A DNA stretch of 64,000 nt, taken from positions 1 through 64,000 of the forward strand of contig JASMAS010000066.1 in assembly GCA_030754235.1 (NCBI GenBank), in the 5' to 3' direction. The DNA is from Litorilituus sp. (GTDB lineage Bacteria; Pseudomonadota; Gammaproteobacteria; Enterobacterales; Alteromonadaceae). Of the stretch, positions 1-64,000 are shown one piece after another; within the stretch, counting starts at the first letter, position 1; each line of letters starts with the position of its first letter. The notes under the pieces were generated by a model. It was not told the DNA's origin. It was given only the letters and a program-made list of their open reading frames with translations, and did not search any database. The translations under genes were made by a program, and so were the position numbers.

Positions 1-30
1 ACAAAAACGCCAAGATTTACTCGGCGTTTT
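1..30 (-). terminator. Terminator of the oadGAB operon
   Basis: Read on the minus strand, an inverted repeat (CGCCGAG pairing with CTTGGCG, one G-U pair, 5-nt loop) is followed by a run of T. It lies about 40 bases after the oadB stop, as expected for a rho-independent terminator of the operon. Confidence 0.75.
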
Positions 31-69
31 ATAGAAAGTGCAGCGCTTAGACAGTAACACTAATGCAAT

Positions 70-1203
70 TTAGCCACCAACTAGCGCGAGTAAAATACCG
101 GCAGCAACAGCGGAGCCTAATACACCAGCTACGTTTGGCCCCATTGCATGCATAAGCAAGAAATTATGCGGGTTAGCTTCTAAACCAACTTTATTGGCTA
201 CACGGGCAGCCATGGGCACTGCCGATACACCTGCAGCACCAATCAATGGGTTAATTGGCGTTTTAGACACCTTGTTCATGGTTTTAGCCATCAAGACACC
301 TGAGGCAGTACCGATTGAGAAAGCAACAGCACCTAAACCTAAAATACCTAACGTTTCTACATTTAAGAATGCTTCAGCACTTAATTTTGAGCCAACCCCT
401 AAACCTAAGAAAATCGTAGTAATGTTAATTAATTCATTTTGTGCGGTAGAGCTTAAACGATCTACCACACCACTTTCACGCATCAAGTTACCTAAACAGA
501 ACATACCTACTAACGGGGTCGCTGCGGGTAAAAAGAAAATGGTCATTAGCAACACACCAAGTGGGAAAATAATTTTCTCTATTTTCGTCACCGATCTTAA
601 TTGTTCCATTTCAATTTTGCGCTCATCTTCACTTGTTAGCGCCTTCATGATTGGTGGCTGAATAATAGGTACTAGAGCCATATAAGAATAGGCTGCTACT
701 GCGATGGCACCTAATAACTCTGGTGCTAATTTTGATGCTAAGAAGATTGCCGTAGGACCATCTGCACCACCAATAATAGCAATAGCCGAAGCATCTTTAA
801 GCGTAAACTCAATACCTGGAACCGCATTTAAAGCAATAGCGCCAAATAAAGTAGCAAATATACCAAACTGAGCTGCCGCTCCTAACAATAAAGTTTTAGG
901 ATTCGCTATCAGGGCACCAAAGTCGGTCATAGCACCAACGCCCATAAAGATAACTAAAGGAAAAATTCCCGTATCAATACCAGCATAGTAGACATAGTGC
1001 AATAAGCCCCCTACTTCAGAAAAACCGGCCATGGGAATATTAGTTAATATGGCACCAAAGCCCATTGGCAATAACAGGAGTGGCTCAAAGTTACGTGCGA
1101 TAGCTAAATAAAGCAAACCACAACCAACTAACATCATCACCACTTGGCCTAACTCAAAGTTAGCTAAACCAGTAGAAAGCCAAAGTGTATTTAACTTATC
1201 CAT
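70..1203 (-). CDS. oadB: Oxaloacetate decarboxylase, beta subunit (Na+ pump)
   Basis: Integral membrane subunit of the biotin-dependent oxaloacetate decarboxylase. It decarboxylates the carboxybiotin carried by the alpha subunit and couples this to Na+ export. The 377 residues are almost entirely hydrophobic helices. The family signature [10 protein letters not shown] is at about residues 145-154 and its Asp belongs to the conserved region implicated in Na+ and carboxybiotin handling. Length fits the short Vibrio/Shewanella type of OadB. It starts 8 bases after the oadA stop, so it is the last gene of oadG-oadA-oadB. No truncation or odd residue was seen. Closely related GcdB or MmdB subunits are possible by family, but the adjoining OadA-type carboxyltransferase supports oxaloacetate as substrate. 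Confidence 0.95.
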
Positions 1204-1211
1204 GCTATCCC

Positions 1212-2990
1212 CTATGAAAAGCTAAGTAAGGCTTCGCCAACCGTTACGGCGTCACCTTCTTTAACATGTAAATTTGTAATAACACCTGCATTGACGGCAC
1301 GTACTTCTGTTTCCATTTTCATCGCTTCCATGATGATCACCACTTCACCGGCTTCAACTTGGTCACCCTCATTAACAAGCACTTTAAAGATATTACCCGC
1401 AAGAGGGGCATTCAATGCTTCTTCTGCGGTAATTGATGCTGTTTGCTTCATCGCATCATCTCCAGCTGGTTGAGTGATTGTTTTAATAGACCCGCCTGGT
1501 GCAACAACAACATCATATACCTTGCCATCAACACTAACAGCGTAACTCTCAGGATCAGTGTTTGACGCAATGCTCGCCTTAGTTTCTGACGCGGGTGCCG
1601 CTTTAGTTGGAACAGGTTCAAAAGCATCAGGGTTGTTGCGATTCTCTAAGAACTTCAAACCAATTTGTGGGAACAAGGCATAAGTTAAGACATCGTCAAT
1701 CACTTCATCAGCTAAGGTGATATTTTTCTCTTTTGCTAACCCTTGTAATTCTTCAGATAATTTATCAACTTCTGGATCCAATAAATCAGCAGGACGACAT
1801 GTAATAGCCGCTTTACCGTCTAAAATACGCTCTTGTAAGGCTGAATCAACAGGAGCAGCCGTTGAGCCGTACTCACCTTTTAATACGCCTGCAGTTTCTT
1901 TAGTGATAGATTTATATCTTTCACCTGTTAATACGTTAAGCACGGCCTGCGTGCCAACAATTTGTGATGTTGGTGTTACTAATGGGATATAGCCTAAATC
2001 TTTACGCACTTTTGGGATTTCAGTTAAAACTTGATCAAATTTATCTGAAGCACCTTGCTCTTTTAACTGGTTCTCCATGTTAGTTAACATGCCACCTGGC
2101 ACTTGAGCGGTAAGAATACGCGCATCAACTCCTTTTAAGCTACCTTCAAATTGTGCATATTTTTCACGAACCTCTCTAAAGTATGCGGCAACTTCAGCCA
2201 TTTTTTCCACATTTAAACCAGAATCGCGTTCACTACCTTCAACAATAGAGGCAATTGTTTCTGTAGGGGAATGTCCGTAAGTCATACTCATTGAAGAAAT
2301 AGAGGTATCAATGACATCAATGTCACTATCAATAGCCTTCATTTGTGTGGCAACACTTAAACCAGTAGTTGCATGACAGTGCATCGCAATTGGCAATGAT
2401 ACTGTTTCTTTTAATTGAGTAATTAATTCTGCTGCATCGTAAGGTTTTAACAAGCCCGACATATCTTTAATACATAGAGAGTGTGCACCCATGTCTTCAA
2501 GCTGTTTAGCCATTGTTAGCCACCCTTGAAGTGTATGAACTGGGCTTTCGGTATAACTTAATGTGCCTTGCGCATGAGCACCCACTTTTACCGCTGCTTT
2601 AATTGACGTTTGCAAGTTACGTACATCATTCATGGCATCAAAAATTCTGAACACATCAACACCATTAATATGTGCACGCTCAACAAATTTTTCTACAACA
2701 TCATCAGCATAATGACGGTAGCCTAAGATGTTTTGGCCACGAAACAGCATTTGTTGCTTAGTATTTGGCATGGCTTTTTTTAATGTACGAATACGATGCC
2801 AAGGATCTTCACCTAAATAACGAATACAAGAGTCGAATGTTGCCCCACCCCACGACTCAATTGACCAATAACCAACTTCATCCAATGTTTTTGCTATGGG
2901 TAACATGTCTTCTAAACGAAGACGAGTTGCTAAAATTGATTGGTGACCATCTCTTAAAACAACTTCGGTAATACCTAATGGCTTGCTCAT
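1212..2990 (-). CDS. oadA: Oxaloacetate decarboxylase, alpha subunit (carboxyltransferase plus biotin carrier)
   Basis: Cytoplasmic alpha subunit of the Na+-translocating oxaloacetate decarboxylase, 592 residues. The N-terminal part is an HMGL-like TIM barrel beginning with the typical LRDGHQS motif. The metal-binding pair is in IAMHCHAT near residue 205. A conserved carboxylase domain follows, then an Ala/Pro-rich linker around residues 460-475. The C-terminal biotinyl domain carries EAMKMET, with the biotinylated Lys at about position 558. It moves the carboxyl group of oxaloacetate to biotin, which OadB then decarboxylates. It lies between oadG (30 bases upstream) and oadB (8 bases downstream), in the usual G-A-B order. 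The start is the ATG that gives the usual short N-terminus. Confidence 0.96.
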
Positions 2991-3020
2991 GACTGTGCCC
3001 TTTTCTCGTTATTTAATATT

Positions 3021-3293
3021 TTATTGTAAATTTTGTTGACGATAGCGAGTAACAGCCGAACTAATGGCTGCTACAACACCGGGTGAAACACCACCGCCTG
3101 CAACTTTTGCTGTGTTATTTTGTTTGTTCGCGCGACTTCTAATCGGTACAACAGGATCAGGAAACTTAACGGCTAGTTTCGCCAACACTGTCTTAATAAA
3201 AAGTATCAATAAACTTAAAAAAGCAAAGACAAACACCATACCTGCTAGCATAAGTGTACCGGCTTCAATAAACTGCTGTTGCATTTCGTTCAT
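3021..3293 (-). CDS. oadG: Oxaloacetate decarboxylase, gamma subunit
   Basis: Small membrane anchor of the oxaloacetate decarboxylase pump, 90 residues. One transmembrane helix (about residues 10-35) is followed by a polar, basic tail ending in a short conserved segment, RYRQQ. In the known enzyme OadG ties the alpha subunit to OadB and helps carry a metal ion through its C-terminal tail. The identification rests on position directly before oadA, on size, and on the single-helix layout, because this subunit is poorly conserved. It is the first gene of the operon. The promoter should lie in the AT-rich region upstream, which contains palindromes at 3432-3444 and 3456-3473. Confidence 0.85.
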   Translation of the reverse strand: MNEMQQQFIEAGTLMLAGMVFVFAFLSLLILFIKTVLAKLAVKFPDPVVPIRSRANKQNNTAKVAGGGVSPGVVAAISSAVTRYRQQNLQ

Positions 3294-3455
3294 TTTTCAT
3301 TCTCATTTAAAAATTTCATAAATTAGAATAATCACTCCAATAATTAAAAACAAACATTTTTTAGTCGTTTCAGAAAAATAACTTTACGTCAACCCCTAAA
3401 AAGAAAGAATATTCAGTGTTTTTTACTAATTATTCACAGTGAATTGCATAAATGA

Positions 3456-3473
3456 GATATTGTATACAATATC
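3456..3473. promoter_or_regulatory. 18-bp perfect palindrome upstream of oadGAB, candidate operator
   Basis: The sequence GATATTGTATACAATATC is a perfect palindrome about 165 bases before the oadG start. Its right half, TATACAATAT, recurs exactly at 3517-3526. The core TTGTATACAA resembles sites of FCD-type GntR regulators, which often control carboxylic-acid genes. That link is inference, and no such regulator gene is present in the window. A second, 13-bp palindrome (ATTCAC-A-GTGAAT) is at 3432-3444. Confidence 0.45.
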
Positions 3474-3891
3474 ATTTCAATGAATATCGGCTATCACAAA
3501 GAAAATAGGTTTATTTTATACAATATACATCAAATGAATATTTAGTCATGACCAATGAATATTATGCATAATTTACTTTTTATTGACTCACTCAAGGCAG
3601 AATGCAGGCGTTTTTTTGAACTTTTACTGCTGTGATTTTGACCACAAAGATACAATTTAACATCGCTATTAATCAATACCCATACTCTCACGCAACTTAT
3701 ACAGCAACAAAGCCGCTGAGATATTGAAAAAGTAGAAGTAAATAGAGCAAAAGCTAAAGGAGTGGGTGTCGAGTAAAAAAGATGAGGATGAGTGCACCTG
3801 CCAAATTTCAAACTACGAAGGGGTTAAGGCGAATATAGCCCCCCCTCCTAAACATAAGCACTTCAGTTGAAAAAAGCCCCTTATACTGCAC

Positions 3892-4030
3892 ATAAATTAA
3901 TTGATGACTTAGCGCGAATTTAAAAGCTTAAAGCTAAGACATTGATTAAAGAGAATGGTTATTCAGGAGAATGTGCTTCTCCATTCTATAATAAGCAACA
4001 TCAGGTAGCGTCCTTGTCAAAATCAATAAT
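3892..4030 (+). repeat. Dispersed repeat, copy A (about 139 bp)
   Basis: This stretch aligns along its whole length, with roughly three quarters identity by eye, to the reverse complement of 47832-47970. The most conserved core is the GGTTATTCA-GAGAATGTGCT block and the following ATAAGC. Inside, AGAATG (3968-3973) pairs with CATTCT (3982-3987) around an 8-base loop, and the second copy keeps the same hairpin. It may be a small mobile or RNA element. Confidence 0.6.
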
Positions 4031-4255
4031 GAAGCATACAGCCTTTAAAATAAGCCTTTGGAGTTTATTAGCGAACTAATAACCGCTCAAAATTAAAGAA
4101 ATATTAGAATAACAATGTTTAAGTATTGTGTTTGTTCCAAGATAGCTAATGTAACGCTAAACTGGCTTATTTAGTAATGATCTAAGTTATAACAATAACA
4201 TTAATTGAGAAGTTAACAGGGTTATAAAAACTTACAACCCTTAAAATAAAGATAT

Positions 4256-4285
4256 AAAAAAACCTAGCAAAAGCTAGGTTTTTTT
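4256..4285 (-). terminator. Terminator of the tRNA cluster
   Basis: A perfect 13-bp stem (AAAAAAACCTAGC with GCTAGGTTTTTTT) and a 4-base loop sit directly after the last tRNA gene on the minus strand. It is symmetrical, so it could also stop plus-strand transcripts. Confidence 0.85.
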
Positions 4286-4303
4286 ACTCTCTAAAGAGAA
4301 ATG

Positions 4304-4380
4304 TGGCGGACGCGGCAGGAGTCGAACCTGCGACCGCCTGGTTCGTAGCCAGGTACTCTATCCAGCTGAGCTACGCGTCC
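4304..4380 (-). tRNA. tRNA-Arg (anticodon ACG), copy 1
   Basis: The minus strand folds into a complete cloverleaf of 77 nt including an encoded CCA. Acceptor GGACGCG pairs with CGCGTCC, the anticodon stem CCTGG/CCAGG carries the loop CTACGAA (anticodon ACG), and the T arm GCAGG/CCTGC carries TTCGACT. ACG is expected to be edited to ICG by TadA to read CGU, CGC and CGA. It is identical to the next copy, including two flanking bases on the 5' side. Confidence 0.97.
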
Positions 4381-4447
4381 GCGGTCATATTTATTTTTTC
4401 AGCTTTAATACTAGCTTATCTTCATTATTTAACCACTTGAAGAAAAG

Positions 4448-4524
4448 TGGCGGACGCGGCAGGAGTCGAACCTGCGACCGCCTGGTTCGTAGCCAGGTAC
4501 TCTATCCAGCTGAGCTACGCGTCC
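4448..4524 (-). tRNA. tRNA-Arg (anticodon ACG), copy 2
   Basis: This is a second, identical tRNA-Arg(ACG) gene with CCA, 67 bases upstream of copy 1 on the same strand. The identity spans 80 bases (4303-4382 and 4447-4526) and then stops abruptly, which indicates tandem duplication. It is probably co-transcribed with tRNA-Ser and the other tRNA-Arg. Confidence 0.97.
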
Positions 4525-4603
4525 GCAATCTAAGATGTTATTTATATCGTTACTTACCCGATAGCGAAACCTAGTCGCTGCCATCAATTACTTAACTGTA
4601 AAT

Positions 4604-4697
<94 letters not shown>

Positions 4698-4830
4698 AGT
4701 GGGTGCGAATATTAATGGATCTTAAAAATAAGTCAAACATTTTTAGTAAAAAATTTATGTTTTTATACTGTTTGCTGACAATTCAAACAAAAACGTCAAT
4801 TTTCAACCATATTATTAGTGTGTAAATAAA

Positions 4831-4855
4831 AAAGCACCAACAAACGTGGTGCTTT
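4831..4855 (-). terminator. Terminator of csrA
   Basis: On the minus strand, AAAGCACC pairs with GGTGCTTT around a 9-base loop and is followed by T residues. It is about 30 bases after the csrA stop. Confidence 0.85.
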
Positions 4856-4887
4856 CTCAAGGAAATATAACTGTCATTCAAGACAAA

Positions 4888-5082
4888 TTATACGTTACCA
4901 GATACCTCTGAATCATCCTTTTCAGCTTGAATACGCATGTAAATTTCTTCACGATGCACAGAGATTTCTTTTGGCGCATTAACACCTATTCGTACCTGGT
5001 TTCCTTTAACGCCTAAAACAGTTACTGTGACTTCGTCACCTATCATTAATGTTTCACCAACGCGACGTGTTAATATTAACAT
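4888..5082 (-). CDS. csrA: Carbon storage regulator CsrA
   Basis: Small homodimeric RNA-binding protein that binds GGA motifs in mRNA leaders and controls translation of carbon, motility and biofilm genes. It begins [16 protein letters not shown] and contains [16 protein letters not shown], both diagnostic of the family. Length is 64 residues, close to the usual 61-65. An ATG two codons upstream (5088) sits only 2 bases from the AAGGAAG ribosome-binding site, so the ATG at 5082, spaced about 8 bases, is the better start and matches family N-termini. Its neighbours are the standard ones: alaS upstream and tRNA-Ser/tRNA-Arg downstream. It is a single gene between its own promoter region (5083-5390) and terminator. 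Confidence 0.97.
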
Positions 5083-5390
5083 ATACATCTTCCTTTTTTC
5101 TTAAGTAGAGAATCACTAAATAAACATATAAGCTAGTAATATATGAAGTTAGTCTTTTTTTTCCTTAATACACTATTAGTAATAGTAAATATTTTGAAAA
5201 AAGTCATTTTTTAATAAGCTTAAACTCCTTTGTTTAAAGCCTATTAAAATTGCGGCTATTCTAACAAGGTTACCTTAGTTTTGGATAGAGCTTAATGACG
5301 TTATTTTAAGCTATATTAAAGATTTTCTAGCGAGGTTTACACCTCAATAACATTTGCGGTTAAAATTTGAGCACTCATTCTCTATAAAAA
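5083..5390. other. csrA promoter region
   Basis: About 300 AT-rich bases lie between the alaS terminator and csrA. No coding sequence is apparent. The region should hold the csrA promoter or promoters. I could not place -35/-10 boxes with confidence in such AT-rich DNA. Confidence 0.5.
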
Positions 5391-5414
5391 AGCCAACTGA
5401 AAATCTAGTTGGCT
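5391..5414 (-). terminator. Terminator of alaS
   Basis: On the minus strand, AGCCAACT pairs with AGTTGGCT around an 8-base loop and is followed by TTTTTT. It lies about 30 bases after the alaS stop. Confidence 0.88.
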
Positions 5415-5443
5415 GTTTATGTTTTATCAGTAAAGTTGCTATG

Positions 5444-8074
5444 TTAGCTTAATTTTTCGCTTAACCAAGGCTGCACGGAAGCCAAAGCAACGGCTATATT
5501 TTCAGGCTGACTACCACCCGCTTGAGCCATATCAGGCCGACCGCCACCTTTCCCGCCAACTTGTTGAGCGACCATATTAACTAAATCACCCGCTTTAACT
5601 TTGCTGATTAAATCTTTAGTAACACCTGCAATCAGACCTACTTTAGCGCCATTAGCGGTAGCAAGCATAATAATACCAGATTGCATTTTATTTTTTAGAT
5701 CATCAACCATGCCACGGAGCGCTTTACTTTCAACGCCATCTAAATCAGCTACCAACACTTTAATGCCGTTAACTTCTATAGCTTGACTAACGAGATCCGA
5801 ACCAGCCTGTGCTGCTAACTCTTGTTTTAGTGTGCTTATTTCTTTTTCTAGTGCTTTAGATCGCGTTATTAACTGCTCCACTTTAGTATCCACATTAGTT
5901 ACATCGGTTTTGACCAAGCCAGCAACTTTGGTTAGAGTAGCCGTTTGTTCATTGATAAGCGCTAAGGCTTGAGTTGCAGTAACCGCTTCAATACGACGCA
6001 CACCTGCTGCAATGCCCGACTCAGAGACTATTTTTAATAACCCAATATCACCTGTTCGCTCTACATGAACACCACCACAAAGCTCGGTTGAAAAATCACC
6101 TAAAGTGACAACTCGTACTTCTTCGTCATATTTTTCACCAAAAAGTGCCATAGCTCCCTTCTCTTTAGCATCTTCAATGTACATCAATTCTGTTTTTCTG
6201 ACATGGTTACAGCGAATTTGAGCATTAACCATATGCTCAACATCGATTAATTCTTGCGCCGTCATCCCTTCAAAATGAGAAAAATCAAATCGTAGCTTTT
6301 CACTATCACATAATGAACCTTTTTGGGTAACATGAGTACCTAATACTTTTCTAAGTGCTGCATGTAAAATATGGGTTGCGGTATGATTTTTTATGATGTC
6401 AGCACGACGTTCGCTATTAATTTCGGCTTTAACACGGCGATTTACACCAATATCTGTACGCGCAATGCCTTTATGGGCAAATGCATTACCAAGTTTAATG
6501 GTATCTTCAACTTCAAATACCCCACCGTCTAAATGTAATAGCCCGGTATCGCCAACTTGACCACCTGATTCAGCATAAAATGGCGTGTGATCCAATACAA
6601 CAATACCTTGTTCTCCAACATTTAACTGGCTAACGGCTTGTTGGTCTTGAAAATTAAACAGTTCAATAACAGTCGCCGAATAAGTGTGGTTACTATAACC
6701 TTTAAAGCTGGTTTTATGATCTGACTTTAATTGTTGATTGTAATCTGCACCGAATTGACTTGCTTGTTGAGCTCTTTCACGCTGTAACCTCATGGCATTA
6801 TCAAAACCATTATGGTCAATATTTAATTGGCGTTCACGAGCAATATCCGCTGTTAAGTCAGCGGGAAAACCATAGGTATCATAAAGCTTAAATACGTGTT
6901 CACCACTAATGGTATCACCATCTAAATTAGTCAGAATATCTTCAAGTAATAGCATACCACGGTCTAACGTGCGTCCAAATTGTTCCTCTTCTATTCGAAG
7001 TAATTTTTCAATAATGGCTTGCTGCTGCACTAACTCAGGATAAGCATCACCCATTTGTTCAGTAAGCGATTTTACTAGTTTATGTAAAAAATGACCTTTG
7101 GCTTCAAGTTTATGACCATGGCGAATGGCTCGACGAATGATACGGCGCAATACATAACCACGACCTTCATTTGAAGGCACAACACCATCAATAATTAAGA
7201 AACTACAAGATCGAATATGATCGCTGATAACACGTAAAGATTTATTATCGAGATCATTGCACGTTAATAAACGAGCTGTGTCTTTTATTAATGCTTGGAA
7301 TAAGTCTATTTCGTAGTTACTATGCACACCCTGCATAATAGCCGATATACGCTCTAAGCCCATACCCGTATCAATAGAAGGGTTAGGTAATGGCTCCATA
7401 TCACCATTGGCTTGGCGATTAAACTGCATAAAGACGATGTTCCAAATTTCAATAAAACGGTCACCATCTTCATCAGGAGATCCGGGAGGGCCACCAAAAA
7501 TATGTTCACCATGATCATAAAAAATTTCGGAGCATGGACCACATGGGCCTGTATCTCCCATGGACCAAAAGTTATCTGACTCATATTTTTTATCTGGTGA
7601 TTTGTCACCTATGCGAATAATTTTGTCAGTAGGAATACCAATTTCATCATGCCAAAAAGCAAAAGCGTCTTCATCGCTTTGGTAAACTGTCACTAACAGT
7701 TTTTCTTTAGGTAAACCTAAGACACCGGTTAAAAATTCCCAAGCAAAACGAATAGCATCTTCTTTGAAGTAATCCCCAAAACTAAAGTTACCTAGCATTT
7801 CAAAAAAGGTATGGTGACGAGCAGTATAGCCAACATTTTCTAAGTCATTATGTTTACCACCAGCGCGAACACAACGCTGTGCTGAAGTAGCACGTGTATA
7901 GCTGCGTTTTTCAGCTCCTAAAAAAACATCTTTAAATGGTACCATACCCGCATTAGTAAAAAGTAACGTGGCATCATTGCCAGGTACTAATGAGCTGCTT
8001 TTAACTATTTGATGTTGCTTGGTGGCAAAGAAGTCTAAAAATGCCTGACGTACTTCGGCTGTACTTTTAATCAT
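5444..8074 (-). CDS. alaS: Alanyl-tRNA synthetase
   Basis: Charges tRNA-Ala and hydrolyses mischarged Ser- or Gly-tRNA-Ala. It has 876 residues, the normal size. The class II catalytic domain starts with [13 protein letters not shown] and [16 protein letters not shown]. The editing domain shows HTATHILH and the downstream Cys/His pair in ELCGGVHV that complete its zinc-like site. The C-terminal oligomerisation and C-Ala domain includes [19 protein letters not shown] five codons upstream (8089) is in frame, but ATG at 8074 is preceded by TAAGG at 5 bases and gives the usual N-terminus, so it is preferred. The order recX-alaS-csrA is typical of gammaproteobacteria. Confidence 0.96.
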
Positions 8075-8148
8075 GGGAACCTTAATCACTCTTATTGTTC
8101 AACTATTACTTAGTAAATAACTTATTACATTACTAACTTAATTACTTG

Positions 8149-8625
8149 CTAAATGGCCAATACGGTGAAAATTTCATCGGTAGAAAAACCACGGTATTGT
8201 AAAAATCTTATGCGTTTAGCTTTTGCTTTTTGATCTATTTGAGAAGTATCTTTCTCTATCTCACCAAAACGCTTATTATACGCAAGCTCAGCTTGAAGAT
8301 ACCAATCAATTTCGCAATTTTTCTGCAATTGTTGAATAATAATCATGCTAACTCCTTTGTGTTTGAGTTCATTAGCAATATAGCGCCATCCATAACCACG
8401 ATTTACGCGATACCGACAAGTGCTTTGGGCAAAACGGTTATCAGATAAATAATCCTTTGCTAATAAATGCTCAATGACTAACTCTATTTCCTTAACATTA
8501 AAATCACGGATAGTAAGCTTTTGCCTTACTTCAAATTCAGAATGTTCACGCCGAGCTAATAGTCCAACAGCACAATGTAATGCTGTTTGTTTGGCAAATT
8601 TTGGTGTTTTTATCTCTTTAGACAC
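8149..8625 (-). CDS. recX: Recombination regulator RecX
   Basis: Inhibitor or modulator of RecA filament growth. The 158-residue protein has the three-helix-repeat pattern of the family, with LLARREHSEFEVRQKL near the start and the diagnostic segment YLSDNRFAQSTCRYRVNRGYG in the middle. The C-terminus has RIRFLQYRGFSTDEI, the usual RecX ending. It lies 75 bases upstream of alaS on the same strand. RecX genes normally follow recA directly. Here the next upstream gene is dinB and recA is not in the window, so recX appears separated from it. No LexA box was seen in the 140 bases before it. Confidence 0.92.
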   Translation of the reverse strand: MSKEIKTPKFAKQTALHCAVGLLARREHSEFEVRQKLTIRDFNVKEIELVIEHLLAKDYLSDNRFAQSTCRYRVNRGYGWRYIANELKHKGVSMIIIQQLQKNCEIDWYLQAELAYNKRFGEIEKDTSQIDQKAKAKRIRFLQYRGFSTDEIFTVLAI

Positions 8626-8765
8626 ATTGTTTCCATTACATTTTTTATTGATAACCTTGTCACCTTTAAATGATGCACAGTAAAAATAGAATGCTAGCTA
8701 TTCGTGTAGACTGAACATTAACATCCGTAAGTTGAGCGCTTTTTATCATCTGAGCAAAACGGTTT

Positions 8766-9839
8766 CTACAGCAAAGAAAGTTGCTGAGTAGCAAATTTAT
8801 TTTTAATACTCGGCTGGGCAAAACCAAGCGTTAAACCCACTAGACGAATGCCCCGCCCTCTCGCTCGTTCTAGCGCCTTAGGTAGTAATCCCCTGAAGGT
8901 TTCCTCATTCGCATTGAGGCTTTGTTGTTCAACTGTGGTTTGATTAAAATCGTTAAACTTTAACTTGATCCCTTGGCGCGTAATTTCGCTGTTTTGTAAC
9001 TTTTCTAATCGTTGCAGTAATTGAGGATAAAGCTGTTCAATGACAATAATACAGTCTCTTTCGCTAAAAACATCGACTGCTAAGGTGGTTTCTATGGCTA
9101 AAGATTTTCGTACTCGACTAACTTCCAATGGGCGATTATCAATACCATGAGCTTTTTGATATAAACTGGTGGATAATTTCCCGACTAGGGTAGTCAGATT
9201 AGCAATGGAGGAGGCACGAATATCCGCACAAGTGGAAAAGCCAAAGCGCTGCAATTTCTGAAAGGTTTTAGGACCAATACCGGGAATTTTATTCAAAGAG
9301 AGCGCTGAGACAAACTCCGGCACTTTTTCTGGTGAAATAACACATTGACCATTGGGTTTATTTTCATCACTAGCGATTTTGGCAATAAACTTATTAGGCG
9401 CTATCCCCGCTGATGCCGTTAAATTTAATTCCTTATAAATATCAGCACGGATCTGCTCAGCTATTAAGGTAGCACTGCCTTGACATTGTTTACTGTTAGT
9501 TACATCAAGAAAAGCTTCATCAAGAGATAAGGGTTCAATTAGTTGGGTATAGCGAGAAAATATCGCTCGAATATGCTGTGACACTTCCTTGTATACATCC
9601 ATACGACCACGAACTATGGTTAACTCTGGGCAAAGTTGCTTAGCTTTGATGGCCGACATGGCTGAGCGAACACCAAACTTTCGTGCCTGATAATTACAAG
9701 TACAAAGCACACTTCGCGGTCCATCTCCCCCTACCGCTAAGGGAATATTTCGATACTCAGGAAAATCACGCATTTCAACCGCAGCGTAAAAGCAATCCAT
9801 GTCAATATGAATGATTTTTTTTGTCGTGGCATGATTCAT
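8766..9839 (-). CDS. dinB: DNA polymerase IV
   Basis: Y-family translesion polymerase of the SOS response, 357 residues. Catalytic acidic residues are seen in HIDMDCFYAAVE (Asp13, Asp15) and SLDEAFLD (Asp107, Glu108). A helix-hairpin-helix region contains KIPGIGPKTFQKL. The little-finger domain follows with RKSLAIETT. The protein ends QQLSLL, which fits a sliding-clamp binding motif of the QLxLF type. A LexA box lies 13 bases before the ATG, so SOS induction is expected. It stands alone between recX and a dipeptidase gene. Confidence 0.95.
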   Translation of the reverse strand: MNHATTKKIIHIDMDCFYAAVEMRDFPEYRNIPLAVGGDGPRSVLCTCNYQARKFGVRSAMSAIKAKQLCPELTIVRGRMDVYKEVSQHIRAIFSRYTQLIEPLSLDEAFLDVTNSKQCQGSATLIAEQIRADIYKELNLTASAGIAPNKFIAKIASDENKPNGQCVISPEKVPEFVSALSLNKIPGIGPKTFQKLQRFGFSTCADIRASSIANLTTLVGKLSTSLYQKAHGIDNRPLEVSRVRKSLAIETTLAVDVFSERDCIIVIEQLYPQLLQRLEKLQNSEITRQGIKLKFNDFNQTTVEQQSLNANEETFRGLLPKALERARGRGIRLVGLTLGFAQPSIKNKFATQQLSLL

Positions 9840-9851
9840 ACCAACACTATA

Positions 9852-9867
9852 CTGACTTTTTATACAG
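9852..9867. promoter_or_regulatory. LexA (SOS) box before dinB
   Basis: Read on the minus strand the site is CTGTATAAAAAGTCAG, preceded by CA and followed by TA. It fits the gammaproteobacterial consensus CTG-N10-CAG with an AT-rich spacer. Its position 13 bases before the dinB ATG would block the promoter when LexA is bound. Confidence 0.85.
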
Positions 9868-9907
9868 TGTCAACATTTCCATTAATACATGAGAGCTATC
9901 AACACAG

Positions 9908-11164
9908 TTAATGTTTTCTTGCGTACTCTTCAACTTGTTGCCAAACACGCATAATATTGCCTGAAAGTAGTTTTTCTATATCCATTTCGCTATAACCTCG
10001 CTCCAATAAACCCGTAATAAGGTTTGGATAGCTGGCAACATCTTTTAGTGTCTCTGGCAAAATACCGCTAACACCATCAAAGTCTGAACCTATACCTACA
10101 TGGTCGATACCTACTAAATTAATCACATGTTCAAAGTGGTCAAGAACAAGCGCTAATGTACCCACATCATATGGGGTGTTTTGTTCATAAGTTTTTTCAA
10201 AAGCATTGATTTTCGCGGTATCTGTTGCTAACTCTTCATTTAGGTTATTTTCTTTAATGTAGTTAGCTTTAGCAACGTTATAAGCAGCACTTTGCTCCCG
10301 AAATTTTTGTGAGGTAAAAATGCCACTAAATGTCATTTGGATGACCCCACCATTTTTTGCCAATAGCTTAATCATGTCATCTGACATATTACGTTCAAAC
10401 CCAGGAGTAAAATGCCTGGCCGAAGAATGAGAGGCAATCACGGGCACTTTACTTAATTGCATCACTTGATAAAAGGCTTGATCAGACACATGAGAAATGT
10501 CGACCATTACACCGATATTATTCATTGCTATTATTAATTCTTTACCAAAATCCGTTAACCCTTGTGCAGGCTTGTTTTCATCATATGAAGAGTCTGATAT
10601 ATGATTAGTTTTAGAGTGTGCCAAAGTAATGTAACGTATGCCGCGGTTATAGAAGTGCTGTAAATTAGCTAGTTCGCCCTCAATGGCACTGCCATTTTCC
10701 ATCCCCATAGGCAGTGAAATAATCCCCTTAGCAAAGTTTTCTTTAATCTGTACTGTAGAGTATGCTAAAGCAAATTTATCTGGAGATTGTTTAACTATAT
10801 TTTCGACATCATCTATTAATTTATTGGCAAGGGCTTTACTTCCCCCTGTTTTTTGTAATTTAGCGGGGATATAAATAGACATAAAAGGTGCATTTAAACC
10901 GCCTTTAACAGCTCTTGGATAATCAAAATCTCCTTCTTGGGTCGCAAGACTGACATCTTCAAATTTGTGTTCTAAGCGATAAGGTACATCAATATGAGTG
11001 TCAATAATGAGGGTGTTTTGCGCTATTTTTTCAGCTTGCTCAACGAGAGTCATGGTTTTTACGTTAAGTTCTTTTTTAGGGGCTACATTATCACCACAAG
11101 CTGTTATAGCTATGCCAGAGTATAGTGCAACAAGTAAAAGCTTATTGAAGTGGAAACGTTTCAT
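9908..11164 (-). CDS. Membrane dipeptidase (peptidase family M19), lipoprotein
   Basis: Zinc dipeptidase of the renal-dipeptidase family, which cleaves dipeptides including ones with a C-terminal D-residue. A lipoprotein signal runs through residues 1-22 with Cys23 in the lipobox ITAC, so the enzyme should be tethered on the periplasmic side. Metal-binding His57 and Asp59 are in DTHIDVPYR. Later motifs are GMENGSAIEG, LAHSKTNHISDSSYD, DISHVSDQAF and VIASHSSARHF, followed by GIGSDFDGV. All expected ligands are present in its 418 residues. It lies 54 bases downstream of hemH on the same strand, so it may be the last gene of the ccmF-hemH transcript, though no functional tie is evident. Confidence 0.9.
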   Translation of the reverse strand: MKRFHFNKLLLVALYSGIAITACGDNVAPKKELNVKTMTLVEQAEKIAQNTLIIDTHIDVPYRLEHKFEDVSLATQEGDFDYPRAVKGGLNAPFMSIYIPAKLQKTGGSKALANKLIDDVENIVKQSPDKFALAYSTVQIKENFAKGIISLPMGMENGSAIEGELANLQHFYNRGIRYITLAHSKTNHISDSSYDENKPAQGLTDFGKELIIAMNNIGVMVDISHVSDQAFYQVMQLSKVPVIASHSSARHFTPGFERNMSDDMIKLLAKNGGVIQMTFSGIFTSQKFREQSAAYNVAKANYIKENNLNEELATDTAKINAFEKTYEQNTPYDVGTLALVLDHFEHVINLVGIDHVGIGSDFDGVSGILPETLKDVASYPNLITGLLERGYSEMDIEKLLSGNIMRVWQQVEEYARKH

Positions 11165-11218
11165 GTACCGGCCTTTTTATTGTTATGAGTATATTTTTAT
11201 TTGACAAAAATAGAGGGC

Positions 11219-12286
11219 TTAAAAAAAGCTGTTAATTTTTGGCGTTAAGATCTCTACAATAGCATCAATATGATCATCGCGGTCATTTAATGCGCTAATG
11301 TAGTGGTATTGCTCACCACCAGCTTGCATGAAGATATCTCGATTTTCACACTCTAACTCTTCCAGTGTTTCGAGACAATCAGCACTAAATGCAGGACTTA
11401 AAATAGCAATATGTTTATCCCCTTTTTGAGGTAAATTTTCTAAGGTTTCATCAGTATAAGGCTGTAACCAAGCTGCCTTTCCAAAACGCGATTGAAAAGT
11501 CATCATGATGCTATCACTTTCAAAATCTAATGGGCGAGTTAATAGTTCTTGTTTAAGCAGCTCTGTTGTTTGTTGGCAGAAATCATAATAAGGATCACCC
11601 CATAAATAAAACTGCTCCGGCATACCATGATATGAAAGCACCAGTTTGTCCGGTTTTCCAAACTGCTTAACATGCTCTGTTACAGTATTAGCTAATGCAC
11701 AGATATACTTAATATGACGATGATAAGTATTCACAAAGTGGAGACTGGGAATATAGCGCCAGGTTTGTAATTCAACACTTACCGCATCAAAAGTGGAAGC
11801 AGTTGTAGGGCCTGCATATTGAGGGTATAAAGGTAATACCACAAGATGCTCTACCCCTTGCTGCTGAAACTTTTTTAGCACACTGCTAATTGATGGTTCA
11901 CCATAACGCATGGCAAAATCAACACTCACTTTGTCACCGTATTGCTTAGAAAGCTGCGTTGCTACTTTATTTTTTTGCGCTTTACTAATAACCAATAGTG
12001 GCGCACCTTCTTCAGTCCATACACTCTGGTAAAGTTTTGCCGATTTTTTGGGACGAAAGCGTAAAATAATACCGTGCAATATAATAAACCAAATAATTCT
12101 CGGTATTTCAACAACACGAGGATCAGATAAAAACTGACGGAGATATTTTCGCACTGCGCCCGTTGTTGGTTGCTCTGGTGATCCTAAATTAGTAAGTAAG
12201 ACACCGACATTGCTTTGCTTTCTTATCTTTTGAACCATTTTTGGGTTGTTGGAAGAAGAGGCTTTGGCACTAAAACGTGATTTCAT
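11219..12286 (-). CDS. hemH: Ferrochelatase
   Basis: Inserts Fe2+ into protoporphyrin IX, the last step of heme b synthesis. It has 355 residues. The core starts VGVLLTNLGSPEQP after a 26-residue polar leader. The catalytic His is in LVLSYHGMPE (His220), and the C-terminal acidic helix contains DCLETLEELECENRDIF with the conserved Glu residues. The gene starts 8 bases after the ccmI stop and is probably translated from the same mRNA as ccmF-G-H-I. This joins heme supply to cytochrome c maturation. The N-terminal leader is longer than in many homologues, and an internal ATG (residue 17) is a possible alternative start. Confidence 0.95.
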   Translation of the reverse strand: MKSRFSAKASSSNNPKMVQKIRKQSNVGVLLTNLGSPEQPTTGAVRKYLRQFLSDPRVVEIPRIIWFIILHGIILRFRPKKSAKLYQSVWTEEGAPLLVISKAQKNKVATQLSKQYGDKVSVDFAMRYGEPSISSVLKKFQQQGVEHLVVLPLYPQYAGPTTASTFDAVSVELQTWRYIPSLHFVNTYHRHIKYICALANTVTEHVKQFGKPDKLVLSYHGMPEQFYLWGDPYYDFCQQTTELLKQELLTRPLDFESDSIMMTFQSRFGKAAWLQPYTDETLENLPQKGDKHIAILSPAFSADCLETLEELECENRDIFMQAGGEQYHYISALNDRDDHIDAIVEILTPKINSFF

Positions 12287-12294
12287 TTTTTATA

Positions 12295-13587
12295 TTACTC
12301 TACCAAATCATTAATAATTAGATGTATAATTTCAGTATTGTTTACTAACACACCAAGTGTTTCACCTTTGAAATCCCCTGGTTTTATACCGGCACTACCT
12401 TGGTTAGACACAATAGCAAAAAGATGTACTGTTTCAACACTCGATAAATTATTCTCAGCTGTCATAGCTTGATCATTGTTAAGGGTGACCACTTTGGGTA
12501 AATCACTAGCCATTAATTTAACCGCAGCTAATGGCATACGCTGGCCATCAGAAGGTAAAGCATAGACAAACACAACTTTATCTTCGCCTAATGCTAACTG
12601 TTGCTCAACTTCAGTTGATAAGCTGACACTTATTTTCAATTGTGGGCCTGATACATCAACAGCCTTTGGCGAACTAGTTGATTTTGGCTGAGCAAGACGT
12701 TTTTTAGCTTCTTTAACAGCCTCTTCTATGGCGGCAATATTCACCTCTGGTCTATTGTCATCAATAATACGTTGCCAATACTGTATAGCTTCTGGGAATT
12801 GTTGGGACATAAAATGATGCATACCTAGTAAAATATTCGTTGACGGATCATTAGCATCTAAAGCCAGTGCTCTATCAATCAAGCTTTTCACATGCTCATC
12901 AATTTGTTGACCATGCTGATAATAACTCGCTTGCGCAATTGCACCAAGTAGTTCTGCATGCTCGCCTTCAATACGAATAACTTGCTCATAAGCATGAATA
13001 GCTAAATTATAACTGCCAGCGCTAACTAAGGTTTGCGCTAAATTATGCCAAGCTTTACTATCATCAGGGTTATCATCAATATGCCTTTGTAATTCCTTTA
13101 TATAATCATGCATTTGCTTTTGACGCAGCTGCTCTTGCTGATCAGCTGACATGTTTTGCTGCATATTGTGACTAGCAATAGGGGTAGTAATTAAGCCATC
13201 TAATGTACCTTGCTTTAAATATAAGCACACAGAAAACACCACCACAAAAAGCGATAGAGATACTGGCCAAATAGCACCCAACGATTTGCTAGCGTTTGGT
13301 ATTACTTTAGGTTGCTCTGCAGTTTTAATATCTTGCAGTAAGCTACTATCAAGTTCTGCTAACAAGTATTGATAATTTTCTTCGTCAATCCTCCCCTCTT
13401 TAAAGTCTTTTTCTATTTCAGCTTTATGTTCGTGATACAACTCAATATTAGTTTGTGCTCTCACACCCTGTTGTGCGCTAGCAACCTGTGCTGCTCGCTG
13501 TTGAGTTTTATCTTGTTTGAAATATGGTAACCAAATTATCGATAACAGCATGATAATAAAAGCGAGAAGGATAAATACTATTTCCAT
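12295..13587 (-). CDS. ccmI: Cytochrome c maturation protein CcmI (apocytochrome chaperone)
   Basis: Membrane protein with a periplasmic TPR domain that presents unfolded apocytochrome c to the CcmF/H heme ligation complex. It has 430 residues. An N-terminal transmembrane helix (about residues 2-22) is followed by a charged cytoplasmic loop with ELYHEHKAEIEKDFKEG, a second helix near residues 110-125, then TPR-like repeats (KAWHNLAQTLVSAGSYNLAIHAYEQ and following). The C-terminal domain, from about residue 315, contains ISVSLSTEVEQQLALGEDKVVFVYA, typical of the CycH C-terminal region. It follows ccmH by 9 bases and precedes hemH by 8 bases. Confidence 0.92.
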   Translation of the reverse strand: MEIVFILLAFIIMLLSIIWLPYFKQDKTQQRAAQVASAQQGVRAQTNIELYHEHKAEIEKDFKEGRIDEENYQYLLAELDSSLLQDIKTAEQPKVIPNASKSLGAIWPVSLSLFVVVFSVCLYLKQGTLDGLITTPIASHNMQQNMSADQQEQLRQKQMHDYIKELQRHIDDNPDDSKAWHNLAQTLVSAGSYNLAIHAYEQVIRIEGEHAELLGAIAQASYYQHGQQIDEHVKSLIDRALALDANDPSTNILLGMHHFMSQQFPEAIQYWQRIIDDNRPEVNIAAIEEAVKEAKKRLAQPKSTSSPKAVDVSGPQLKISVSLSTEVEQQLALGEDKVVFVYALPSDGQRMPLAAVKLMASDLPKVVTLNNDQAMTAENNLSSVETVHLFAIVSNQGSAGIKPGDFKGETLGVLVNNTEIIHLIINDLVE

Positions 13588-13596
13588 AATAATGCG

Positions 13597-14118
13597 TTAC
13601 TCTTTATTGGCTGTCGAAGAGGTTGAACTAGAATTCGAGTCAGCGTGATCAGCTAACAATTTTTTTAGTTTTTCTTGTTGAGTACTGTTTAATACCATAT
13701 TTTCCTGAGTAACTGTTTTTTTACGTAAAATAACAATCACAACAATAACACCAATAAAAATTAATAACGCAGGACCAAACCAAAGAATATAGGTAACACT
13801 AGAAACCCGGGGGCGGTATAAAACAAACTCACCGTAGCGTGCTACCATAAAATCAACCACTTCACTGTCTGCTTTACCCTGCTGAAGCAGTTCATATAAC
13901 TCTTTACGTAAGTCTGATGAAATGGGTGAATTAGAGTCAGCTAAATTTTGATTTTGACATTTAGGACATCGTAATTCTTTACTTAACGCTTGAAATCGTA
14001 CCTTGGTGATTTCATCTTTAAATTCAAATGTTTCAACAGGGCTTGCCTGTACTACACTACAAAAAAGCCCCAATATATTAATCACTAAAATGGGTAATAA
14101 CACTCTCATTATCATCAC
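13597..14118 (-). CDS. ccmH: Cytochrome c maturation thiol protein CcmH
   Basis: Membrane-anchored thiol-disulfide protein that reduces the CxxCH motif of apocytochromes before heme ligation. It has a signal sequence, the conserved LRCPKCQ motif (Cys51 and Cys54) and the three-helix segment NSPISSDLRKELYELL. A C-terminal transmembrane helix is near residues 106-128. It is the CcmL/CcmH-N type, and the TPR part seen fused in E. coli CcmH is here the separate ccmI. The first possible start is GTG (14118), which overlaps the last base of the ccmG stop codon; ATG at 14115 or 14109 are alternatives. All lie within reach of the AAGG upstream, so the start is unsettled. Confidence 0.93.
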   Translation of the reverse strand: MMIMRVLLPILVINILGLFCSVVQASPVETFEFKDEITKVRFQALSKELRCPKCQNQNLADSNSPISSDLRKELYELLQQGKADSEVVDFMVARYGEFVLYRPRVSSVTYILWFGPALLIFIGVIVVIVILRKKTVTQENMVLNSTQQEKLKKLLADHADSNSSSTSSTANKE

Positions 14119-14666
14119 TACTTACCTTGCTGCTGTTCAGACATTATTTGCTTGATTAACGGCTCAAACTCTTTACGCCAAGTGCGGGTATCAATAGCGC
14201 CAGCAAAACGTTTTCTGATCACACCATGATGGTCAATAACAAACGTCTCTGGTGCACCGAAAACACCTAAATCTAATCCTAAAGTGCCATATTCATCAAA
14301 AATGGAAAACTGATAGGGGTCTTTATATTGAGTTAACCATTGTTGGGCCGCCAGACGGTCATCTTTATAATTTAAACCGTAAAGTGTCACTTTAGGGTTT
14401 TTAGCCAGTTCAACTAAATAGGGGTGCTCATATTTGCAAGTTGGACACCATGTTGCCCAAACATTTAAGAGTACGATATTTCCTAGCAAATCAGCTTTAG
14501 TAACCGTTTTTTCAGCCTCTTTTAAAGTGGATAAAGTAAATTCTGGCATAGTTTTACCCACGAGTGCTGAAGGCATATCTTGTGGATTTAATGATAAACC
14601 TCGATACAAGACTCCCCCCAAGAAGATAACTAAAATCAGCGGTAAAAAACGGATGACTACATTCAT
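14118..14666 (-). CDS. ccmG: Thiol:disulfide interchange protein CcmG/DsbE
   Basis: Periplasmic thioredoxin-like protein, membrane anchored, that passes reducing power from DsbD/CcdA to CcmH or apocytochrome c. Its 182 residues comprise one N-terminal transmembrane helix and a thioredoxin fold with the active site WATWCPTCKYEHP (Cys74, Cys77), which is diagnostic of DsbE. GVFGAPETFVIDHHG follows, containing the cis-Pro region. The ATG begins immediately after the ccmF stop, and its own stop overlaps the ccmH start, so ccmF, G and H are translationally coupled. Confidence 0.95.
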   Translation of the reverse strand: MNVVIRFLPLILVIFLGGVLYRGLSLNPQDMPSALVGKTMPEFTLSTLKEAEKTVTKADLLGNIVLLNVWATWCPTCKYEHPYLVELAKNPKVTLYGLNYKDDRLAAQQWLTQYKDPYQFSIFDEYGTLGLDLGVFGAPETFVIDHHGVIRKRFAGAIDTRTWRKEFEPLIKQIMSEQQQGK

Positions 14667-16703
14667 TTAAGATAACTCCGAAATGGCTTGGGTATGAGGC
14701 TTGACTTGAATAGCGTTCGCCCCGTGCTTATTGTAACTTGTACGTTTAGCACGATAACGCTTATCTAACATAGACAAAACCCCTCCGAGTGCCATCAATA
14801 ATGCGCCTAACCAAATCCAACGAACAAAAGGTTTGTAATGTACACGAATAGCCCATGAACCACCTTCAAGAGGGTCGCCAAGAGCAACATAGATATCACG
14901 GAACAAACCGCCATCAATGCCCGCCTCTGTCATGCCCATGGTTTGTACTTTATAAGCTCGGCGCTCAGGTTTTAACAAAGCAACAAAGTCATTGTTGCCA
15001 TCAGCATTAACTTTATAGACCTTTAGCTGACCTTGTTCGGCACTATAGTTAGGCCCTTCAACACGCTTTATACCCGTAAACTCAATTTCATAACCTGATA
15101 CTTCAACACGTTCATGGGTAGCCATTCTGACATTGGTTTCACTTTCATAATTAGATACTAACGTGACACCAACAATGGTAACGGCGATACCGGCATGAGC
15201 AATGGCCATCCCCCAATGACTTCGACTGGGCTGAGTGTTATTGCGATATTGATTTACAATATCTTTAGCTACAACTAAAAATACCCAGATGGCTAAAATC
15301 ATACCGAGAGAAACGGTTAAATCAAAGGCTCCGCCATACATAACAGGGAAAAGCAAACCCAAGACAATACTAAGCAAAGAAGGCTTAAACAGTTGCTTAC
15401 GTAGCTCACCTTTTTTCGCTTTTTTCCAACGAATAAGCGGACCTATCCCCATGACAAAAAACAAAAAACTCATTATAGGCACAAAAACCGCATTAAAATA
15501 TGGTGGGCCTACCGAAATTTTCCCATACCCTAGAGCATCGACAAATAACGGATATAAGGTGCCTAATAATACAGTGGTTGCAGCCACCACAAGCACAATA
15601 TTACATAGCAGTAATGCGGTTTCGCGCGAGTAAAGTGCAAAACGACTAAAGCTTGCCACATTGGTTGCCCTAAAGGCGTATAAAGTTAATGAACCACCCA
15701 CGGTGATAGCAAGTAAGATTAAAATAAAAACACCACGTGAAGGGTCTGCAGCAAAAGAATGTACTGAAGTAATCACACCAGAGCGCACTAAAAATGTTCC
15801 CAGTAAACTTAAACTGAAGGCGAAAATAGCTAATAATACCGTCCAGTTTCTAAACGTACCGCGCTTTTCAGTTACAGCTAACGAGTGAATAAGTGCCGTG
15901 CCAACAAGCCAGGGCATAAAAGAGGCGTTTTCAACAGGATCCCAAAACCACCACCCCCCCCAGCCAAGTTCGTAGTATGCCCACCAGCTGCCTAATGCAA
16001 TCCCTAAGGTTAAGAACATCCAAGCACCTAAAGTCCATGGACGAGACCAACGCGCCCAAGCAGCATCCATTTTCCCAGACATTAATGCTGCAACAGCAAA
16101 AGCAAAAGCAACAGCAAAACCTACATAGCCCAAATATAATAACGGTGGATGAATAATTAAACCGACATCTTGCAATAAAGGGTTTAAATCACGCCCTTCC
16201 ATCGGTACATTTGGCCATAAACGGTCAAACGGGTTTGATGTTAATAAGGTAAAAGCAATAAATCCTACTGCTATCATGCCCATAATAGCGAGTACACGAG
16301 CTATAAATTCTTGCTCGATATCTTTTGAAAACAAGGCAACAGCCATACTCCAAGCTGTTAATGAGAACACCCAAAGCAGTAAAGAGCCTTCATGTCCTCC
16401 CCATACCGCACTTATTTTAAAGTAATAAGGTAAAAGCGTATTTGAATGACTTGCGACATATTTAATAGAGAAGTCATCGACCACAAAACTGTACGCTAAA
16501 ATGAGTATACTTATTGCTGTAAAAGCAAATAGTCCAAAAGTTAAAGGCTTGGCATAAGACATTAACTTTTGCTGTGCGCTATACACGCCCAACAAAGGCA
16601 CAATACTTAAACATATAGCAAAAGCTAAGGCAAAAACTAATGCAAAATGACCTAGTTCGGGGATCAGTTGAGGCATTATTTTTACTAACGTATCAAGTAT
16701 CAT
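14667..16703 (-). CDS. ccmF: Heme lyase CcmF
   Basis: Large polytopic membrane protein that attaches heme from holo-CcmE to reduced apocytochrome c. It has 678 residues and about 15 hydrophobic segments. The tryptophan-rich heme-binding WWD loop (WGGWWFWDPVENASF) is at about residues 248-262, and conserved periplasmic His residues are present (for example HPPLLYLGYVG near 185 and AHAG later). The large C-terminal periplasmic domain ends before a last helix. It is the first gene of ccmF-G-H-I-hemH and faces away from ccmA, with about 300 bases between them. Confidence 0.96.
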   Translation of the reverse strand: MILDTLVKIMPQLIPELGHFALVFALAFAICLSIVPLLGVYSAQQKLMSYAKPLTFGLFAFTAISILILAYSFVVDDFSIKYVASHSNTLLPYYFKISAVWGGHEGSLLLWVFSLTAWSMAVALFSKDIEQEFIARVLAIMGMIAVGFIAFTLLTSNPFDRLWPNVPMEGRDLNPLLQDVGLIIHPPLLYLGYVGFAVAFAFAVAALMSGKMDAAWARWSRPWTLGAWMFLTLGIALGSWWAYYELGWGGWWFWDPVENASFMPWLVGTALIHSLAVTEKRGTFRNWTVLLAIFAFSLSLLGTFLVRSGVITSVHSFAADPSRGVFILILLAITVGGSLTLYAFRATNVASFSRFALYSRETALLLCNIVLVVAATTVLLGTLYPLFVDALGYGKISVGPPYFNAVFVPIMSFLFFVMGIGPLIRWKKAKKGELRKQLFKPSLLSIVLGLLFPVMYGGAFDLTVSLGMILAIWVFLVVAKDIVNQYRNNTQPSRSHWGMAIAHAGIAVTIVGVTLVSNYESETNVRMATHERVEVSGYEIEFTGIKRVEGPNYSAEQGQLKVYKVNADGNNDFVALLKPERRAYKVQTMGMTEAGIDGGLFRDIYVALGDPLEGGSWAIRVHYKPFVRWIWLGALLMALGGVLSMLDKRYRAKRTSYNKHGANAIQVKPHTQAISELS

Positions 16704-17000
16704 TTACTTCTCCGAAAACATTATTAACAGGCAGAATGAGAGCCCTAGAACACTTACTTAAAAAAATACAGCGCAATTCTAGCATACTTTTTTCCATCAA
16801 AAGGCGAATAACTGAGTTCAAAAGACTTTGTTAATTGTTTCCTAATGTTACAATTTTATCCACAGTATTTATTATTAGATTTTAATGGCATTATGCTATG
16901 ATATCGACAATGTTAAAAAAACGATATAAGTCAACAAAATATTACCTGCCATCCGTTAATATTTACTCGATTTAAAAATAACACAAGAGTATTCATTCCT
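16704..17000. other. Divergent promoter region between ccmF and ccmA
   Basis: About 300 bases contain no gene and must carry the promoters of both halves of the cytochrome c maturation locus. It includes one perfect DnaA-box nonamer (TTATCCACA, 16856-16864), which I take as chance because no cluster of boxes accompanies it. I could not identify an Fnr or Crp site. Confidence 0.5.
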
Positions 17001-17678
17001 TTGTCAGCAACTCATTCTAAAAACGTGCAGCCTTCATTACTTAGTGCGACAAATTTAACCTGTATTCGCGAAGAGCGCCTGCTATTCGACCAAATAAACA
17101 TTGCCATTAATCGTGGTGATATTGTTCAAGTTGAAGGCCCTAATGGTTCAGGCAAAACAAGTTTACTCCGCATTTTATCAGGTTTATCTCAACCTTATGA
17201 AGGGCAAGTGCTTTTTAATGGACAACCTATTAATGATTGCCGAGAAGAGTTCCATCAAAACTTACTCTACTTAGGACACTTACCTGGGGTAAAGGGCGAA
17301 ATGAGCGCTCAAGAAAATTTACACTTTACCCTTGCTTTACACGGTATGATTAACACTGATAGTACAATTAAAAACACGCTTGAGCATGTAAACTTAATGG
17401 GGTTTGAAGATAGTTTAGCTTCACACTTAAGTGCTGGTCAACACAGACGTATTTCACTCGCGCGCTTATATCAATCAAAAGCACGGATTTGGATTTTAGA
17501 CGAACCTTTTACCGCCATAGACAAACAGGGGGTAAATGCCCTTGAGCAATTATTTAAAGCACACATAGCACAAGGGGGTTGTGTTATTCTGACCACGCAT
17601 CAAGACCTACTTACTTTTCCTGCAGAGCAAGTAAAAAAAATAGCCTTAGACTATACCTTTGATAGTGATGATGAATAA
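17001..17678 (+). CDS. ccmA: Heme exporter ATP-binding protein CcmA
   Basis: ABC ATPase of the CcmABCD complex. ATP hydrolysis releases heme-loaded CcmE from CcmC. The 225 residues include Walker [10 protein letters not shown] (about 46-54), signature [14 protein letters not shown] and Walker B IWILDEPF, followed by the H-loop in ILTTHQD. No ATG fits the N-terminus. The open frame begins with TTG at 17001, about 11 bases after a weak AAGAG, and GTG at 17025 is another in-frame choice, so the exact start is uncertain. It opens the plus-strand operon ccmA-B-C-D-E. Confidence 0.94.
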
Positions 17679-17683
17679 TAACA

Positions 17684-18385
17684 ATGAATAAACCAAAGCC
17701 TCAAACTAATTTATCTTATCGCATGGTATTTTCTTTAATACTAATGCGTGACTTAACCATTGCTTTGCGCCACAAAGATGACATTATTAACCCGTTATTG
17801 TTTTTTGTTATCGTGGTCACCTTATTTCCATTGGGCATAGGGCCTGAGTCACAAACATTAAGTCGTATTGCTCCAGGTATCATTTGGGTTGCAGCATTGC
17901 TATCGACATTACTCTCTTTAGATAGGTTATTTAAATCAGACCATAGTGATGGCTCGCTAGAGCAAATGCTACTTAGCCCTCATCCAGTATTTATATTAGT
18001 ATTAGCCAAAATTATTGCTCATTGGTTATTAACCGGTTTACCGCTTATTTTGATTGCTCCCCTTTTAGCTGTGTTATTACACCTTAATGAGCAGAGTTAT
18101 GGCGCCTTAATGTTAACTCTTTTATTAGGTACACCTGTGCTAAGTTTGTTGGGTGCTATAGGTGTCGCCCTGACAGTCGGCATAAAGAAAGGTGGCGTGT
18201 TATTAAGTTTATTAGTACTACCTTTATATATCCCTGTATTAATTTTTGCCACTAGCGCAATTGATACCGCGGCACTTGGCTTACCTTATAACGGTCAACT
18301 TGCTATAATTGCTGCACTATTTTTTGGCTCATTAACGCTAGCACCTTTTGCCGTTGGCGCAGCATTAAAAGTCAGTACTAATTAG
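17684..18385 (+). CDS. ccmB: Heme exporter membrane protein CcmB
   Basis: Six-helix inner-membrane partner of CcmA in the holo-CcmE release complex. Its 233 residues begin with a polar stretch and the conserved LILMRDLTIALRHKDDIINPLLFF, then show family motifs RIAPGIIWVAALLS and DGSLEQMLLSP. Helices alternate with short loops to the C-terminus. It starts 5 bases after the ccmA stop and precedes ccmC by about 40 bases. Length and motifs are ordinary for the family. Confidence 0.95.
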   Translation: MNKPKPQTNLSYRMVFSLILMRDLTIALRHKDDIINPLLFFVIVVTLFPLGIGPESQTLSRIAPGIIWVAALLSTLLSLDRLFKSDHSDGSLEQMLLSPHPVFILVLAKIIAHWLLTGLPLILIAPLLAVLLHLNEQSYGALMLTLLLGTPVLSLLGAIGVALTVGIKKGGVLLSLLVLPLYIPVLIFATSAIDTAALGLPYNGQLAIIAALFFGSLTLAPFAVGAALKVSTN

Positions 18386-18424
18386 TATTAAAAATTAATA
18401 TCATAAAAATTGAGAGCATAGTTT

Positions 18425-19183
18425 ATGTGGAAATGGTTACACCCTTACGCTAATCCCGAAGTAAGTTATCACTTCGCCGGAAGAATGCTTCCTTGGTTCA
18501 CTGCCTTAGCAGCATTGTTATTATCAATTGGGCTAGTATGGGCATTGGCCTTTGCCCCTGCTGATTATCAACAAGGCGATAGCTTTCGTATTTTTTATTT
18601 ACATGTACCTGCCGCTTCACTTTCTATGGGTATCTATTTGGGCATGGCTATTGCAGCATTTACGTCGATAGTATGGCAATTAAAATTAGCCGATGCCTCA
18701 GCAGCGGCTATGGCACCTGTTGGCGCTGTTTTTACTACAATTGCTTTAATTACTGGAGCCGCATGGGGTAAGCCAATGTGGGGCACTTGGTGGATTTGGG
18801 ATGCAAGATTAACGTCTGAGCTTATTTTATTATTTTTATACCTTGGTGTAATGGCACTGCACAATGCTTTTGAAGATAAGCACTTAGCGGGTAAAGCGGC
18901 TGGTATTCTGACCTTAGTTGGGGTTATTAATGTACCCATTATTAAATATTCTGTGGAATGGTGGAATACTCTTCATCAAGGCTCTACAATCAGCAAAATG
19001 GGAAAACCTTCCATATCTACTGACATGTTGTGGCCATTTTTATTTTGCTTTCTTGGCTTTGTCATGTTGGTTGCCGCGATCATTTGTATTCGTTTTCGCA
19101 GTGAGGTGTTAGCACGCAACAGTATTCGTCCTTGGGTTCAAGTACTGGTAGCAACACAAGTAGCATCAAAGGAGAATAAATAA
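18425..19183 (+). CDS. ccmC: Heme export/handling protein CcmC
   Basis: Membrane protein of the heme-handling family that brings heme to CcmE. It has 252 residues and six helices, with the WWD motif WGTWWIWDARLTSE near residues 119-132 and conserved His residues in FYLHVPAA and VEWWNTLHQG that flank it in the periplasm. It is sufficient for heme attachment to CcmE in known systems. The last base of its stop codon is the first base of the ccmD start, so the two are coupled. Confidence 0.96.
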   Translation: MWKWLHPYANPEVSYHFAGRMLPWFTALAALLLSIGLVWALAFAPADYQQGDSFRIFYLHVPAASLSMGIYLGMAIAAFTSIVWQLKLADASAAAMAPVGAVFTTIALITGAAWGKPMWGTWWIWDARLTSELILLFLYLGVMALHNAFEDKHLAGKAAGILTLVGVINVPIIKYSVEWWNTLHQGSTISKMGKPSISTDMLWPFLFCFLGFVMLVAAIICIRFRSEVLARNSIRPWVQVLVATQVASKENK

Positions 19184-19419
19184 TGCAATTTGATAGTTTT
19201 AATGCATTTTTAGAAATGGGAGGCTACGGCTTTTATGTTTGGTTATCTTTTGGCTTTTCAACCGTCCTTATATTAGCACTGATTTTTAGCTCGGTTATGG
19301 GCCATAAAAGAGTAATTAATAATATTGTTATTCGCCAACAAAGAGAAAAGAAATTACGCCAAGCACGTAAAAGCAGAAAGAAAAATACGTTAAAACCATC
19401 TCAAGAGGTCTCACAATGA
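19183..19419 (+). CDS. ccmD: Heme exporter small subunit CcmD
   Basis: Small single-helix protein, 78 residues, that stabilises the CcmABC-CcmE complex and aids release of holo-CcmE. It has the usual layout: a short N-terminus with [13 protein letters not shown], one transmembrane helix (about residues 17-38) and a basic cytoplasmic tail with [17 protein letters not shown]. It overlaps ccmC by one base and ccmE by 4 bases. The family is short and variable, so gene order is part of the evidence. Confidence 0.92.
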
Positions 19420-19940
19420 ACCCACGCCGTAAAAAACGCTTAACCATTGTTGCATCATTATTAATCGGTATTGGTGTAGTATCGGGACTTGTACTTTATG
19501 CACTTAGCCAAAATATTGATTTATTTTATACACCATCTGAAATTACCCAAGGAAAAAAGGGATCTGGTCTAAAACCTAGCATTGGTCAACGTATACGTAT
19601 TGGTGGTTTAGTGGTTCCAGGCTCTGTGCAACGTGATCCGAATAATTTAAAGGTCACCTTTAAATTATCTGATATGAAAATGCCGATTGTTTTCGATAAA
19701 AATGATTTATTAATCAGCGTTTACTATGACGGTATACTGCCTGATTTATTCCGAGAAGGCCAAGGAATAGTTGCTAATGGAACATTAATTCGCGGCAAAT
19801 CAGGCGCTTTACACGTTGAAGCTTCTGAAGTATTAGCAAAGCATGATGAAAATTATATGCCCACTGAATTAGCTGACTCTGATGGAAAAATCCACAAGAA
19901 ATTAGAATATAGTAATACACAGTTAAACAATAAATACTAG
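19416..19940 (+). CDS. ccmE: Periplasmic heme chaperone CcmE
   Basis: Binds heme covalently and delivers it to CcmF. An N-terminal membrane anchor (about residues 9-30) is followed by a beta-barrel (OB-fold) domain with [11 protein letters not shown]. The heme-binding His143 is in [11 protein letters not shown]. It has 174 residues, with a short polar tail. It overlaps ccmD by 4 bases (ATGA). The stop codon is unusual: the TA comes from the chromosome and the final G is the first base of the IS inserted here. Joining the two IS flanks (removing one TA) restores a TAA at the same place, so the protein is unchanged by the insertion. Confidence 0.96.
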
Positions 19941-20734
19941 GGGCTGTTGATCTTTCACATTGGCAGCCAAATCATTGCACACGCCAGCGCTAACATACTC
20001 TCAAATTATAACTTTAATTTATCGTACCTTGTAGCTATGGAACGGAAGTGCTTCAGCCTTGCAAATGCGTTTTCGACTAAGTGCCTATATTTATACAAAC
20101 ACCAATCAATATCACCATTTCCAGTTTTAGAATTCTGCTTCCTAGGTATTACAGGGCTTGAGTTTCGTTCACGAACCTTGTTCCTAATAGCCTCACTATC
20201 ATAACCTTTGTCCGCTATGACAAAATCACTTTGCGGTAACAATTCAATCAATTCATTCGCCACTTTACTGTCATGAACATCACCACCTGTAATAATAAAT
20301 TCAATCGGTGACCCATAACTATCAACAGCTAAATGAATTTTACTTGTGTTGCCACCTCTACGGAGAGCTATAGCTTGTTCATACTCTAAAGCCGCACCTG
20401 TACTATGTTGGTGAGCTTTAACATAACTACCATCAATAAACTCCCATTCAGTATCGCTATTTTGTGTTAACGTTTTGAATAACCTCATCAATACGCCTTT
20501 GCTTGACCAAAGAAGAAAGCGACGATAAATGGTATTCCACAACCCAAAACATTCAGGTAAATCACGCCACGGACAGCCGACACGCAAGCGGTAAAGTATT
20601 CCTTCTAGCGTTTGTCGATGTTCAAGCTTGTTATAAACTCTATCTTCAAGCAATATAGCTTTTAGTTTCGACCACAGCTCATCAGTGAGCATTAATCGGG
20701 GCATGACAAAATTCAAACAAAGATCAACAGTCCC
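19940..20734 (-). mobile_element. IS5-family insertion sequence (about 795 bp)
   Basis: Terminal inverted repeats are GGGGCTGTTGATCTTTC on the left (19940-19956) and, reading inward from the right end (20734-20718), GGGACTGTTGATCTTTG, 15 of 17 matching. A TA is found at both outer edges (19938-19939 and 20735-20736), consistent with the 2-base target duplication of one IS5 subgroup. Inside lies a single transposase gene of the DDE type. The element sits between ccmE and the pseudopilin gene. Family assignment is by the transposase motifs and ends, not by a database match. Confidence 0.88.
20006..20704 (-). CDS. IS5-type transposase with a premature stop near its C-terminus
   Basis: DDE transposase, 232 residues as read. 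DUF4096-like N-terminal segment LTDELWSKLKAILL is followed by GCPWRDLPECFGLWNTIYRRF. The first catalytic Asp is in FIDGSYVKAHQHS, the second in FVIADKGYDS, and the Glu is in HLVENAFARLKHFR. The frame continues upstream of 20704 to 20761, but that part lies outside the IS, so ATG at 20704 is the real start. A TAA at 20008-20006 cuts the protein at YDKLKL. In the same frame 16 more codons follow (FESMLALACAMIWLPM) before a TGA at 19957-19955. That tail matches the usual IS5 ending, so a nonsense mutation has probably shortened it. Activity is doubtful. Confidence 0.85.
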   Translation of the reverse strand: MPRLMLTDELWSKLKAILLEDRVYNKLEHRQTLEGILYRLRVGCPWRDLPECFGLWNTIYRRFLLWSSKGVLMRLFKTLTQNSDTEWEFIDGSYVKAHQHSTGAALEYEQAIALRRGGNTSKIHLAVDSYGSPIEFIITGGDVHDSKVANELIELLPQSDFVIADKGYDSEAIRNKVRERNSSPVIPRKQNSKTGNGDIDWCLYKYRHLVENAFARLKHFRSIATRYDKLKL

Positions 20735-20904
20735 TAATGCTTCAGGCCCATACTTATCCAAAAACCCTGATTCATATTTTTATGTTCTATTAACTTAAAA
20801 TCATCCATGTGCTACTCTTTAATGTGGTTAGTTGGTTTTAAGATCGGAAGATCTGCTGTTAATATCACCAATATTGATGTTTAGTCGACTTTTTGGGGAA
20901 GCAG

Positions 20905-21390
20905 ATGAAAAATGGTTTTACCGTTATTGAATTGGTTATTGTGATTATATTATTAGCAATTTTATCTGTAACTGCATTGCCCAAATTTATAGACATGCGC
21001 TCTGAAGCGCTCTCAGCTAGAATGCAAGCTGTTGGTGGCACAATTAATAGTGCTAAAAATATTGTTTATGCTGCGGCACTTGCTCAGGGAAAGCAAGATG
21101 AATATTTTACCCCCAGTTCTGGCATCGCAAGCAGTACAGATCAACCTGAAGTTAGGGGAGTGAGTATTGAATATGGCTACCCAAAAGCGACTGTGGGTGC
21201 CATCATGGCAGCAACAAGCCTAAAACTGCACAGAGACGGTAAATCTGGCGATTATGACTTTAAGAAAATCACCACTACATTTATTATTTTTCCTAATGGT
21301 TTTAATAAGAATGAGCAATGCACAGTAACCTATTTTCAAGCAACAGCTAGCGAGCCAGCCCGAGTGGAAACTGATACCAATGGTTGTTAA
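20905..21390 (+). CDS. Type IV pilin-like protein (MSHA/pseudopilin type)
   Basis: Precursor of a type IV pilin or pseudopilin of 161 residues. The prepilin peptidase site is G/FTVIEL after a four-residue leader (MKNG), followed by the hydrophobic helix VIELVIVIILLAILSVTALP and KFIDMRSEALSARMQAV, closest to MSHA pilins. Two Cys residues near the C-terminus (in EQCTVTYF and the terminal Cys) could form a disulfide loop. The start is ATG at 20905 after GGGGAAGC; an upstream in-frame TTG would add four residues and is less likely. No other pilus gene is nearby, so it is a solitary copy and its assembly machinery must be elsewhere. Confidence 0.85.
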   Translation: MKNGFTVIELVIVIILLAILSVTALPKFIDMRSEALSARMQAVGGTINSAKNIVYAAALAQGKQDEYFTPSSGIASSTDQPEVRGVSIEYGYPKATVGAIMAATSLKLHRDGKSGDYDFKKITTTFIIFPNGFNKNEQCTVTYFQATASEPARVETDTNGC

Positions 21391-21472
21391 GAGCTATGCT
21401 AGTTCAACTAGGCAAAGTGTTAGTGGCTCATTATAAAGCACCAACACTAAACACTCTTACTAAGTAGGTGAA

Positions 21473-22348
21473 TTACTGCGTGTTCTGAGCCTGTTGAAGC
21501 GCCGCTTCAAGGGTGTTCTTAAGTAAACAAGCAATCGTCATGGGGCCAACACCACCTGGTACAGGTGTGATTGCCCCACAAACCTCACTGACAGAATCAT
21601 AAGCAACATCACCCACTAATTTAGGCTTGCCAGTTAACGCATCTTCAATACGGTTAATACCAACATCAATAACAGTAGCACCTTTTTTCACCCAATCTGC
21701 TTGCACAAATTCAGCGCGACCAACCGCAGCGACTAATATATCAGCCTGTTGACAAACTTGTGCTAAGTTTTTAGTACGAGAATGAGCAATTGTTACGGTA
21801 CAATTTTCTTGTAATAGCAAAAGTGCAACGGGTTTTCCGACAATATTAGAGCGACCGATAACTACCGCATGTTTACCAGATAAATCTCCTCCCAAATGTT
21901 GCTTAGCTAACATAATACAACCTTGAGGAGTACAAGGAACTAAAGCACCTTTTTCACCATTAAGTAAACGTCCTGAGTTCATTGCGTGAAAGCCATCAAC
22001 ATCTTTTGGTGGAGTTATCGCTTCAATGATAGCGCTTTCATCAATATGTTCAGGTAGTGGTAGTTGCACCAAAATACCATGAACACTATTATCATTATTT
22101 AATAAAGATAATTGCGATAATAAGTCAGTTTGGGTTGTTGTAGCAGGCAAGCGAATCTCATTAGAAATCATACCTACTTCTCTAGTTTGTTTGACTTTGT
22201 TGCGCACATATACTTCGCTGGCGGCATCTTCACCAACCAAGACCACCGTTAGGCTAGGAGTAATACCTTTCGATTTTTTAAGGGCTGAGACTTCGCGCGC
22301 AAGTTCTGATCGCAAATTAGCTGCAGCTTGTTTTCCATCTATAATCAT
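21473..22348 (-). CDS. folD: Bifunctional methylenetetrahydrofolate dehydrogenase/cyclohydrolase
   Basis: Interconverts 5,10-methylene-THF, 5,10-methenyl-THF and 10-formyl-THF using NADP, in the cytoplasm. It has 291 residues. Motifs are [16 protein letters not shown] with the catalytic Lys, the substrate loop [30 protein letters not shown], the nucleotide-binding [11 protein letters not shown] and the closing [15 protein letters not shown]. It is complete and ordinary. It converges with the pseudopilin gene. The next gene upstream on the same strand is a small DUF2375-like protein, 28 bases away. Confidence 0.97.
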
Positions 22349-22376
22349 TAGTTTTGTTTCAAGTTAGCGTGAATAA

Positions 22377-22601
22377 CTAGTTATAAGCAATATAATCAAC
22401 AGATAAGATCCGATCACCAATTTTATTTAACACTTCCACTTCACCATCACACACAGCGATGATTGATTTACCCTCCTTAAACTCAGGAGGTATAATGACT
22501 CTACCCTCAATATTTTGCTCGAAGGTTCTTACTTTATGGTGTAGTTCTAGACCGTCATCCTGGTAATATATAATCGTTACCTTACGTTGTCGTCTCGACA
22601 T
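22377..22601 (-). CDS. Small conserved protein, DUF2375/TIGR02922-like
   Basis: A 74-residue protein without signal peptide or membrane helix. It begins MSRRQRKVTIIYYQDDGLEL, then has an alternating pattern of beta-strand-like segments (GRVIIPPEF, SIIAVCDGEVEVL). I recall a small protein family of unknown function, first described in Colwellia psychrerythraea (DUF2375/TIGR02922), with this pattern; the assignment is from memory and not checked. It lies 28 bases upstream of folD and may share its transcript. No function is proposed. Confidence 0.6.
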   Translation of the reverse strand: MSRRQRKVTIIYYQDDGLELHHKVRTFEQNIEGRVIIPPEFKEGKSIIAVCDGEVEVLNKIGDRILSVDYIAYN

Positions 22602-22956
22602 AATATTATCTACTACTTGTTGTATATTGATAATTTTAAGACGGTTAAATATACACTATCAGTAATAAGAGTAAATGAGGAAGATGGTGAAAATTGCAAT
22701 TTTTTATCAATATGTTGTTTGATTAGCTGTAACTTGGATTTCAAATATAAAAAAAAACCTGAGCCAAAATGAACTCAGGTTCGATCAAATGACCGTTTAA
22801 CGCACCCTCAACTTTCATAGTTGACACATTACAATAGCAAAGCTGTCAACTATGAGTGTAGAGATGTTCTACTAAACCTTGATGTCAGAAATCAACGTTA
22901 GTAATTTAAACTAGCAAAATAGCCTTGGTGACTTTTACTTAATGAGCTAGATATAA
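22602..22956. other. Intergenic region downstream of nagP with hairpin and terminator
   Basis: Apart from the terminator at 22756-22781, this region holds an inverted repeat at 22811-22859. Its inner 12 bp arms, TCATAGTTGACA and TGTCAACTATGA, are perfect around a 17-base loop, and the wider 16-bp arms match at 14 positions. No gene was found. Confidence 0.6.
22756..22781 (-). terminator. Terminator of the nagK-nagA-nagP operon
   Basis: On the minus strand, AACCTGAG pairs with CTCAGGTT around a 10-base loop and is followed by a long T run. It lies about 180 bases after the nagP stop. Confidence 0.85.
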
Positions 22957-24255
22957 CTATTTCCACTTTTTCATTTTGCAGCCTTTGACCGCATAAAATA
23001 AAATAAAAAGGTAACAGGGAAACAACACTAAATACCCTCCTTGCTCAGCCATATTTGTCGCTGTTGAAGTAAGACTCCAAAACATAGGGCCGAAAGCCCC
23101 CCCTGAAATGCCCATAATGAGTAAAGCTGAGCCAACACTAGTTAACTTGCCGACACCAGATAAAGCCAAAGGAAAAACGGCTGGCCAAACAATAGCATTA
23201 GCAAAACCTAGAAAGGCTATTAACACTAAAGTATCTGGCAGCGCAACTCCGCCTAAAAATGTATTTGCAATGACATAAGCGTTATTGTCACCAAAAACAA
23301 TGCCTAGCGTTAAGAGCAGCCCAAGGATAGCTGAAATAATTAATGCTTTTTGTTGTGAAATAACACGTGGGATAAGCACAATTCCTAAAATGTAACCTGC
23401 AACCATACAAAGCATGGTATATGAGGTCATCATCGTGTAGTTTTCCACCCCTAAAGAAAGTGCAAATGTGCCGATGGTATCTCCGGCAATAACCTCTGCT
23501 GCAACATAGAAAAATAATGCAACAACACCTAACACTAGATTAGGGTGTGATAATGCCTCTTTAAGGTAGCCTGAGTGATCTTTATCTGCTTGAGCTTCAC
23601 TTTCTAATTCAGGCAATGGAGACATTTTTACAGCTAAGGCTAATAAACCAAGAAAAATTGCCATACCTAAATAAGGTAAAACTAACGAATTAGCCATATT
23701 ATTTATTTCAACTTGGGTTAATTCGCCACTAACGTTATCAAATCCACTTAAAATTAATGCCGTAAATACCATGGGTGCAATCACCCCTGCACCTTTATTT
23801 AAAATCCCCATAATAGAGATACGCGCGGCAGCTGACTCTTCTGGTCCAATGCGAACTACATATGGATTAACAGCCGTTTGCAATAAGGTGATACCAGATC
23901 CCATGACCAACTGTGCAAACAAAAATAAAGCAAAGATCTGTGTTTTAGCTGCCGGAATAAACAGTAATCCCGCTATCATCATGGTTGCCATACCCAACGC
24001 CATGCCCGTTTTATAACCAACTTTGCGAATAACTGCCGCCGATGGTAGTGCAGTAAAAGTTACGGCGATATAGAAGGAAAATAAAATAAGCGATGCTTCA
24101 AAGGGGCTCAGTCGCAAAATCTGCTGCAAATAAGGCATTAAAGAACCATTTAACCAAGTCGCAAAGCCTAGGATAAAAAAAAGTGTAGCAACTATTATCA
24201 TAGGCAAAGCATTACTTTGTTTTTTTTCGTTGCCTTGTGTTATTGACATTTCCAT
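22957..24255 (-). CDS. nagP: N-acetylglucosamine permease NagP (MFS, FucP/GluP-type)
   Basis: Twelve-helix sugar:cation symporter of the FucP subfamily of the major facilitator superfamily, 432 residues. It begins with a polar leader and FFILGFATWLNGSLMPYLQ, the family pattern, and has the conserved TLLQTAVNPYVVRIGPEESAAARISIMGILNKGAG segment. The region around residues 215-230 is the cytoplasmic central loop. The context (downstream of nagK and nagA, NagR operator before the operon) makes N-acetylglucosamine the likely substrate, as for NagP of Shewanella. Glucose or galactose transport cannot be excluded from sequence alone. No PTS component for GlcNAc is present, which fits a kinase-based pathway. 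Confidence 0.88.
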   Translation of the reverse strand: MEMSITQGNEKKQSNALPMIIVATLFFILGFATWLNGSLMPYLQQILRLSPFEASLILFSFYIAVTFTALPSAAVIRKVGYKTGMALGMATMMIAGLLFIPAAKTQIFALFLFAQLVMGSGITLLQTAVNPYVVRIGPEESAAARISIMGILNKGAGVIAPMVFTALILSGFDNVSGELTQVEINNMANSLVLPYLGMAIFLGLLALAVKMSPLPELESEAQADKDHSGYLKEALSHPNLVLGVVALFFYVAAEVIAGDTIGTFALSLGVENYTMMTSYTMLCMVAGYILGIVLIPRVISQQKALIISAILGLLLTLGIVFGDNNAYVIANTFLGGVALPDTLVLIAFLGFANAIVWPAVFPLALSGVGKLTSVGSALLIMGISGGAFGPMFWSLTSTATNMAEQGGYLVLFPCYLFILFYAVKGCKMKKWK

Positions 24256-24332
24256 AAGATCCTCATGTATTAATTTTTATTCTGTTAATTTTGTAATACG
24301 CTAATAAATTCAATATAGATAACTAGTAAACA

Positions 24333-25487
24333 CTATTTATCACTAGAACCTGTTGAACTATAACAAGGCTCGCCACCAATCCATGTTTCGTTAACCGATA
24401 AATCATCATTTAATACAATAAAATCAGCTCGTTGACCAACTTTTAATTCACCGCGACATGGGCGTTCACCATATAAATATTGTGCAGGATATAAACTCGC
24501 CATCCGCAATGCTTCATCTAGAGGAAGCTTTAGTGCTATGTGCGTATTCTTCACAGCTGTTGCCATATCTAAAGACGAGCCAGCTAACTCCCCTGTGGTT
24601 GAGGTTAGTTTTCCCTCTTCAACATATACGGTTCGATCATACAATGGGAATTCAGTTATGTTGGTACCTACCGGAGGCATAGCATCGGTTACTAAAAATA
24701 TTTTACCACCCTGCTTTGCTTTGATAGCTAATTGACAGCTAGCATAATCAACATGGTGACCATCAACAATTAGCCCTGCATAAGTATTATCATTTAGCAA
24801 AGCACAGCCAACTACGCCTGGCTCTCTTCCTTGCAGAGGCGACATTGCATTAAATAAATGCGTAAAACCGCTAGCGCCCGAATCTACTGCTTTTTGTGCC
24901 GTAGTAAAATCAGCATTGGTATGGCCTAAACAAACGTTAATGTTTAACTCAACCATACGGCTAATATCTTCAGGTGATACTGTTTCCGGTGCTAAAGTCA
25001 CCATAACTTGGCCAATATCTTTACGAGATAATATCGCCCATTCTTTCGTTGTTATCGGCCTGATGAACTCAGCACAGTGGGTGCCCTTCTTGGCTAAAGA
25101 CAGGTGTGGCCCTTCAAAATGGATGCCAATAATACCGGGTGTCTTTTGTGCTATTGCCAACGCTATTACATCAGCAGCTTTCGCCATGACTTCTACTTTA
25201 TCGGTTATCAAGGTAGGCATCATTGCTGTCGTGCCAAACCTAGCATGGGCAGACATGATAGTGGTGAGCTTACTTAACGAGGGAGAGTCATTAAATAAAG
25301 CCCCACCACCACCATTAACTTGTAAATCAATATAACCAGGAACAACTAAACCTTTAGCACGTAAATCAATATTATGTGTATCATCATCAATAGCGCTAAT
25401 CTCACCATTAACTATCGTGATAACGAGATCTGTGTGAAAATGATGCCCATCAAATAATTGAGGAGCATATAAGCGTACCTTTGTCAT
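24333..25487 (-). CDS. nagA: N-acetylglucosamine-6-phosphate deacetylase
   Basis: Removes acetate from GlcNAc-6-phosphate to give glucosamine-6-phosphate. It has 384 residues of an amidohydrolase-type TIM barrel. The first strand has YIDLQVNGGGG, where the usual HxH is replaced by QxN as in E. coli NagA. The metal-binding Glu is in IGIHFEGPHLS, and His ligands are in CLGHTNAD and THLFNAMSP. The catalytic Asp is in LVTDAMPP. The GEL/G-rich C-terminal segment ends with VLNDDLSV. It lies between nagK (17 bases upstream) and nagP, so the three form one operon under the operator at 26541-26564. Confidence 0.95.
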   Translation of the reverse strand: MTKVRLYAPQLFDGHHFHTDLVITIVNGEISAIDDDTHNIDLRAKGLVVPGYIDLQVNGGGGALFNDSPSLSKLTTIMSAHARFGTTAMMPTLITDKVEVMAKAADVIALAIAQKTPGIIGIHFEGPHLSLAKKGTHCAEFIRPITTKEWAILSRKDIGQVMVTLAPETVSPEDISRMVELNINVCLGHTNADFTTAQKAVDSGASGFTHLFNAMSPLQGREPGVVGCALLNDNTYAGLIVDGHHVDYASCQLAIKAKQGGKIFLVTDAMPPVGTNITEFPLYDRTVYVEEGKLTSTTGELAGSSLDMATAVKNTHIALKLPLDEALRMASLYPAQYLYGERPCRGELKVGQRADFIVLNDDLSVNETWIGGEPCYSSTGSSDK

Positions 25488-25504
25488 AATTTAATGCCTC
25501 ATCA

Positions 25505-26422
25505 CTAGTTGAATTGACCTATCTCATCTTGCTGCAGTGCCAACTTTTGTTGAACAAAAATCACAGCCCCAACTTCTGGAGGGCTTAATGATTCTGATAA
25601 CTGCATTTGCACCTCCTGCGACAACCATGCTTTTAGAATAGGCGCAATGCCACCCAGTAGCGAAATTCGTGCAGGTTTTTTCGCTAATAAAATTCGAGCT
25701 AGGGTATCGATATACTCAACCCCCTCTTCAATAATAGCTATGGCAACCTTGTCTCCCAAGTTTGCCGCATCAAATACTATATTGGCTAACTGGGCATAAA
25801 AAGTTGCCTTTTTTGAGACTATCATTTCAACTATGGAGGTTGCATCAGAGCAAGAGAGTTTTGTTAATAACATTTCATTCATTATTGATGGCTCTACAAT
25901 ACCGTCAATTGAAAGCAAGACTTGTTTGGTCGCTTGCAAGCCAAACCAAGCACCACTACCTTTATCTCCTTGAGGAAAACCATGACCACCGATAAGAAAT
26001 TCTTGCTCATCAATACATGAAAATCCACACGATCCTGTACCTGTAATAATGACGGCGCCATTGTTAACTTGGTGCGCTCCTAAACAGGCAATCATTAAAT
26101 CATGGGCTAAAAACATTTGCTTAAATGGATGTTTCCATAACTGCATTTGTTTCAATTGCGCTGGTAAATTAACACCCGCCAAACCAATACCGGCATTGAT
26201 ATTATGCAGGTTTACACCTTCTAAATCTGCATCTTTTAGCGCCAACGTAGCAGACTCAATAATTGAATTAGTTGCTTGCTCAAATCCATGTAGAGGGTTT
26301 CCTGGTCCAGACAGTCCTGTTCCTAAAATCTCATTATTTCCATTTGTAATAATGGCTTTACATTTGCTCCCACCACCATCAATACCTAAAAAAAATTCCT
26401 TGTTCTGACTACTTTTGAACAT
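25505..26422 (-). CDS. nagK: N-acetylglucosamine kinase (BadF/BadG family, NagK type)
   Basis: ATP-dependent kinase that phosphorylates imported GlcNAc at C6. It has 305 residues of the ASKHA fold. Phosphate-1 loop is FLGIDGGGSKCKAII near the start, then GLAGVNLP, the second phosphate loop in VIITGTGSCGFS, a segment GGHGFPQGDKGSGAWFG and the adenosine loop LLGGIAP. These match the BadF/BadG/BcrA/BcrD ATPase family, to which human NAGK and Shewanella NagK-II belong. It is not the ROK-type NagK of E. coli. It has a good ribosome-binding site (GAGG, 5 bases before ATG) and is the first gene of nagK-A-P. Confidence 0.9.
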   Translation of the reverse strand: MFKSSQNKEFFLGIDGGGSKCKAIITNGNNEILGTGLSGPGNPLHGFEQATNSIIESATLALKDADLEGVNLHNINAGIGLAGVNLPAQLKQMQLWKHPFKQMFLAHDLMIACLGAHQVNNGAVIITGTGSCGFSCIDEQEFLIGGHGFPQGDKGSGAWFGLQATKQVLLSIDGIVEPSIMNEMLLTKLSCSDATSIVEMIVSKKATFYAQLANIVFDAANLGDKVAIAIIEEGVEYIDTLARILLAKKPARISLLGGIAPILKAWLSQEVQMQLSESLSPPEVGAVIFVQQKLALQQDEIGQFN

Positions 26423-26540
26423 ACTAACCTCAGAGCTTTTCTCAATTGCTCAATGTTTTACTGCTAGCTGCACAAACTATTTTGCGCGGCTAATAGAACT
26501 AAAAAAATAAAATAAATATTGCTATTTCTTCATCTTACAC

Positions 26541-26564
26541 ACACATGACAGCGCTGTCATGTGT
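26541..26564. promoter_or_regulatory. NagR operator before nagK-nagA-nagP
   Basis: A perfect 24-bp palindrome, arms ACACATGACAGC and GCTGTCATGTGT, lies about 120 bases before the nagK start. The core TGACAGCGCTGTCA recurs at four other places in the locus, next to a LacI-type regulator gene, which supports it as the NagR site. Confidence 0.85.
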
Positions 26565-26645
26565 TTTTTCATACTTTCTTAAAAATAAAGCACTAATTTA
26601 TCTACGATTATAAATAATGAGTTGATTTTTATATGTTAGTTTCTC

Positions 26646-29303
26646 TTATTGGCTAACCACTTCTGTTATACGACCCGTGCGTTGACCATTTTTACTGCGG
26701 CTTCTCACTTGAACCACGCCTTTAACCGCAACAGGTTTGTTATAAACTCGCCACAATTGCTGTTCATCTTGGTATTCAATGGTTAGTCCTGGAAAAGCTA
26801 TATTTGCTTTTAAAAGCCCTTTTTCAACCACAGCTCCCACTGTGGGTAAGCGATAAGCAATGTCACTACGTTCCAGTTTTTCTAACTCTTTTTGCCCGAG
26901 TAAATTGGCAAATAGACGCCAGTTCTCATCCCTAGCCCTTTGCTTTGCTTCCGAAAAAGTACTGCTTTGTTGACTATATACAGCTCCTTGAAAATTATAA
27001 GGTACAGCCCAAGGCGGTAAATGCCAAGCGCGCTCAGCTAGGGCTAATAGCCGAGGAAATATTTTATGCTCTACTAGCGCATCCGTTCGGGTATTCTCAC
27101 TCCATAATTGCCCCTGAATGCCAAAAAACTTTCGCCCTTGTGCTAAAGGGGTTTTAGTATCATCTGCTACATAAGCATTATCTTCTCTGTCTTTCCAAAA
27201 CTCAGCATGAACAGGTAAATTATCCGGCATAAATTGGAACACTTTCTCGGTATTAGTATGACGAGACGCCCAATAATAACCATGCTCTTTAGGATCGGCT
27301 TCGTAAGGAAAATCAAAATATAATGCATCTGGACTAGAGATCACTATTTGCCAATTTCTATTGGCTAAAGCATGAACTTTATCATGCCCCCCAAAAAACA
27401 AAACATCCCAAGCATTAGCTTGCACTATGGCTGGCATGTTTTCTTTGCGAGTATGCTCCATACCATCACTCCACCCTGCCGTTTCAATATCAAGGCTAGA
27501 TAAAATACTGGCAACACGCTCAATAAAATAAGCACCCAACTCACTCATTTGAGTAACGCCTTTGTCATTATTAGCAACAAAGGCTTTACAGGCTGGCGAC
27601 TCAAGCCATGCACCGGCAGTTTCATCAGCCCCTATATGATAACGAGTGAGCGGTTGACCCGCTTTAGCATGAATTTTTTTAACTTGGCTCATCACCTCAA
27701 CAACAAAGGCGTATGAAGACTCTAAACACACATTGATAGTATTATCACGATAATACTGCACTGACGAGTATTGAGTTTTATCATCAAAATCATCTAGCAA
27801 GAATTGCTTAGCTTGTTCTTCATTCTCTTGCGCCTGATATTTATGATATCGCGCTGTCATTGCTTTCATAGCTGCGCGTGAATGACCCGGCATATCAAGA
27901 GAAGGAATGACTTGAATATGGCGCTGCGTTGCCGCCTGCAATATTTGTTGATAATCGTCAACACTGTAAAACCCGTTAATGGCTGAGTTAGTATCAACTC
28001 CTGCTCCAAGTTGAGGCATAAGACAAGTTTGCTCTTGTGTGTCAAAACAACGTTTACTCGCGACATCGGTTAATTCAGGTAAACTTGGAATCTCTAATCG
28101 CCAACCTTCATCATCCCCTAAATGTAAATGAAGCTTGTTTAACTTATAAGCTGCCATTTGATCTAACAACTTTAAAATAAATGCTTTTGAGTGAAAGTTG
28201 CGGGCAACATCCACTAGCATACCACGAAAGGGATAATGTGGTTCATCTTCAATCTCTAGCAAGGGTAAAGAGATCGTATTCACTGTATATAAACTGGCTA
28301 ATGACTGCAAGCCGTAAAAAACCCCCGTATCATCAACGCCAATAATGGTTATTCCTTGCTTTGTAACAGCTAACTGGTAGCTACCAATGGCTTTACTAGG
28401 GTCGGTTTTTACCTTTAATTGCACTGTTACCCCTGATTCATTTGACTTTAAACCTAAACGTGCAAGCCTGTCTAAAGCCGCCTTTACTTTCGGTTGAGCA
28501 ACATTATTAAAGTCAACTTGGATGCCTTGGCTGATATCTAGCACTTCATTATTTTTGCCATAACGTACTTTTTTAGGGGTAGGAATAATCATGCTAGCAA
28601 CCGAGGAGGATACTTGAGCCGACTCACTCGCAGTAGCTAAATTACGCTGATAAAGCGCTTCACTAGTTAACCAGCGAGTACTATCCATACTGGTACGCTT
28701 AAACTGAGTAACTTCATCACTAAATGGAGTGACAAAAGGTAATACTTCTAATCCTGAGTCTTTATCTATTTTACTTTTCGTGCTGCTAATTACACGCGCT
28801 TCTAAGTTTGTTGCGGATACCAAGTAGTTGGGCAAGGCATCAGTCTCTGAAAGCATCCAGAAGTTTGCTCTAAAAATAACTTTTTTTATTTCACCCGCTT
28901 TAAAACCAGTAAAATTATCCTTTAAAACTATTCGATGTAGATCACCATTTAAATGTTCAATGCTCAGTTCATCACCAGCAGAACTTTGCACTGGGGAGAT
29001 TTGGCTAAAATAGATGAACCAATCTTTAACATTAATAGCCTGCTTAGCAGTAAAGCTAAGCTCTACCTCAAAACAAGCACCATCGGAGATTTTTTTGTCA
29101 CACTTATCAGTGGGAATATTGGTGATTAGACGATAATTAACATCTAGATTATTTGCGATGTCGTCAAGATTAGTTTGTGTTACTTTATTGACAGAATACT
29201 CCCCAGCGATATTAGCTTGGGGTGTAGAGATTTTCGAAGTAGGCTCACAAGCTATTAATGTAGTGCTTGCAGCAATTAATAGGGATAAAAGTTTTTTATT
29301 CAT
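26646..29303 (-). CDS. Beta-N-acetylhexosaminidase (GH20), lipoprotein
   Basis: Exo-hydrolase that releases GlcNAc from chitooligosaccharides, 885 residues. The signal peptide ends in LIAC (Cys19), so it should be a lipoprotein. An N-terminal carbohydrate-binding-like domain (about 45-180) contains CFEVELSFTAKQAINVKDWFIYFS and a GH20b-like alpha/beta domain follows (about 240-345). The catalytic TIM barrel starts at PHYPFRGMLVDVARNFH and has the Asp-Glu pair in YHIGADETAGAW. A C-terminal beta domain follows. This is the bacterial chitobiase layout. A NagR operator lies 74 bases before the ATG. It lies alone between nagK and the SapC/halogenase genes, all on the minus strand. Confidence 0.93.
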   Translation of the reverse strand: MNKKLLSLLIAASTTLIACEPTSKISTPQANIAGEYSVNKVTQTNLDDIANNLDVNYRLITNIPTDKCDKKISDGACFEVELSFTAKQAINVKDWFIYFSQISPVQSSAGDELSIEHLNGDLHRIVLKDNFTGFKAGEIKKVIFRANFWMLSETDALPNYLVSATNLEARVISSTKSKIDKDSGLEVLPFVTPFSDEVTQFKRTSMDSTRWLTSEALYQRNLATASESAQVSSSVASMIIPTPKKVRYGKNNEVLDISQGIQVDFNNVAQPKVKAALDRLARLGLKSNESGVTVQLKVKTDPSKAIGSYQLAVTKQGITIIGVDDTGVFYGLQSLASLYTVNTISLPLLEIEDEPHYPFRGMLVDVARNFHSKAFILKLLDQMAAYKLNKLHLHLGDDEGWRLEIPSLPELTDVASKRCFDTQEQTCLMPQLGAGVDTNSAINGFYSVDDYQQILQAATQRHIQVIPSLDMPGHSRAAMKAMTARYHKYQAQENEEQAKQFLLDDFDDKTQYSSVQYYRDNTINVCLESSYAFVVEVMSQVKKIHAKAGQPLTRYHIGADETAGAWLESPACKAFVANNDKGVTQMSELGAYFIERVASILSSLDIETAGWSDGMEHTRKENMPAIVQANAWDVLFFGGHDKVHALANRNWQIVISSPDALYFDFPYEADPKEHGYYWASRHTNTEKVFQFMPDNLPVHAEFWKDREDNAYVADDTKTPLAQGRKFFGIQGQLWSENTRTDALVEHKIFPRLLALAERAWHLPPWAVPYNFQGAVYSQQSSTFSEAKQRARDENWRLFANLLGQKELEKLERSDIAYRLPTVGAVVEKGLLKANIAFPGLTIEYQDEQQLWRVYNKPVAVKGVVQVRSRSKNGQRTGRITEVVSQ

Positions 29304-29780
29304 TTGATTGATTCACATACCGTTGATATTAAATGTAGAATTAACTACCTTACTCAAAGTAGTTAACCTGACTCAATTTGACAGCGTTGTCAAACATGCT
29401 TTTTATTATAAAATAATTTATTAGAGATCCATTTACGCATTGACTTCAGGGGGCGTTCACATATGTCCCCGTTAATTTTAGTGTTAGCGTGGAATTAAAG
29501 GAAATGGTTAGTCGCTTTCTTTTTGTTTGAGTATCAAGGTCAATTAAAGGCTATATTGGTCATAAAACCGTTATAAAGTAATATACAAAATCAAAAAAGA
29601 GTATTAAAAACAAAGAATCGTGATCTGAGCTAAAGCTCAGTTCATAAGTTTAAAATATTAAAGTTACTTTTTCAGGACTGCTAAGTCACTCATAATCTAG
29701 TCACATCTTTGTCTTAATAGTATAAAGCGTTTCTAATTTCAACTAACCCATACATTTTAAAGTAGCTTGACATAGATAGT
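29304..29780. other. Intergenic region upstream of the hexosaminidase gene
   Basis: This stretch of 477 bases holds the hexosaminidase promoter with a NagR operator (29377-29394) and a short hairpin (CTGAGC-TAAA-GCTCAG, 29625-29640) on the side of the SapC-like gene stop. The hairpin has no T-run directly after it, so I do not call it a terminator. I see nothing else interpretable. Confidence 0.5.
29377..29394. promoter_or_regulatory. NagR operator before the hexosaminidase gene
   Basis: TTTGACAGCGTTGTCAAA is a palindrome apart from one G-T pair in the centre, 74 bases before the hexosaminidase ATG. It shares the TGACA-n4-TGTCA core with the other sites of the locus. Confidence 0.82.
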
Positions 29781-30488
29781 TTATTTCAATATTTTTTTAT
29801 TCGCGAGAAAACCTATTGATTTCATTGATATTAATACAGAATAAATAGGTGCAAGCGCACTACTTTTTCTTAAACTGACAAATGCCTCATCTGATAATTC
29901 GTGTAATATTTTTTCGTCAATAACATACAGGCCATTTAACGTATATTCATCTTGATTTGCTAACTTTATATTTAAACTCTGTGGTGATAGTAACTTATGT
30001 TCAAGCAATATTTTAATAAATTCTTGGGTTAATTGGGTATGTTCTAAGTAATCAACTACAGATTCTCCTTTAGTTGTTAACCAAGGTTGTTGAACACCTT
30101 TATTATCAAACAAAGCAGAACCTTCAGTTTCATTAACCAGAGGTGAGCTTTCATCAAAACATAAGATTGCTTGGTTATTATCTTTTTCTTGATGAACCAA
30201 AAAAGGATATAATTTTAACGCTTGCGGAACATAGTGCCCTTGCCAGCCTTTCTCATCATAAAATAAATTCTCATCTGGTTTTAACCCTAGCAGGGCAACG
30301 GCATTGAACTGCCCCGTATCTAAGTCTTTTATAAAAACAATAGGGAATTGCTGACATGCCGAAGCAAACTCTTTTACCACAAGGGGAGAAAAATGTTTAT
30401 CTTTGCTTTGCTGAAAACTAGGATTTTCTTTTATTTTTATTTTCCCATGCGAGCTGCTATTAATTGCTTGGATATTTGCCACATTCAT
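29781..30488 (-). CDS. SapC-family protein
   Basis: A 235-residue protein without signal peptide or membrane helix. The pattern FPIVFIKDLDTGQFNAVALLGL, followed by WQGHYVPQALKLYPF and AILCFDESSPLV, is that of the SapC family (named after an old peptide-transport annotation that is probably misleading). Its biochemical role is unknown. Such genes commonly accompany TonB receptors and tryptophan-halogenase-like genes in carbohydrate loci, as here, where it follows two such genes with a 23-base gap. CGGAG directly abuts the ATG, so the GTG two codons on (30482, spacing 6) may be the true start. It is the last gene of the receptor-linked cluster. Confidence 0.8.
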   Translation of the reverse strand: MNVANIQAINSSSHGKIKIKENPSFQQSKDKHFSPLVVKEFASACQQFPIVFIKDLDTGQFNAVALLGLKPDENLFYDEKGWQGHYVPQALKLYPFLVHQEKDNNQAILCFDESSPLVNETEGSALFDNKGVQQPWLTTKGESVVDYLEHTQLTQEFIKILLEHKLLSPQSLNIKLANQDEYTLNGLYVIDEKILHELSDEAFVSLRKSSALAPIYSVLISMKSIGFLANKKILK

Positions 30489-30511
30489 CTCCGTATTTAA
30501 TTCTTTGTTAG

Positions 30512-32080
30512 TTATAATTTTTGTAAGCCAAATTGTGCTATTTTATCTAATAAAGCTCTATTACTTGGTAACTGCTGTTTAAGATGCTCTGTGGCGGTTT
30601 GTACTTGACAGAAAAGCTGCTCTGCTTGATCTTGCATAGTGTACGCATTTTCATTAAAGCTTAACGTTTGTTCAAATCCCATACCATATAAAACGTATTG
30701 GTAACTATCAAGAGGGAAAGGCTCATAAACATTATCAAAGTCATAGCCAGTAACAACTTGATATTGCCAATGTTCAAGTGACGTTAATAATGTATTTGGC
30801 ACCGTGTTGATGCCTTTATTATCTCGCCAAAATGGCTCATCTCGATTTGATAGAAAGTAATGCATTTTAATAAATTCAATGGTTTTATCCCATCGAAATT
30901 TGAACGATTTATTCACTTTATCTTCAACAACTTTCATTGAATGACGATTGTAAGGAAATAATTCTGCTAACATATTCGCCGATGATTCAATTAAAAAAAT
31001 TGCCGAGGCTTCTAAAGGCTCTACAAAAGCGGCAGATAAGCCGATGGCAAAACAATTTTTATGCCAAAACTTCTCACGATAACCAACATTCATTTTAATT
31101 AAACGTGCTTCAAGTTTATTTGTCTGCGGGCCAATATAATCTCGTAAAACTTGCTCTGCTTTTTCATGACTAGTATGCGCAGAAGAATATACATAGCCTG
31201 TTCCACGACGGTTTTTCAAACCAATATCCCAAATCCAACCAGCTTCTTGCGCGGTAGAAATAGTACAACTGGCAATAGCCGTCTCTTCTGTTTCGTAAGG
31301 CACTTGAATGGTAACAGCATGATCAGTTAATAGCGTATCGCTAATACTTTTAAACTTTATACCTAAGGTTTCACCAATGAGTAAACTTTTAAAACCGCTA
31401 CAGTCAACAAAAAAATCACCTGACTGTATGCCAAAAGTATCGGTATTAACTGATTCAATATAACCATCATCATCAGTGTTAACTTGCGAAACATTGGCAG
31501 AAATATGTTTTACGCCTAAGTTTTCAGTTGCATGTTCCCTTAATAAGTCAGTAAATAAACCCGCGTCAAGATGGTAGGCGTAGTTTTGCATACCCTCAAA
31601 TTCTTTGTGATTAATAGCTTTTGGCGCTAATGCTAAATCACACAAAGCACCTTGCATACTAACGGTCTCTGCGTAATTATGCCCTTGACCTATTTTTCCC
31701 AGTTGCCAATATGGAGCTAAGTTAAAAGCCAAAGGATCGTTTATAGAGGTAAACAAATGATAATAGTGGTTATTATTTCCCTGTTGGGGTGCTTCTTTCC
31801 AATTAACAAATTTAGTGCCTTGTTTAAATGAAGCGTTGCAGCGGTTCAAAAAATCTGTTTCACTAATCCCAAGCTTAGCTAATGTTTTACGCATAGTAGG
31901 CCAAGTACCTTCGCCAACACCTATGGTGGGAATATCAGGTGACTCAATCAAGGTGACTTGTATTGTGTTATCAACACTACTATTAAACTTTTTCGCTAGG
32001 GTAGCTGCGGTTAACCAGCCAGCAGTGCCACCACCGACAATGATGACCTGTTTGACTGGTTTCGTTTGTTTATTTTTCAT
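30512..32080 (-). CDS. Tryptophan-halogenase-like flavoprotein (second of two)
   Basis: FAD-dependent protein of the tryptophan halogenase family, 522 residues. The FAD-binding motif GGGTAGW is at residues 16-22, followed by IPTIGVGEGTWP. A Lys aligned by context with the catalytic Lys of PrnA/RebH is in ASFKQG (Lys86). The family motif WxWxIP is altered to GWIWDIG (281-287), so the Pro is lost, and GTGYVYSS follows. C-terminal helices contain AIGLSAAFVEPLEASAIFL. Retained Lys suggests some halogenation or another flavin reaction; the real substrate is unknown and free tryptophan is not implied by context. It lies between a paralogue and the SapC-like gene, 23 bases from each. Confidence 0.85.
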   Translation of the reverse strand: MKNKQTKPVKQVIIVGGGTAGWLTAATLAKKFNSSVDNTIQVTLIESPDIPTIGVGEGTWPTMRKTLAKLGISETDFLNRCNASFKQGTKFVNWKEAPQQGNNNHYYHLFTSINDPLAFNLAPYWQLGKIGQGHNYAETVSMQGALCDLALAPKAINHKEFEGMQNYAYHLDAGLFTDLLREHATENLGVKHISANVSQVNTDDDGYIESVNTDTFGIQSGDFFVDCSGFKSLLIGETLGIKFKSISDTLLTDHAVTIQVPYETEETAIASCTISTAQEAGWIWDIGLKNRRGTGYVYSSAHTSHEKAEQVLRDYIGPQTNKLEARLIKMNVGYREKFWHKNCFAIGLSAAFVEPLEASAIFLIESSANMLAELFPYNRHSMKVVEDKVNKSFKFRWDKTIEFIKMHYFLSNRDEPFWRDNKGINTVPNTLLTSLEHWQYQVVTGYDFDNVYEPFPLDSYQYVLYGMGFEQTLSFNENAYTMQDQAEQLFCQVQTATEHLKQQLPSNRALLDKIAQFGLQKL

Positions 32081-32103
32081 AAATCATTACCTCGTTTTAC
32101 CCA

Positions 32104-33699
32104 CTAGACTTGGCTAAAACCATATTGAATAACTTTATCAATAAGAGCTCTGTGCTTAGGAAGTTTTTTTCCCATCAATTCACTCACTTTATCTATCTCG
32201 GTAAAAAGTTGTTCTGCTTTTACAACATCCGTATATTTTGATGCCACTTCGCTAACATCAGTGTCAAAACCCATGCCGTAAAGTACGTATAAGTAACTAT
32301 CAAGGTTAAAGGGCTCCCAAGCATTATCAAAGTCATACTTGGTTGGCGGCTGACTTTTCCAAAAACTAAGACGTTCCTGTAAGTGTGTTGGAATACTGAC
32401 AGGATTACAGTTATCAATCCAGTATTGGCTATCTCGACGATCTGAAATGCAATAATGCAACTTTATAAATTCTACAGTGCGTTCCATACGTAAAGTTAAT
32501 TGTTGATTAAATTTACGCTCTGCATAGGTCATTTGTGCTTTATCTCGGGGAAATTGAGCAGCAAGCATATTAGCAGCAGCATCAAACAAGAAAATAGCAG
32601 ATGCTTCAAGAGGTTCAATAAATCCTGCAGACATACCTATTGCAACACTATTTTTATGCCAAAATTTTTGATGATAACCATGATTCAGTTTGATCTTGCG
32701 AATCGTTAATTCGCTATTGTAATCATCACCTAAATAGTCAATTAACTGTTTTTTCGCTTTTTGCTCTGTGGTGTATTTACTGCTGTATACGTGACCAACA
32801 CCTCGGCGAGTTTGCAATGCTATATCCCAAATCCAACCCGCATCTTGTGCTGTTGCCAAAGTATGAGTATTAATCGCTTGATCTTTATCTTGATAAGGAA
32901 CTTGCACCGCGAGTGCTGTGTCATTAAAAATAATGTCGCTAATGTCATGCCAAGGAATATTGTAAGTTTCTTTAATAATAAGACCTTTATTACCGCTACA
33001 ATCAATAAAAAAATCAGCGTTTATTTTATCTATACTAGGGTGGTCAGTAACAACATGCTTAATAAATTCATCATCATCTAGCAGAACGCTAGTGACGTTA
33101 GCACTGACAAAATTAACACCCAATTTTTCAATACAGTGACGTTTTAAAAAAGCAGAAAATTTATTGGCGTTAAGGTGGTAAGCATACTCTTGCACTGCAC
33201 TGTATTGCGGCATTACAATTTGTTTTGGCGCAATACCTTGATCACATAATCTGACTTGAGACGCAACGGCGCGATCATAAGATAAACGAGTCTTTTTATC
33301 TTGCTGTAACCAATAAGGAGCAAGATTAAAGTTATACGATGAATGATTAACAGTACTTAGTGGATGATAATAACTTGAGTTCGGATTTTTCTCTGAATTC
33401 GGCTCAGGTGTTTTGGCCCAGTTAATAAATTCTGCACCTTGCTTAAAGGTAACATCACACTCTCGAATAAAATCTGTTTCACTAATGCCAATACGATTCA
33501 AAGTAGCACGTAAATTGGGCCAAGTTCCTTCACCAACACCCAAAATTGGAATATCAGGTGATTCAATTAAGGTAACTTTTACTCCATCATCGTGTTTACT
33601 GTGCAAGCTTTTAGCTAAAATTGCTGCACTTAACCAACCAGCGGTACCACCACCAATGATAAGGATGTGATCATTCTTACTACAGTTATTGTTAGCCAT
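32104..33699 (-). CDS. Tryptophan-halogenase-like flavoprotein (first of two)
   Basis: Paralogue of the next gene, 531 residues, clearly homologous over its whole length. FAD motif GGGTAGW is at 16-22, GVGEGTWPNLR follows, and the candidate catalytic Lys86 is in VTFKQG. The WxWxIP motif is replaced by GWIWDIA (288-294), then RRGVGHVYSS. The C-terminal part has AIGMSAGFIEPLEASAIFLFDAAANML. The two copies differ enough to suggest an old duplication with separate roles, perhaps a heterodimer. It follows the TonB receptor gene, with strong hairpins in between, so it may be reached by partial read-through or have its own promoter. Confidence 0.85.
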   Translation of the reverse strand: MANNNCSKNDHILIIGGGTAGWLSAAILAKSLHSKHDDGVKVTLIESPDIPILGVGEGTWPNLRATLNRIGISETDFIRECDVTFKQGAEFINWAKTPEPNSEKNPNSSYYHPLSTVNHSSYNFNLAPYWLQQDKKTRLSYDRAVASQVRLCDQGIAPKQIVMPQYSAVQEYAYHLNANKFSAFLKRHCIEKLGVNFVSANVTSVLLDDDEFIKHVVTDHPSIDKINADFFIDCSGNKGLIIKETYNIPWHDISDIIFNDTALAVQVPYQDKDQAINTHTLATAQDAGWIWDIALQTRRGVGHVYSSKYTTEQKAKKQLIDYLGDDYNSELTIRKIKLNHGYHQKFWHKNSVAIGMSAGFIEPLEASAIFLFDAAANMLAAQFPRDKAQMTYAERKFNQQLTLRMERTVEFIKLHYCISDRRDSQYWIDNCNPVSIPTHLQERLSFWKSQPPTKYDFDNAWEPFNLDSYLYVLYGMGFDTDVSEVASKYTDVVKAEQLFTEIDKVSELMGKKLPKHRALIDKVIQYGFSQV

Positions 33700-33774
33700 G
33701 ATAGGTACTCATTGATACTAAAATAGGTATATTAGCCGTTTATATACATAGTAAATAGATAAAAGTTCAATAAT

Positions 33775-33800
33775 ATGGTGGTTACTACCTTAACCACCAT
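33775..33800. other. Hairpin adjoining the receptor terminator
   Basis: A perfect 10-bp stem (ATGGTGGTTA with TAACCACCAT) and a 6-base loop lies directly next to the terminator at 33801-33828, on the side of the halogenase genes. It has no T-run of its own. It could protect an mRNA end or modulate read-through. Confidence 0.6.
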
Positions 33801-33828
33801 AAAAAAGGAAAGTAAACTTTCCTTTTTT
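33801..33828 (-). terminator. Terminator after the TonB receptor gene
   Basis: A perfect 13-bp stem (AAAAAAGGAAAGT with ACTTTCCTTTTTT) with a 2-base loop lies about 35 bases after the receptor stop. It is symmetrical. It separates the receptor gene from the halogenase pair on the same strand. Confidence 0.85.
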
Positions 33829-33864
33829 ATTTACTATGTTTTAAAGGCTTACCTTAACTACTTT

Positions 33865-36420
33865 TTATAAACGGTAAGATACTTTTAAGAATACGTTACG
33901 ACCATTATCTGCCGCTAAGCGCATCGCCGTGAAGCCTTCACCAAATCGTTGAGTAGTTGTCTCTTCAAATAAGTTTGTCGCTTCAATACTTACATCTAAG
34001 TTTTCAGTTGCATGCCAAGTACCACTTAAATCAAAAATTCCGTATGAATCCCAATTCGTGTTACCACCGATACCTGTAGAAGGAGAAATAAAGCTATCAC
34101 GGTAAGTATATGCTGCACGTGCTGCAAACATGTCTGTTTCATAATACGCGCTTAAGTTATAGCTAAGTTTAGACAAACCAGATAATGGTCTCTCTTCAAC
34201 GTTTCCATCAACATTTTCCAAACCAAAACCTTCAGTGTAAGTGATGTTAGCAGACCAACCGAATGCCCCCATTTGCTGTTGATATTGCCCTTCAATACCT
34301 TGAAGTTCACCGCCTAATCCTTGGCCTGGTTCATTTACAATGTATTCAATTCCGTTCGCTTGAATTGTACTTTGGTTTGCACCAGGAACAATAAATGAAC
34401 GAATATCTTTGCTAAACAATGTGGCTGATAAAAGTGATTCATCGTTGAAATACCACTCTACACCAATATCTGCTTGTGTCGCGCGATATGGGTCTAGTTT
34501 AATACTACCGCGGGTAATATTTATTGAGGCCGCTCCACCGTCATTAGTAGGAATGTTAGCAGCAGGGTTTAAAAAGGTGTAATTTGGGCGACTTATTACT
34601 TTCGCAGCAGACATACGTAAAATAACACTTTCTGATAAGTTTAACGCTAAGTTAAAGCTTGGTAACCAATCAGCATAGTCACTCTTTTCAGTTTCTATTG
34701 TAGAGGTATCAATATAACCATAATAATCAGCAGAAGTATCTGTTGCTACATAGCGTAAACCTAAGTTACCTCGGTAATCATCACCACTAAAGTCAGCTTG
34801 CCCATAAACAGCAAAGATATCTTCTCTAATCACACCATAGCTTGATGTATTTAAGCTTTCGCCTGTTTTATGAGCATTATAGTGTGCTCTTAATTGTGCA
34901 CCATCTGCACGAGCTATATTCGTTGGTGTACCAGCAGCTAAGCCTATACCTGAATGATTAAAGTGGCCATCCGCAAATGATGCTTTAGTAATACCCGTTG
35001 TTAAGCTATCATCAAAAGTCCATGCACTAGAGTAGCTTGTAAATTCATGATCGCGTACTTTAACACCTGTTTTGAAGTTTGAAATAGGGCCCCAGTCAAC
35101 ATCAAAATCAACATCAACTTGAGCAAACGTTTCTTCGTCTTGACGGAAACCAGCTGTAACGGCACCATTATTTAAAATATATTCAGAATGATCGCTCGCA
35201 TCCGTGCCATTTGGTGAAAGTAACATGGAATCACTGCCACTCATGTCAAAATCAATTGATAAATCACTTTTGCTTGAAACCCAACCGGCATTATAGTTAC
35301 CACCATCGCCACCAGTAGCTTCTGTAGTACCTATTTTAGCATTAATCGTGTAAGCATCTCCCGCATACTCAATTTCGTACGCTAATACTTGGGTATCCAT
35401 TTTAGCATTACGCGTATTTTGATCGTCAAATGGAGCACCTGCATAATTACCGTTTAAAGCAAAACCTTTAGTAGGTCCAAATTTGGTAGCACCCGTTACA
35501 TTTCCATTAAAACCAGAAGGGTCTGTACCAGCAATAATCAAATAGTTTTGGTTACTATTTGCTGCATCAAGGTCAATATGAAAATAATGCAAGTTCATTG
35601 ATAGTTCATCAGATGGAGCATATTGAAGCGTTAAGTCTATCGCTTCACGCTCACGAGTTTGGGCAAATTCTGAAATACCGGCTCCAGCCCAACCATCATC
35701 CATATAGTTTTCAGCTTTATGCGCGCGACCAATTGTTTCTAACGTTGATAAAGCAGCTAAAACACCAAAGTTTTCACTTTCGTTTTTCCAGCTATACATG
35801 CCTGTTAAGCCTTTACCGTTTTCGTCAGCTATACTGTTGTCTTGATATTCTGCAGATAAAAACAAAGTATTACTATCTAAGTCTAATGGCTTACGCGTAC
35901 GTACCATTACAGTACCACCAACGCCGCCTTCATCAAGACTTGCTACAGGTGATTTATATACATCAACACCGGCAACAAGCTCAGGTGGTAATAAATCCAT
36001 ATCAAATGAACGTTTAGCCGCTTGTTGAGAAAACCAACCTGTTGATGCGACATAGTTACCATTCATACTAACTTGAGTTAATTCTGAGTTAGTACCGCGA
36101 ATAGAAACATCACCACCTTCACCTGCAAAACTTCTTACGATACTAACACCCGGTATTCTTTGTAATGATTCAGCAATATTACGGTCCGGGAATTTACCAA
36201 TGTCTTCCGCAGAAATAGAATCAACCACGGCATTAGCAAATCGTTTTTGGTTTAATGCTTCTTTTAATGAACCGCGAATACCCTTGACTTGAATGACTTC
36301 AACTTCGTCTTTGTTTACTTTTGCTCCGTCTTCTGCAGCCATAGCTTGTGATGAAACACCAGCTAAGATCATAGCAATTGAACTTGCTAAAACGCCTTTT
36401 TTAAATATTTTTGATGACAT
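33865..36420 (-). CDS. TonB-dependent receptor of the NagR regulon
   Basis: Outer-membrane receptor of 851 residues. A signal peptide (MSSKIFKKGVLASS and hydrophobic core, ending SQAMA) is followed by a possible TonB-box region (VEVIQVKGIRGSL), the plug domain with DIGKFPDRNIAESLQRIPGV and GGDVSIRGTNSELTQVSMNG, and a 22-strand-type barrel ending LKVSYRL. The plug style is that of carbohydrate receptors of Alteromonadales and Xanthomonas. The open frame runs 37 codons further upstream, but that part crosses the two operators; ATG at 36420 follows GGGAAAG and starts the signal peptide, so it is chosen. The likely substrate is a chitin oligosaccharide, inferred from its regulator sites and neighbours. 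Confidence 0.9.
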   Translation of the reverse strand: MSSKIFKKGVLASSIAMILAGVSSQAMAAEDGAKVNKDEVEVIQVKGIRGSLKEALNQKRFANAVVDSISAEDIGKFPDRNIAESLQRIPGVSIVRSFAGEGGDVSIRGTNSELTQVSMNGNYVASTGWFSQQAAKRSFDMDLLPPELVAGVDVYKSPVASLDEGGVGGTVMVRTRKPLDLDSNTLFLSAEYQDNSIADENGKGLTGMYSWKNESENFGVLAALSTLETIGRAHKAENYMDDGWAGAGISEFAQTREREAIDLTLQYAPSDELSMNLHYFHIDLDAANSNQNYLIIAGTDPSGFNGNVTGATKFGPTKGFALNGNYAGAPFDDQNTRNAKMDTQVLAYEIEYAGDAYTINAKIGTTEATGGDGGNYNAGWVSSKSDLSIDFDMSGSDSMLLSPNGTDASDHSEYILNNGAVTAGFRQDEETFAQVDVDFDVDWGPISNFKTGVKVRDHEFTSYSSAWTFDDSLTTGITKASFADGHFNHSGIGLAAGTPTNIARADGAQLRAHYNAHKTGESLNTSSYGVIREDIFAVYGQADFSGDDYRGNLGLRYVATDTSADYYGYIDTSTIETEKSDYADWLPSFNLALNLSESVILRMSAAKVISRPNYTFLNPAANIPTNDGGAASINITRGSIKLDPYRATQADIGVEWYFNDESLLSATLFSKDIRSFIVPGANQSTIQANGIEYIVNEPGQGLGGELQGIEGQYQQQMGAFGWSANITYTEGFGLENVDGNVEERPLSGLSKLSYNLSAYYETDMFAARAAYTYRDSFISPSTGIGGNTNWDSYGIFDLSGTWHATENLDVSIEATNLFEETTTQRFGEGFTAMRLAADNGRNVFLKVSYRL

Positions 36421-36492
36421 CGACTTTCCCTTACACACGTTTGTTTTTTTTGAAAGTGTATTTAAAACACTAGTAATAATTATTTCAAACCT

Positions 36493-36510
36493 CAAGACAG
36501 CGCTGTCATT
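36493..36510. promoter_or_regulatory. NagR operator 1 before the TonB receptor gene
   Basis: The sequence CAAGACAGCGCTGTCATT has a perfect GACAGC/GCTGTC core centred at 36501.5, 81 bases before the receptor ATG. It lies 22 bases, about two helical turns, from the next site. Confidence 0.82.
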
Positions 36511-36514
36511 ACCG

Positions 36515-36532
36515 AATGACAACGCTGTCAAG
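36515..36532. promoter_or_regulatory. NagR operator 2 before the TonB receptor gene
   Basis: AATGACAACGCTGTCAAG carries the TGACA-n4-TGTCA core centred at 36523.5. With operator 1 it forms a tandem pair on the same face of the helix, so cooperative binding is plausible. Confidence 0.82.
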
Positions 36533-36656
36533 AGCTAGGTTAACCTTACCCCTTATTTCTTCATTTGGCTAGTGTAAATCAAAAAAAACTTATGATTATT
36601 TTTTAAACCGTTATTAAACAGGTGGTTAAAATACAAAATACTATTGACAACTAGTT

Positions 36657-38297
36657 TTATTTAGATTGCTGATAAAACTTGATCAAGTTTTCCGTAGAGC
36701 AATCATGCTGTTGACAAAGCGTTTTCGTCTCCAGTTCTTTCTGAATTTCAGCGGCTAAACCTTTACCTAGCTCGACTCCCCACTGATCGAATGAACAAAT
36801 TTGTAAAATAATACCCTGAACAAAAATTTTATGCTCATAAGCAGCAATTAGGCTGCCAAGCGTTTCCGGATCAATGCGTTTTAACAAAATTGTATTGGTG
36901 GGTCTATTGCCTTTATGCACCTTATGTGGCGCAACCTTTTCAATATAATCGTCTGACCTTCCCTTTGCTTGTAAATCGGCTCTGACTTGATTTTCATCAA
37001 CGCCAACCATTAACGCTTGCGTTTGAGCAAAAAAGTTAGCCATCAGTGTTTCATGATGCCCTTTAACGGGTGTCACACTTTCCACTGAGCCAATAAAATC
37101 GGCCGGTACAACATTATTACTTTGGTGTAAATATTGATAAAAGGCATGCTGGCCATTGATGCCTAATTCTCCCCAAATTGACGGCACTGTTGCATAACTC
37201 ACTTCGTCACCATCCCAAGAAACTGATTTACCATTACTTTCCATTTCAGCTTGTTGTAAGTAAGCCGTTAACATGTGTAATGTTTGATCATAGGGTAAAA
37301 TAGCCTGTGATTGAGATCCTAAAAAAGTGGTGTTCCACACACTAATTAATGCCATTATAACTGGCATGTTCTTGCTTAGCGGCGCCTGAATAAAATGTTG
37401 ATCCATTTCATTTGCCCCTTTTAACAAGGCTGTAAACTTATCAAAACCTAAATCAAGGGCTATTGCCAAACCAATGGCTGACCACAATGAAAATCTGCCT
37501 CCAACCCAGTCCCACATATCAAAAATATTCTGCTCTTCTATGCCTAACTTCATGGCATTTTCTTTATTGGCTGTTACTGCCACAAAATGTTTTGCAATAG
37601 ACTTCTCATCAAATGACGAACTAGTTAACCACTTCATTGAAGTTCGCGCATTTGTCATCGTTTCTGTTGTTGTAAAGGTTTTACTGGAGACGATAAACAG
37701 CACTTTTTCAGGGTCTAGTGGACGTAACACCTCGACTATTTGTGCACCATCAACATTAGAGACATAATGTACATTCACACTTCCGTCACTATAGTGCTTT
37801 AGGGCTTCAGTCACCATTTGTGGACCAAGGTTAGAGCCTCCTACGCCAATATTGACAACATCAGTGATACGTTTTCCTGAATACCCTAACCAGTGACCTT
37901 GCCGAACTTTATTAACAAATACTTCCATTTTTGCTAATTGCTTTTGTATGTGGTCAGTAATGTTTTCTCCGTCTACGATTAATGCTTCATCACTTTGCCT
38001 GCGAAGCGCTGTATGTAACACAGCTCTTTCTTCAGTTTTATTAATCTTTGCACCTGAAAGCATTTTTTCTCGCCACTGGCTCACTTGAGTCTCTTTCGCC
38101 AAATTAAGCAAACAGTCAAGGGTTTCACTATCAATCAAGTTTTTTGAATAATCCAATAACAAATTTGGTAACTCAATAGAGAATTTTTCAAAACGCTGGT
38201 TATCTTGCGCAAACAAAGTATTCATGTGCTGAGATTGTTTATCTTTGGCTAACTGTTGAAGTTTCTTCCAACTTGCTAAATGTTGACGTGTTGACAT
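36657..38297 (-). CDS. pgi: Glucose-6-phosphate isomerase
   Basis: Interconverts fructose-6-phosphate, the end product of GlcNAc breakdown, and glucose-6-phosphate. It has 546 residues. Family signatures are NIGVGGSNLGPQMV, VSSKTFTTTETM, MWDWVGGRFSLWSAIG with the catalytic region, and GINGQHAFYQYLHQ. The His/Lys catalytic area includes the C-terminal GVELGKGLA. The frame is open for 27 codons upstream, but ATG at 38297 is preceded by AGGA and gives the family N-terminus, so it is chosen. It is divergent from nagR, with a NagR-type palindrome 114 bases before its start. This places pgi under aminosugar control here, while it is usually an unlinked housekeeping gene. Confidence 0.95.
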   Translation of the reverse strand: MSTRQHLASWKKLQQLAKDKQSQHMNTLFAQDNQRFEKFSIELPNLLLDYSKNLIDSETLDCLLNLAKETQVSQWREKMLSGAKINKTEERAVLHTALRRQSDEALIVDGENITDHIQKQLAKMEVFVNKVRQGHWLGYSGKRITDVVNIGVGGSNLGPQMVTEALKHYSDGSVNVHYVSNVDGAQIVEVLRPLDPEKVLFIVSSKTFTTTETMTNARTSMKWLTSSSFDEKSIAKHFVAVTANKENAMKLGIEEQNIFDMWDWVGGRFSLWSAIGLAIALDLGFDKFTALLKGANEMDQHFIQAPLSKNMPVIMALISVWNTTFLGSQSQAILPYDQTLHMLTAYLQQAEMESNGKSVSWDGDEVSYATVPSIWGELGINGQHAFYQYLHQSNNVVPADFIGSVESVTPVKGHHETLMANFFAQTQALMVGVDENQVRADLQAKGRSDDYIEKVAPHKVHKGNRPTNTILLKRIDPETLGSLIAAYEHKIFVQGIILQICSFDQWGVELGKGLAAEIQKELETKTLCQQHDCSTENLIKFYQQSK

Positions 38298-38410
38298 AAC
38301 GGTTCCTGTTTTTAAGCAAATACAAATAAAGTAAAAGTCTGTAGAGTCACCTGAAGTCGCCATAAAATTTGATGGCATGATGATAAGAAGACTGAAAGTT
38401 AAGCTACTTT

Positions 38411-38444
38411 ACCAACAAATTGACAGCGCTGTCAATTTGTTGGT
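38411..38444. promoter_or_regulatory. NagR operator between pgi and nagR (34-bp palindrome)
   Basis: A perfect palindrome with 17-base arms (ACCAACAAATTGACAGC and its complement) is centred on the TGACAGCGCTGTCA core. It lies 114 bases before pgi and 120 bases before nagR, so it can serve both genes, including autoregulation of nagR. Confidence 0.85.
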
Positions 38445-38563
38445 GTTGGACATAAGTCTCCTTTGCTAAAGTATTTAAGCTAAATTTAACATTAGATATT
38501 GAAGCTAGGTTAAAGACACTCTACTCTATTGCATAAAATAGATAATAAGAGCTAAATTAATAG

Positions 38564-39592
38564 ATGAAAGCAACCATTAACGATGTCGCCAAGTTGTCAG
38601 GTGTTTCAATAAAAACGGTTTCTAGGGTAATGAATAATGAACCCTCTGTACGCCAGCTTACCAGAGAAAAAGTTCAAGCGGCTGTCAAAGAGCTTAACTA
38701 CCAACCTAATTTAGCAGCGCGAAACTTAGCTGGCACAAAATCCTACACCATTGCTTATGTTTATGATAACCCCAATGCTTATTATGTTATTGATATGCAG
38801 GTAGGTATTTTAGAGGCCTGCCGTCAACAAGGCTTTGAATTATTGATTAACCCTTGTGACTCTCAACAAGAAAATATCACTGAAGATATCATCAACACAA
38901 TTAAACAAGCCCGAGTGGCAGGCTTAGTACTTACTCCCCCATTTTCTGAAAATCCAGCCTTTGTTCAGCGTATTATTGAACTAGACATAAAAGTGGTGCG
39001 TATCATGTCAGGTGATAGCGCTCCTGACGAGCTAAGCCCATGCGTAATGGTAAATGATAGAGATGCCGCTCAAACCATCACCCAACATTTAATTGATTTA
39101 GGGCATAAAAAAATAGCTTTTATTGCGGGAGAGGCTGAACATATGTCAACCATTGAACGTTATAAAGGTTATAGACGGGCGCTAAAGCACAATAATATTG
39201 AATTTAATAAGAATTTACTGATTGAAGGTGAGTATTCTTTTGATTCAGGAGTGCAAGGGGCAAAACAATTAATGTCGACTAATAACCTTGAAGAAAATCG
39301 CCCTAGTGCAATATTCTCTTGTAATGATGAGATTGCTGCTGGTGCCTTATTTGCCTCACGGTTAATGGACATTAACATTCCCGAACAACTCTCTATTGCT
39401 GGCTTTGAAAATAGTCCATTTTCGCGCCAAACTTGGCCAAAATTAACCACGGCTAATCAGCCAAATATAGAAATAGCCAAAAATGCTGCCAGTATACTTA
39501 TCGGCCAAATACGCAAAAAACAAAATTGTAATAACACCAGCCAATACGTCCCTCAGTTAGTGATAAGAGATTCTACAGGCAAGTATTCATAA
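38564..39592 (+). CDS. nagR: LacI-family transcriptional regulator of aminosugar use (NagR)
   Basis: DNA-binding repressor of 342 residues. The N-terminal helix-turn-helix is TINDVAKLSGVSIKTVSRVMN (residues 3-23), followed by the hinge helix YQPNLAARNLAG. The ligand-binding domain is of the periplasmic-binding-protein type, with HKKIAFIAGEAEHMSTIERYKGYRRAL and PSAIFSCNDEIAAGAL. The effector is probably GlcNAc-6-phosphate or glucosamine-6-phosphate, as in the Shewanella NagR regulon, but that is inference. Its cognate site is presumably the palindrome found before itself/pgi, the receptor, the hexosaminidase and nagK. It converges with the tetR-type gene downstream. Confidence 0.9.
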   Translation: MKATINDVAKLSGVSIKTVSRVMNNEPSVRQLTREKVQAAVKELNYQPNLAARNLAGTKSYTIAYVYDNPNAYYVIDMQVGILEACRQQGFELLINPCDSQQENITEDIINTIKQARVAGLVLTPPFSENPAFVQRIIELDIKVVRIMSGDSAPDELSPCVMVNDRDAAQTITQHLIDLGHKKIAFIAGEAEHMSTIERYKGYRRALKHNNIEFNKNLLIEGEYSFDSGVQGAKQLMSTNNLEENRPSAIFSCNDEIAAGALFASRLMDINIPEQLSIAGFENSPFSRQTWPKLTTANQPNIEIAKNAASILIGQIRKKQNCNNTSQYVPQLVIRDSTGKYS

Positions 39593-39612
39593 ACGATAAC
39601 CTTGAAGGTAAC

Positions 39613-40227
39613 TTATGGTTTAAGTGCATAACCACGAATGAAAAAAGCAACACTTTCTCGTAAATAATCATCGAGTTCTTTTATTGAAATACGCTCTTTG
39701 ATATTAAATTCAATTTGCATCCACAACTCACCTTTGACGATATTTAAAAATTGTAAAGCGGCATATTTAGGATTTGCAATATGGAGAATTTCTTGTTGAT
39801 GCAGCTTGGCCATTAGTTCGGTTATGTCATGGGTTATTTTTAGCGGCCCTGCTTGATAGAAGATATCTGAAACCTGTGGGTAAGCATTAGATTCAAAAGC
39901 ACAAATCTTATGTATAGCACAACCTTGTTTTGATGTGATCATATCAATCAATTCTTTTGCTAGTCGAAATAATACCTTATGCGGGTCATTAAGCTCACTC
40001 ATAGACAGGTCAAGAATTTGAATTGATTCACAACGATTCTCAATCGAAGCAAAAAACAAGTCATCTTTGCTACCAAAATGACTATACACGGTTTGTTTAG
40101 ACACATCCGCATTTTTAGCAATTAAATCCATACTTGTTGCAGCATAACCCTGCTCTGTAAAGAGACTGATCGCTGAGTCTAAAATTTGCTGTCTTTTAAG
40201 CTCATTTTTACTGCGTTTTTTTACCAT
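39613..40227 (-). CDS. TetR-family transcriptional regulator
   Basis: Repressor-type protein of 204 residues. The N-terminal HTH is in QQILDSAISLFTEQGYAATSMDLIAKNADVSKQTVYSHFGSKDDLF, a textbook TetR pattern. The C-terminal domain resembles the TetR_C family seen with RND pumps (AcrR/NfxB-like roles). The lysine-rich start MVKKRSKNELKRQQ is normal. It is divergent from a two-gene RND pump, with a 51-bp palindrome and a second half-palindrome between them, so it most likely represses itself and the pump. TAGGATTTC precedes the ATG. Confidence 0.9.
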   Translation of the reverse strand: MVKKRSKNELKRQQILDSAISLFTEQGYAATSMDLIAKNADVSKQTVYSHFGSKDDLFFASIENRCESIQILDLSMSELNDPHKVLFRLAKELIDMITSKQGCAIHKICAFESNAYPQVSDIFYQAGPLKITHDITELMAKLHQQEILHIANPKYAALQFLNIVKGELWMQIEFNIKERISIKELDDYLRESVAFFIRGYALKP

Positions 40228-40272
40228 GAAATCCTACCACGTAATACCTAATTAGCTTGTACTGGTTACTTG

Positions 40273-40323
40273 TTCATTTTAACAAATTAAACTAGACAGT
40301 CTAGTTTAATTTGTTAAAATGAA
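40273..40323. promoter_or_regulatory. 51-bp palindrome, candidate TetR operator
   Basis: Two perfect 25-base arms flank a single central A. The centre is ACTAGAC-A-GTCTAGT, which resembles operators of TetR-family efflux repressors, and the outer arms are AT-rich. It lies 45 bases before the tetR-type gene and 99 bases before the pump genes. A related but imperfect site, GACTATACAGTC, follows at 40330-40341. Confidence 0.75.
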
Positions 40324-40422
40324 TTTTTAGACTATACAGTCCAGTCTGTTTTATTTGAATCTGTCTGTTATTTACATAGCCTCTTACATAAAGTGTAAGA
40401 CATAGACTTTAGGCGAATTACA

Positions 40423-41604
40423 ATGACCATATACAATAACGTATCTGCAAGGGAATTTCCGCTAGCGACTAGCAAGTTACGCTCATTATTATTTATCACA
40501 GTGCTATCGTTAAGCGCATGTTCAAAAAATAACGAAGAAAATACCATTAATACAACGTTCTATCAAAGTGCCAGCACAAAGACGATAAGTCCACAACAAG
40601 GTTACGCCGTTACTAGGTATTACTTAGGGCAATTTAAAGCCAAACAGCAGACAAATTTAAGCTTTGAATATGCTGGAAAAGTAAATCAATTATTAGTGGA
40701 TAATGGCGATGTAGTTATAAAAAATCAGCTGCTTGCTAAGCAAGACACTCAACTTTTACAATATAAAACAACTGAATTACAAGCACAAATTGACCAAGCC
40801 AAAGCGCAAGTGTCACTTAATCAAGCTAATTTAAACAGAATCAAAACATTAATTGATGACGGTTATAGCTCTCAACAGCGCCTTGATGAACTTAATGCTG
40901 AAAACCAAATTCTTCACGCTAAAATTAACGGTTTACTCGCCCAAATAAAAACACTTCATTACCAAAAAGAAAAAGCCGGTTTACTCGCCCCTTTTAATGG
41001 CGTTATTACTAAGCGTTTAATATCTACAGGAGAAGTGCTTGCACCAAGCATCCCTGTATTTCAACTTATAGAGCAAAATAATAACGAAGTTAACGTGGGA
41101 ATTCCCGCTACATTGGCAATGAAACTCTCGGTTGGCGACATTTTTGACCTTGAAGTTGTAAATGATAGTAAAACAAAACAAAAAGCACGTTTGATTTCAA
41201 TTGGTAAGCAAATTGACCCTCTTAGCAGAACGGTGCAATTGAGATTAACCGTTATCGACAAAAAAAAACCTAACCTTCAATTAAATGGTCAACTGGTTAG
41301 GATTGAAATCACAGAGCAAATTAACAAACCAGGCTTTTGGCTTCCACTAGCAGCAATTACCGATGCGGCAAGAGGTCAATGGCAAATATATATTGCCAAA
41401 GCAAATACGGATGAAAAAAATCGTTTCACACTACAACCAACTACAGTCAATATATTACACACTGAGCAACACTCAGTATATATCACTGGTTTAGCCTTAA
41501 AACCTCATAAGATTATTTCACAAGGTGTTCATCGCTATGTCGGTGGGCAAATAATTCAAGCAAGTAATTATACTATTGCAACAACAGTAAAAGGTGAGCC
41601 ATAA
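40423..41604 (+). CDS. RND efflux pump periplasmic adaptor (lipoprotein)
   Basis: Membrane-fusion protein that links an inner-membrane RND pump to an outer-membrane channel. It has 393 residues. The lipobox is LSAC (Cys33). A split lipoyl domain follows, LSFEYAGKVNQLLVDNGDVV and later AGLLAPFNGVITKRLISTGEVL. Between them lies a coiled-coil hairpin (TELQAQIDQAKAQVSLNQANLNRIKTLIDDG). Beta-barrel and membrane-proximal domains close the protein. It overlaps the permease start by one base. There is no outer-membrane factor gene nearby, so the pump probably uses a shared TolC. Start at 40423 is supported by AGGCG 7 bases upstream. Confidence 0.9.
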   Translation: MTIYNNVSAREFPLATSKLRSLLFITVLSLSACSKNNEENTINTTFYQSASTKTISPQQGYAVTRYYLGQFKAKQQTNLSFEYAGKVNQLLVDNGDVVIKNQLLAKQDTQLLQYKTTELQAQIDQAKAQVSLNQANLNRIKTLIDDGYSSQQRLDELNAENQILHAKINGLLAQIKTLHYQKEKAGLLAPFNGVITKRLISTGEVLAPSIPVFQLIEQNNNEVNVGIPATLAMKLSVGDIFDLEVVNDSKTKQKARLISIGKQIDPLSRTVQLRLTVIDKKKPNLQLNGQLVRIEITEQINKPGFWLPLAAITDAARGQWQIYIAKANTDEKNRFTLQPTTVNILHTEQHSVYITGLALKPHKIISQGVHRYVGGQIIQASNYTIATTVKGEP

Positions 41605-44600
41605 TGATCCGTTCATTTGTCAAAAATGGTCGGTTAATGTCTCTGGCCATAGTCCTTTTAATTGTTGCTGGTCTTGGTTCCTTGTCAACCATACCAAGAA
41701 TGGAAGATCCTCGCATGCAAAACCGCCATGCAAGTGTATTAACAAGGTTACCAGGAGCCAGTGCAGAAAGAATAGAAGTGCTTATCACTGAAAAAATCGA
41801 ACAAAAATTACGCAAAATAGCGGAAGTAAAAGTCATCACTTCGGTTTCTCGTCCAGGTATTTCAGCGGTAAAACTAGAGTTGTTAGACGAAGTCACTCAT
41901 TCTGCTCCTATTTGGTCAAGAGTACGAGACTTAATAAATGATATCGCGCCACAACTGCCACCAAATACAATCACCCCAACTCTTGAAGATGAAAGAAGCT
42001 ATGCTTTTACTCAAATTATCGCACTAAATTGGCAAGGAGCAGGCGAAAGTGATATAGCCAGTTTAGGACGTTATGCCAATGATTTACAAAATCAATTACG
42101 TCAGGTCACAGGTACTGACATTGTCAATATATTTGGACAAGGACAAGAAGAAGTATTGGTTGAAATAGACCAAGGAGTCAGCAGCCAGCTGAGTCTTTCC
42201 AGTAAAGCTATCGCGCAAAAAATTCAACGTGCTGATGCCAAAGTATCTGCTGGGCAGCTAGTAAATAACAAAAACCAAATGCAAGTTGAACTCATTGGTG
42301 CCTTTGACACGGTAACTCGAATCGAAAATATTCCTTTACAAGAAAGTCAATCAGGAACCATTTTAAGGCTAGGTGATATTGCCAATGTCAGCAAAACAGT
42401 AAGTTGGCCTGCACAAGAAATTGCCATGGTTAATGACAAGCCGGCACTGGTTGTTGCTACACGTATGTTGCCAAGTTTACGTATTGATTTATGGAGCAAA
42501 AACGTTGCACTGGTATTAGCTCAATATGCTAAACAATTACCTGAAAATATTAAACTTGAAGTTCTCTTTGATCAAAATACCTATACCGAAAAACGACTCG
42601 GTGATCTGATGAATAATATCGCTTTAGGTTTTGTGTTAATTACCACGGTATTATTGATAACTTTAGGCTGGCGATCAGCGCTTATTGTTGCAGCATCGCT
42701 ACCTTTAACCGTATTATTTACACTGTCAGTAATGCGCTTTTATGGTATTCCCATTCATCAAATGTCAGTAACAGGATTAGTGGTTGCTTTAGGTATCATG
42801 GTAGATAACGCTATTGTGATGACAGATACAATACAAACTAAACGTCAACAAGGAATGCGAAGGCTTGACTCTGTTGGCTTTGCGGTCAGGCACTTATGGC
42901 TACCACTATTAGGCTCAACAATTACGACCATTTTAGCCTTTATGCCGCTAATTTTGATGCCCGGCTCTGCGGGTGAGTTTGTTGGTGGTATTGCCTATTC
43001 AGTCATTTTCTCATTGATAGGATCTTATGTCATTTCTCATACCATAGTTGCAGGGTTGGCTGGCCGTTTTATACCTAAAGGCTCTCCCCTTGCACAAAAA
43101 AATAGCAAACTGAACGAGCAAAAATGGTATAGAGTAGGTATTCACTTACCTAAACTCAATGCTTGGTTTGTCAGTACGTTACAATGGGCATTAAACTACA
43201 AAAAAATAACCGTGATGATGGTATTTTGCTTGCCACTGCTAGGCTTTGTTTTATCTAAGCAGTTAGATGAGCAGTTTTTTCCACCATCGGATAGAGATAT
43301 GTTTCAAATAGAGCTATTTATGCCTTCTCAAAGTAGCATATTAAGTGTAAAAGAAGTAAGCCAACAAGTCAGTAATTACCTGTACCAACAACAAGGCATA
43401 GAAAAAGTTCGTTGGTTTATTGGCAAAAATGCTCCCTCTTTTTATTATAACTTGGTTCCCAATCAAGATGGCTTACAAAACTACGGGCAAGCCATGGTTA
43501 CAGCGACCGATTTCCAAGCGGCTAATCGTTTAATTCCACTTTTACAATCAGAACTAGATTTACAGGTACCACAAGCACAAATCTTAGTGCGCAAACTCGA
43601 ACAAGGCCCTCCTTTTAATGCGCCTGTTGAACTACGAATATATGGTCCAAGCTTAGATACGTTAAAAGTGATTGGGGATGATATTCGCAAAATAATGACA
43701 CAAACCAAAGACATTATTCACACCCGAGTGACGTTACAACCTGGCACACCAAAAGTGTGGGTTAAAGCCGATGAAGAAGCAGCAGCTTTAGTTGGTTTAT
43801 CATTGGTAGATATTGCTGAGCAATTACAAGGCAGTTTAAGTGGTCAAGTCAATGGTTCAATTATCGAAGCAACTGAGTCTATCCCTGTAAGAGTGCGTAT
43901 TGCTAATGAATACCGAGAAAATATGACTGACTTAGCCAGTATTAATTTGATTAGCCCGACTAGCCAACATACTGAGCAAACAATACCACTGACAGCAATA
44001 GCGGACTTTTCTCTTAAACCAAGTAGAGGGGCAATTCCACACAGGAACGGGGTGAGAATCAATGTTGTTGAAGGATATATCAAAGCAGGTGTGCTACCCA
44101 GTGTTGTCTTATCAAGAGTTAAAGAAAATATCGCTCAGCAAAACTATCAATTACCTGTTGGATATTATATGGAAGTCGGTGGTGAATCTTCACAGCGTGA
44201 CTCTGCAGTAGGGCAATTGTTAGCGAGTGTAGGCATTATTTTTACCTTATTGATCACCGTAGTAGTGTTATCATTCAATTCATTTAGGCTCGCTACTATT
44301 ATTGTTTTATCGGCTGTGCAATCAGCTGGCTTAGGCCTACTGAGCATTTATTTATTTGATTACCCCTTTGGCTTTACCGTTATTGTTGCTTTATTAGGCT
44401 TAATGGGCTTAGCGATTAATGCTGCTATTGTTATTATTGCTGAATTAAAAAGTGATAAGTTAGCCATTACCGGAGACATAACAGCAATTATTAAAGGGGT
44501 TCAAAGCTGCACGAGACACATTACTTCCACCACTATCACTACCGTTGGAGGGTTTTTACCCCTAATTCTAGCAGGTGGTGGTTTTTGGCCTCCCTTTGCA

Positions 44601-44714
44601 ATTGCGATTGCCGGTGGCACCGTACTAACAACCTTGTTATCATTTTTATTTGTCCCAGCAGCATTCGCTTGGTTTAGCCAACACCAAGCGTTTGAGGTAA
44701 ATGAGCCGAGTTAA
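41604..44714 (+). CDS. RND efflux pump permease
   Basis: Proton-driven inner-membrane transporter of the AcrB/HAE1-like superfamily, 1036 residues. The layout is one helix, a large periplasmic domain, six helices, a second periplasmic domain and five helices. It begins SFVKNGRLMSLAIVLLIVAGLGSL and has PRMEDPRM, the usual early motif. The proton-relay region in helix 4 is GIMVDNAIVMTD, with Asp-Asn where AcrB has Asp-Asp. GGFLPLILAGGGFWPP lies near the end. The substrate is unknown; regulation by the divergent TetR protein suggests toxic organic compounds. It is co-transcribed with the adaptor gene. Confidence 0.92.
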   Translation: MIRSFVKNGRLMSLAIVLLIVAGLGSLSTIPRMEDPRMQNRHASVLTRLPGASAERIEVLITEKIEQKLRKIAEVKVITSVSRPGISAVKLELLDEVTHSAPIWSRVRDLINDIAPQLPPNTITPTLEDERSYAFTQIIALNWQGAGESDIASLGRYANDLQNQLRQVTGTDIVNIFGQGQEEVLVEIDQGVSSQLSLSSKAIAQKIQRADAKVSAGQLVNNKNQMQVELIGAFDTVTRIENIPLQESQSGTILRLGDIANVSKTVSWPAQEIAMVNDKPALVVATRMLPSLRIDLWSKNVALVLAQYAKQLPENIKLEVLFDQNTYTEKRLGDLMNNIALGFVLITTVLLITLGWRSALIVAASLPLTVLFTLSVMRFYGIPIHQMSVTGLVVALGIMVDNAIVMTDTIQTKRQQGMRRLDSVGFAVRHLWLPLLGSTITTILAFMPLILMPGSAGEFVGGIAYSVIFSLIGSYVISHTIVAGLAGRFIPKGSPLAQKNSKLNEQKWYRVGIHLPKLNAWFVSTLQWALNYKKITVMMVFCLPLLGFVLSKQLDEQFFPPSDRDMFQIELFMPSQSSILSVKEVSQQVSNYLYQQQGIEKVRWFIGKNAPSFYYNLVPNQDGLQNYGQAMVTATDFQAANRLIPLLQSELDLQVPQAQILVRKLEQGPPFNAPVELRIYGPSLDTLKVIGDDIRKIMTQTKDIIHTRVTLQPGTPKVWVKADEEAAALVGLSLVDIAEQLQGSLSGQVNGSIIEATESIPVRVRIANEYRENMTDLASINLISPTSQHTEQTIPLTAIADFSLKPSRGAIPHRNGVRINVVEGYIKAGVLPSVVLSRVKENIAQQNYQLPVGYYMEVGGESSQRDSAVGQLLASVGIIFTLLITVVVLSFNSFRLATIIVLSAVQSAGLGLLSIYLFDYPFGFTVIVALLGLMGLAINAAIVIIAELKSDKLAITGDITAIIKGVQSCTRHITSTTITTVGGFLPLILAGGGFWPPFAIAIAGGTVLTTLLSFLFVPAAFAWFSQHQAFEVNEPS

Positions 44715-44787
44715 TTAAAAGAAATTAAAGTCTTATGTCCTATGAAAATTAGCGTTTAACTGCTACAGCCTACACAGTAGCATGAGC

Positions 44788-44961
44788 TTATTTTCGATAA
44801 ATTGTTGACCTAATATTATAAGTTTCATCAATTTTTTTTATGCGTTCTACATGCTTAATATGAGCGCGTCGAGCTGCATAAATAAAAATTGAAACAATGA
44901 GAATAACAGGAACGGCTATAGAAAACGGTTCATTGTTAAAAAAATTACTTAGCCATTCCAT
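44788..44961 (-). CDS. Small single-helix membrane protein (57 residues)
   Basis: A short gene supported by a strong ribosome-binding site (AAAAGGA, about 9 bases before ATG). The product starts MEWLSNFFNNEPFSIAVPV, has one transmembrane helix (about residues 14-30), then a basic, alpha-helical tail with RRAHIKHVERIKKIDETYN. The layout resembles PspB-like or other small membrane-anchored proteins, but no family can be named. It lies 90 bases downstream of rraB on the same strand and converges with the RND pump gene. Confidence 0.6.
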   Translation of the reverse strand: MEWLSNFFNNEPFSIAVPVILIVSIFIYAARRAHIKHVERIKKIDETYNIRSTIYRK

Positions 44962-45051
44962 GGTTTTTTTCCTTTTGATAGCCCTGCTAGGGCATAAGAT
45001 TAAGACATTAGGGTCATATTTACTAAACTAGGTTTACATAACACGTGAGAA

Positions 45052-45402
45052 CTATTCTTCAAAATAAGTTCCCCAACCATCGTAGTCTACTTTACATTCT
45101 TGTGCCAATTCAAACATTTTTTTTGTTTCTGATTGTAAATTTTCTATGTTAAGCATTTGTTCAGTGACAATATCAAACGCAAAAATTTTACCACCACCTT
45201 CCAGCTCGGCTTCTTCAGGCTCTTCTACCTCAAAGCCTAGTTTAAAAGCCGTAATTGCCGCCTTTTCAAGCATATCAAAATCTTCGCTAGCAAAGTGGTG
45301 CTCAATAGTATGATAAACCTCATCATTTGTACCGTCTTCAAGTAATTCAGTTACCAGCGTTTTCGTGTGCTCATACCAGTGCTGCAATTCATCATTAGTC
45401 AT
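45052..45402 (-). CDS. rraB: Ribonuclease E inhibitor RraB
   Basis: Cytoplasmic protein that binds RNase E and alters its substrate choice. It has 116 residues, with LLEDGTNDEVYHTIEHHFASEDFDMLEKAAITAFKLGFEV and the strongly conserved ending VDYDGWGTYFE. It is shorter than E. coli RraB (138) because it lacks that protein's acidic C-terminal tail. It starts 20 bases after the acyltransferase stop, so both may be in one transcript. Confidence 0.9.
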   Translation of the reverse strand: MTNDELQHWYEHTKTLVTELLEDGTNDEVYHTIEHHFASEDFDMLEKAAITAFKLGFEVEEPEEAELEGGGKIFAFDIVTEQMLNIENLQSETKKMFELAQECKVDYDGWGTYFEE

Positions 45403-45422
45403 GCTATTTACCTATATATTTT

Positions 45423-46148
45423 CTAATTTTTTATACTCGCCACTTCGTGGTTTAATTGCTTGATTTTTTCTTCCATCAGTTGATATGCCTCATCAGTAAG
45501 AAGACGAATGCTGTTACGTGAGTTATCTTTTACATACATAGGCTCTAAAAACTCGATGATTATTTTACCATTATCCCAACGAGAAATATCTATGGTTTTA
45601 TCTTGACTGCTTCCACAAATTGGCACAATAGGAACATTGGCTTTTGCTGCGGTACGAAAAGCGCCCGTTTTAAAAGGCAGCAAGCCTTTTCCTCTACTAC
45701 GCGTACCCTCAGGAAAAATCCAAATAGATAACTTACTTTCAACAATTTTTTTAGCGGTTAAGCTAATAGTATCCATAGCTCTACTGGTATTTTTTCTATC
45801 AATTAAAATATTACCTGTTAACCAATACATTTGACCAAATAACGGGATCCACTTTAAGCTTTTTTTACCTACGCTAACGGTGCTTGGCTGAACGGCATTT
45901 GACATGGTAAAAAGATCATAGTTGTTTTGGTGATTGGCAATATAAACGACAGGCCCAATATTTTTTAATGACTCCGGTATTCTCACCTCAACGTCAAAGC
46001 CAAATATTTTACTTACTTTACCTAGATAGCGAGCGGTATGATGTACATTATTACGATGAAAAGGCCTTAATAAACAATAAAAACAAGATGAAAAACAAAC
46101 AAATATAAATGCAAATGACATTAATATTAAGCGGATTACAGCTAACAA
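45423..46148 (-). CDS. 1-acyl-sn-glycerol-3-phosphate acyltransferase (PlsC family)
   Basis: Membrane acyltransferase that makes phosphatidic acid from lysophosphatidic acid. It has 241 residues, with an N-terminal hydrophobic helix (about residues 4-28), the catalytic H-x4-D motif in ANHQNNYDLF (His73, Asp78) and the substrate motif FPEGTRSRG near residue 150. A third block, VPIVPICG, is also present. The likely start is TTG at 46148 with AGGAAA 8 bases upstream; the first ATG (46121) has no clear ribosome-binding site. It could be plsC or a second paralogue of it, so no symbol is given. Confidence 0.88.
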   Translation of the reverse strand: MLAVIRLILMSFAFIFVCFSSCFYCLLRPFHRNNVHHTARYLGKVSKIFGFDVEVRIPESLKNIGPVVYIANHQNNYDLFTMSNAVQPSTVSVGKKSLKWIPLFGQMYWLTGNILIDRKNTSRAMDTISLTAKKIVESKLSIWIFPEGTRSRGKGLLPFKTGAFRTAAKANVPIVPICGSSQDKTIDISRWDNGKIIIEFLEPMYVKDNSRNSIRLLTDEAYQLMEEKIKQLNHEVASIKN

Positions 46149-46369
46149 GGGGAGTTTCCTATAAAATTTTAAGAGGGCGAGTATATACTATTGCTTAGAC
46201 TACTTCTCTATTTTTATTTCTTACCTTAAATCAATAAATTAGTTATTTTATCAAAAAATTTTATTTTATTTACTCACTTTATTAGTTTTTTGCCTATAGT
46301 TAGTATCAAGCACTTGCTTATCAAAAATAAAAAATGAATAAGACATAATAACACTTATCAGGGATGCGT

Positions 46370-46942
46370 ATGAAACACTCAGTTTGCTTTTTAACTGTAG
46401 CTAGCCTTTTACTAGTTAACACTGCTTTTGCCGATAACAAAATTCCAGCTCACCATAGCTTTCTGTTAACAAACAATTATGACTCTATTAGAACAATTAG
46501 CTTAGATAATTTACCCAATACGTATAACGACACTTATTATGATCTCGTCCCGGCATTAGAAGCGGGCTTTGTTAAAGGGAAAATATCAATAAAAACAGGT
46601 AAAACAACGTCAGAAAATATAACAACATGGAGCAAATATTACCTGAATAGTGCAATAACCATACACCAAAATAAAGCTTTTAATTTATCGATAACCGCAA
46701 GCATTGAGCAATTCAAAGATTCACACTTAAACTTGCAAATTTCTCCCTTAACAGAAAGTCGCCAACCCGATAATGAAGCACAATTCAATTATAGTTATGG
46801 CGTCATGGGAAGCTATTCAATTAACTCGACATGGCATTTTTCAGGTGGGATTATTCACTCGTCAACAATAAATGAAGCAAACAACACGGCATGGCACACT
46901 AATAGCAGTATGGCATTAATTGGTACAACTTATTCCTTTTGA
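46370..46942 (+). CDS. Exported protein of unknown function, probably a small outer-membrane barrel
   Basis: The product of 190 residues has a clear signal peptide (MKHSVCFLTVASLLLVNTAFA). The rest is rich in Asn, Ser, Thr and aromatic residues in alternating patterns (for example YYDLVPALEAGFVKGKISIKTG and WHFSGGIIHSS) and ends in TTYSF, an aromatic C-terminus typical of outer-membrane beta-barrels. No family is recognised. ATG at 46370 has AGGG at 6 bases; an ATG two codons upstream abuts that AGGG and is less likely. It stands alone, divergent from the acyltransferase gene. Confidence 0.65.
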   Translation: MKHSVCFLTVASLLLVNTAFADNKIPAHHSFLLTNNYDSIRTISLDNLPNTYNDTYYDLVPALEAGFVKGKISIKTGKTTSENITTWSKYYLNSAITIHQNKAFNLSITASIEQFKDSHLNLQISPLTESRQPDNEAQFNYSYGVMGSYSINSTWHFSGGIIHSSTINEANNTAWHTNSSMALIGTTYSF

Positions 46943-47032
46943 AAGCTCAACGTCAAGGTATTACCAATTCAGATAGGGGTTATTACAAACATGCCAGATT
47001 GAACTTGGTGAACGTTACCAAGAACTCAGAAA

Positions 47033-47536
47033 TCAGGCATTAACAATCAAGTTGGACTTATTTAACAAATAGCGCAGTGCAGCTTCAGATAAGCAGCTTT
47101 TTGATAGATAACTTTTACCCTGACTTTTATCAAGAGTAAAAATTAGGATAATTCCTAATTCCGACTCTTGAATATCTGTAATATTGTGCCATAAAATTCT
47201 TCCTGTATGATAGAAAGATTCTGTCAAAACACCTTGTTCATCAATCGTAAGTGTGACTTCACTATTACTAGCTTTAGATAACATTTGTCTTATTACCCAC
47301 CAAGGTTGATGGTAATAAAGACTTACCGCTTCAAGCACGCCTAAAGCGATAACAAACCAAGCCGCATACGCATTTACCTGAGTAAAAAGTAAAATATATA
47401 AGCCAAATACCATTAAAATCCCTGCTTTTAAAAAAGCTTTTCTAGATCGATCAACAGTATTGGTCTGGCTATAGCATTCATTAAAATGAGATTTATTTAA
47501 AATAAATTTACTAGTAAAAGAGGCCTGGCAAGTCAT
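47033..47536 (-). CDS. Membrane protein with YcxB-like domain, function unknown
   Basis: A 167-residue protein with two adjacent transmembrane helices (about residues 35-55 and 57-75), then a soluble domain with WWVIRQMLS, VTLTIDEQGVLTESFYHTGRILWHNITDIQES and GIILIFTLDKSQGKSYLSKSCL. This matches in outline the YcxB-like C-terminal domain, in which a strand-rich domain follows a helix pair. The role of the family is unknown. No ribosome-binding site is obvious before the ATG. It has no operon partner. Confidence 0.65.
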   Translation of the reverse strand: MTCQASFTSKFILNKSHFNECYSQTNTVDRSRKAFLKAGILMVFGLYILLFTQVNAYAAWFVIALGVLEAVSLYYHQPWWVIRQMLSKASNSEVTLTIDEQGVLTESFYHTGRILWHNITDIQESELGIILIFTLDKSQGKSYLSKSCLSEAALRYLLNKSNLIVNA

Positions 47537-47977
47537 GTAAAGGAAACAGTAATAATAAAATAATAAAAAGCGAGTCTAACAGAAAATAATGGATAAAGTC
47601 ACTAAATCTAGGGGCTTCATTGTGGCTTAATCTTTAATCGTTAATGACTAACTCAAAAAGTAAACTGCACCTAAGACCACCTTGCTCATTCAAGCAGCTT
47701 AACGACGCTAAAACACTCCCCTAAAGAAGGTGGTATTGATGGCAATAGTGTTAATCCACATAAGCCTCTATTATACCATTAATCTTACTAACTATGTGAT
47801 CATGTCTACTTACTATAATCACCAACCATATCGTTATTAATTTTACAAGAACGCTACAAGGATATAGCTTATTAGAGAATGCTGGAGCACATTCTCTTGA
47901 ATAACCACTCTATTGAATCCATACCCTAGCTTTAAGTCTTTTAATTATTGTTAAGTAATGAATTAATGTACTTGATA
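47537..47977. other. Intergenic region with dispersed-repeat copy
   Basis: About 440 bases lie between the YcxB-like gene and the crotonase gene. The part next to the crotonase stop (47832-47970) is the second copy of the dispersed repeat. The rest has no open frame of interest and may be decayed DNA. Confidence 0.55.
47832..47970 (-). repeat. Dispersed repeat, copy B (about 139 bp)
   Basis: This is the reverse-complement match of 3892-4030. It contains a perfect 8-bp hairpin with 8-base loop, AGAGAATG (47874-47881) and CATTCTCT (47890-47897). In copy A the same hairpin is kept as a 6-bp stem with the same loop length. Copy B begins 8 bases after the crotonase stop. Confidence 0.6.
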
Positions 47978-48787
47978 TTAAAAGCTACTTCGGTCAATAA
48001 AACTTTTCTTATCTTGACCTTTAGATAAGCCATTTTTCATAGCAATACGCTGATTCTTTCGAAACAATAAACGTAGCTGCACCATTCGCTCCCAGAATAA
48101 CGCTGCACGAGTATCTTTTTTCCATGTTTTTTTATACAAATACTTCGTCGCAGCAATGGCATCAGGGCTTTGTTTAGCTATATCGTTAGCCAACTGCTGA
48201 GCCGTTTCTAAAGGAGAATCACTTACTTTTGATACCAAACCGTACTCAACAGCTTCACTGCCCGAAAAGAAACGACCTGTCATGGTCAATTCTTGAGCAA
48301 TATCCACTCGAGTCAAACGTGATATAGTTACCATACCACTCATGTCAGGAATAAGACCCCATTTCATTTCTAGAATAGATAAATTGGCACTGGGTGTGGC
48401 AATACGATAATCTGCCGCTAGTATTATTTGCATCCCTGCTCCAAAGCAGTTGCCATGAACAACAGCAATAACAGGAACAGGCAAGTCCCGCCACACAAGA
48501 GCGACACGTTGAAACATATTATCTTTACGCCAAGGTAACTTTATAAAGAACCTAGGTATAATTGAAGGACGTTTAGACACCGAGTTAAAATCTAATCCCG
48601 AGCAAAATGAAGCTCCTTTCCCTTGCAAAATAACACAGCGGATAGCGCGATCTTTTTTAATGCGTTTTGCCGTATTAATTAACTGCACTATCATGGCTTC
48701 ATCCACACCATTATGACATTCAGGACGATTTAATGACACGTAGGCAATACTATCTTCAATATGGAATGAAACTCTATTATCTGACAT
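47978..48787 (-). CDS. Enoyl-CoA hydratase/isomerase (crotonase) family protein
   Basis: Acyl-CoA-handling enzyme of 269 residues. The crotonase fold shows IAYVSLNRPECHNGVD, an oxyanion-hole segment GASFCSGLDFNSV, and VHGNCFGAGMQIILAADYRIA, followed by EMKWGLIPDMSGMVTI. At the usual second catalytic position the segment has PDMSGM, with an acidic residue as in dienoyl-CoA isomerases and some hydratases. Exact substrate cannot be told from the sequence. The gene stands alone and is divergent from nagB. Confidence 0.85.
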   Translation of the reverse strand: MSDNRVSFHIEDSIAYVSLNRPECHNGVDEAMIVQLINTAKRIKKDRAIRCVILQGKGASFCSGLDFNSVSKRPSIIPRFFIKLPWRKDNMFQRVALVWRDLPVPVIAVVHGNCFGAGMQIILAADYRIATPSANLSILEMKWGLIPDMSGMVTISRLTRVDIAQELTMTGRFFSGSEAVEYGLVSKVSDSPLETAQQLANDIAKQSPDAIAATKYLYKKTWKKDTRAALFWERMVQLRLLFRKNQRIAMKNGLSKGQDKKSFIDRSSF

Positions 48788-49082
48788 AAGATTATTTTAG
48801 TAAGTTAACATGATTTTTCTTAGTGTCGCACACTTAAACTGGTATAACCAGCTAGACAATGAATTTTCCCACTACATAGTAATTCTTAGATCAAAAAAAC
48901 TTAACATGTAAAACTTTATCCAATATCCCTTTCTGTTTGTGGTAAACTTACCAAACGCACCTAGATTAATGTCATTGCAAAATAAAAGCCAAAGGCAAAA
49001 ATAAAATAGCAAGCAATGATTTCTGTTCCCATATAGGAAATATCCTATAGGGATAATAGTTTAATTTTTCTAAGGAAAAAAC
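48788..49082. promoter_or_regulatory. nagB upstream region with two palindromes, no NagR site
   Basis: Two inverted repeats lie before nagB: TGGTAAACTTACCA (48940-48953) and TATAGGA-AATA-TCCTATA (49032-49049), the latter about 33 bases before the ATG. The NagR core TGACA-n4-TGTCA is absent. AAGGA precedes the nagB ATG. No function is known for either repeat. Confidence 0.45.
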
Positions 49083-49889
49083 ATGCAAATTATTATTTTT
49101 GATGATGCGCAACAAGTTGCCTCAAATGCTGCCGAATGGGTGGCAGAGTTAATAAATAAAAAAACGAATCCAGTACTGGGTTTAGCAACAGGTAGTACAC
49201 CAATTAGCCTTTATAAGCAGTTAGTTACCAAGTATCAAACAGGTCAACTGAGCTTTAAAAACACCTCCTGTTTTAATTTAGATGAATACTTAGGCATTGA
49301 TGAAGGAAACCCGCAAAGTTATCGCCACTTCATGAATGATAATTTATTCAATCATGTTGATATTGATAAAGGCAATACGTTCTTGCCTACCTGTGCACAG
49401 GGCCAAAACCCAAGAGAGCAAGGCTTAGCCTATGAAGAAAAGATAAAGTACTCAGGTGGCATTGATCTACAAATACTAGGTATTGGTGCTAATGGTCATA
49501 TTGGTTTTAATGAGCCAACATCAAGCCTAGCCTCACGTACCCGCATAAAAACACTCACTCAGCAAACGTTATCAGACAATTCTCGCTTGTTTGACAAAGA
49601 TGAATTTCAGCCTACACTTGCTATGACTATGGGCATTGGCACAATTCTAGATGCTAGATATGTTTTATTAATGGCCACGGGCAAAAGTAAAGCTAAAGCC
49701 GTCCAAGACATGGTTACCGGCCCCCTTTCATCAATGTGCCCTGCGTCAGCGTTACAAATGCATGAAAATGCAATAATATTGCTTGATAAAGCAGCCGCTA
49801 GTCAACTAGAAGATCAAAACTATTATCAGTGGGCAAATGTTCAAAATCTAAAAATCAATCAAGAGTTTGGCTTATACCATAACTATTGA
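49083..49889 (+). CDS. nagB: Glucosamine-6-phosphate deaminase
   Basis: Converts glucosamine-6-phosphate to fructose-6-phosphate and ammonia, the last dedicated step of GlcNAc breakdown. It has 268 residues. Phosphate loop is LATGSTP, the catalytic Asp67 is in FNLDEYLGI (Asp72 in E. coli), and His139 and Glu144 are in GIGANGHIGFNEP (His143 and Glu148 in E. coli). TMGIGTIL and the LMATGKSKAKAV segment follow. It is complete and of the NagB type rather than the SIS-domain type. It lies about 10 kb from the other nag genes and has no NagR site. A strong terminator follows. Confidence 0.96.
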   Translation: MQIIIFDDAQQVASNAAEWVAELINKKTNPVLGLATGSTPISLYKQLVTKYQTGQLSFKNTSCFNLDEYLGIDEGNPQSYRHFMNDNLFNHVDIDKGNTFLPTCAQGQNPREQGLAYEEKIKYSGGIDLQILGIGANGHIGFNEPTSSLASRTRIKTLTQQTLSDNSRLFDKDEFQPTLAMTMGIGTILDARYVLLMATGKSKAKAVQDMVTGPLSSMCPASALQMHENAIILLDKAAASQLEDQNYYQWANVQNLKINQEFGLYHNY

Positions 49890-49903
49890 ATATAAATAAT
49901 GAT

Positions 49904-49929
49904 AAAACCGGCTTACTTGCCGGTTTTTT
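49904..49929 (+). terminator. Terminator of nagB
   Basis: AAAACCGGC pairs with GCCGGTTTT around a 6-base loop (TTACTT) and continues into TTTTATTTTT. It lies 14 bases after the nagB stop and converges with thyA. Confidence 0.88.
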
Positions 49930-49944
49930 ATTTTTAAGAGAAAG

Positions 49945-50796
49945 CTAAACCGCAAATGGATATTTAATCGCCGCATGGCATTGGTAGCCTTCTACTTTAA
50001 AATCATCCATAGTTACCCATGTTTCTAAGTCTTTTAGACTCTTGATTTCGGGGTTAATAAGCAATTTTGGTAATGGCAGCGGTTCACGTTTTAGTTGTAC
50101 ATCAACCATTAAAGGTAATTGATCTTCATAAATATGTGCATTAACAATTTTATGATATGCCCTGCCTGGTTTAAGGCCTGTAATTTGTGCCATGATGGCT
50201 AAAAAGAAGAAAACCTGAATTTGATTAAAATTCAAACCTAAAGGAACATCACATGAACGCTGGAAGCTAGTTAAATATAAGGTGTTATCTAAAATAGAAA
50301 AATTATGAGTATGCATACATGGACGCAAACAGCCCATATGGAACTCACCTGGGTTATAAAATGTCATGATTTCAGCACGATCATCAATACCTTGACTTAA
50401 GTTATCAACAATCTTTTGCAGCTGGTCAATAGTCCCGCCACCGGATTTTGTCCAAGCACGTCCTTGGATACCATATACACGCCCCATGTCATCTTCACCT
50501 TTACGATGAGGATTACTTAGCCATGCATCATTTAAATTAGCATTAGCATCCCATGTTTTAGTGCCTAGCTTTCGAAAATCAGCGGCATTATCATAACCAC
50601 GAATATAACCAATAAATTCTGCGATGGCTGATTTAAAGTAACTTTTACGAGTAGTGATCATAGGAAATTCATTATTCGCTACATTATACTCAAGTGATGC
50701 ATCTATAACGGTTAAACAGCGTTTACCTGTGCGCTTATTTTCTATCCAAGTGCCCTGGTCTACAATACGTTGACATAAATCTAAATAAGCGCGCAT
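49945..50796 (-). CDS. thyA: Thymidylate synthase
   Basis: Makes dTMP from dUMP with methylene-THF, which links it to folD. It has 283 residues, longer than E. coli ThyA (264) but like those of Shewanella and Vibrio. Motifs are [24 protein letters not shown], the nucleophile Cys160 in [27 protein letters not shown] and [10 protein letters not shown]. Its ATG overlaps the lgt stop by one base. It is the last gene of rppH-ptsP-tauE-lgt-thyA and converges with nagB. Confidence 0.95.
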
Positions 50797-51668
50797 TATG
50801 CTTTACCCCTTACTTTTTCTTTGTTTGATTTAGCTGATTTAATAGACTTAGTTGAATGCTTATTAATCGCCATTTTAGCTTGGCTAAGATAACCTAAATA
50901 AATAATCAAAATACCAACCAAAATCATCGGTATACTCAAAATTTGTCCTTTAGATACCAACGAAAAATACAAGCCTAAATGAGCATCTGGCTCTCTAAAG
51001 AATTCAACAAAAGATCTGAAAATACCATAACCAATTAAAAAACTTCCCGAGGCTAAGCCTAATGTTCTTGGTTTACGGGTAATGATATACAAAATAGCAA
51101 ACAATACTATTCCTTCTAGAAAAAATTCATAGAGCTGCGAAGGGTGACGAGGAAGCTGTAAGGGATCTGTTGGAAATACCATAGCCCAAGGAACATCTGT
51201 TTGTCGTCCCCATAATTCGGCATTGATAAAGTTGCCTAAACGCCCCATTCCTAAGCCTATAGGCACTAGGGGTGCAACAAAATCGCCAACAGATAAAAAT
51301 GATTTATTACTCTTTCTCGCAAAAAAATAAACAGCGATAATAACCCCTATCAACCCCCCGTGAAATGACATACCTCCTTGCCAAATTTGGAAAAGATACA
51401 AAGGGTCTGCCAAAAAATAATCAAATTGATAAAAAAGCACATAACCAATTCGTCCACCTAAAATAACCCCTAAAAATCCATAAAATAATAAGTCACTGAC
51501 TTGGTCTCTCGTCCAAACGCCTTCACTTTTATCAGCGGCTTTATTAGCAATAAACATGGCGGCAACAAAGCCAATCAAATACATAAAGCCATACCAACGC
51601 AAAGCGATGGGACCAAGGTTAAAGATTATTGGGTCGATAATGGGAAACTGTAAAAATTGTTCTGTCAT
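50796..51668 (-). CDS. lgt: Prolipoprotein diacylglyceryl transferase
   Basis: Seven-helix inner-membrane enzyme that attaches diacylglycerol to the lipobox Cys of prolipoproteins. It has 290 residues. Motifs are [27 protein letters not shown], the signature [15 protein letters not shown] and [13 protein letters not shown]. The C-terminus carries an extra Lys-rich tail ([18 protein letters not shown]). It lies between a TauE/SafE gene and thyA, the common lgt-thyA pairing. Confidence 0.96.
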
Positions 51669-51695
51669 TTTTTATCCATGGTATATAGGAAATTA

Positions 51696-52502
51696 TTAAG
51701 TAAAGATCATTTTCATTGCGACTAAAATAAGGAACACTGCAAAGCACTTTTTTAATGTTTGCACAGGTAATTTAGCCGCAAATTTTACGCCAACAGGCGC
51801 AAATAAAGAGGAGGTCATAACCAGCCCCAATAGGGCAGGTAAATAGACATAGCCTAAACTCCAATGGGGTAATAGCTGATTATCAAGTCCAGAAAGAATA
51901 TAACCAAAAGAGCCAAATAAAGCGACCATTACGCCGCAAACTGTTGCTATACCAATACCGTGTCGTAACGGTATACCAAAATAGGTTAAAACGGGCACCA
52001 AAATAGCACCACCTGCCATTCCCATGAGACTAGCAACAACTCCTGTTACAAAACTAATCGCCTGTAATTTGATTTGTGAGGGTAACTGACGTGAACGCTT
52101 TGAACGAATAGAAAATAACATGTACGAAGCGAGTATCATTACCGCAACAGCGAAGAAATTGGTTAATGCTTTTGCTGAAAGTAAGTCCGCAATAAAAGCA
52201 CCAAGCAAAGCTCCTAGAGCAACCAATATCATTAATGGTTTTGCAAGCTGCCATGGAATATTATTATTTTTATGATGAGCTAAAGCCGCACTGGATGAAG
52301 TCATCACAATGGCAGCTAATGAGGTTGCTAATGCCATAGGCATAATTACCTCATTACTTAATACACCACTTTCTACCACTAAGGTTGGCAGTAAATAAAC
52401 CAAAGCAGGCACAACGATTAAGCCACCACCAATACCGAGTAACCCGGCAAGAAAGCCAACTATAGCACCAAGAAGGATACAACTCATCAGAATAAACAAC
52501 AT
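51696..52502 (-). CDS. TauE/SafE-family membrane transporter
   Basis: Sulfite/organosulfur-exporter-like permease of 268 residues with eight or so helices. Two repeats each have a Gly-rich motif, GFLAGLLGIGGGLIVVPALVYLL and VASLMGMAGGAILVPVLTYFG, typical of the family. Substrate is unknown. ATG at 52502 overlaps nothing essential: ptsP ends at 52507. The frame is open 16 codons further, but that part overlaps ptsP, and the preferred ATG follows AGGA. It sits in the rppH-ptsP-tauE-lgt-thyA block, as in many relatives. Confidence 0.88.
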   Translation of the reverse strand: MLFILMSCILLGAIVGFLAGLLGIGGGLIVVPALVYLLPTLVVESGVLSNEVIMPMALATSLAAIVMTSSSAALAHHKNNNIPWQLAKPLMILVALGALLGAFIADLLSAKALTNFFAVAVMILASYMLFSIRSKRSRQLPSQIKLQAISFVTGVVASLMGMAGGAILVPVLTYFGIPLRHGIGIATVCGVMVALFGSFGYILSGLDNQLLPHWSLGYVYLPALLGLVMTSSLFAPVGVKFAAKLPVQTLKKCFAVFLILVAMKMIFT

Positions 52503-52506
52503 AATT

Positions 52507-54828
52507 CTACATTCCTGCGCGGATGAAACCACCCAACCCCAATAGTTCAAGCTGCTCGTTTAAATAGCTATGTACTTGTTTAGCAGTAGTTAATTTTAAG
52601 GTATGAGATAAGATAATTTTTGCTCTTTGAAAGTCAACATGGCGAATAACCCACTTAATTCGCGCTATATTATGCCCATTCATGCTCAGTTTATCAAAGC
52701 CCATCGCTAATAATAATATCGCTCCTGCGGGTTCTCCGGCTAATTCACCACATAGACTTAAGGGCACTAGGTACTTTACTGATTGTTGCGCAATGGTGTT
52801 TAGGGCACGTAAAACCGAGGGATGATAAGCATCATGTAGGCTAGCAACTTGTGCATTATTACGATCAACGGCTAATAAATATTGTGTTAAATCATTACTA
52901 CCTACAGAGAAAAAATCTACACGTTGTGCCAACTCTTCTAATTGAAAAATGACTGAAGGCACTTCAAGCATAATACCAATTTTAGGTCGCACCAAGAGGT
53001 CAGCAGGTATTCTTTCTTTTTGTTTTAGCTTTGCAGTAGAGTTTAATTCACTAGCAAGCTCAGCTTTTACTTCAAAATAAGCTTGATTGATGAGTCGAAC
53101 TGCCTCATCAACTTCACTAACATTAGAAATCATGGGTAGCATAATTTCTAAGTTTTTGTGCTCTTGATTAGCTCTCAACATCGCACGAACTTGCACTAAA
53201 AAAATTTCAGGATGATCCAAGGTTATTCTAATACCTCGCCAACCTAAAAATGGATTATCTTCATCAATAGGGAAGTAAGGTAAAGATTTATCGCCTCCTA
53301 CATCTAAGGTACGCATAGTCACTGATTTTTTGGGAAAATCTGACAACAGCTTTTCATACAACTGTGTTTGCTCCTGTTCAGAAGGAAAACAATGGCGATT
53401 CATAAAAGGCACTTCTGTGCGATATAAGCCAATACCCAGCGCAGATAAGACATTTGGGCAGTCAAAACTTGCCGATAAACCTGCATTTAATTGTAATTCT
53501 ATAACACGACCATCAGGCGTAATGGTTGGTAGGTGAATTTCAGATAACACTTTTTCTGTTAATGCATTCTCTTGGGCAATTAAATACTGATATTCACGTA
53601 AAAGTGCATCATCGGGGTTAATAAATAACTCTCCGCTGTAACCGTCAACAATAGCCTGTTGTTGATCAAGTTGGGCAATGGGTATTGCACTCACCCCCAT
53701 CACTGCAGGTATTTCAAGGGCATGAGCTAAAATAGCCGCATGTGAATTAGCAGAACCCGATAAAGAAATAATGCCTTGTAATCCTTTATGCTGGTACTCA
53801 GCTAGCATAGAAGCACTGACGTCTTCTGCTAATAATATAAATGCCTTAGGGAAAACTAACTGCTCAGTTTTTTGTTTCTGAAAATTAAATAATAAGCGAT
53901 TACCTAAATCACGGATATCACTAACACGCTCTTGTAAATAGCTATCATCTATGGCTTCAAACTGAATCACATAGTGCTCTATCACTAATTTAAGCGCACT
54001 TTCAGCCTGCCAGCCTAATTTGATTTTTTTGATCACTTCTTGTTTAATATCAGCCTGAGTGAGCAACTGCTTATAAACATCAAAAATAGCTAAACTTTCA
54101 TCGTTTACAAGGGTGCTTAATTTGTTGCTTAACAACTCAAAATCGGTAATCGTTTTGGTTAGCGCTAATTCAAAGCGTTGTATTTGTTCTGCTTGCTCAC
54201 TACCTGTGGCTTTTTTCAACGCTACGATTGAAATGTCAGCTTTAGGGTGAAAAGCCACAATTTGACTAATAGCGACACCAGGAGATCCCGCAATTCCTAC
54301 AAGCTGCTTAACGGCACAGCTCTTTTCTGGCTCTTGGTTAAGTAAATTTTTCACTTCTGCAGCGGCTAATGCCGTTGCTAATTGTGCAGAGAGTGTCACT
54401 AAAAAGGCTTCTTCATTTTCGGTAAAACTTCGCGCTTTTTTTTGTTGGATAGAGAGAATGCCTATGACTTTTCGTCGATGAATGATCGGGGTTCCTAAAA
54501 AAGCATTAAATGCTTCTTCTTTAACTTCTGGAGCATGCACATAATGCTGATGCAGCTGAGCGTTAGCAATATTTATTGGCTCTTCTCTTTGGCCCACTAA
54601 ACCAACCAAGCCTTCAGTAAAACCAATCGTTGTTTGCCCTAAAGAGTTTAACGCTAAGCCATCCGATGCCATGAGTAAAAAGTGTTGCTGAGTATAATCA
54701 GCGAGATAAATAGAGCAGCAATCGGTATTTAGCGTATTTTTTATTTGGCTAACCATACGTGCTAATGCACTGTGTAACTGTGTCTCTTTACTAAACTCTA
54801 AGACAATATGGCGTAGCGTGGTTAGCAT
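52507..54828 (-). CDS. ptsP: Phosphoenolpyruvate-protein phosphotransferase PtsP (EI-Ntr)
   Basis: First enzyme of the nitrogen-related phosphotransferase chain, which passes phosphate from PEP to NPr and then EIIA-Ntr. It has 773 residues. An N-terminal GAF domain (about residues 1-160) contains DCCSIYLADYTQQHFLLMASDGLA. The HPr-binding domain follows, then the phospho-His in SGSANSHAAILAHALEIPAVMG. The PEP-binding barrel has RTLDVGGDK, FLGWRGIR, GIMLEVPSV, FSVGSNDLTQYLLAVDRNN and LCGELAG. All expected motifs are seen. It lies 77 bases after rppH, with a weak terminator between. Confidence 0.95.
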   Translation of the reverse strand: MLTTLRHIVLEFSKETQLHSALARMVSQIKNTLNTDCCSIYLADYTQQHFLLMASDGLALNSLGQTTIGFTEGLVGLVGQREEPINIANAQLHQHYVHAPEVKEEAFNAFLGTPIIHRRKVIGILSIQQKKARSFTENEEAFLVTLSAQLATALAAAEVKNLLNQEPEKSCAVKQLVGIAGSPGVAISQIVAFHPKADISIVALKKATGSEQAEQIQRFELALTKTITDFELLSNKLSTLVNDESLAIFDVYKQLLTQADIKQEVIKKIKLGWQAESALKLVIEHYVIQFEAIDDSYLQERVSDIRDLGNRLLFNFQKQKTEQLVFPKAFILLAEDVSASMLAEYQHKGLQGIISLSGSANSHAAILAHALEIPAVMGVSAIPIAQLDQQQAIVDGYSGELFINPDDALLREYQYLIAQENALTEKVLSEIHLPTITPDGRVIELQLNAGLSASFDCPNVLSALGIGLYRTEVPFMNRHCFPSEQEQTQLYEKLLSDFPKKSVTMRTLDVGGDKSLPYFPIDEDNPFLGWRGIRITLDHPEIFLVQVRAMLRANQEHKNLEIMLPMISNVSEVDEAVRLINQAYFEVKAELASELNSTAKLKQKERIPADLLVRPKIGIMLEVPSVIFQLEELAQRVDFFSVGSNDLTQYLLAVDRNNAQVASLHDAYHPSVLRALNTIAQQSVKYLVPLSLCGELAGEPAGAILLLAMGFDKLSMNGHNIARIKWVIRHVDFQRAKIILSHTLKLTTAKQVHSYLNEQLELLGLGGFIRAGM

Positions 54829-54858
54829 AGCATCCTTATTTTCATGTTATTAAAATAA

Positions 54859-54884
54859 AATGACCCACAATAAAGTAGGTCATT
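54859..54884 (-). terminator. Possible terminator between rppH and ptsP
   Basis: On the minus strand, AATGACC pairs with GGTCATT around a 12-base loop and is followed by TTATTTTAAT. The stem is short, so read-through into ptsP is likely. Confidence 0.55.
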
Positions 54885-54905
54885 AGTAACAAATCATAGT
54901 AATAA

Positions 54906-55433
54906 TTAAGCCCGACGTTTACGCTTATTCTGTCGTCTTTCGGGACGCTTCTCATAAGCAAAAGATAATGCTTGCGCAGCAAATTCTTTCATCACTTTAC
55001 GATAAACATCACGTTTAAATGACACCACTTGTCTCACTGGATACCAGTAACTTACCCATCGCCAATCATCAAACTCAGGATGTGAGCTATGGAGTAAATC
55101 TACAGACGATTCAGGCGAGGTTAATTGTAATAAAAACCACTTCTGTTTTTGTCCAATACAAACAGGTTTACTGTCATGCCTAATATAACGCTTTGGTAAT
55201 TTATATTTTAGCCAATGCCTAGTTGAAGCAACAACTTTTACATGCTCAGGTTTTAAGCCAACTTCTTCATGTAACTCTCGATACATGGTCTGCTCTGCTG
55301 TTTCGCCATCATCAACACCACCTTGTGGAAATTGCCATGAATGTTGTCCAAACCGTCTTGCCCAAAATACTTGTCCCCTGTTATTAATTATTACTATGCC
55401 GACATTGGCTCGATAGCCTTCGGCATCGATCAC
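54906..55433 (-). CDS. rppH: RNA pyrophosphohydrolase RppH
   Basis: Nudix hydrolase that removes pyrophosphate from the 5' end of mRNA, opening it to RNase E decay. It has 175 residues. The core begins [15 protein letters not shown], the Nudix box is [23 protein letters not shown], and [16 protein letters not shown] and [22 protein letters not shown] are diagnostic. The start is GTG at 55433: AGGAG lies 5 bases upstream and this gives the usual N-terminus. An open frame continues 29 codons upstream, but the product there matches nothing in the family. It is divergent from mutH, the common arrangement. A basic tail ([13 protein letters not shown]) ends it. Confidence 0.94.
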
Positions 55434-55570
55434 AGGAACTCCTGACAAACTCAAAAACATTTGTATTAATTCAACCATAATAAGTGCTAGTGAGCAAATG
55501 ATAATTTCACTTGCCTGCAATTAACTTGCCCTTGATAATAGGGAATATTTCCTTTTAATAGGCTACTAAG

Positions 55571-56257
55571 ATTAATATTTCAGCAGAAATTATCATTCCA
55601 TCATCAGAAGCCGAGTTACTCTCTAGGGCTCAAGCACTAGCAGGGCTGACACTTGGTGAAATAGCTGCAAAAGCCAATATTGCTGTACCCAAAGATTTAA
55701 AGCGAAATAAAGGCTGGGTAGGGTTATTACTTGAGCACGTGTTGGGTGCAACAGCAGGCTCTAAACCTGAACCGGACTTCCCTGAATTAGCAATAGAACT
55801 CAAAACATTACCAATCACTAATCAAGCCAAGGTGTTAGAGACTACCTTTGTTTGTGTTGCCTCTTTAACAGGGCTTACAGGCATTAATTGGCAAAACTCT
55901 TGGGTTAAGAAGAAATTAAAGAGAGTATTATGGGTGCCTATTATCAGTGAAAAAACAATTCCACTAGCACATCGAAAAGTTGCTAGTGCATTTATTTGGA
56001 CACCCTCACCTGAAGAAGAGCAACTCTTAGCTATGGACTGGCAAGAGTTAACTGATATGATTGTGTTGGGTGAAGTAGAAAATATTCAAGGAAAGCATGG
56101 ACAAGTGCTTCAACTCAGACCTAAAGCCGCTAACTCAAAAGCTAAAACTAAAGCATTTAATCGCCACGGCACCCCTTTTATGACTTTACCGCGCGGTTTT
56201 TACCTTAAAACACCTTTTACTCAGGCGCTATTAAAAAAGTATTTACGCATAAATTAA
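55571..56257 (+). CDS. mutH: DNA mismatch repair endonuclease MutH (non-standard start)
   Basis: Nicks the unmethylated strand at hemimethylated GATC after activation by MutL. Catalytic residues Asp-x6-Glu-x-Lys are in [16 protein letters not shown]. Other family segments are [31 protein letters not shown] upstream and [41 protein letters not shown] and [11 protein letters not shown]. The conserved N-terminus extends well upstream of the first GTG (55739), with no ATG, GTG or TTG in frame before the TAG at 55559. ATT at 55571 gives 228 residues, matching the usual 229, so a rare ATT start, or loss of the start codon, is implied. Exact start is uncertain. It is divergent from rppH. Confidence 0.85.
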
Positions 56258-56350
56258 ACTTATCTAACTTGTCTCATTGCACTTATCTCAATTCAGTCAT
56301 ACAGTAAGTTGTAGGTGTTGTAAAATACACAATGTTTTCTTGTTAAAAAA

Positions 56351-57287
56351 GTGCGGTTCACCTTTAAAGAGCTTTTTGTGAGTAATAACCAAAGGCAACA
56401 AGAAGCGGTTATACCTTTATTTTCACTGATTAGCAGTGAAATAATTAGACCTCTCACCGTGTCGCAATACATGGCGATTGATCCGCTACTGCTTGAATAT
56501 ATCCAGCAAGCTTATATTGATGAAAAAGTAATTTATAACTATATTGCCAGCATATCCTCGCGGTTTAATACCGTAGCATTTATTGCTATTGAAAAAATTC
56601 AACAGCTTATTGATTCAACCGGTAAAGTCACCGAATTATTAAGCACAGATGCTAAATGGTTTCATCGATTAAAAGCCATTGATAAAATTCAATATACTGA
56701 CTTTGGCAATGCAGAAGATCCACATTTGTTTTTTGATGTAAAACTGTTTAATCAGTGACAAGAGTTTCATGGTTTTATAGGCCTTGCTGTCAACTTAGAT
56801 CATTTTTTGCAAAAGTTTACCAAATTTAAAAAAGAATTTGGCTTTGAGTTATACTTTGTTGATGACAATGACTGAGTCACCTTAAGTTCTAGTCAACTTA
56901 TGAAAACCTCTAGTCATCATAGAAAAGATGTAGAATTCAACATTAATAATCTTGCTGTGTACCGTAACTACCTAACGTCACAAAGTGAAAAAACATAAAC
57001 AAGATCACCTCTAATATCTTTGGGACAAGCGTTCAAAGATCAATCGTTGTTCAAATGCCTTTAATAGAACTCAATTGGCGCGTATTTATTGTTAGCCCAC
57101 CAGCGGATGAGCAAGGAGCATATTGACTTTTATTTGTTCCTAAATTGGTGGTATTTTCACTAGTATCTTTGGCACTTTATTTTGTGTTTAGCCGCTGTAT
57201 CATGAATTTTAAATCACACCTAAGGGAGAGTCGAATACTGATTATTTAACTCAGTTACCCAATAGAAGTTTTATTCATTGGAAGTAA
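56351..57287 (+). pseudogene. Decayed diguanylate cyclase with N-terminal sensor domain
   Basis: The first 135 codons (from GTG 56351) encode an intact-looking sensor segment ending DPHLFFDVKLFNQ. In the same frame, stops at 56756 (TGA), 56873 (TGA) and 56996 (TAA) interrupt recognisable continuation: FHGFIGLAVNLDHFLQKFTKF, FELYFVDDND and NINNLAVYRNYLTSQSEKT. After a frameshift comes IELNWRVFIVSPP, then a helix (LVVFSLVSLALYFVFS) and, after another shift, SNTDYLTQLPNRSFIHWK, the start of a GGDEF domain. The rest of the GGDEF domain is gone. Such proteins with a cache-like sensor, helix and GGDEF are common in Alteromonadales. The 3' end overlaps the mutarotase gene by 17 bases on the other strand. 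Confidence 0.85.
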
Positions 57288-58152
57288 GACTAACCTGCTG
57301 AGAAATAGTATAGCTTTCACCACCTGACAACCTCTGCATTTTCGTGTTGGCAGCCTCTAGACATAAAAACTCCTGCTCACCATTTTTATGAATATCTGCC
57401 AGATTATTTGCAATTTGAACACCTGGATTCCATACAACCCATTGTTTGGTATTACTCGCTTCTACTTCAATGGTGCGCTGCCATTTGTTATCAATAAGAC
57501 TTATTACTTTATTTGCATGGTAAACCCTATCAACAGGCCCTACACCATTTGCTAGTAGTTGATCTTGGCAAAATTCACCGGTTAATTTATCATCAAAGGG
57601 GGTATCATTAAGCGTATCAAGGAAAATAGACTCTGGAGCACTAATGGCAAAGTAACTATGCAAAGCAGCACTAAAATACGCATTTTCATCACTTAGGTTG
57701 CTGATCATTAGCTCTTGAGAAAAGCGCTTTCCAAAAGTCAGTACTTGCCTTAACTTAAATGCATTAGGCCATAAGTCATGCATGCACTCACCTTGAAAGC
57801 TTAACACCACTTCAACATTATTCTCAGTGATAGTCAGTCGTTCTACCTGCCATATATTCTCGCGAGCAAAGCCATGATTGCCCGCTATATTTTCAACATC
57901 ATCAGGGTGAGTTCCAAACCATGGCCAACAAAGAGGAATACCACCTCTAATCGCTTTTCCTGGTTCAAAAATGGCCGACTTTGATAACCAAAAAACATCC
58001 TGATGTTTACTAGGTTGCCAACTTAAAACTTGTCCACCATACAGGCTGATTTTTGCATTACATTGTTGATGCTTTATCGTTAGCGTACTTAGATAGTTAT
58101 CGAGTTTTTCTTGATGTATTTGTCCAAAATTATTACTGACTAACACGGTCAT
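57271..58152 (-). CDS. D-hexose-6-phosphate mutarotase (aldose epimerase family, YeaD type)
   Basis: Interconverts alpha and beta anomers of glucose-6-phosphate and related sugars. It has 293 residues of beta-sandwich galactose-mutarotase fold. Seen are LYGGQVLSWQPS, RGGIPLCWPWFGTHP, NHGFARENIW with a catalytic-type His, ALHSYFAIS, and the Glu in FLCLEAANT. It fits YeaD rather than GalM. It stands alone, between the cyclase pseudogene and the amidohydrolase genes. Confidence 0.9.
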   Translation of the reverse strand: MTVLVSNNFGQIHQEKLDNYLSTLTIKHQQCNAKISLYGGQVLSWQPSKHQDVFWLSKSAIFEPGKAIRGGIPLCWPWFGTHPDDVENIAGNHGFARENIWQVERLTITENNVEVVLSFQGECMHDLWPNAFKLRQVLTFGKRFSQELMISNLSDENAYFSAALHSYFAISAPESIFLDTLNDTPFDDKLTGEFCQDQLLANGVGPVDRVYHANKVISLIDNKWQRTIEVEASNTKQWVVWNPGVQIANNLADIHKNGEQEFLCLEAANTKMQRLSGGESYTISQQVSLTSNE

Positions 58153-58297
58153 GCTGTTTTTTCACGAAGAGATATATGATGAGAAATATAGTAAAGAAAG
58201 ATAGCTTTGTTGCAAAGCTTAAAAGTTTTTAACGAAGGAAATAATTGTTTAAGCACTGAGTAATCATTGAGTTAATAAACGCTAAGAGGCTAAAATA

Positions 58298-58328
58298 GGC
58301 GTTGGTATAAAAATATTTAACCAACGCC
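58298..58328 (-). terminator. Terminator of the amidohydrolase pair
   Basis: On the minus strand GGCGTTGGT pairs with ACCAACGCC around a 13-base loop and is followed by TATTTTAG. It lies 25 bases after the second amidohydrolase stop. The T-run is modest. Confidence 0.7.
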
Positions 58329-58352
58329 CTATCTCAGTGGTAGCAAAAGATA

Positions 58353-59606
58353 TTACTTAACGTATCCCTTGGGCATATTAGTTTTACTGGTATAGCGATT
58401 GCGTAAAGCATCTTGTCTTGAGTGAGTAGACACTTCTTTACCACCAATCCACATTTTATCTACTTTTGTGCTTAACTCAAACGGGTCACCACTCCATAAC
58501 ACTAAATCAGCATTTTTACCGATAGCTATACGACCAGAATTCAATTTAAATACATCGGCAACATTGGCTGTTAACGTTGAAAAAGCATCCGTTGTTGCTA
58601 AGCCATTAGCAACGGCAATACCCGCGTCAAAGCGCAGTTGATTTAGGTTATGACTGTCACCTTTTGGTGCTAAAATCACTTTAACGCCTGCTTTAACAAG
58701 CTTGGCTACATTAGATAAATCACCATGTAATGAATCGAAGCTACTGGGTAGGTTATCAATAGCACTGGTAATTACAGGTACTTTAGCTGTCGCTATTTTA
58801 TCAGCAATTAATACCGCATCACTTGCGCCCACAAGCACTAAATCAATACTATATTTTTCTTTTAACTTAAGTAATGCTAAAAGGTCTGTTGCTCGGTCGG
58901 CATATGCTAATAATGGCTTTTGGCCAGCAAGCAAGGACTTCAATTCTTGCTCATTACGCTTAAGAGGCTTCACTTTTTTTTCTTTTTTATCGGTTTCTGT
59001 CGTTAATTTTTCTTGTAGATCGGCTAATTTGTGATCGAGCGCTTGTAATGCTTGTGCACGAGAGCCTGAACTTATTGCGCCTAAATAGATTAATACAGCG
59101 TTTTGTTTGCTAATAACACTATCAAAATCACCTGATAAATTTGCCGCAAAAGATTGACCTGCAAACAAGCCATCGCCGCCAGCAGGTGTCACAATATTGC
59201 TTGTAATTCCTCCTTTGCGAGTGTATGCGACTAAAGTCGACTTTGGGTTAAATGCCAAACTGGCATCAAAGGTAATATCCGCTTTTTTATCACGACTATC
59301 GCGGGTTAAGGAAACGGCTCCAACTTCCACTAAACCTAAAGCATTCATACTTCCAATAAAACCTGGAGTTAATATCCGTCCTTTAGCATCAACAGTTTCA
59401 TCTACCTTGAATTGCTCAGGGTTAATGGCAATAATTTTATCATTTTCAATGACAACGGTGGCTTGCTCTAAAATACCTTGGCTGGCAACAGTATAAACAG
59501 TTGCATTGGTAATAGCCGTCGTTTTAGCACCGACTAGATGAGTTATCATGGCAAGCGATAAGGCTAAGGCAGTTTGTATAACTGAATTGAACTTTCTATC
59601 TTTCAT
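58353..59606 (-). CDS. Amidohydrolase-family exported protein lacking metal ligands
   Basis: A 417-residue protein with a signal peptide (ending LVGAKT or nearby) and the amidohydrolase composite beta-sandwich plus barrel: VIENDKIIAINPEQF, ILTPGFIGSMNALGLVEVGAVSL, and at the end SGRIAIGKNADLVLWSGDPFEL. The HxH metal motif expected after PGFI is missing (GSMNAL). Other expected ligand sites are also changed: YADRATD where a His would stand, and LVLVGASDAV. It is therefore likely to be a non-catalytic partner. It directly follows an intact paralogue, 9 bases upstream, and both should be co-expressed. The start at 59606 has AAGGA at 8 bases. Confidence 0.85.
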   Translation of the reverse strand: MKDRKFNSVIQTALALSLAMITHLVGAKTTAITNATVYTVASQGILEQATVVIENDKIIAINPEQFKVDETVDAKGRILTPGFIGSMNALGLVEVGAVSLTRDSRDKKADITFDASLAFNPKSTLVAYTRKGGITSNIVTPAGGDGLFAGQSFAANLSGDFDSVISKQNAVLIYLGAISSGSRAQALQALDHKLADLQEKLTTETDKKEKKVKPLKRNEQELKSLLAGQKPLLAYADRATDLLALLKLKEKYSIDLVLVGASDAVLIADKIATAKVPVITSAIDNLPSSFDSLHGDLSNVAKLVKAGVKVILAPKGDSHNLNQLRFDAGIAVANGLATTDAFSTLTANVADVFKLNSGRIAIGKNADLVLWSGDPFELSTKVDKMWIGGKEVSTHSRQDALRNRYTSKTNMPKGYVK

Positions 59607-59615
59607 TTTTTTTCC

Positions 59616-61004
59616 TTACTCTTGACCTAACAGAAAATCACTTTTCGCTTGATATGTTTCATCATGGCGATCATAAACTTTTGCACCATCAATAAAAACT
59701 TGCTCAGCTTGCGCATAAACACTAAAAGGATTGCTATTCCATAAGACAATATCGGCTTGCTTTCCTTGGCTTAAACTCCCCGTTTTATCACTAATACCTA
59801 AAGATTTAGCAGCATTAAAAGTAATCCACTTAATGGCATCTTCCGCTTTTAATGTAAAACCATTCTCATTAGCTCTATACAATACTTTCCCTGCTTCTTG
59901 GTTTAAACGTTGTATAGTAGTACCTGAGTCTGAATGTACTACCGCACAGGAATTTTTTACGGCATCTACAATCGCTACATTTTCCTCTACCATGTCATAA
60001 GCTTCCATTTTAAAGCCCCACCAGTCTGGCCACATTGCAACACAATTACTATTTGCAGCTAACAAATCAGCTATTTTGTAAGCTTCAATACCATGATGAA
60101 AAGTACCCGCGTGATAGTTGAACTCTTTAGAAAGATCAATCATTACCGCCATTTCTTCAGCTTTATAACAATGATTATGGATCAAAATCTCCCCCTCAAG
60201 TACCCCCATTAAGGTATCTAATTCTAAGTCTCTTTGTGGGGGGACAGGGTTATTACCTGCACTATAATCTTGTTGATATTTAGCCCAAGCAAGCTTATAT
60301 TCGGTGGCTGCTGCCCATGCAGCTCGGTAACCAGCGACATTACCCATACGGGTTGATGGCAACTGTTTTCTAGCACCATAGACACGTTTAGGGTTTTCAC
60401 CACAAGCCATTTTTAAGCCATAAGGTGCGTCAATAAACTTCATTCCCTGCATTGTTGCGCTCGGCACATTACGCAACGTTACCCCTCGACCACCAAATAA
60501 ATTGGCTGAACCTGGTAAAATTTGTAAGGTAGTAACTCCCCCTGCACGGGCTGCTTGAAAACCCGGATCTTGAGGCCAAACACTGTGCTCTGCCCAAACT
60601 TCTGCAGTATTGGGAGCGGTCATTTCATTGCCGTCAGAATGCGATTCAACACTAGGGCTTGGATAAACGCCTAAATGTGAATGGACATCAATAATTCCAG
60701 GGGTAAGCCATTTTCCTTGTGCATCTATGGTAACAACATCATCAGCAACAAGATCAACGCCTAACTGAGTAATGATACCGTCAACAAATAACACATCAGT
60801 ATCATCAAGACGCTCTCCTGTTCCCGTTAAAACTGTCGCATTGGTCAATAAAGTACTTTGCTGTGGTAATGGTTGGTATGTGCTTGGAAATGGATTTTTA
60901 TTGATACTGACTTTGTCAGCTTGTTTTTCTAAGGGCAAGCAGGCCGTTACTGTTAACGACATAGCCGCCACCATAAAGCCTAACTTAACTGGCATATTCT
61001 GCAT
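59616..61004 (-). CDS. Amidohydrolase, lipoprotein, with intact metal site
   Basis: Zinc-type amidohydrolase of 462 residues, resembling imidazolonepropionase-like exported enzymes. The lipobox is VTAC (Cys22). Metal ligands are seen: DVHSHLG after TPGII, His residues in LIHNHCYKAEE and GTFHHGIEAYK, and VVHSDSG near the end. The C-terminal SQGKQADIVLWNSNPF closes the small domain. The substrate cannot be told, but a periplasmic cyclic amide or dipeptide is plausible. It is the first gene of a pair, 9 bases before an altered paralogue. AGGAACTCTT precedes the ATG. Confidence 0.88.
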   Translation of the reverse strand: MQNMPVKLGFMVAAMSLTVTACLPLEKQADKVSINKNPFPSTYQPLPQQSTLLTNATVLTGTGERLDDTDVLFVDGIITQLGVDLVADDVVTIDAQGKWLTPGIIDVHSHLGVYPSPSVESHSDGNEMTAPNTAEVWAEHSVWPQDPGFQAARAGGVTTLQILPGSANLFGGRGVTLRNVPSATMQGMKFIDAPYGLKMACGENPKRVYGARKQLPSTRMGNVAGYRAAWAAATEYKLAWAKYQQDYSAGNNPVPPQRDLELDTLMGVLEGEILIHNHCYKAEEMAVMIDLSKEFNYHAGTFHHGIEAYKIADLLAANSNCVAMWPDWWGFKMEAYDMVEENVAIVDAVKNSCAVVHSDSGTTIQRLNQEAGKVLYRANENGFTLKAEDAIKWITFNAAKSLGISDKTGSLSQGKQADIVLWNSNPFSVYAQAEQVFIDGAKVYDRHDETYQAKSDFLLGQE

Positions 61005-61181
61005 AAGAGTTCCTGTGGAGCAAAAATAGTGATAAAGAGTAAGTAATATTTCTAAGTCATTACTTCAAACACAAAGCTTATTATGCTTTGTGAGCAACAA
61101 CAAGACTCAACGATTATAAAAGGCGTTTTTTAGACCAATGAGCTAAAAATCAAGCTAAACGACAAAACATGATGATTAAAA

Positions 61182-63389
61182 TCATCGCACTACAACTTTA
61201 TTTCTGCCTTGTTTTTTGGCTTGATATAGTAATTTATCAGCATCATCAATAAACTCTTTAGCACTAGTAAAGTGACTACTTTTCCACTGACTACCCCCTA
61301 TACTTACCGTAAGTTCAATCACATTGTCATCTACAATAATTTCAAGCTGTTGAATTTTTTCACGTAAACACTCTGCAAACTGGAAAGCATTTTGCGCGTT
61401 AGCACGGGGTAAAATAATGACAAACTCTTCACCGCCAATACGAGCAACAACATCAGTATTTCTCACCGCGGCTTTGCAAGCGCGATAAAACATGATCAAA
61501 ACCTCATCACCCACACCATGGCCAAAATTATCATTAACTTGTTTAAAATGGTCTATATCTAAAATCAAAATAGAGAGTGCTTGGTGGTGTAAACTGGTTT
61601 TGTTTATTTCGTCCGCCAAGACTAAATCAAACTGATGACGATTTACAGCCCCTGTTAAAGCGTCTTTTGTTGCTAAGGATTCATAGTGTTCTTGCTGAGA
61701 TTTTCGATACGCTATTTCACTTTTTTGACGGTCAAGGGTTGCCTGAAAAACGTTCATTTGCGATAGATTTTGTCTTAACTTTTCAACAGCCATTTGCATA
61801 GCACCAATTTCATCATTTGCGACTCTTGTATTAAAATGAACATGAAGCAGGCCTTTGGCCATATCATTAAGGGCGAATGTAACGCGACGAATTGGATTGA
61901 TAATAGTGTGATTTAGCAATAAAGAAAATGCTGTTGCGGCGAATAAAAGTATTGTTAAAATCCCTAAAGTAATATAAAAATTCTGTGCCAGTTGATCACT
62001 TTTTACTTGGACTTTTTCACTAAAATGAACAATAAGTTTATCGGTAAGCTCTTTAAGCTGTTCAACTTCAATTGACATTAAGTCAAACCAAGCTTTTCCT
62101 GATTTATCGGTTAAATTTAACTGCTTTACTTGCGCAAGATATTGATTCAACACTTGCAAAGCCGAAAGGGCATTACAATAACTTTTGCATAATTTTTTTT
62201 GCTCATTACTGGCGAAGTAATGAAACACTCGTAGGGTATTTAACTGCTTCCCCGTCACTAAGCTAATAACCTGTTGACTGGTGATATCTTCATTAATGGT
62301 ATTATTTAGGTCATTTACACCTAGCGCTCTAAGTTGTTCCATATATTCACGAGATAATAAAACAGAGTTAATGGCTGAAATATTATTCACGAAACGAGAC
62401 TCCATATCAAAATGAATTAAATGCTCTGATACCAAAAGCAACTGCTCTATAAGCAGGGTATAAGCTTGAAATATTTGTTCAAAATCTTCAGTTTTTTTAT
62501 CAATTTTTTCTCGATACTCCTTTAAGTGATTAAAGTTATTTGGCAAAGATTCCACATAACTTTGTAAACGACGTTGAACTGAAGGTTCAAGCCCTGTTCG
62601 TAGAAATTGTTGAAATACTACTATTGTTTGGTCTGTGATTAAACGTTGTTTCACCAATTGTTGTGATAGGTAATTGGAATTCGTGATATGGCTAGATAGG
62701 ACACGCTCAACTTGTAACGAATGACTTATATCATCAACATGTTTAATGACATTATTGATTTCTATAACCAAATCTATACTTTTATAATCTCGATAATTAT
62801 CAAACAAGATAACGAAATAAAAAATAAATAGTACCACCGCAGGCACAAACGTGGTAATAAAAACTCGATGAGTTAAATTAACTCTGTTAGAGAACAGGGT
62901 AGATAACTTTTTAAAAACACGCCTACTTCGATTATTGAAAATAAGAGCAAATTTTGAACAAGCCTCTTCGCTACGGTTCTTTCGATTATTATAGCTTTGG
63001 ATAACATGCACATAATCTATATCTTCTTTTAAGATATGTTCAATAACCCACTGGTGTAAAAATAGAATAATATTGTCTGGGCTTATTAGGTAGGCTTCAT
63101 TTAACCACTGTTTTTGTAACTGAGAAAACTGGTGCATAAACGATTGATGACTTAATTTATGCTCGGCTAAATTGCTATATGAGACTTTTTCTAATAGCGC
63201 CTCTTCCATAACGAAATGTTGACCAACATACAACTGAAGTTCCGTAAATACTTTTTTTATATCATGCCTTGATAAGTCACCACTTTCAGCGGCTGTCAGT
63301 TTAGCAATAATTGTAATAATCTGTTTATGTCCATTGTCGATGGCTTCAATACCAACGCTCATTCCTTCGTTCCAGATTAATGCTGCCAT
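61182..63389 (-). CDS. Diguanylate cyclase with bacteriohemerythrin and NIT/HAMP-like sensor
   Basis: Predicted c-di-GMP synthase of 735 residues. The N-terminal bacteriohemerythrin domain (about 1-135) has the di-iron ligands HKQIITII, HFVMEE, HKLSHQSF and HQWVIEHILKEDIDYV. A helix near 190-210 leads to a periplasmic four-helix-like sensor (LQVERVLSSHITNSNYLS, resembling NIT nitrate/nitrite-type sensors), a second helix near 490, a HAMP segment and the GGDEF domain, motif GGEEF at about 652 with the RxxD inhibitory site (RNTD) five residues before it. It may sense O2 or NO internally and an anion or redox signal outside. ATG at 63389 gives the usual MAALIWNEGMSVG start; TTG three codons upstream is also open. 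Confidence 0.9.
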   Translation of the reverse strand: MAALIWNEGMSVGIEAIDNGHKQIITIIAKLTAAESGDLSRHDIKKVFTELQLYVGQHFVMEEALLEKVSYSNLAEHKLSHQSFMHQFSQLQKQWLNEAYLISPDNIILFLHQWVIEHILKEDIDYVHVIQSYNNRKNRSEEACSKFALIFNNRSRRVFKKLSTLFSNRVNLTHRVFITTFVPAVVLFIFYFVILFDNYRDYKSIDLVIEINNVIKHVDDISHSLQVERVLSSHITNSNYLSQQLVKQRLITDQTIVVFQQFLRTGLEPSVQRRLQSYVESLPNNFNHLKEYREKIDKKTEDFEQIFQAYTLLIEQLLLVSEHLIHFDMESRFVNNISAINSVLLSREYMEQLRALGVNDLNNTINEDITSQQVISLVTGKQLNTLRVFHYFASNEQKKLCKSYCNALSALQVLNQYLAQVKQLNLTDKSGKAWFDLMSIEVEQLKELTDKLIVHFSEKVQVKSDQLAQNFYITLGILTILLFAATAFSLLLNHTIINPIRRVTFALNDMAKGLLHVHFNTRVANDEIGAMQMAVEKLRQNLSQMNVFQATLDRQKSEIAYRKSQQEHYESLATKDALTGAVNRHQFDLVLADEINKTSLHHQALSILILDIDHFKQVNDNFGHGVGDEVLIMFYRACKAAVRNTDVVARIGGEEFVIILPRANAQNAFQFAECLREKIQQLEIIVDDNVIELTVSIGGSQWKSSHFTSAKEFIDDADKLLYQAKKQGRNKVVVR

Positions 63390-63440
63390 GCCTATCAAAT
63401 CCCTAATAAAAAAGCACTAGAATCATATCACTCACCATGA

Positions 63441-63460
63441 AAAAGAAAACATCGTTTTCC
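63441..63460 (-). terminator. Weak terminator after msrQ
   Basis: On the minus strand GGAAAAC-GAT-GTTTTC is followed by TTTTTC. The stem is short and AT-rich, so termination is probably weak. Confidence 0.35.
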
Positions 63461-63466
63461 CTATAT

Positions 63467-64000
63467 TCATGCCAATAAAGATAAGATAAAACGCTTTAGT
63501 TTTAGGTATCGAAATGTGAGTAGAATCACACACAGTAAACAATAAATAACCGGTAAGATCAATACTGATTTTACTGACCAATAAAAATGAATAGCCACTA
63601 AGATGATCAGTAAGTAAATAGTATTGTGCAGAGATTGCCAATTTTTTCCCATTTTTCTTTTAATACTATCAATAGAAGTGACAGCCAATACTGATAGTAA
63701 TAAAAATGCCAACATGCCTAGGGTGATATACGGACGTTCAATCACCTCATTGATAAAAAGTTTGCCATCAAATTGAATTTCAAACACGAAAAAATTTATT
63801 ATGTGCAACAAGGCATAAAGAAAAGCATAAAGCCCCAACAAACGCCTAGTTTTTATTAATCGACTTTTTTTTATCCGCTTGGCAAGTGGTGAAATGCACA
63901 AGGTAATCAGTAATAAGTTTAACGCGCCAATACCCGTAAAGTGAATAAGCTCCTCAACAGGATCCGCCCCTAACTGATCTGAAAAAGCTAAAGAATATAA
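63467..64000 (-). CDS. msrQ: MsrQ, heme-binding membrane subunit of methionine sulfoxide reductase (partial)
   Basis: Six-helix ferric-reductase-like membrane protein that feeds electrons to the periplasmic MsrP enzyme. The frame is open to the edge of the window, so the N-terminus is missing: 177 residues are seen. The visible part starts LGADPVEELIHFTGIGALNL, with the His of the family, and has RRLLGLYAFLYALLHIINF, ERPYITLGMLAFLLLSVLAVTS, NWQSLHNTIYLLIILVAIHFYW with further heme-ligand His residues. These match YedZ/MsrQ closely. The msrP gene would be expected just upstream, beyond position 64000. Confidence 0.9.
   Translation of the reverse strand, partial: LYSLAFSDQLGADPVEELIHFTGIGALNLLLITLCISPLAKRIKKSRLIKTRRLLGLYAFLYALLHIINFFVFEIQFDGKLFINEVIERPYITLGMLAFLLLSVLAVTSIDSIKRKMGKNWQSLHNTIYLLIILVAIHFYWSVKSVLILPVIYCLLCVILLTFRYLKLKRFILSLLA

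What the first reader, a model, noticed from the sequence alone, without database searches (positions are those of the whole stretch)
30512..33699. Two tryptophan-halogenase-like flavoproteins and a SapC-like protein inside a NagR-controlled chitin/GlcNAc locus
Seen: two paralogous FAD proteins (GGGTAGW, Lys86 in FKQG) and a SapC-family protein in one strand block behind a TonB receptor with two NagR sites. Both have the WxWxIP motif changed to GWIWDIG and GWIWDIA. Known: halogenase-like genes recur beside TonB receptors in Gammaproteobacteria and Xanthomonas, and some of those proteins halogenate indole in vitro, but their natural role is not settled. Inference: the pair could act on the receptor, on imported sugar or aromatic substrate, or as a heteromer with SapC. 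This is the best lead for undescribed biology in the window.
Basis: partly seen in the sequence, partly recalled or inferred. Interest (0 to 1): 0.75.

Follow-up and report, generated by a model that had tools for sequence, protein, structure and literature searches.

The report
Halogenase-like enzymes tied to sugar receptors
A marine-type bacterium keeps two halogenase-like enzymes and a helper protein behind its chitin-sugar receptor, and similar sets stand beside sugar receptors in many relatives, so they may be an unrecognised system that chemically finishes these receptors before they are exported.

Summary
Two PF04820 flavoproteins (48% identical, putative catalytic Lys86 and Glu357 kept), a SapC protein (29781-30488, outside the stated range) and a TIGR01782 TonB receptor form one strand block in a NagR/GlcNAc locus. 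Five of the genome's eight NagR-like palindromes lie there. The altered WxWxIP motif is a subfamily trait: 108 of 183 homologues lack the Pro.

The link to receptors is a rule. In 12 genomes of the family 58 of 68 PF04820 genes lie within 8 kb of a TIGR01782 receptor (3.2 expected). In a second set of 80 loci (closest relatives of TrpH1) 74 have a TonB receptor within 3 kb. The set recurs with different sugars and sometimes includes a JmjC-like cupin or DUF6445, a predicted Fe/2OG oxygenase. A terminator-like hairpin separates receptor from enzymes in 54 of 98 junctions (8.8 in shuffles).

In genomes without such receptors SapC mostly sits beside giant exoproteins or their exporters. I therefore favour a cytosolic module that oxidatively modifies (probably halogenates) the receptor precursor, with SapC as export-substrate adaptor (0.4). 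No receptor residue could be shown to track the module, in a weak test, so the target is unproven.

The parts
33865..36420 (-). TonB-dependent receptor, TIGR01782; start taken as ATG 36420
   Evidence: 596.5 bits against cut-off 310; PF07715 plug and PF00593 barrel; signal-peptide-like start read by eye
32104..33699 (-). TrpH2: PF04820 flavoprotein, GWIWDIA, putative catalytic Lys and Glu kept
30512..32080 (-). TrpH1: PF04820 flavoprotein, GWIWDIG, Lys86 and Glu357
   Evidence: best solved relative 2PYX, E 1.7e-150
29781..30488 (-). SapC (PF07277), no signal peptide seen by eye; predicted fold without a PDB match
   Evidence: 230.8 bits; AF2 pLDDT 96.9; Foldseek best E 0.4
36517..36530 (.). 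NagR-like palindrome upstream of the receptor, exact
   Evidence: conserved in relatives
36495..36508 (.). second NagR-like palindrome upstream of the receptor, 1 mismatch
33799..33830 (-). hairpin with T-run between receptor and TrpH2 (attenuator-like)
   Evidence: -14.7 kcal/mol, z -3.58; same kind of element in 54 of 98 receptor-module junctions, 1 of 180 inside modules; not listed by the scan
29379..29392 (.). NagR-like palindrome upstream of the GH20 hexosaminidase, exact
26646..29303 (-). GH20 beta-hexosaminidase
   Evidence: PF00728 299.9 bits
26546..26559 (.). NagR-like palindrome upstream of the kinase, exact
25505..26422 (-). GlcNAc kinase of the SO3507 type
   Evidence: NF046058, 420 bits against cut-off 370
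24333..25487 (-). GlcNAc-6-P deacetylase (nagA)
   Evidence: TIGR00221, 283.3 bits against cut-off 225.65
22957..24255 (-). NagP GlcNAc transporter
   Evidence: NF046060, 734.2 bits against cut-off 625
38421..38434 (.). NagR-like palindrome between the PGI gene (36657-38378) and the LacI regulator, exact
38564..39592 (+). LacI-family regulator, taken to be NagR from its setting
   Evidence: PF00356 and PF13377; no NCBIfam cut-off reached

Best explanation
The block is a receptor-linked modification module. NagR controls the receptor promoter (inferred from sites), and read-through past an attenuator-like hairpin yields smaller amounts of two halogenase-like flavoenzymes and SapC (inferred). 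The enzymes show no signal peptide, so they should work in the cytosol. There they would use FADH2, O2 and halide to halogenate, or less likely hydroxylate, an aromatic side chain of the unfolded receptor precursor before Sec export, with SapC holding or presenting that export substrate. Shown: the gene set, kept motif residues, regulatory sites, receptor linkage across different sugars, hairpin, company of predicted oxygenases in some modules, and SapC's frequent place beside other large exported proteins. Inferred: the reaction, the target and SapC's role.
For: Linkage: 58 of 68 PF04820 genes within 8 kb of a TIGR01782 receptor in 12 genomes (3.2 expected), 22 of 31 SapC (1.4 expected), 6 of 7 DUF6445, 7 of 8 Cupin_8; 2 of the other 10 PF04820 genes adjoin another TonB receptor. 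In 80 loci, 68 have a receptor matched by my receptor profile within 3 kb and 6 more a TonB receptor that it missed. The sugar varies: GlcNAc/chitin, alpha-glucan genes (by eye), agarase, GH16, GH3, GH1, GH36, sulfatase. Putative catalytic Lys and Glu kept in 181 of 183; free-Trp motif in 0 of 183. Companions in some modules: Cupin_8/JmjC and DUF6445, with invariant HxD, H and R in 17 sequences and Foldseek matches to Fe/2OG oxygenases incl. PHD2 at E 4e-4 to 6e-4, TM about 0.4. SapC beside exoprotein or exporter genes in 7 of 8 places of 7 genomes without TIGR01782 (5 by Pfam, 2 by eye) and, by product names, in 8 of 17 plasmid places. Hairpin 54 of 98 against 8.8 shuffled. Precedents: QhpG acts in the cytoplasm on a Trp of QhpC; MibH on a lanthipeptide Trp.
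Against: No receptor residue could be shown to follow gain or loss of the module: 31 preselected columns, 9 independent pairs; the best (col 1951) went the same way in 3.9 pairs and the other way in 0.2, and under 6 differing pairs the test cannot reach 0.05, so it is weak both ways. 42 of 86 TIGR01782 receptors have no PF04820 gene within 8 kb. Trp content hardly differs (0.0127 against 0.0115). Linkage changes only 10 times on the receptor tree against 49 for shuffled labels, so much of it is inherited. Cupin and DUF6445 are near in only 24 and 16 of 80 loci. Across 75 genomes of the class SapC (9) and PF04820 (4) overlap in 2 only. Solo SapC genes, in 9 of 12 family genomes, showed no exoprotein where scanned (L229: mraZ/mraW/ftsL), and 8 of 17 plasmid places show neither exoprotein nor receptor next to SapC. 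NCBIfam matches to QhpG/LodB are far below cut-off (40 against 240 bits). No halogenated receptor is known to me; this was not searched.
Confidence: 0.4

Rival explanations
1. The flavoproteins halogenate or oxidise a small aromatic molecule that enters through, or is signalled by, the receptor (for example an indole), and SapC is an unrelated accessory.
For: BrvH halogenates indole in vitro with low activity; its authors doubt that indole is the natural substrate and say larger substrates could enter (passages of PMC5945002). Motif Lys and Glu are kept.
Against: Receptors tend to have their own copies (6 PF04820 genes in 4 receptor clusters of this genome, a seventh weak match of 25 bits left out). 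Sugars differ between loci. The free-Trp motif is absent in 183 of 183, which speaks against free Trp only.
Confidence: 0.25
2. The proteins assist receptor folding, quality control or export without covalent chemistry; the flavin domain is a redox-dependent binding module.
For: SapC often sits beside exporters and giant exoproteins. Degenerate halogenase copies exist beside intact ones (L176:3763 and L203:14085 lack the Lys and Glu; L144:3171 scores 40).
Against: The motif Lys and Glu are kept in 181 of 183 copies, which a binding role would not need. The hairpin suggests sub-stoichiometric amounts.
Confidence: 0.15
3. The enzymes make a halogenated signal or antimicrobial when food is present, and ride with receptors for sugar regulation only.
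For: A metatranscriptome paper suggests a competition role for halogenase transcripts of Colwellia (passages of PMC11337851). LacI-type genes stand near some modules and not others, as if control were borrowed locally.
Against: It does not explain many receptor-linked copies per genome (19 PF04820 genes in G009), the oxygenase companions, or SapC.
Confidence: 0.12
4. Neighbourhood by descent only: an old receptor-enzyme pair was duplicated many times, and the enzymes have no shared function with the receptor.
For: Only 10 changes of linkage on the receptor tree.
Against: TonB receptors that my receptor profile misses, or matches only weakly, also adjoin the enzyme (6 loci; 2 loci). Gene order inside the module is reshuffled while membership is largely kept.
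Confidence: 0.08

Closest known systems
PF04820 flavin-dependent halogenases without a free-Trp site (BrvH 6FRL; Xcc4156, code 6Y1W recalled; solved structure 2PYX)
   Same: FAD motif and motif Lys and Glu; best PDB relative 2PYX, E 1.7e-150, whose row in that alignment also shows gwiwdig and epleas
   Different: BrvH keeps WxWxIP; the window pair has G or A for Pro. No activity of the window pair is known.
QhpG, LodB and GoxB flavoprotein maturases
   Same: QhpG resembles FAD-dependent halogenases in structure and acts on a Trp of a polypeptide in the cytoplasm; that LodB and GoxB act on protein Trp is recalled
   Different: Scores far below the NCBIfam cut-offs (40 of 240 bits for QhpG), so the pair is not of those families; the resemblance is in the proposed mode of action only
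MibH, peptide tryptophan halogenase (code 5UAO recalled)
   Same: Family member acting on a Trp within a peptide; 5UAO is a sequence relative of TrpH1, E 3.4e-49
   Different: Lanthipeptide biosynthesis, no receptor
Sugar CUT loci and the NagR regulon
   Same: TonB receptor, transporter, hydrolase and LacI regulator for one sugar
   Different: Neither paper's main text contains 'halogenase' or 'SapC'
Campylobacter fetus sapCDEF S-layer locus
   Same: Name SapC and link to an exported surface protein
   Different: Here SapC stands with a receptor and flavoproteins, no type I exporter. Homology with the C. fetus protein was not tested.

Membership tests
Trp_halogenase PF04820 | Pfam profile match above cut-off | tested here: met
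   412.9 and 410.7 bits, cut-off 21
Flavin-dependent halogenase (enzyme class) | FAD-binding GxGxxG | tested here: met
   GGGTAGW in both
Flavin-dependent halogenase (enzyme class) | Catalytic Lys (K79 of PrnA) and Glu (E346 of PrnA) | tested here: met
   Lys86 (FKQG) and Glu357 (EPLEAS), kept in 181 of 183 homologues. Equivalence to the PrnA residues is by motif, partly recalled; PrnA itself was not aligned.
Flavin-dependent halogenase (enzyme class) | WxWxIP motif | tested here: not met
   GWIWDIG and GWIWDIA; last residue over 183 homologues: G 94, P 75, D 5, A 5, S 3, C 1
Free-tryptophan halogenase | Trp4 substrate motif of the HYHGFE kind | tested here: not met
   0 of 183 by a pattern of mine, modelled on the motif table in PMC8269204
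Flavin-dependent halogenase (enzyme class) | Halogenation activity | not testable with these tools
   needs an assay
QhpG / LodB / GoxB maturases | NCBIfam equivalog cut-off | tested here: not met
   about 40 of 240 bits (QhpG), 32-34 of 400 (LodB), 29.7 of 400 (GoxB, TrpH1 only)
SapC PF07277 | Pfam profile match above cut-off | tested here: met
   230.8 bits, cut-off 28.9
TonB-dependent receptor TIGR01782 | profile cut-off, plug and barrel | tested here: met
   596.5 bits of 310; PF07715 and PF00593
NagR regulon | NagR-type operator before the receptor, conserved in relatives | tested here: met
   binding itself not tested, and that this palindrome is NagR's is inferred from the setting
Receptor-modifying system | A modified residue on the receptor | tested here: inconclusive
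   no column could be shown to track the module, weak test; direct chemistry not testable here

The most novel reading that the evidence does not exclude
Proteobacteria covalently finish many of their sugar-importing TonB receptors: a cytosolic set of oxygen-using enzymes (two kinds of halogenase-like flavoprotein, in some loci joined by a JmjC-like cupin and the predicted 2OG oxygenase DUF6445) modifies receptor precursors that are presented by SapC, an adaptor of unmatched fold for large exported proteins that also serves two-partner and type I secretion substrates.
Probability: 0.25. Interest if true: 0.93.

Novelty: new variant of a known kind. Interest (0 to 1): 0.68.

Why it matters
Genes annotated as tryptophan halogenases are mined as biocatalysts while the natural substrate of this group stays unsettled. 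If many belong to receptor modules, the search should turn from free indoles to receptor peptides. It would also be a first case, to my knowledge, of covalent finishing of TonB receptors, which bring sugars into many marine and plant-associated bacteria. SapC, a protein with no solved relative found here, gets a testable role in export. The window locus has a clean candidate inducer (GlcNAc), one receptor and three accessory genes, so the question is directly testable.

Tried and rejected
Imported sugar as substrate: thought unlikely because the sugar varies between loci. Free tryptophan as substrate: disfavoured, motif absent in 183 of 183. The motif change as a special feature of this pair: rejected. 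Receptor residue signature: 31 columns (preselected for a frequency difference) tested with independent pairs, none convincing, low power (most of the output was cut, and one search repeated it compactly). Co-occurrence of SapC and PF04820 over the class: weak, both in 2 of 75 genomes, SapC in 9, PF04820 in 4. SapC fold: no match in PDB or viral models; the second aligner was not available. Sequence profiles of SapC and DUF6445 found no solved relative at E up to 1 and 0.1. Halogenase-SapC fusion: one possible case (L068) among 59 same-strand pairs with the halogenase upstream. Simple gene calling failed in high-GC loci and was replaced by six-frame profile search. Rows dropped: the seventh PF04820 match of this genome (25 bits); short or degenerate halogenases as told. 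One locus stands in both of my sets (L082 = L180), so the 183 homologues hold 181 distinct ones and the 14 GlcNAc-type loci 13.

Papers: halogenase, SapC and TonB together 0; NagR, tryptophan halogenase and N-acetylglucosamine together 0; one search lists 11 papers with two of four terms, none of them with SapC and tryptophan halogenase; some searches were seen as listings apart from the passages cited. Subscription papers were not seen.
Full report
1. What is there. The window belongs to a 3.33 Mb draft genome; close relatives in the survey (Thalassotalea, Paraglaciecola, Colwellia) point to an Alteromonadales-like gammaproteobacterium (inference). On the minus strand lie, in transcription order, a TIGR01782 TonB receptor (33865-36420), TrpH2 (32104-33699), TrpH1 (30512-32080) and SapC (29781-30488). 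They are followed by a GH20 hexosaminidase, GlcNAc kinase, deacetylase and the NagP transporter; a glucose-6-phosphate isomerase and, on the other strand, a LacI-type regulator lie upstream. NagK and NagP pass their NCBIfam equivalog cut-offs, so the GlcNAc setting is firm. The regulator is called NagR from its setting; no NCBIfam model reached its cut-off for it.

2. Regulation. TGACARCGYTGTCA occurs five times around these genes (four exact, one with one mismatch) and only three more times in the genome at up to one mismatch. I listed 14 receptor loci as GlcNAc-type by gene content and arrangement, by eye, before scanning; two of them are the same locus (L082 and L180). Of the 13 distinct loci, 12 have a site with at most one mismatch within about 450 bases upstream of the receptor; L147 has none. 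Among 141 other receptors 9 have one. The pattern was read from the window, so the window is not independent evidence. There is no site in front of TrpH2. Between receptor and TrpH2 lies a hairpin with a T-run (33799-33830, z -3.58), which the terminator scan did not list. Across both sets 54 of 98 receptor-module junctions (same strand, profile hits under 700 bases apart) have such an element, against 8.8 on average in shuffled junctions. Inside modules it is 1 of 180, where gaps are shorter (median 36 against 114 bases); among gaps of 80 bases or more it is 50 of 80 against 1 of 16. In this genome 3 of the 4 junctions tested have it. The reading is that enzymes are made in smaller amounts than the receptor.

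3. The flavoproteins. TrpH1 and TrpH2 are 48% identical and keep the FAD motif, Lys86 and Glu357; that these match Lys79 and Glu346 of PrnA is by motif, partly recalled. Over 183 homologues the last residue of the WxWxIx motif is G 94, P 75, D 5, A 5, S 3, C 1, and the Lys and Glu are kept in 181. On a tree of 181 of them (the two that lack both residues left out) Pro against non-Pro needs only 2 changes. The nearest relatives of each window protein are the two proteins of L025 and of L197: the pair looks older than the split of these lineages and has been kept. In L024, L027, L082/L180 and L179 the partner is instead a divergent form with GWAWxID. The last residue of TrpH2 (Ala) is Gly in its two nearest relatives.

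4. Linkage to receptors. In 12 genomes of the family, this one included (86 TIGR01782 receptors at E up to 1e-100), 58 of 68 PF04820 genes lie within 8 kb of such a receptor, 3.2 expected for random placing. Of the 10 others, two adjoin another TonB receptor (L170, L173). Four (L166, L168, L171, L189) have a GH31, GH13 or sugar-transporter gene next to them, and for L169 the one neighbour scanned matched nothing. Three (L167, L172, G008:C165) were not resolved. The second set is 80 loci fetched by PF04820 patterns alone, the 80 best of 586, so close relatives of TrpH1. Of these, 68 have a receptor matched by my receptor profile within 3 kb, 59 within 500 bases, and 6 more have a TonB receptor that the profile missed (Pfam). 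The six left are L053, L092 and L096 (gene at a contig end), L081 (receptor about 4 kb away), L045 and L068. SapC is near in 54, the cupin in 24, DUF6445 in 16 of the 80. About half of the receptors of the 12 genomes (42 of 86) have no PF04820 gene within 8 kb.

5. The sugar varies. In this genome the modules stand in the GlcNAc locus, in an alpha-glucan locus (C49, read by eye) and in two others. Among 84 neighbour proteins of 29 low-GC loci Pfam found, in the 25 of 100 families shown, GH16, GH3, GH1, GH36, agarase CBM, sulfatases, sugar kinases and transporters. A Catenovulum plasmid has receptor-halogenase-SapC beside an agarase.

6. The companions. The 340-residue gene is Cupin_8 with a JmjC match (one protein scanned). 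DUF6445 has invariant HxD, H and R in 17 sequences; its model (pLDDT 94.6) matches Fe/2OG oxygenases, among them HIF prolyl hydroxylase 2, at E 4e-4 to 6e-4 with TM about 0.4. SapC folds with pLDDT 96.9 but matches nothing in the PDB (best E 0.4) or in viral models (best E 0.096).

7. SapC elsewhere. In a 75-genome sample of the class 9 have SapC (E up to 1e-25) and 4 have PF04820 (E up to 1e-80), 2 have both. The 7 SapC-only genomes have no TIGR01782 receptor at E up to 1e-60; two of them are under 80% complete. In their 8 SapC places the neighbours are TpsB/ShlB transporters (L214, L220, L221 by Pfam; L217 read by eye from its ORF), giant proteins (L215 with TolC and HlyD, and L218, by Pfam; L216 and L217 repeat-rich by eye; Pfam found nothing in L216) and in L219 a peptidyl-prolyl isomerase. 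On plasmids I looked at 17 SapC places, chosen for different genera among 58 and 57 records of two overlapping searches. By product name eight stand next to or within two genes of large exoproteins or type I exporters, one is a receptor-halogenase module (131), and eight show neither close by (101, 103, 104, 105, 127, 128, 130, 132; two of these, 101 and 103, have candidates further off). An eighteenth place, picked from the halogenase search, is another receptor module. The C. fetus sapCDEF S-layer locus (passage of PMC4943207) fits the same theme by name. A solo SapC stands away from receptors in 9 of the 12 family genomes; in L229, the one scanned on the side of these genes, it lies beside mraZ/mraW/ftsL. 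A common factor may be large exported proteins.

8. Mechanism. The three accessory proteins show no signal peptide (sequence starts read by eye; no predictor was run), so they should meet the receptor only before export. Together with kept motif residues, receptor linkage across sugars, attenuated expression and SapC's company, this favours modification of the receptor precursor. QhpG gives a precedent for a cytosolic flavoprotein acting on a Trp of a polypeptide (passages of PMC7876137), MibH for a peptide Trp (passage of PMC8269204). Against it: no receptor column could be shown to track the module (31 tested, 9 independent pairs, low power), and half of the receptors do without. I put this mechanism at 0.4; that the module is functionally tied to the receptor in some way I would put at about 0.9.

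9. Literature seen. Passages only: PMC5945002, PMC8269204, PMC7336383, PMC2996990, PMC1790865, PMC7876137, PMC6374484, PMC4943207, PMC11337851, PMC10919026. The held library has no paper with halogenase, SapC and TonB together. Of three papers with tryptophan halogenase and TonB-dependent I read passages of one (PMC11337851), and they do not treat this linkage; the other two, the second paper and most of the 18 I saw only as listing entries.

Noticed in passing
L214-L218, L220, L221 and plasmid loci L235, L237, L241-L245, L248: SapC genes stand beside or near two-partner secretion (TpsA/TpsB) or type I secretion genes and giant repeat proteins, away from receptor modules.
   Followed up: partly
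L176:3763, L203:14085, L144:3171: Degenerate PF04820 copies beside intact ones; the first two lack the motif Lys and Glu, the third matches the profile only weakly. Possible non-catalytic partners.
   Followed up: no
L068:9998-11992: A 664-residue ORF with PF04820 and a weak C-terminal SapC-like part (23.6 bits, below the Pfam cut-off); a possible natural fusion.
   Followed up: partly
L014:4965-5681 and relatives: DUF6445 is predicted to be an Fe/2OG oxygenase (invariant HxD, H, R; Foldseek to PHD2 and others).
   Followed up: yes
L012:8630-9397, L225-L232: A solo SapC gene stands away from receptors in 9 of 12 genomes of the family; in L229 it lies beside mraZ/mraW/ftsL, and L226, L228 and L232 have similar-sized neighbours.
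   Followed up: partly
L024, L027, L082 (= L180), L179: In GlcNAc-type loci the second flavoprotein has GWAWxID (Asp in place of the motif Pro), a form seen only there among the 183.
   Followed up: no
L024:11588-13126: A sulfotransferase-family gene lies between the module and the hexosaminidase in a Thalassotalea GlcNAc locus.
   Followed up: no
L014:8160-13508: The C67 receptor has a long N-terminal extension and lies opposite what reads by eye like an ECF sigma factor and FecR pair, so that module may be under transmembrane signalling.
   Followed up: no
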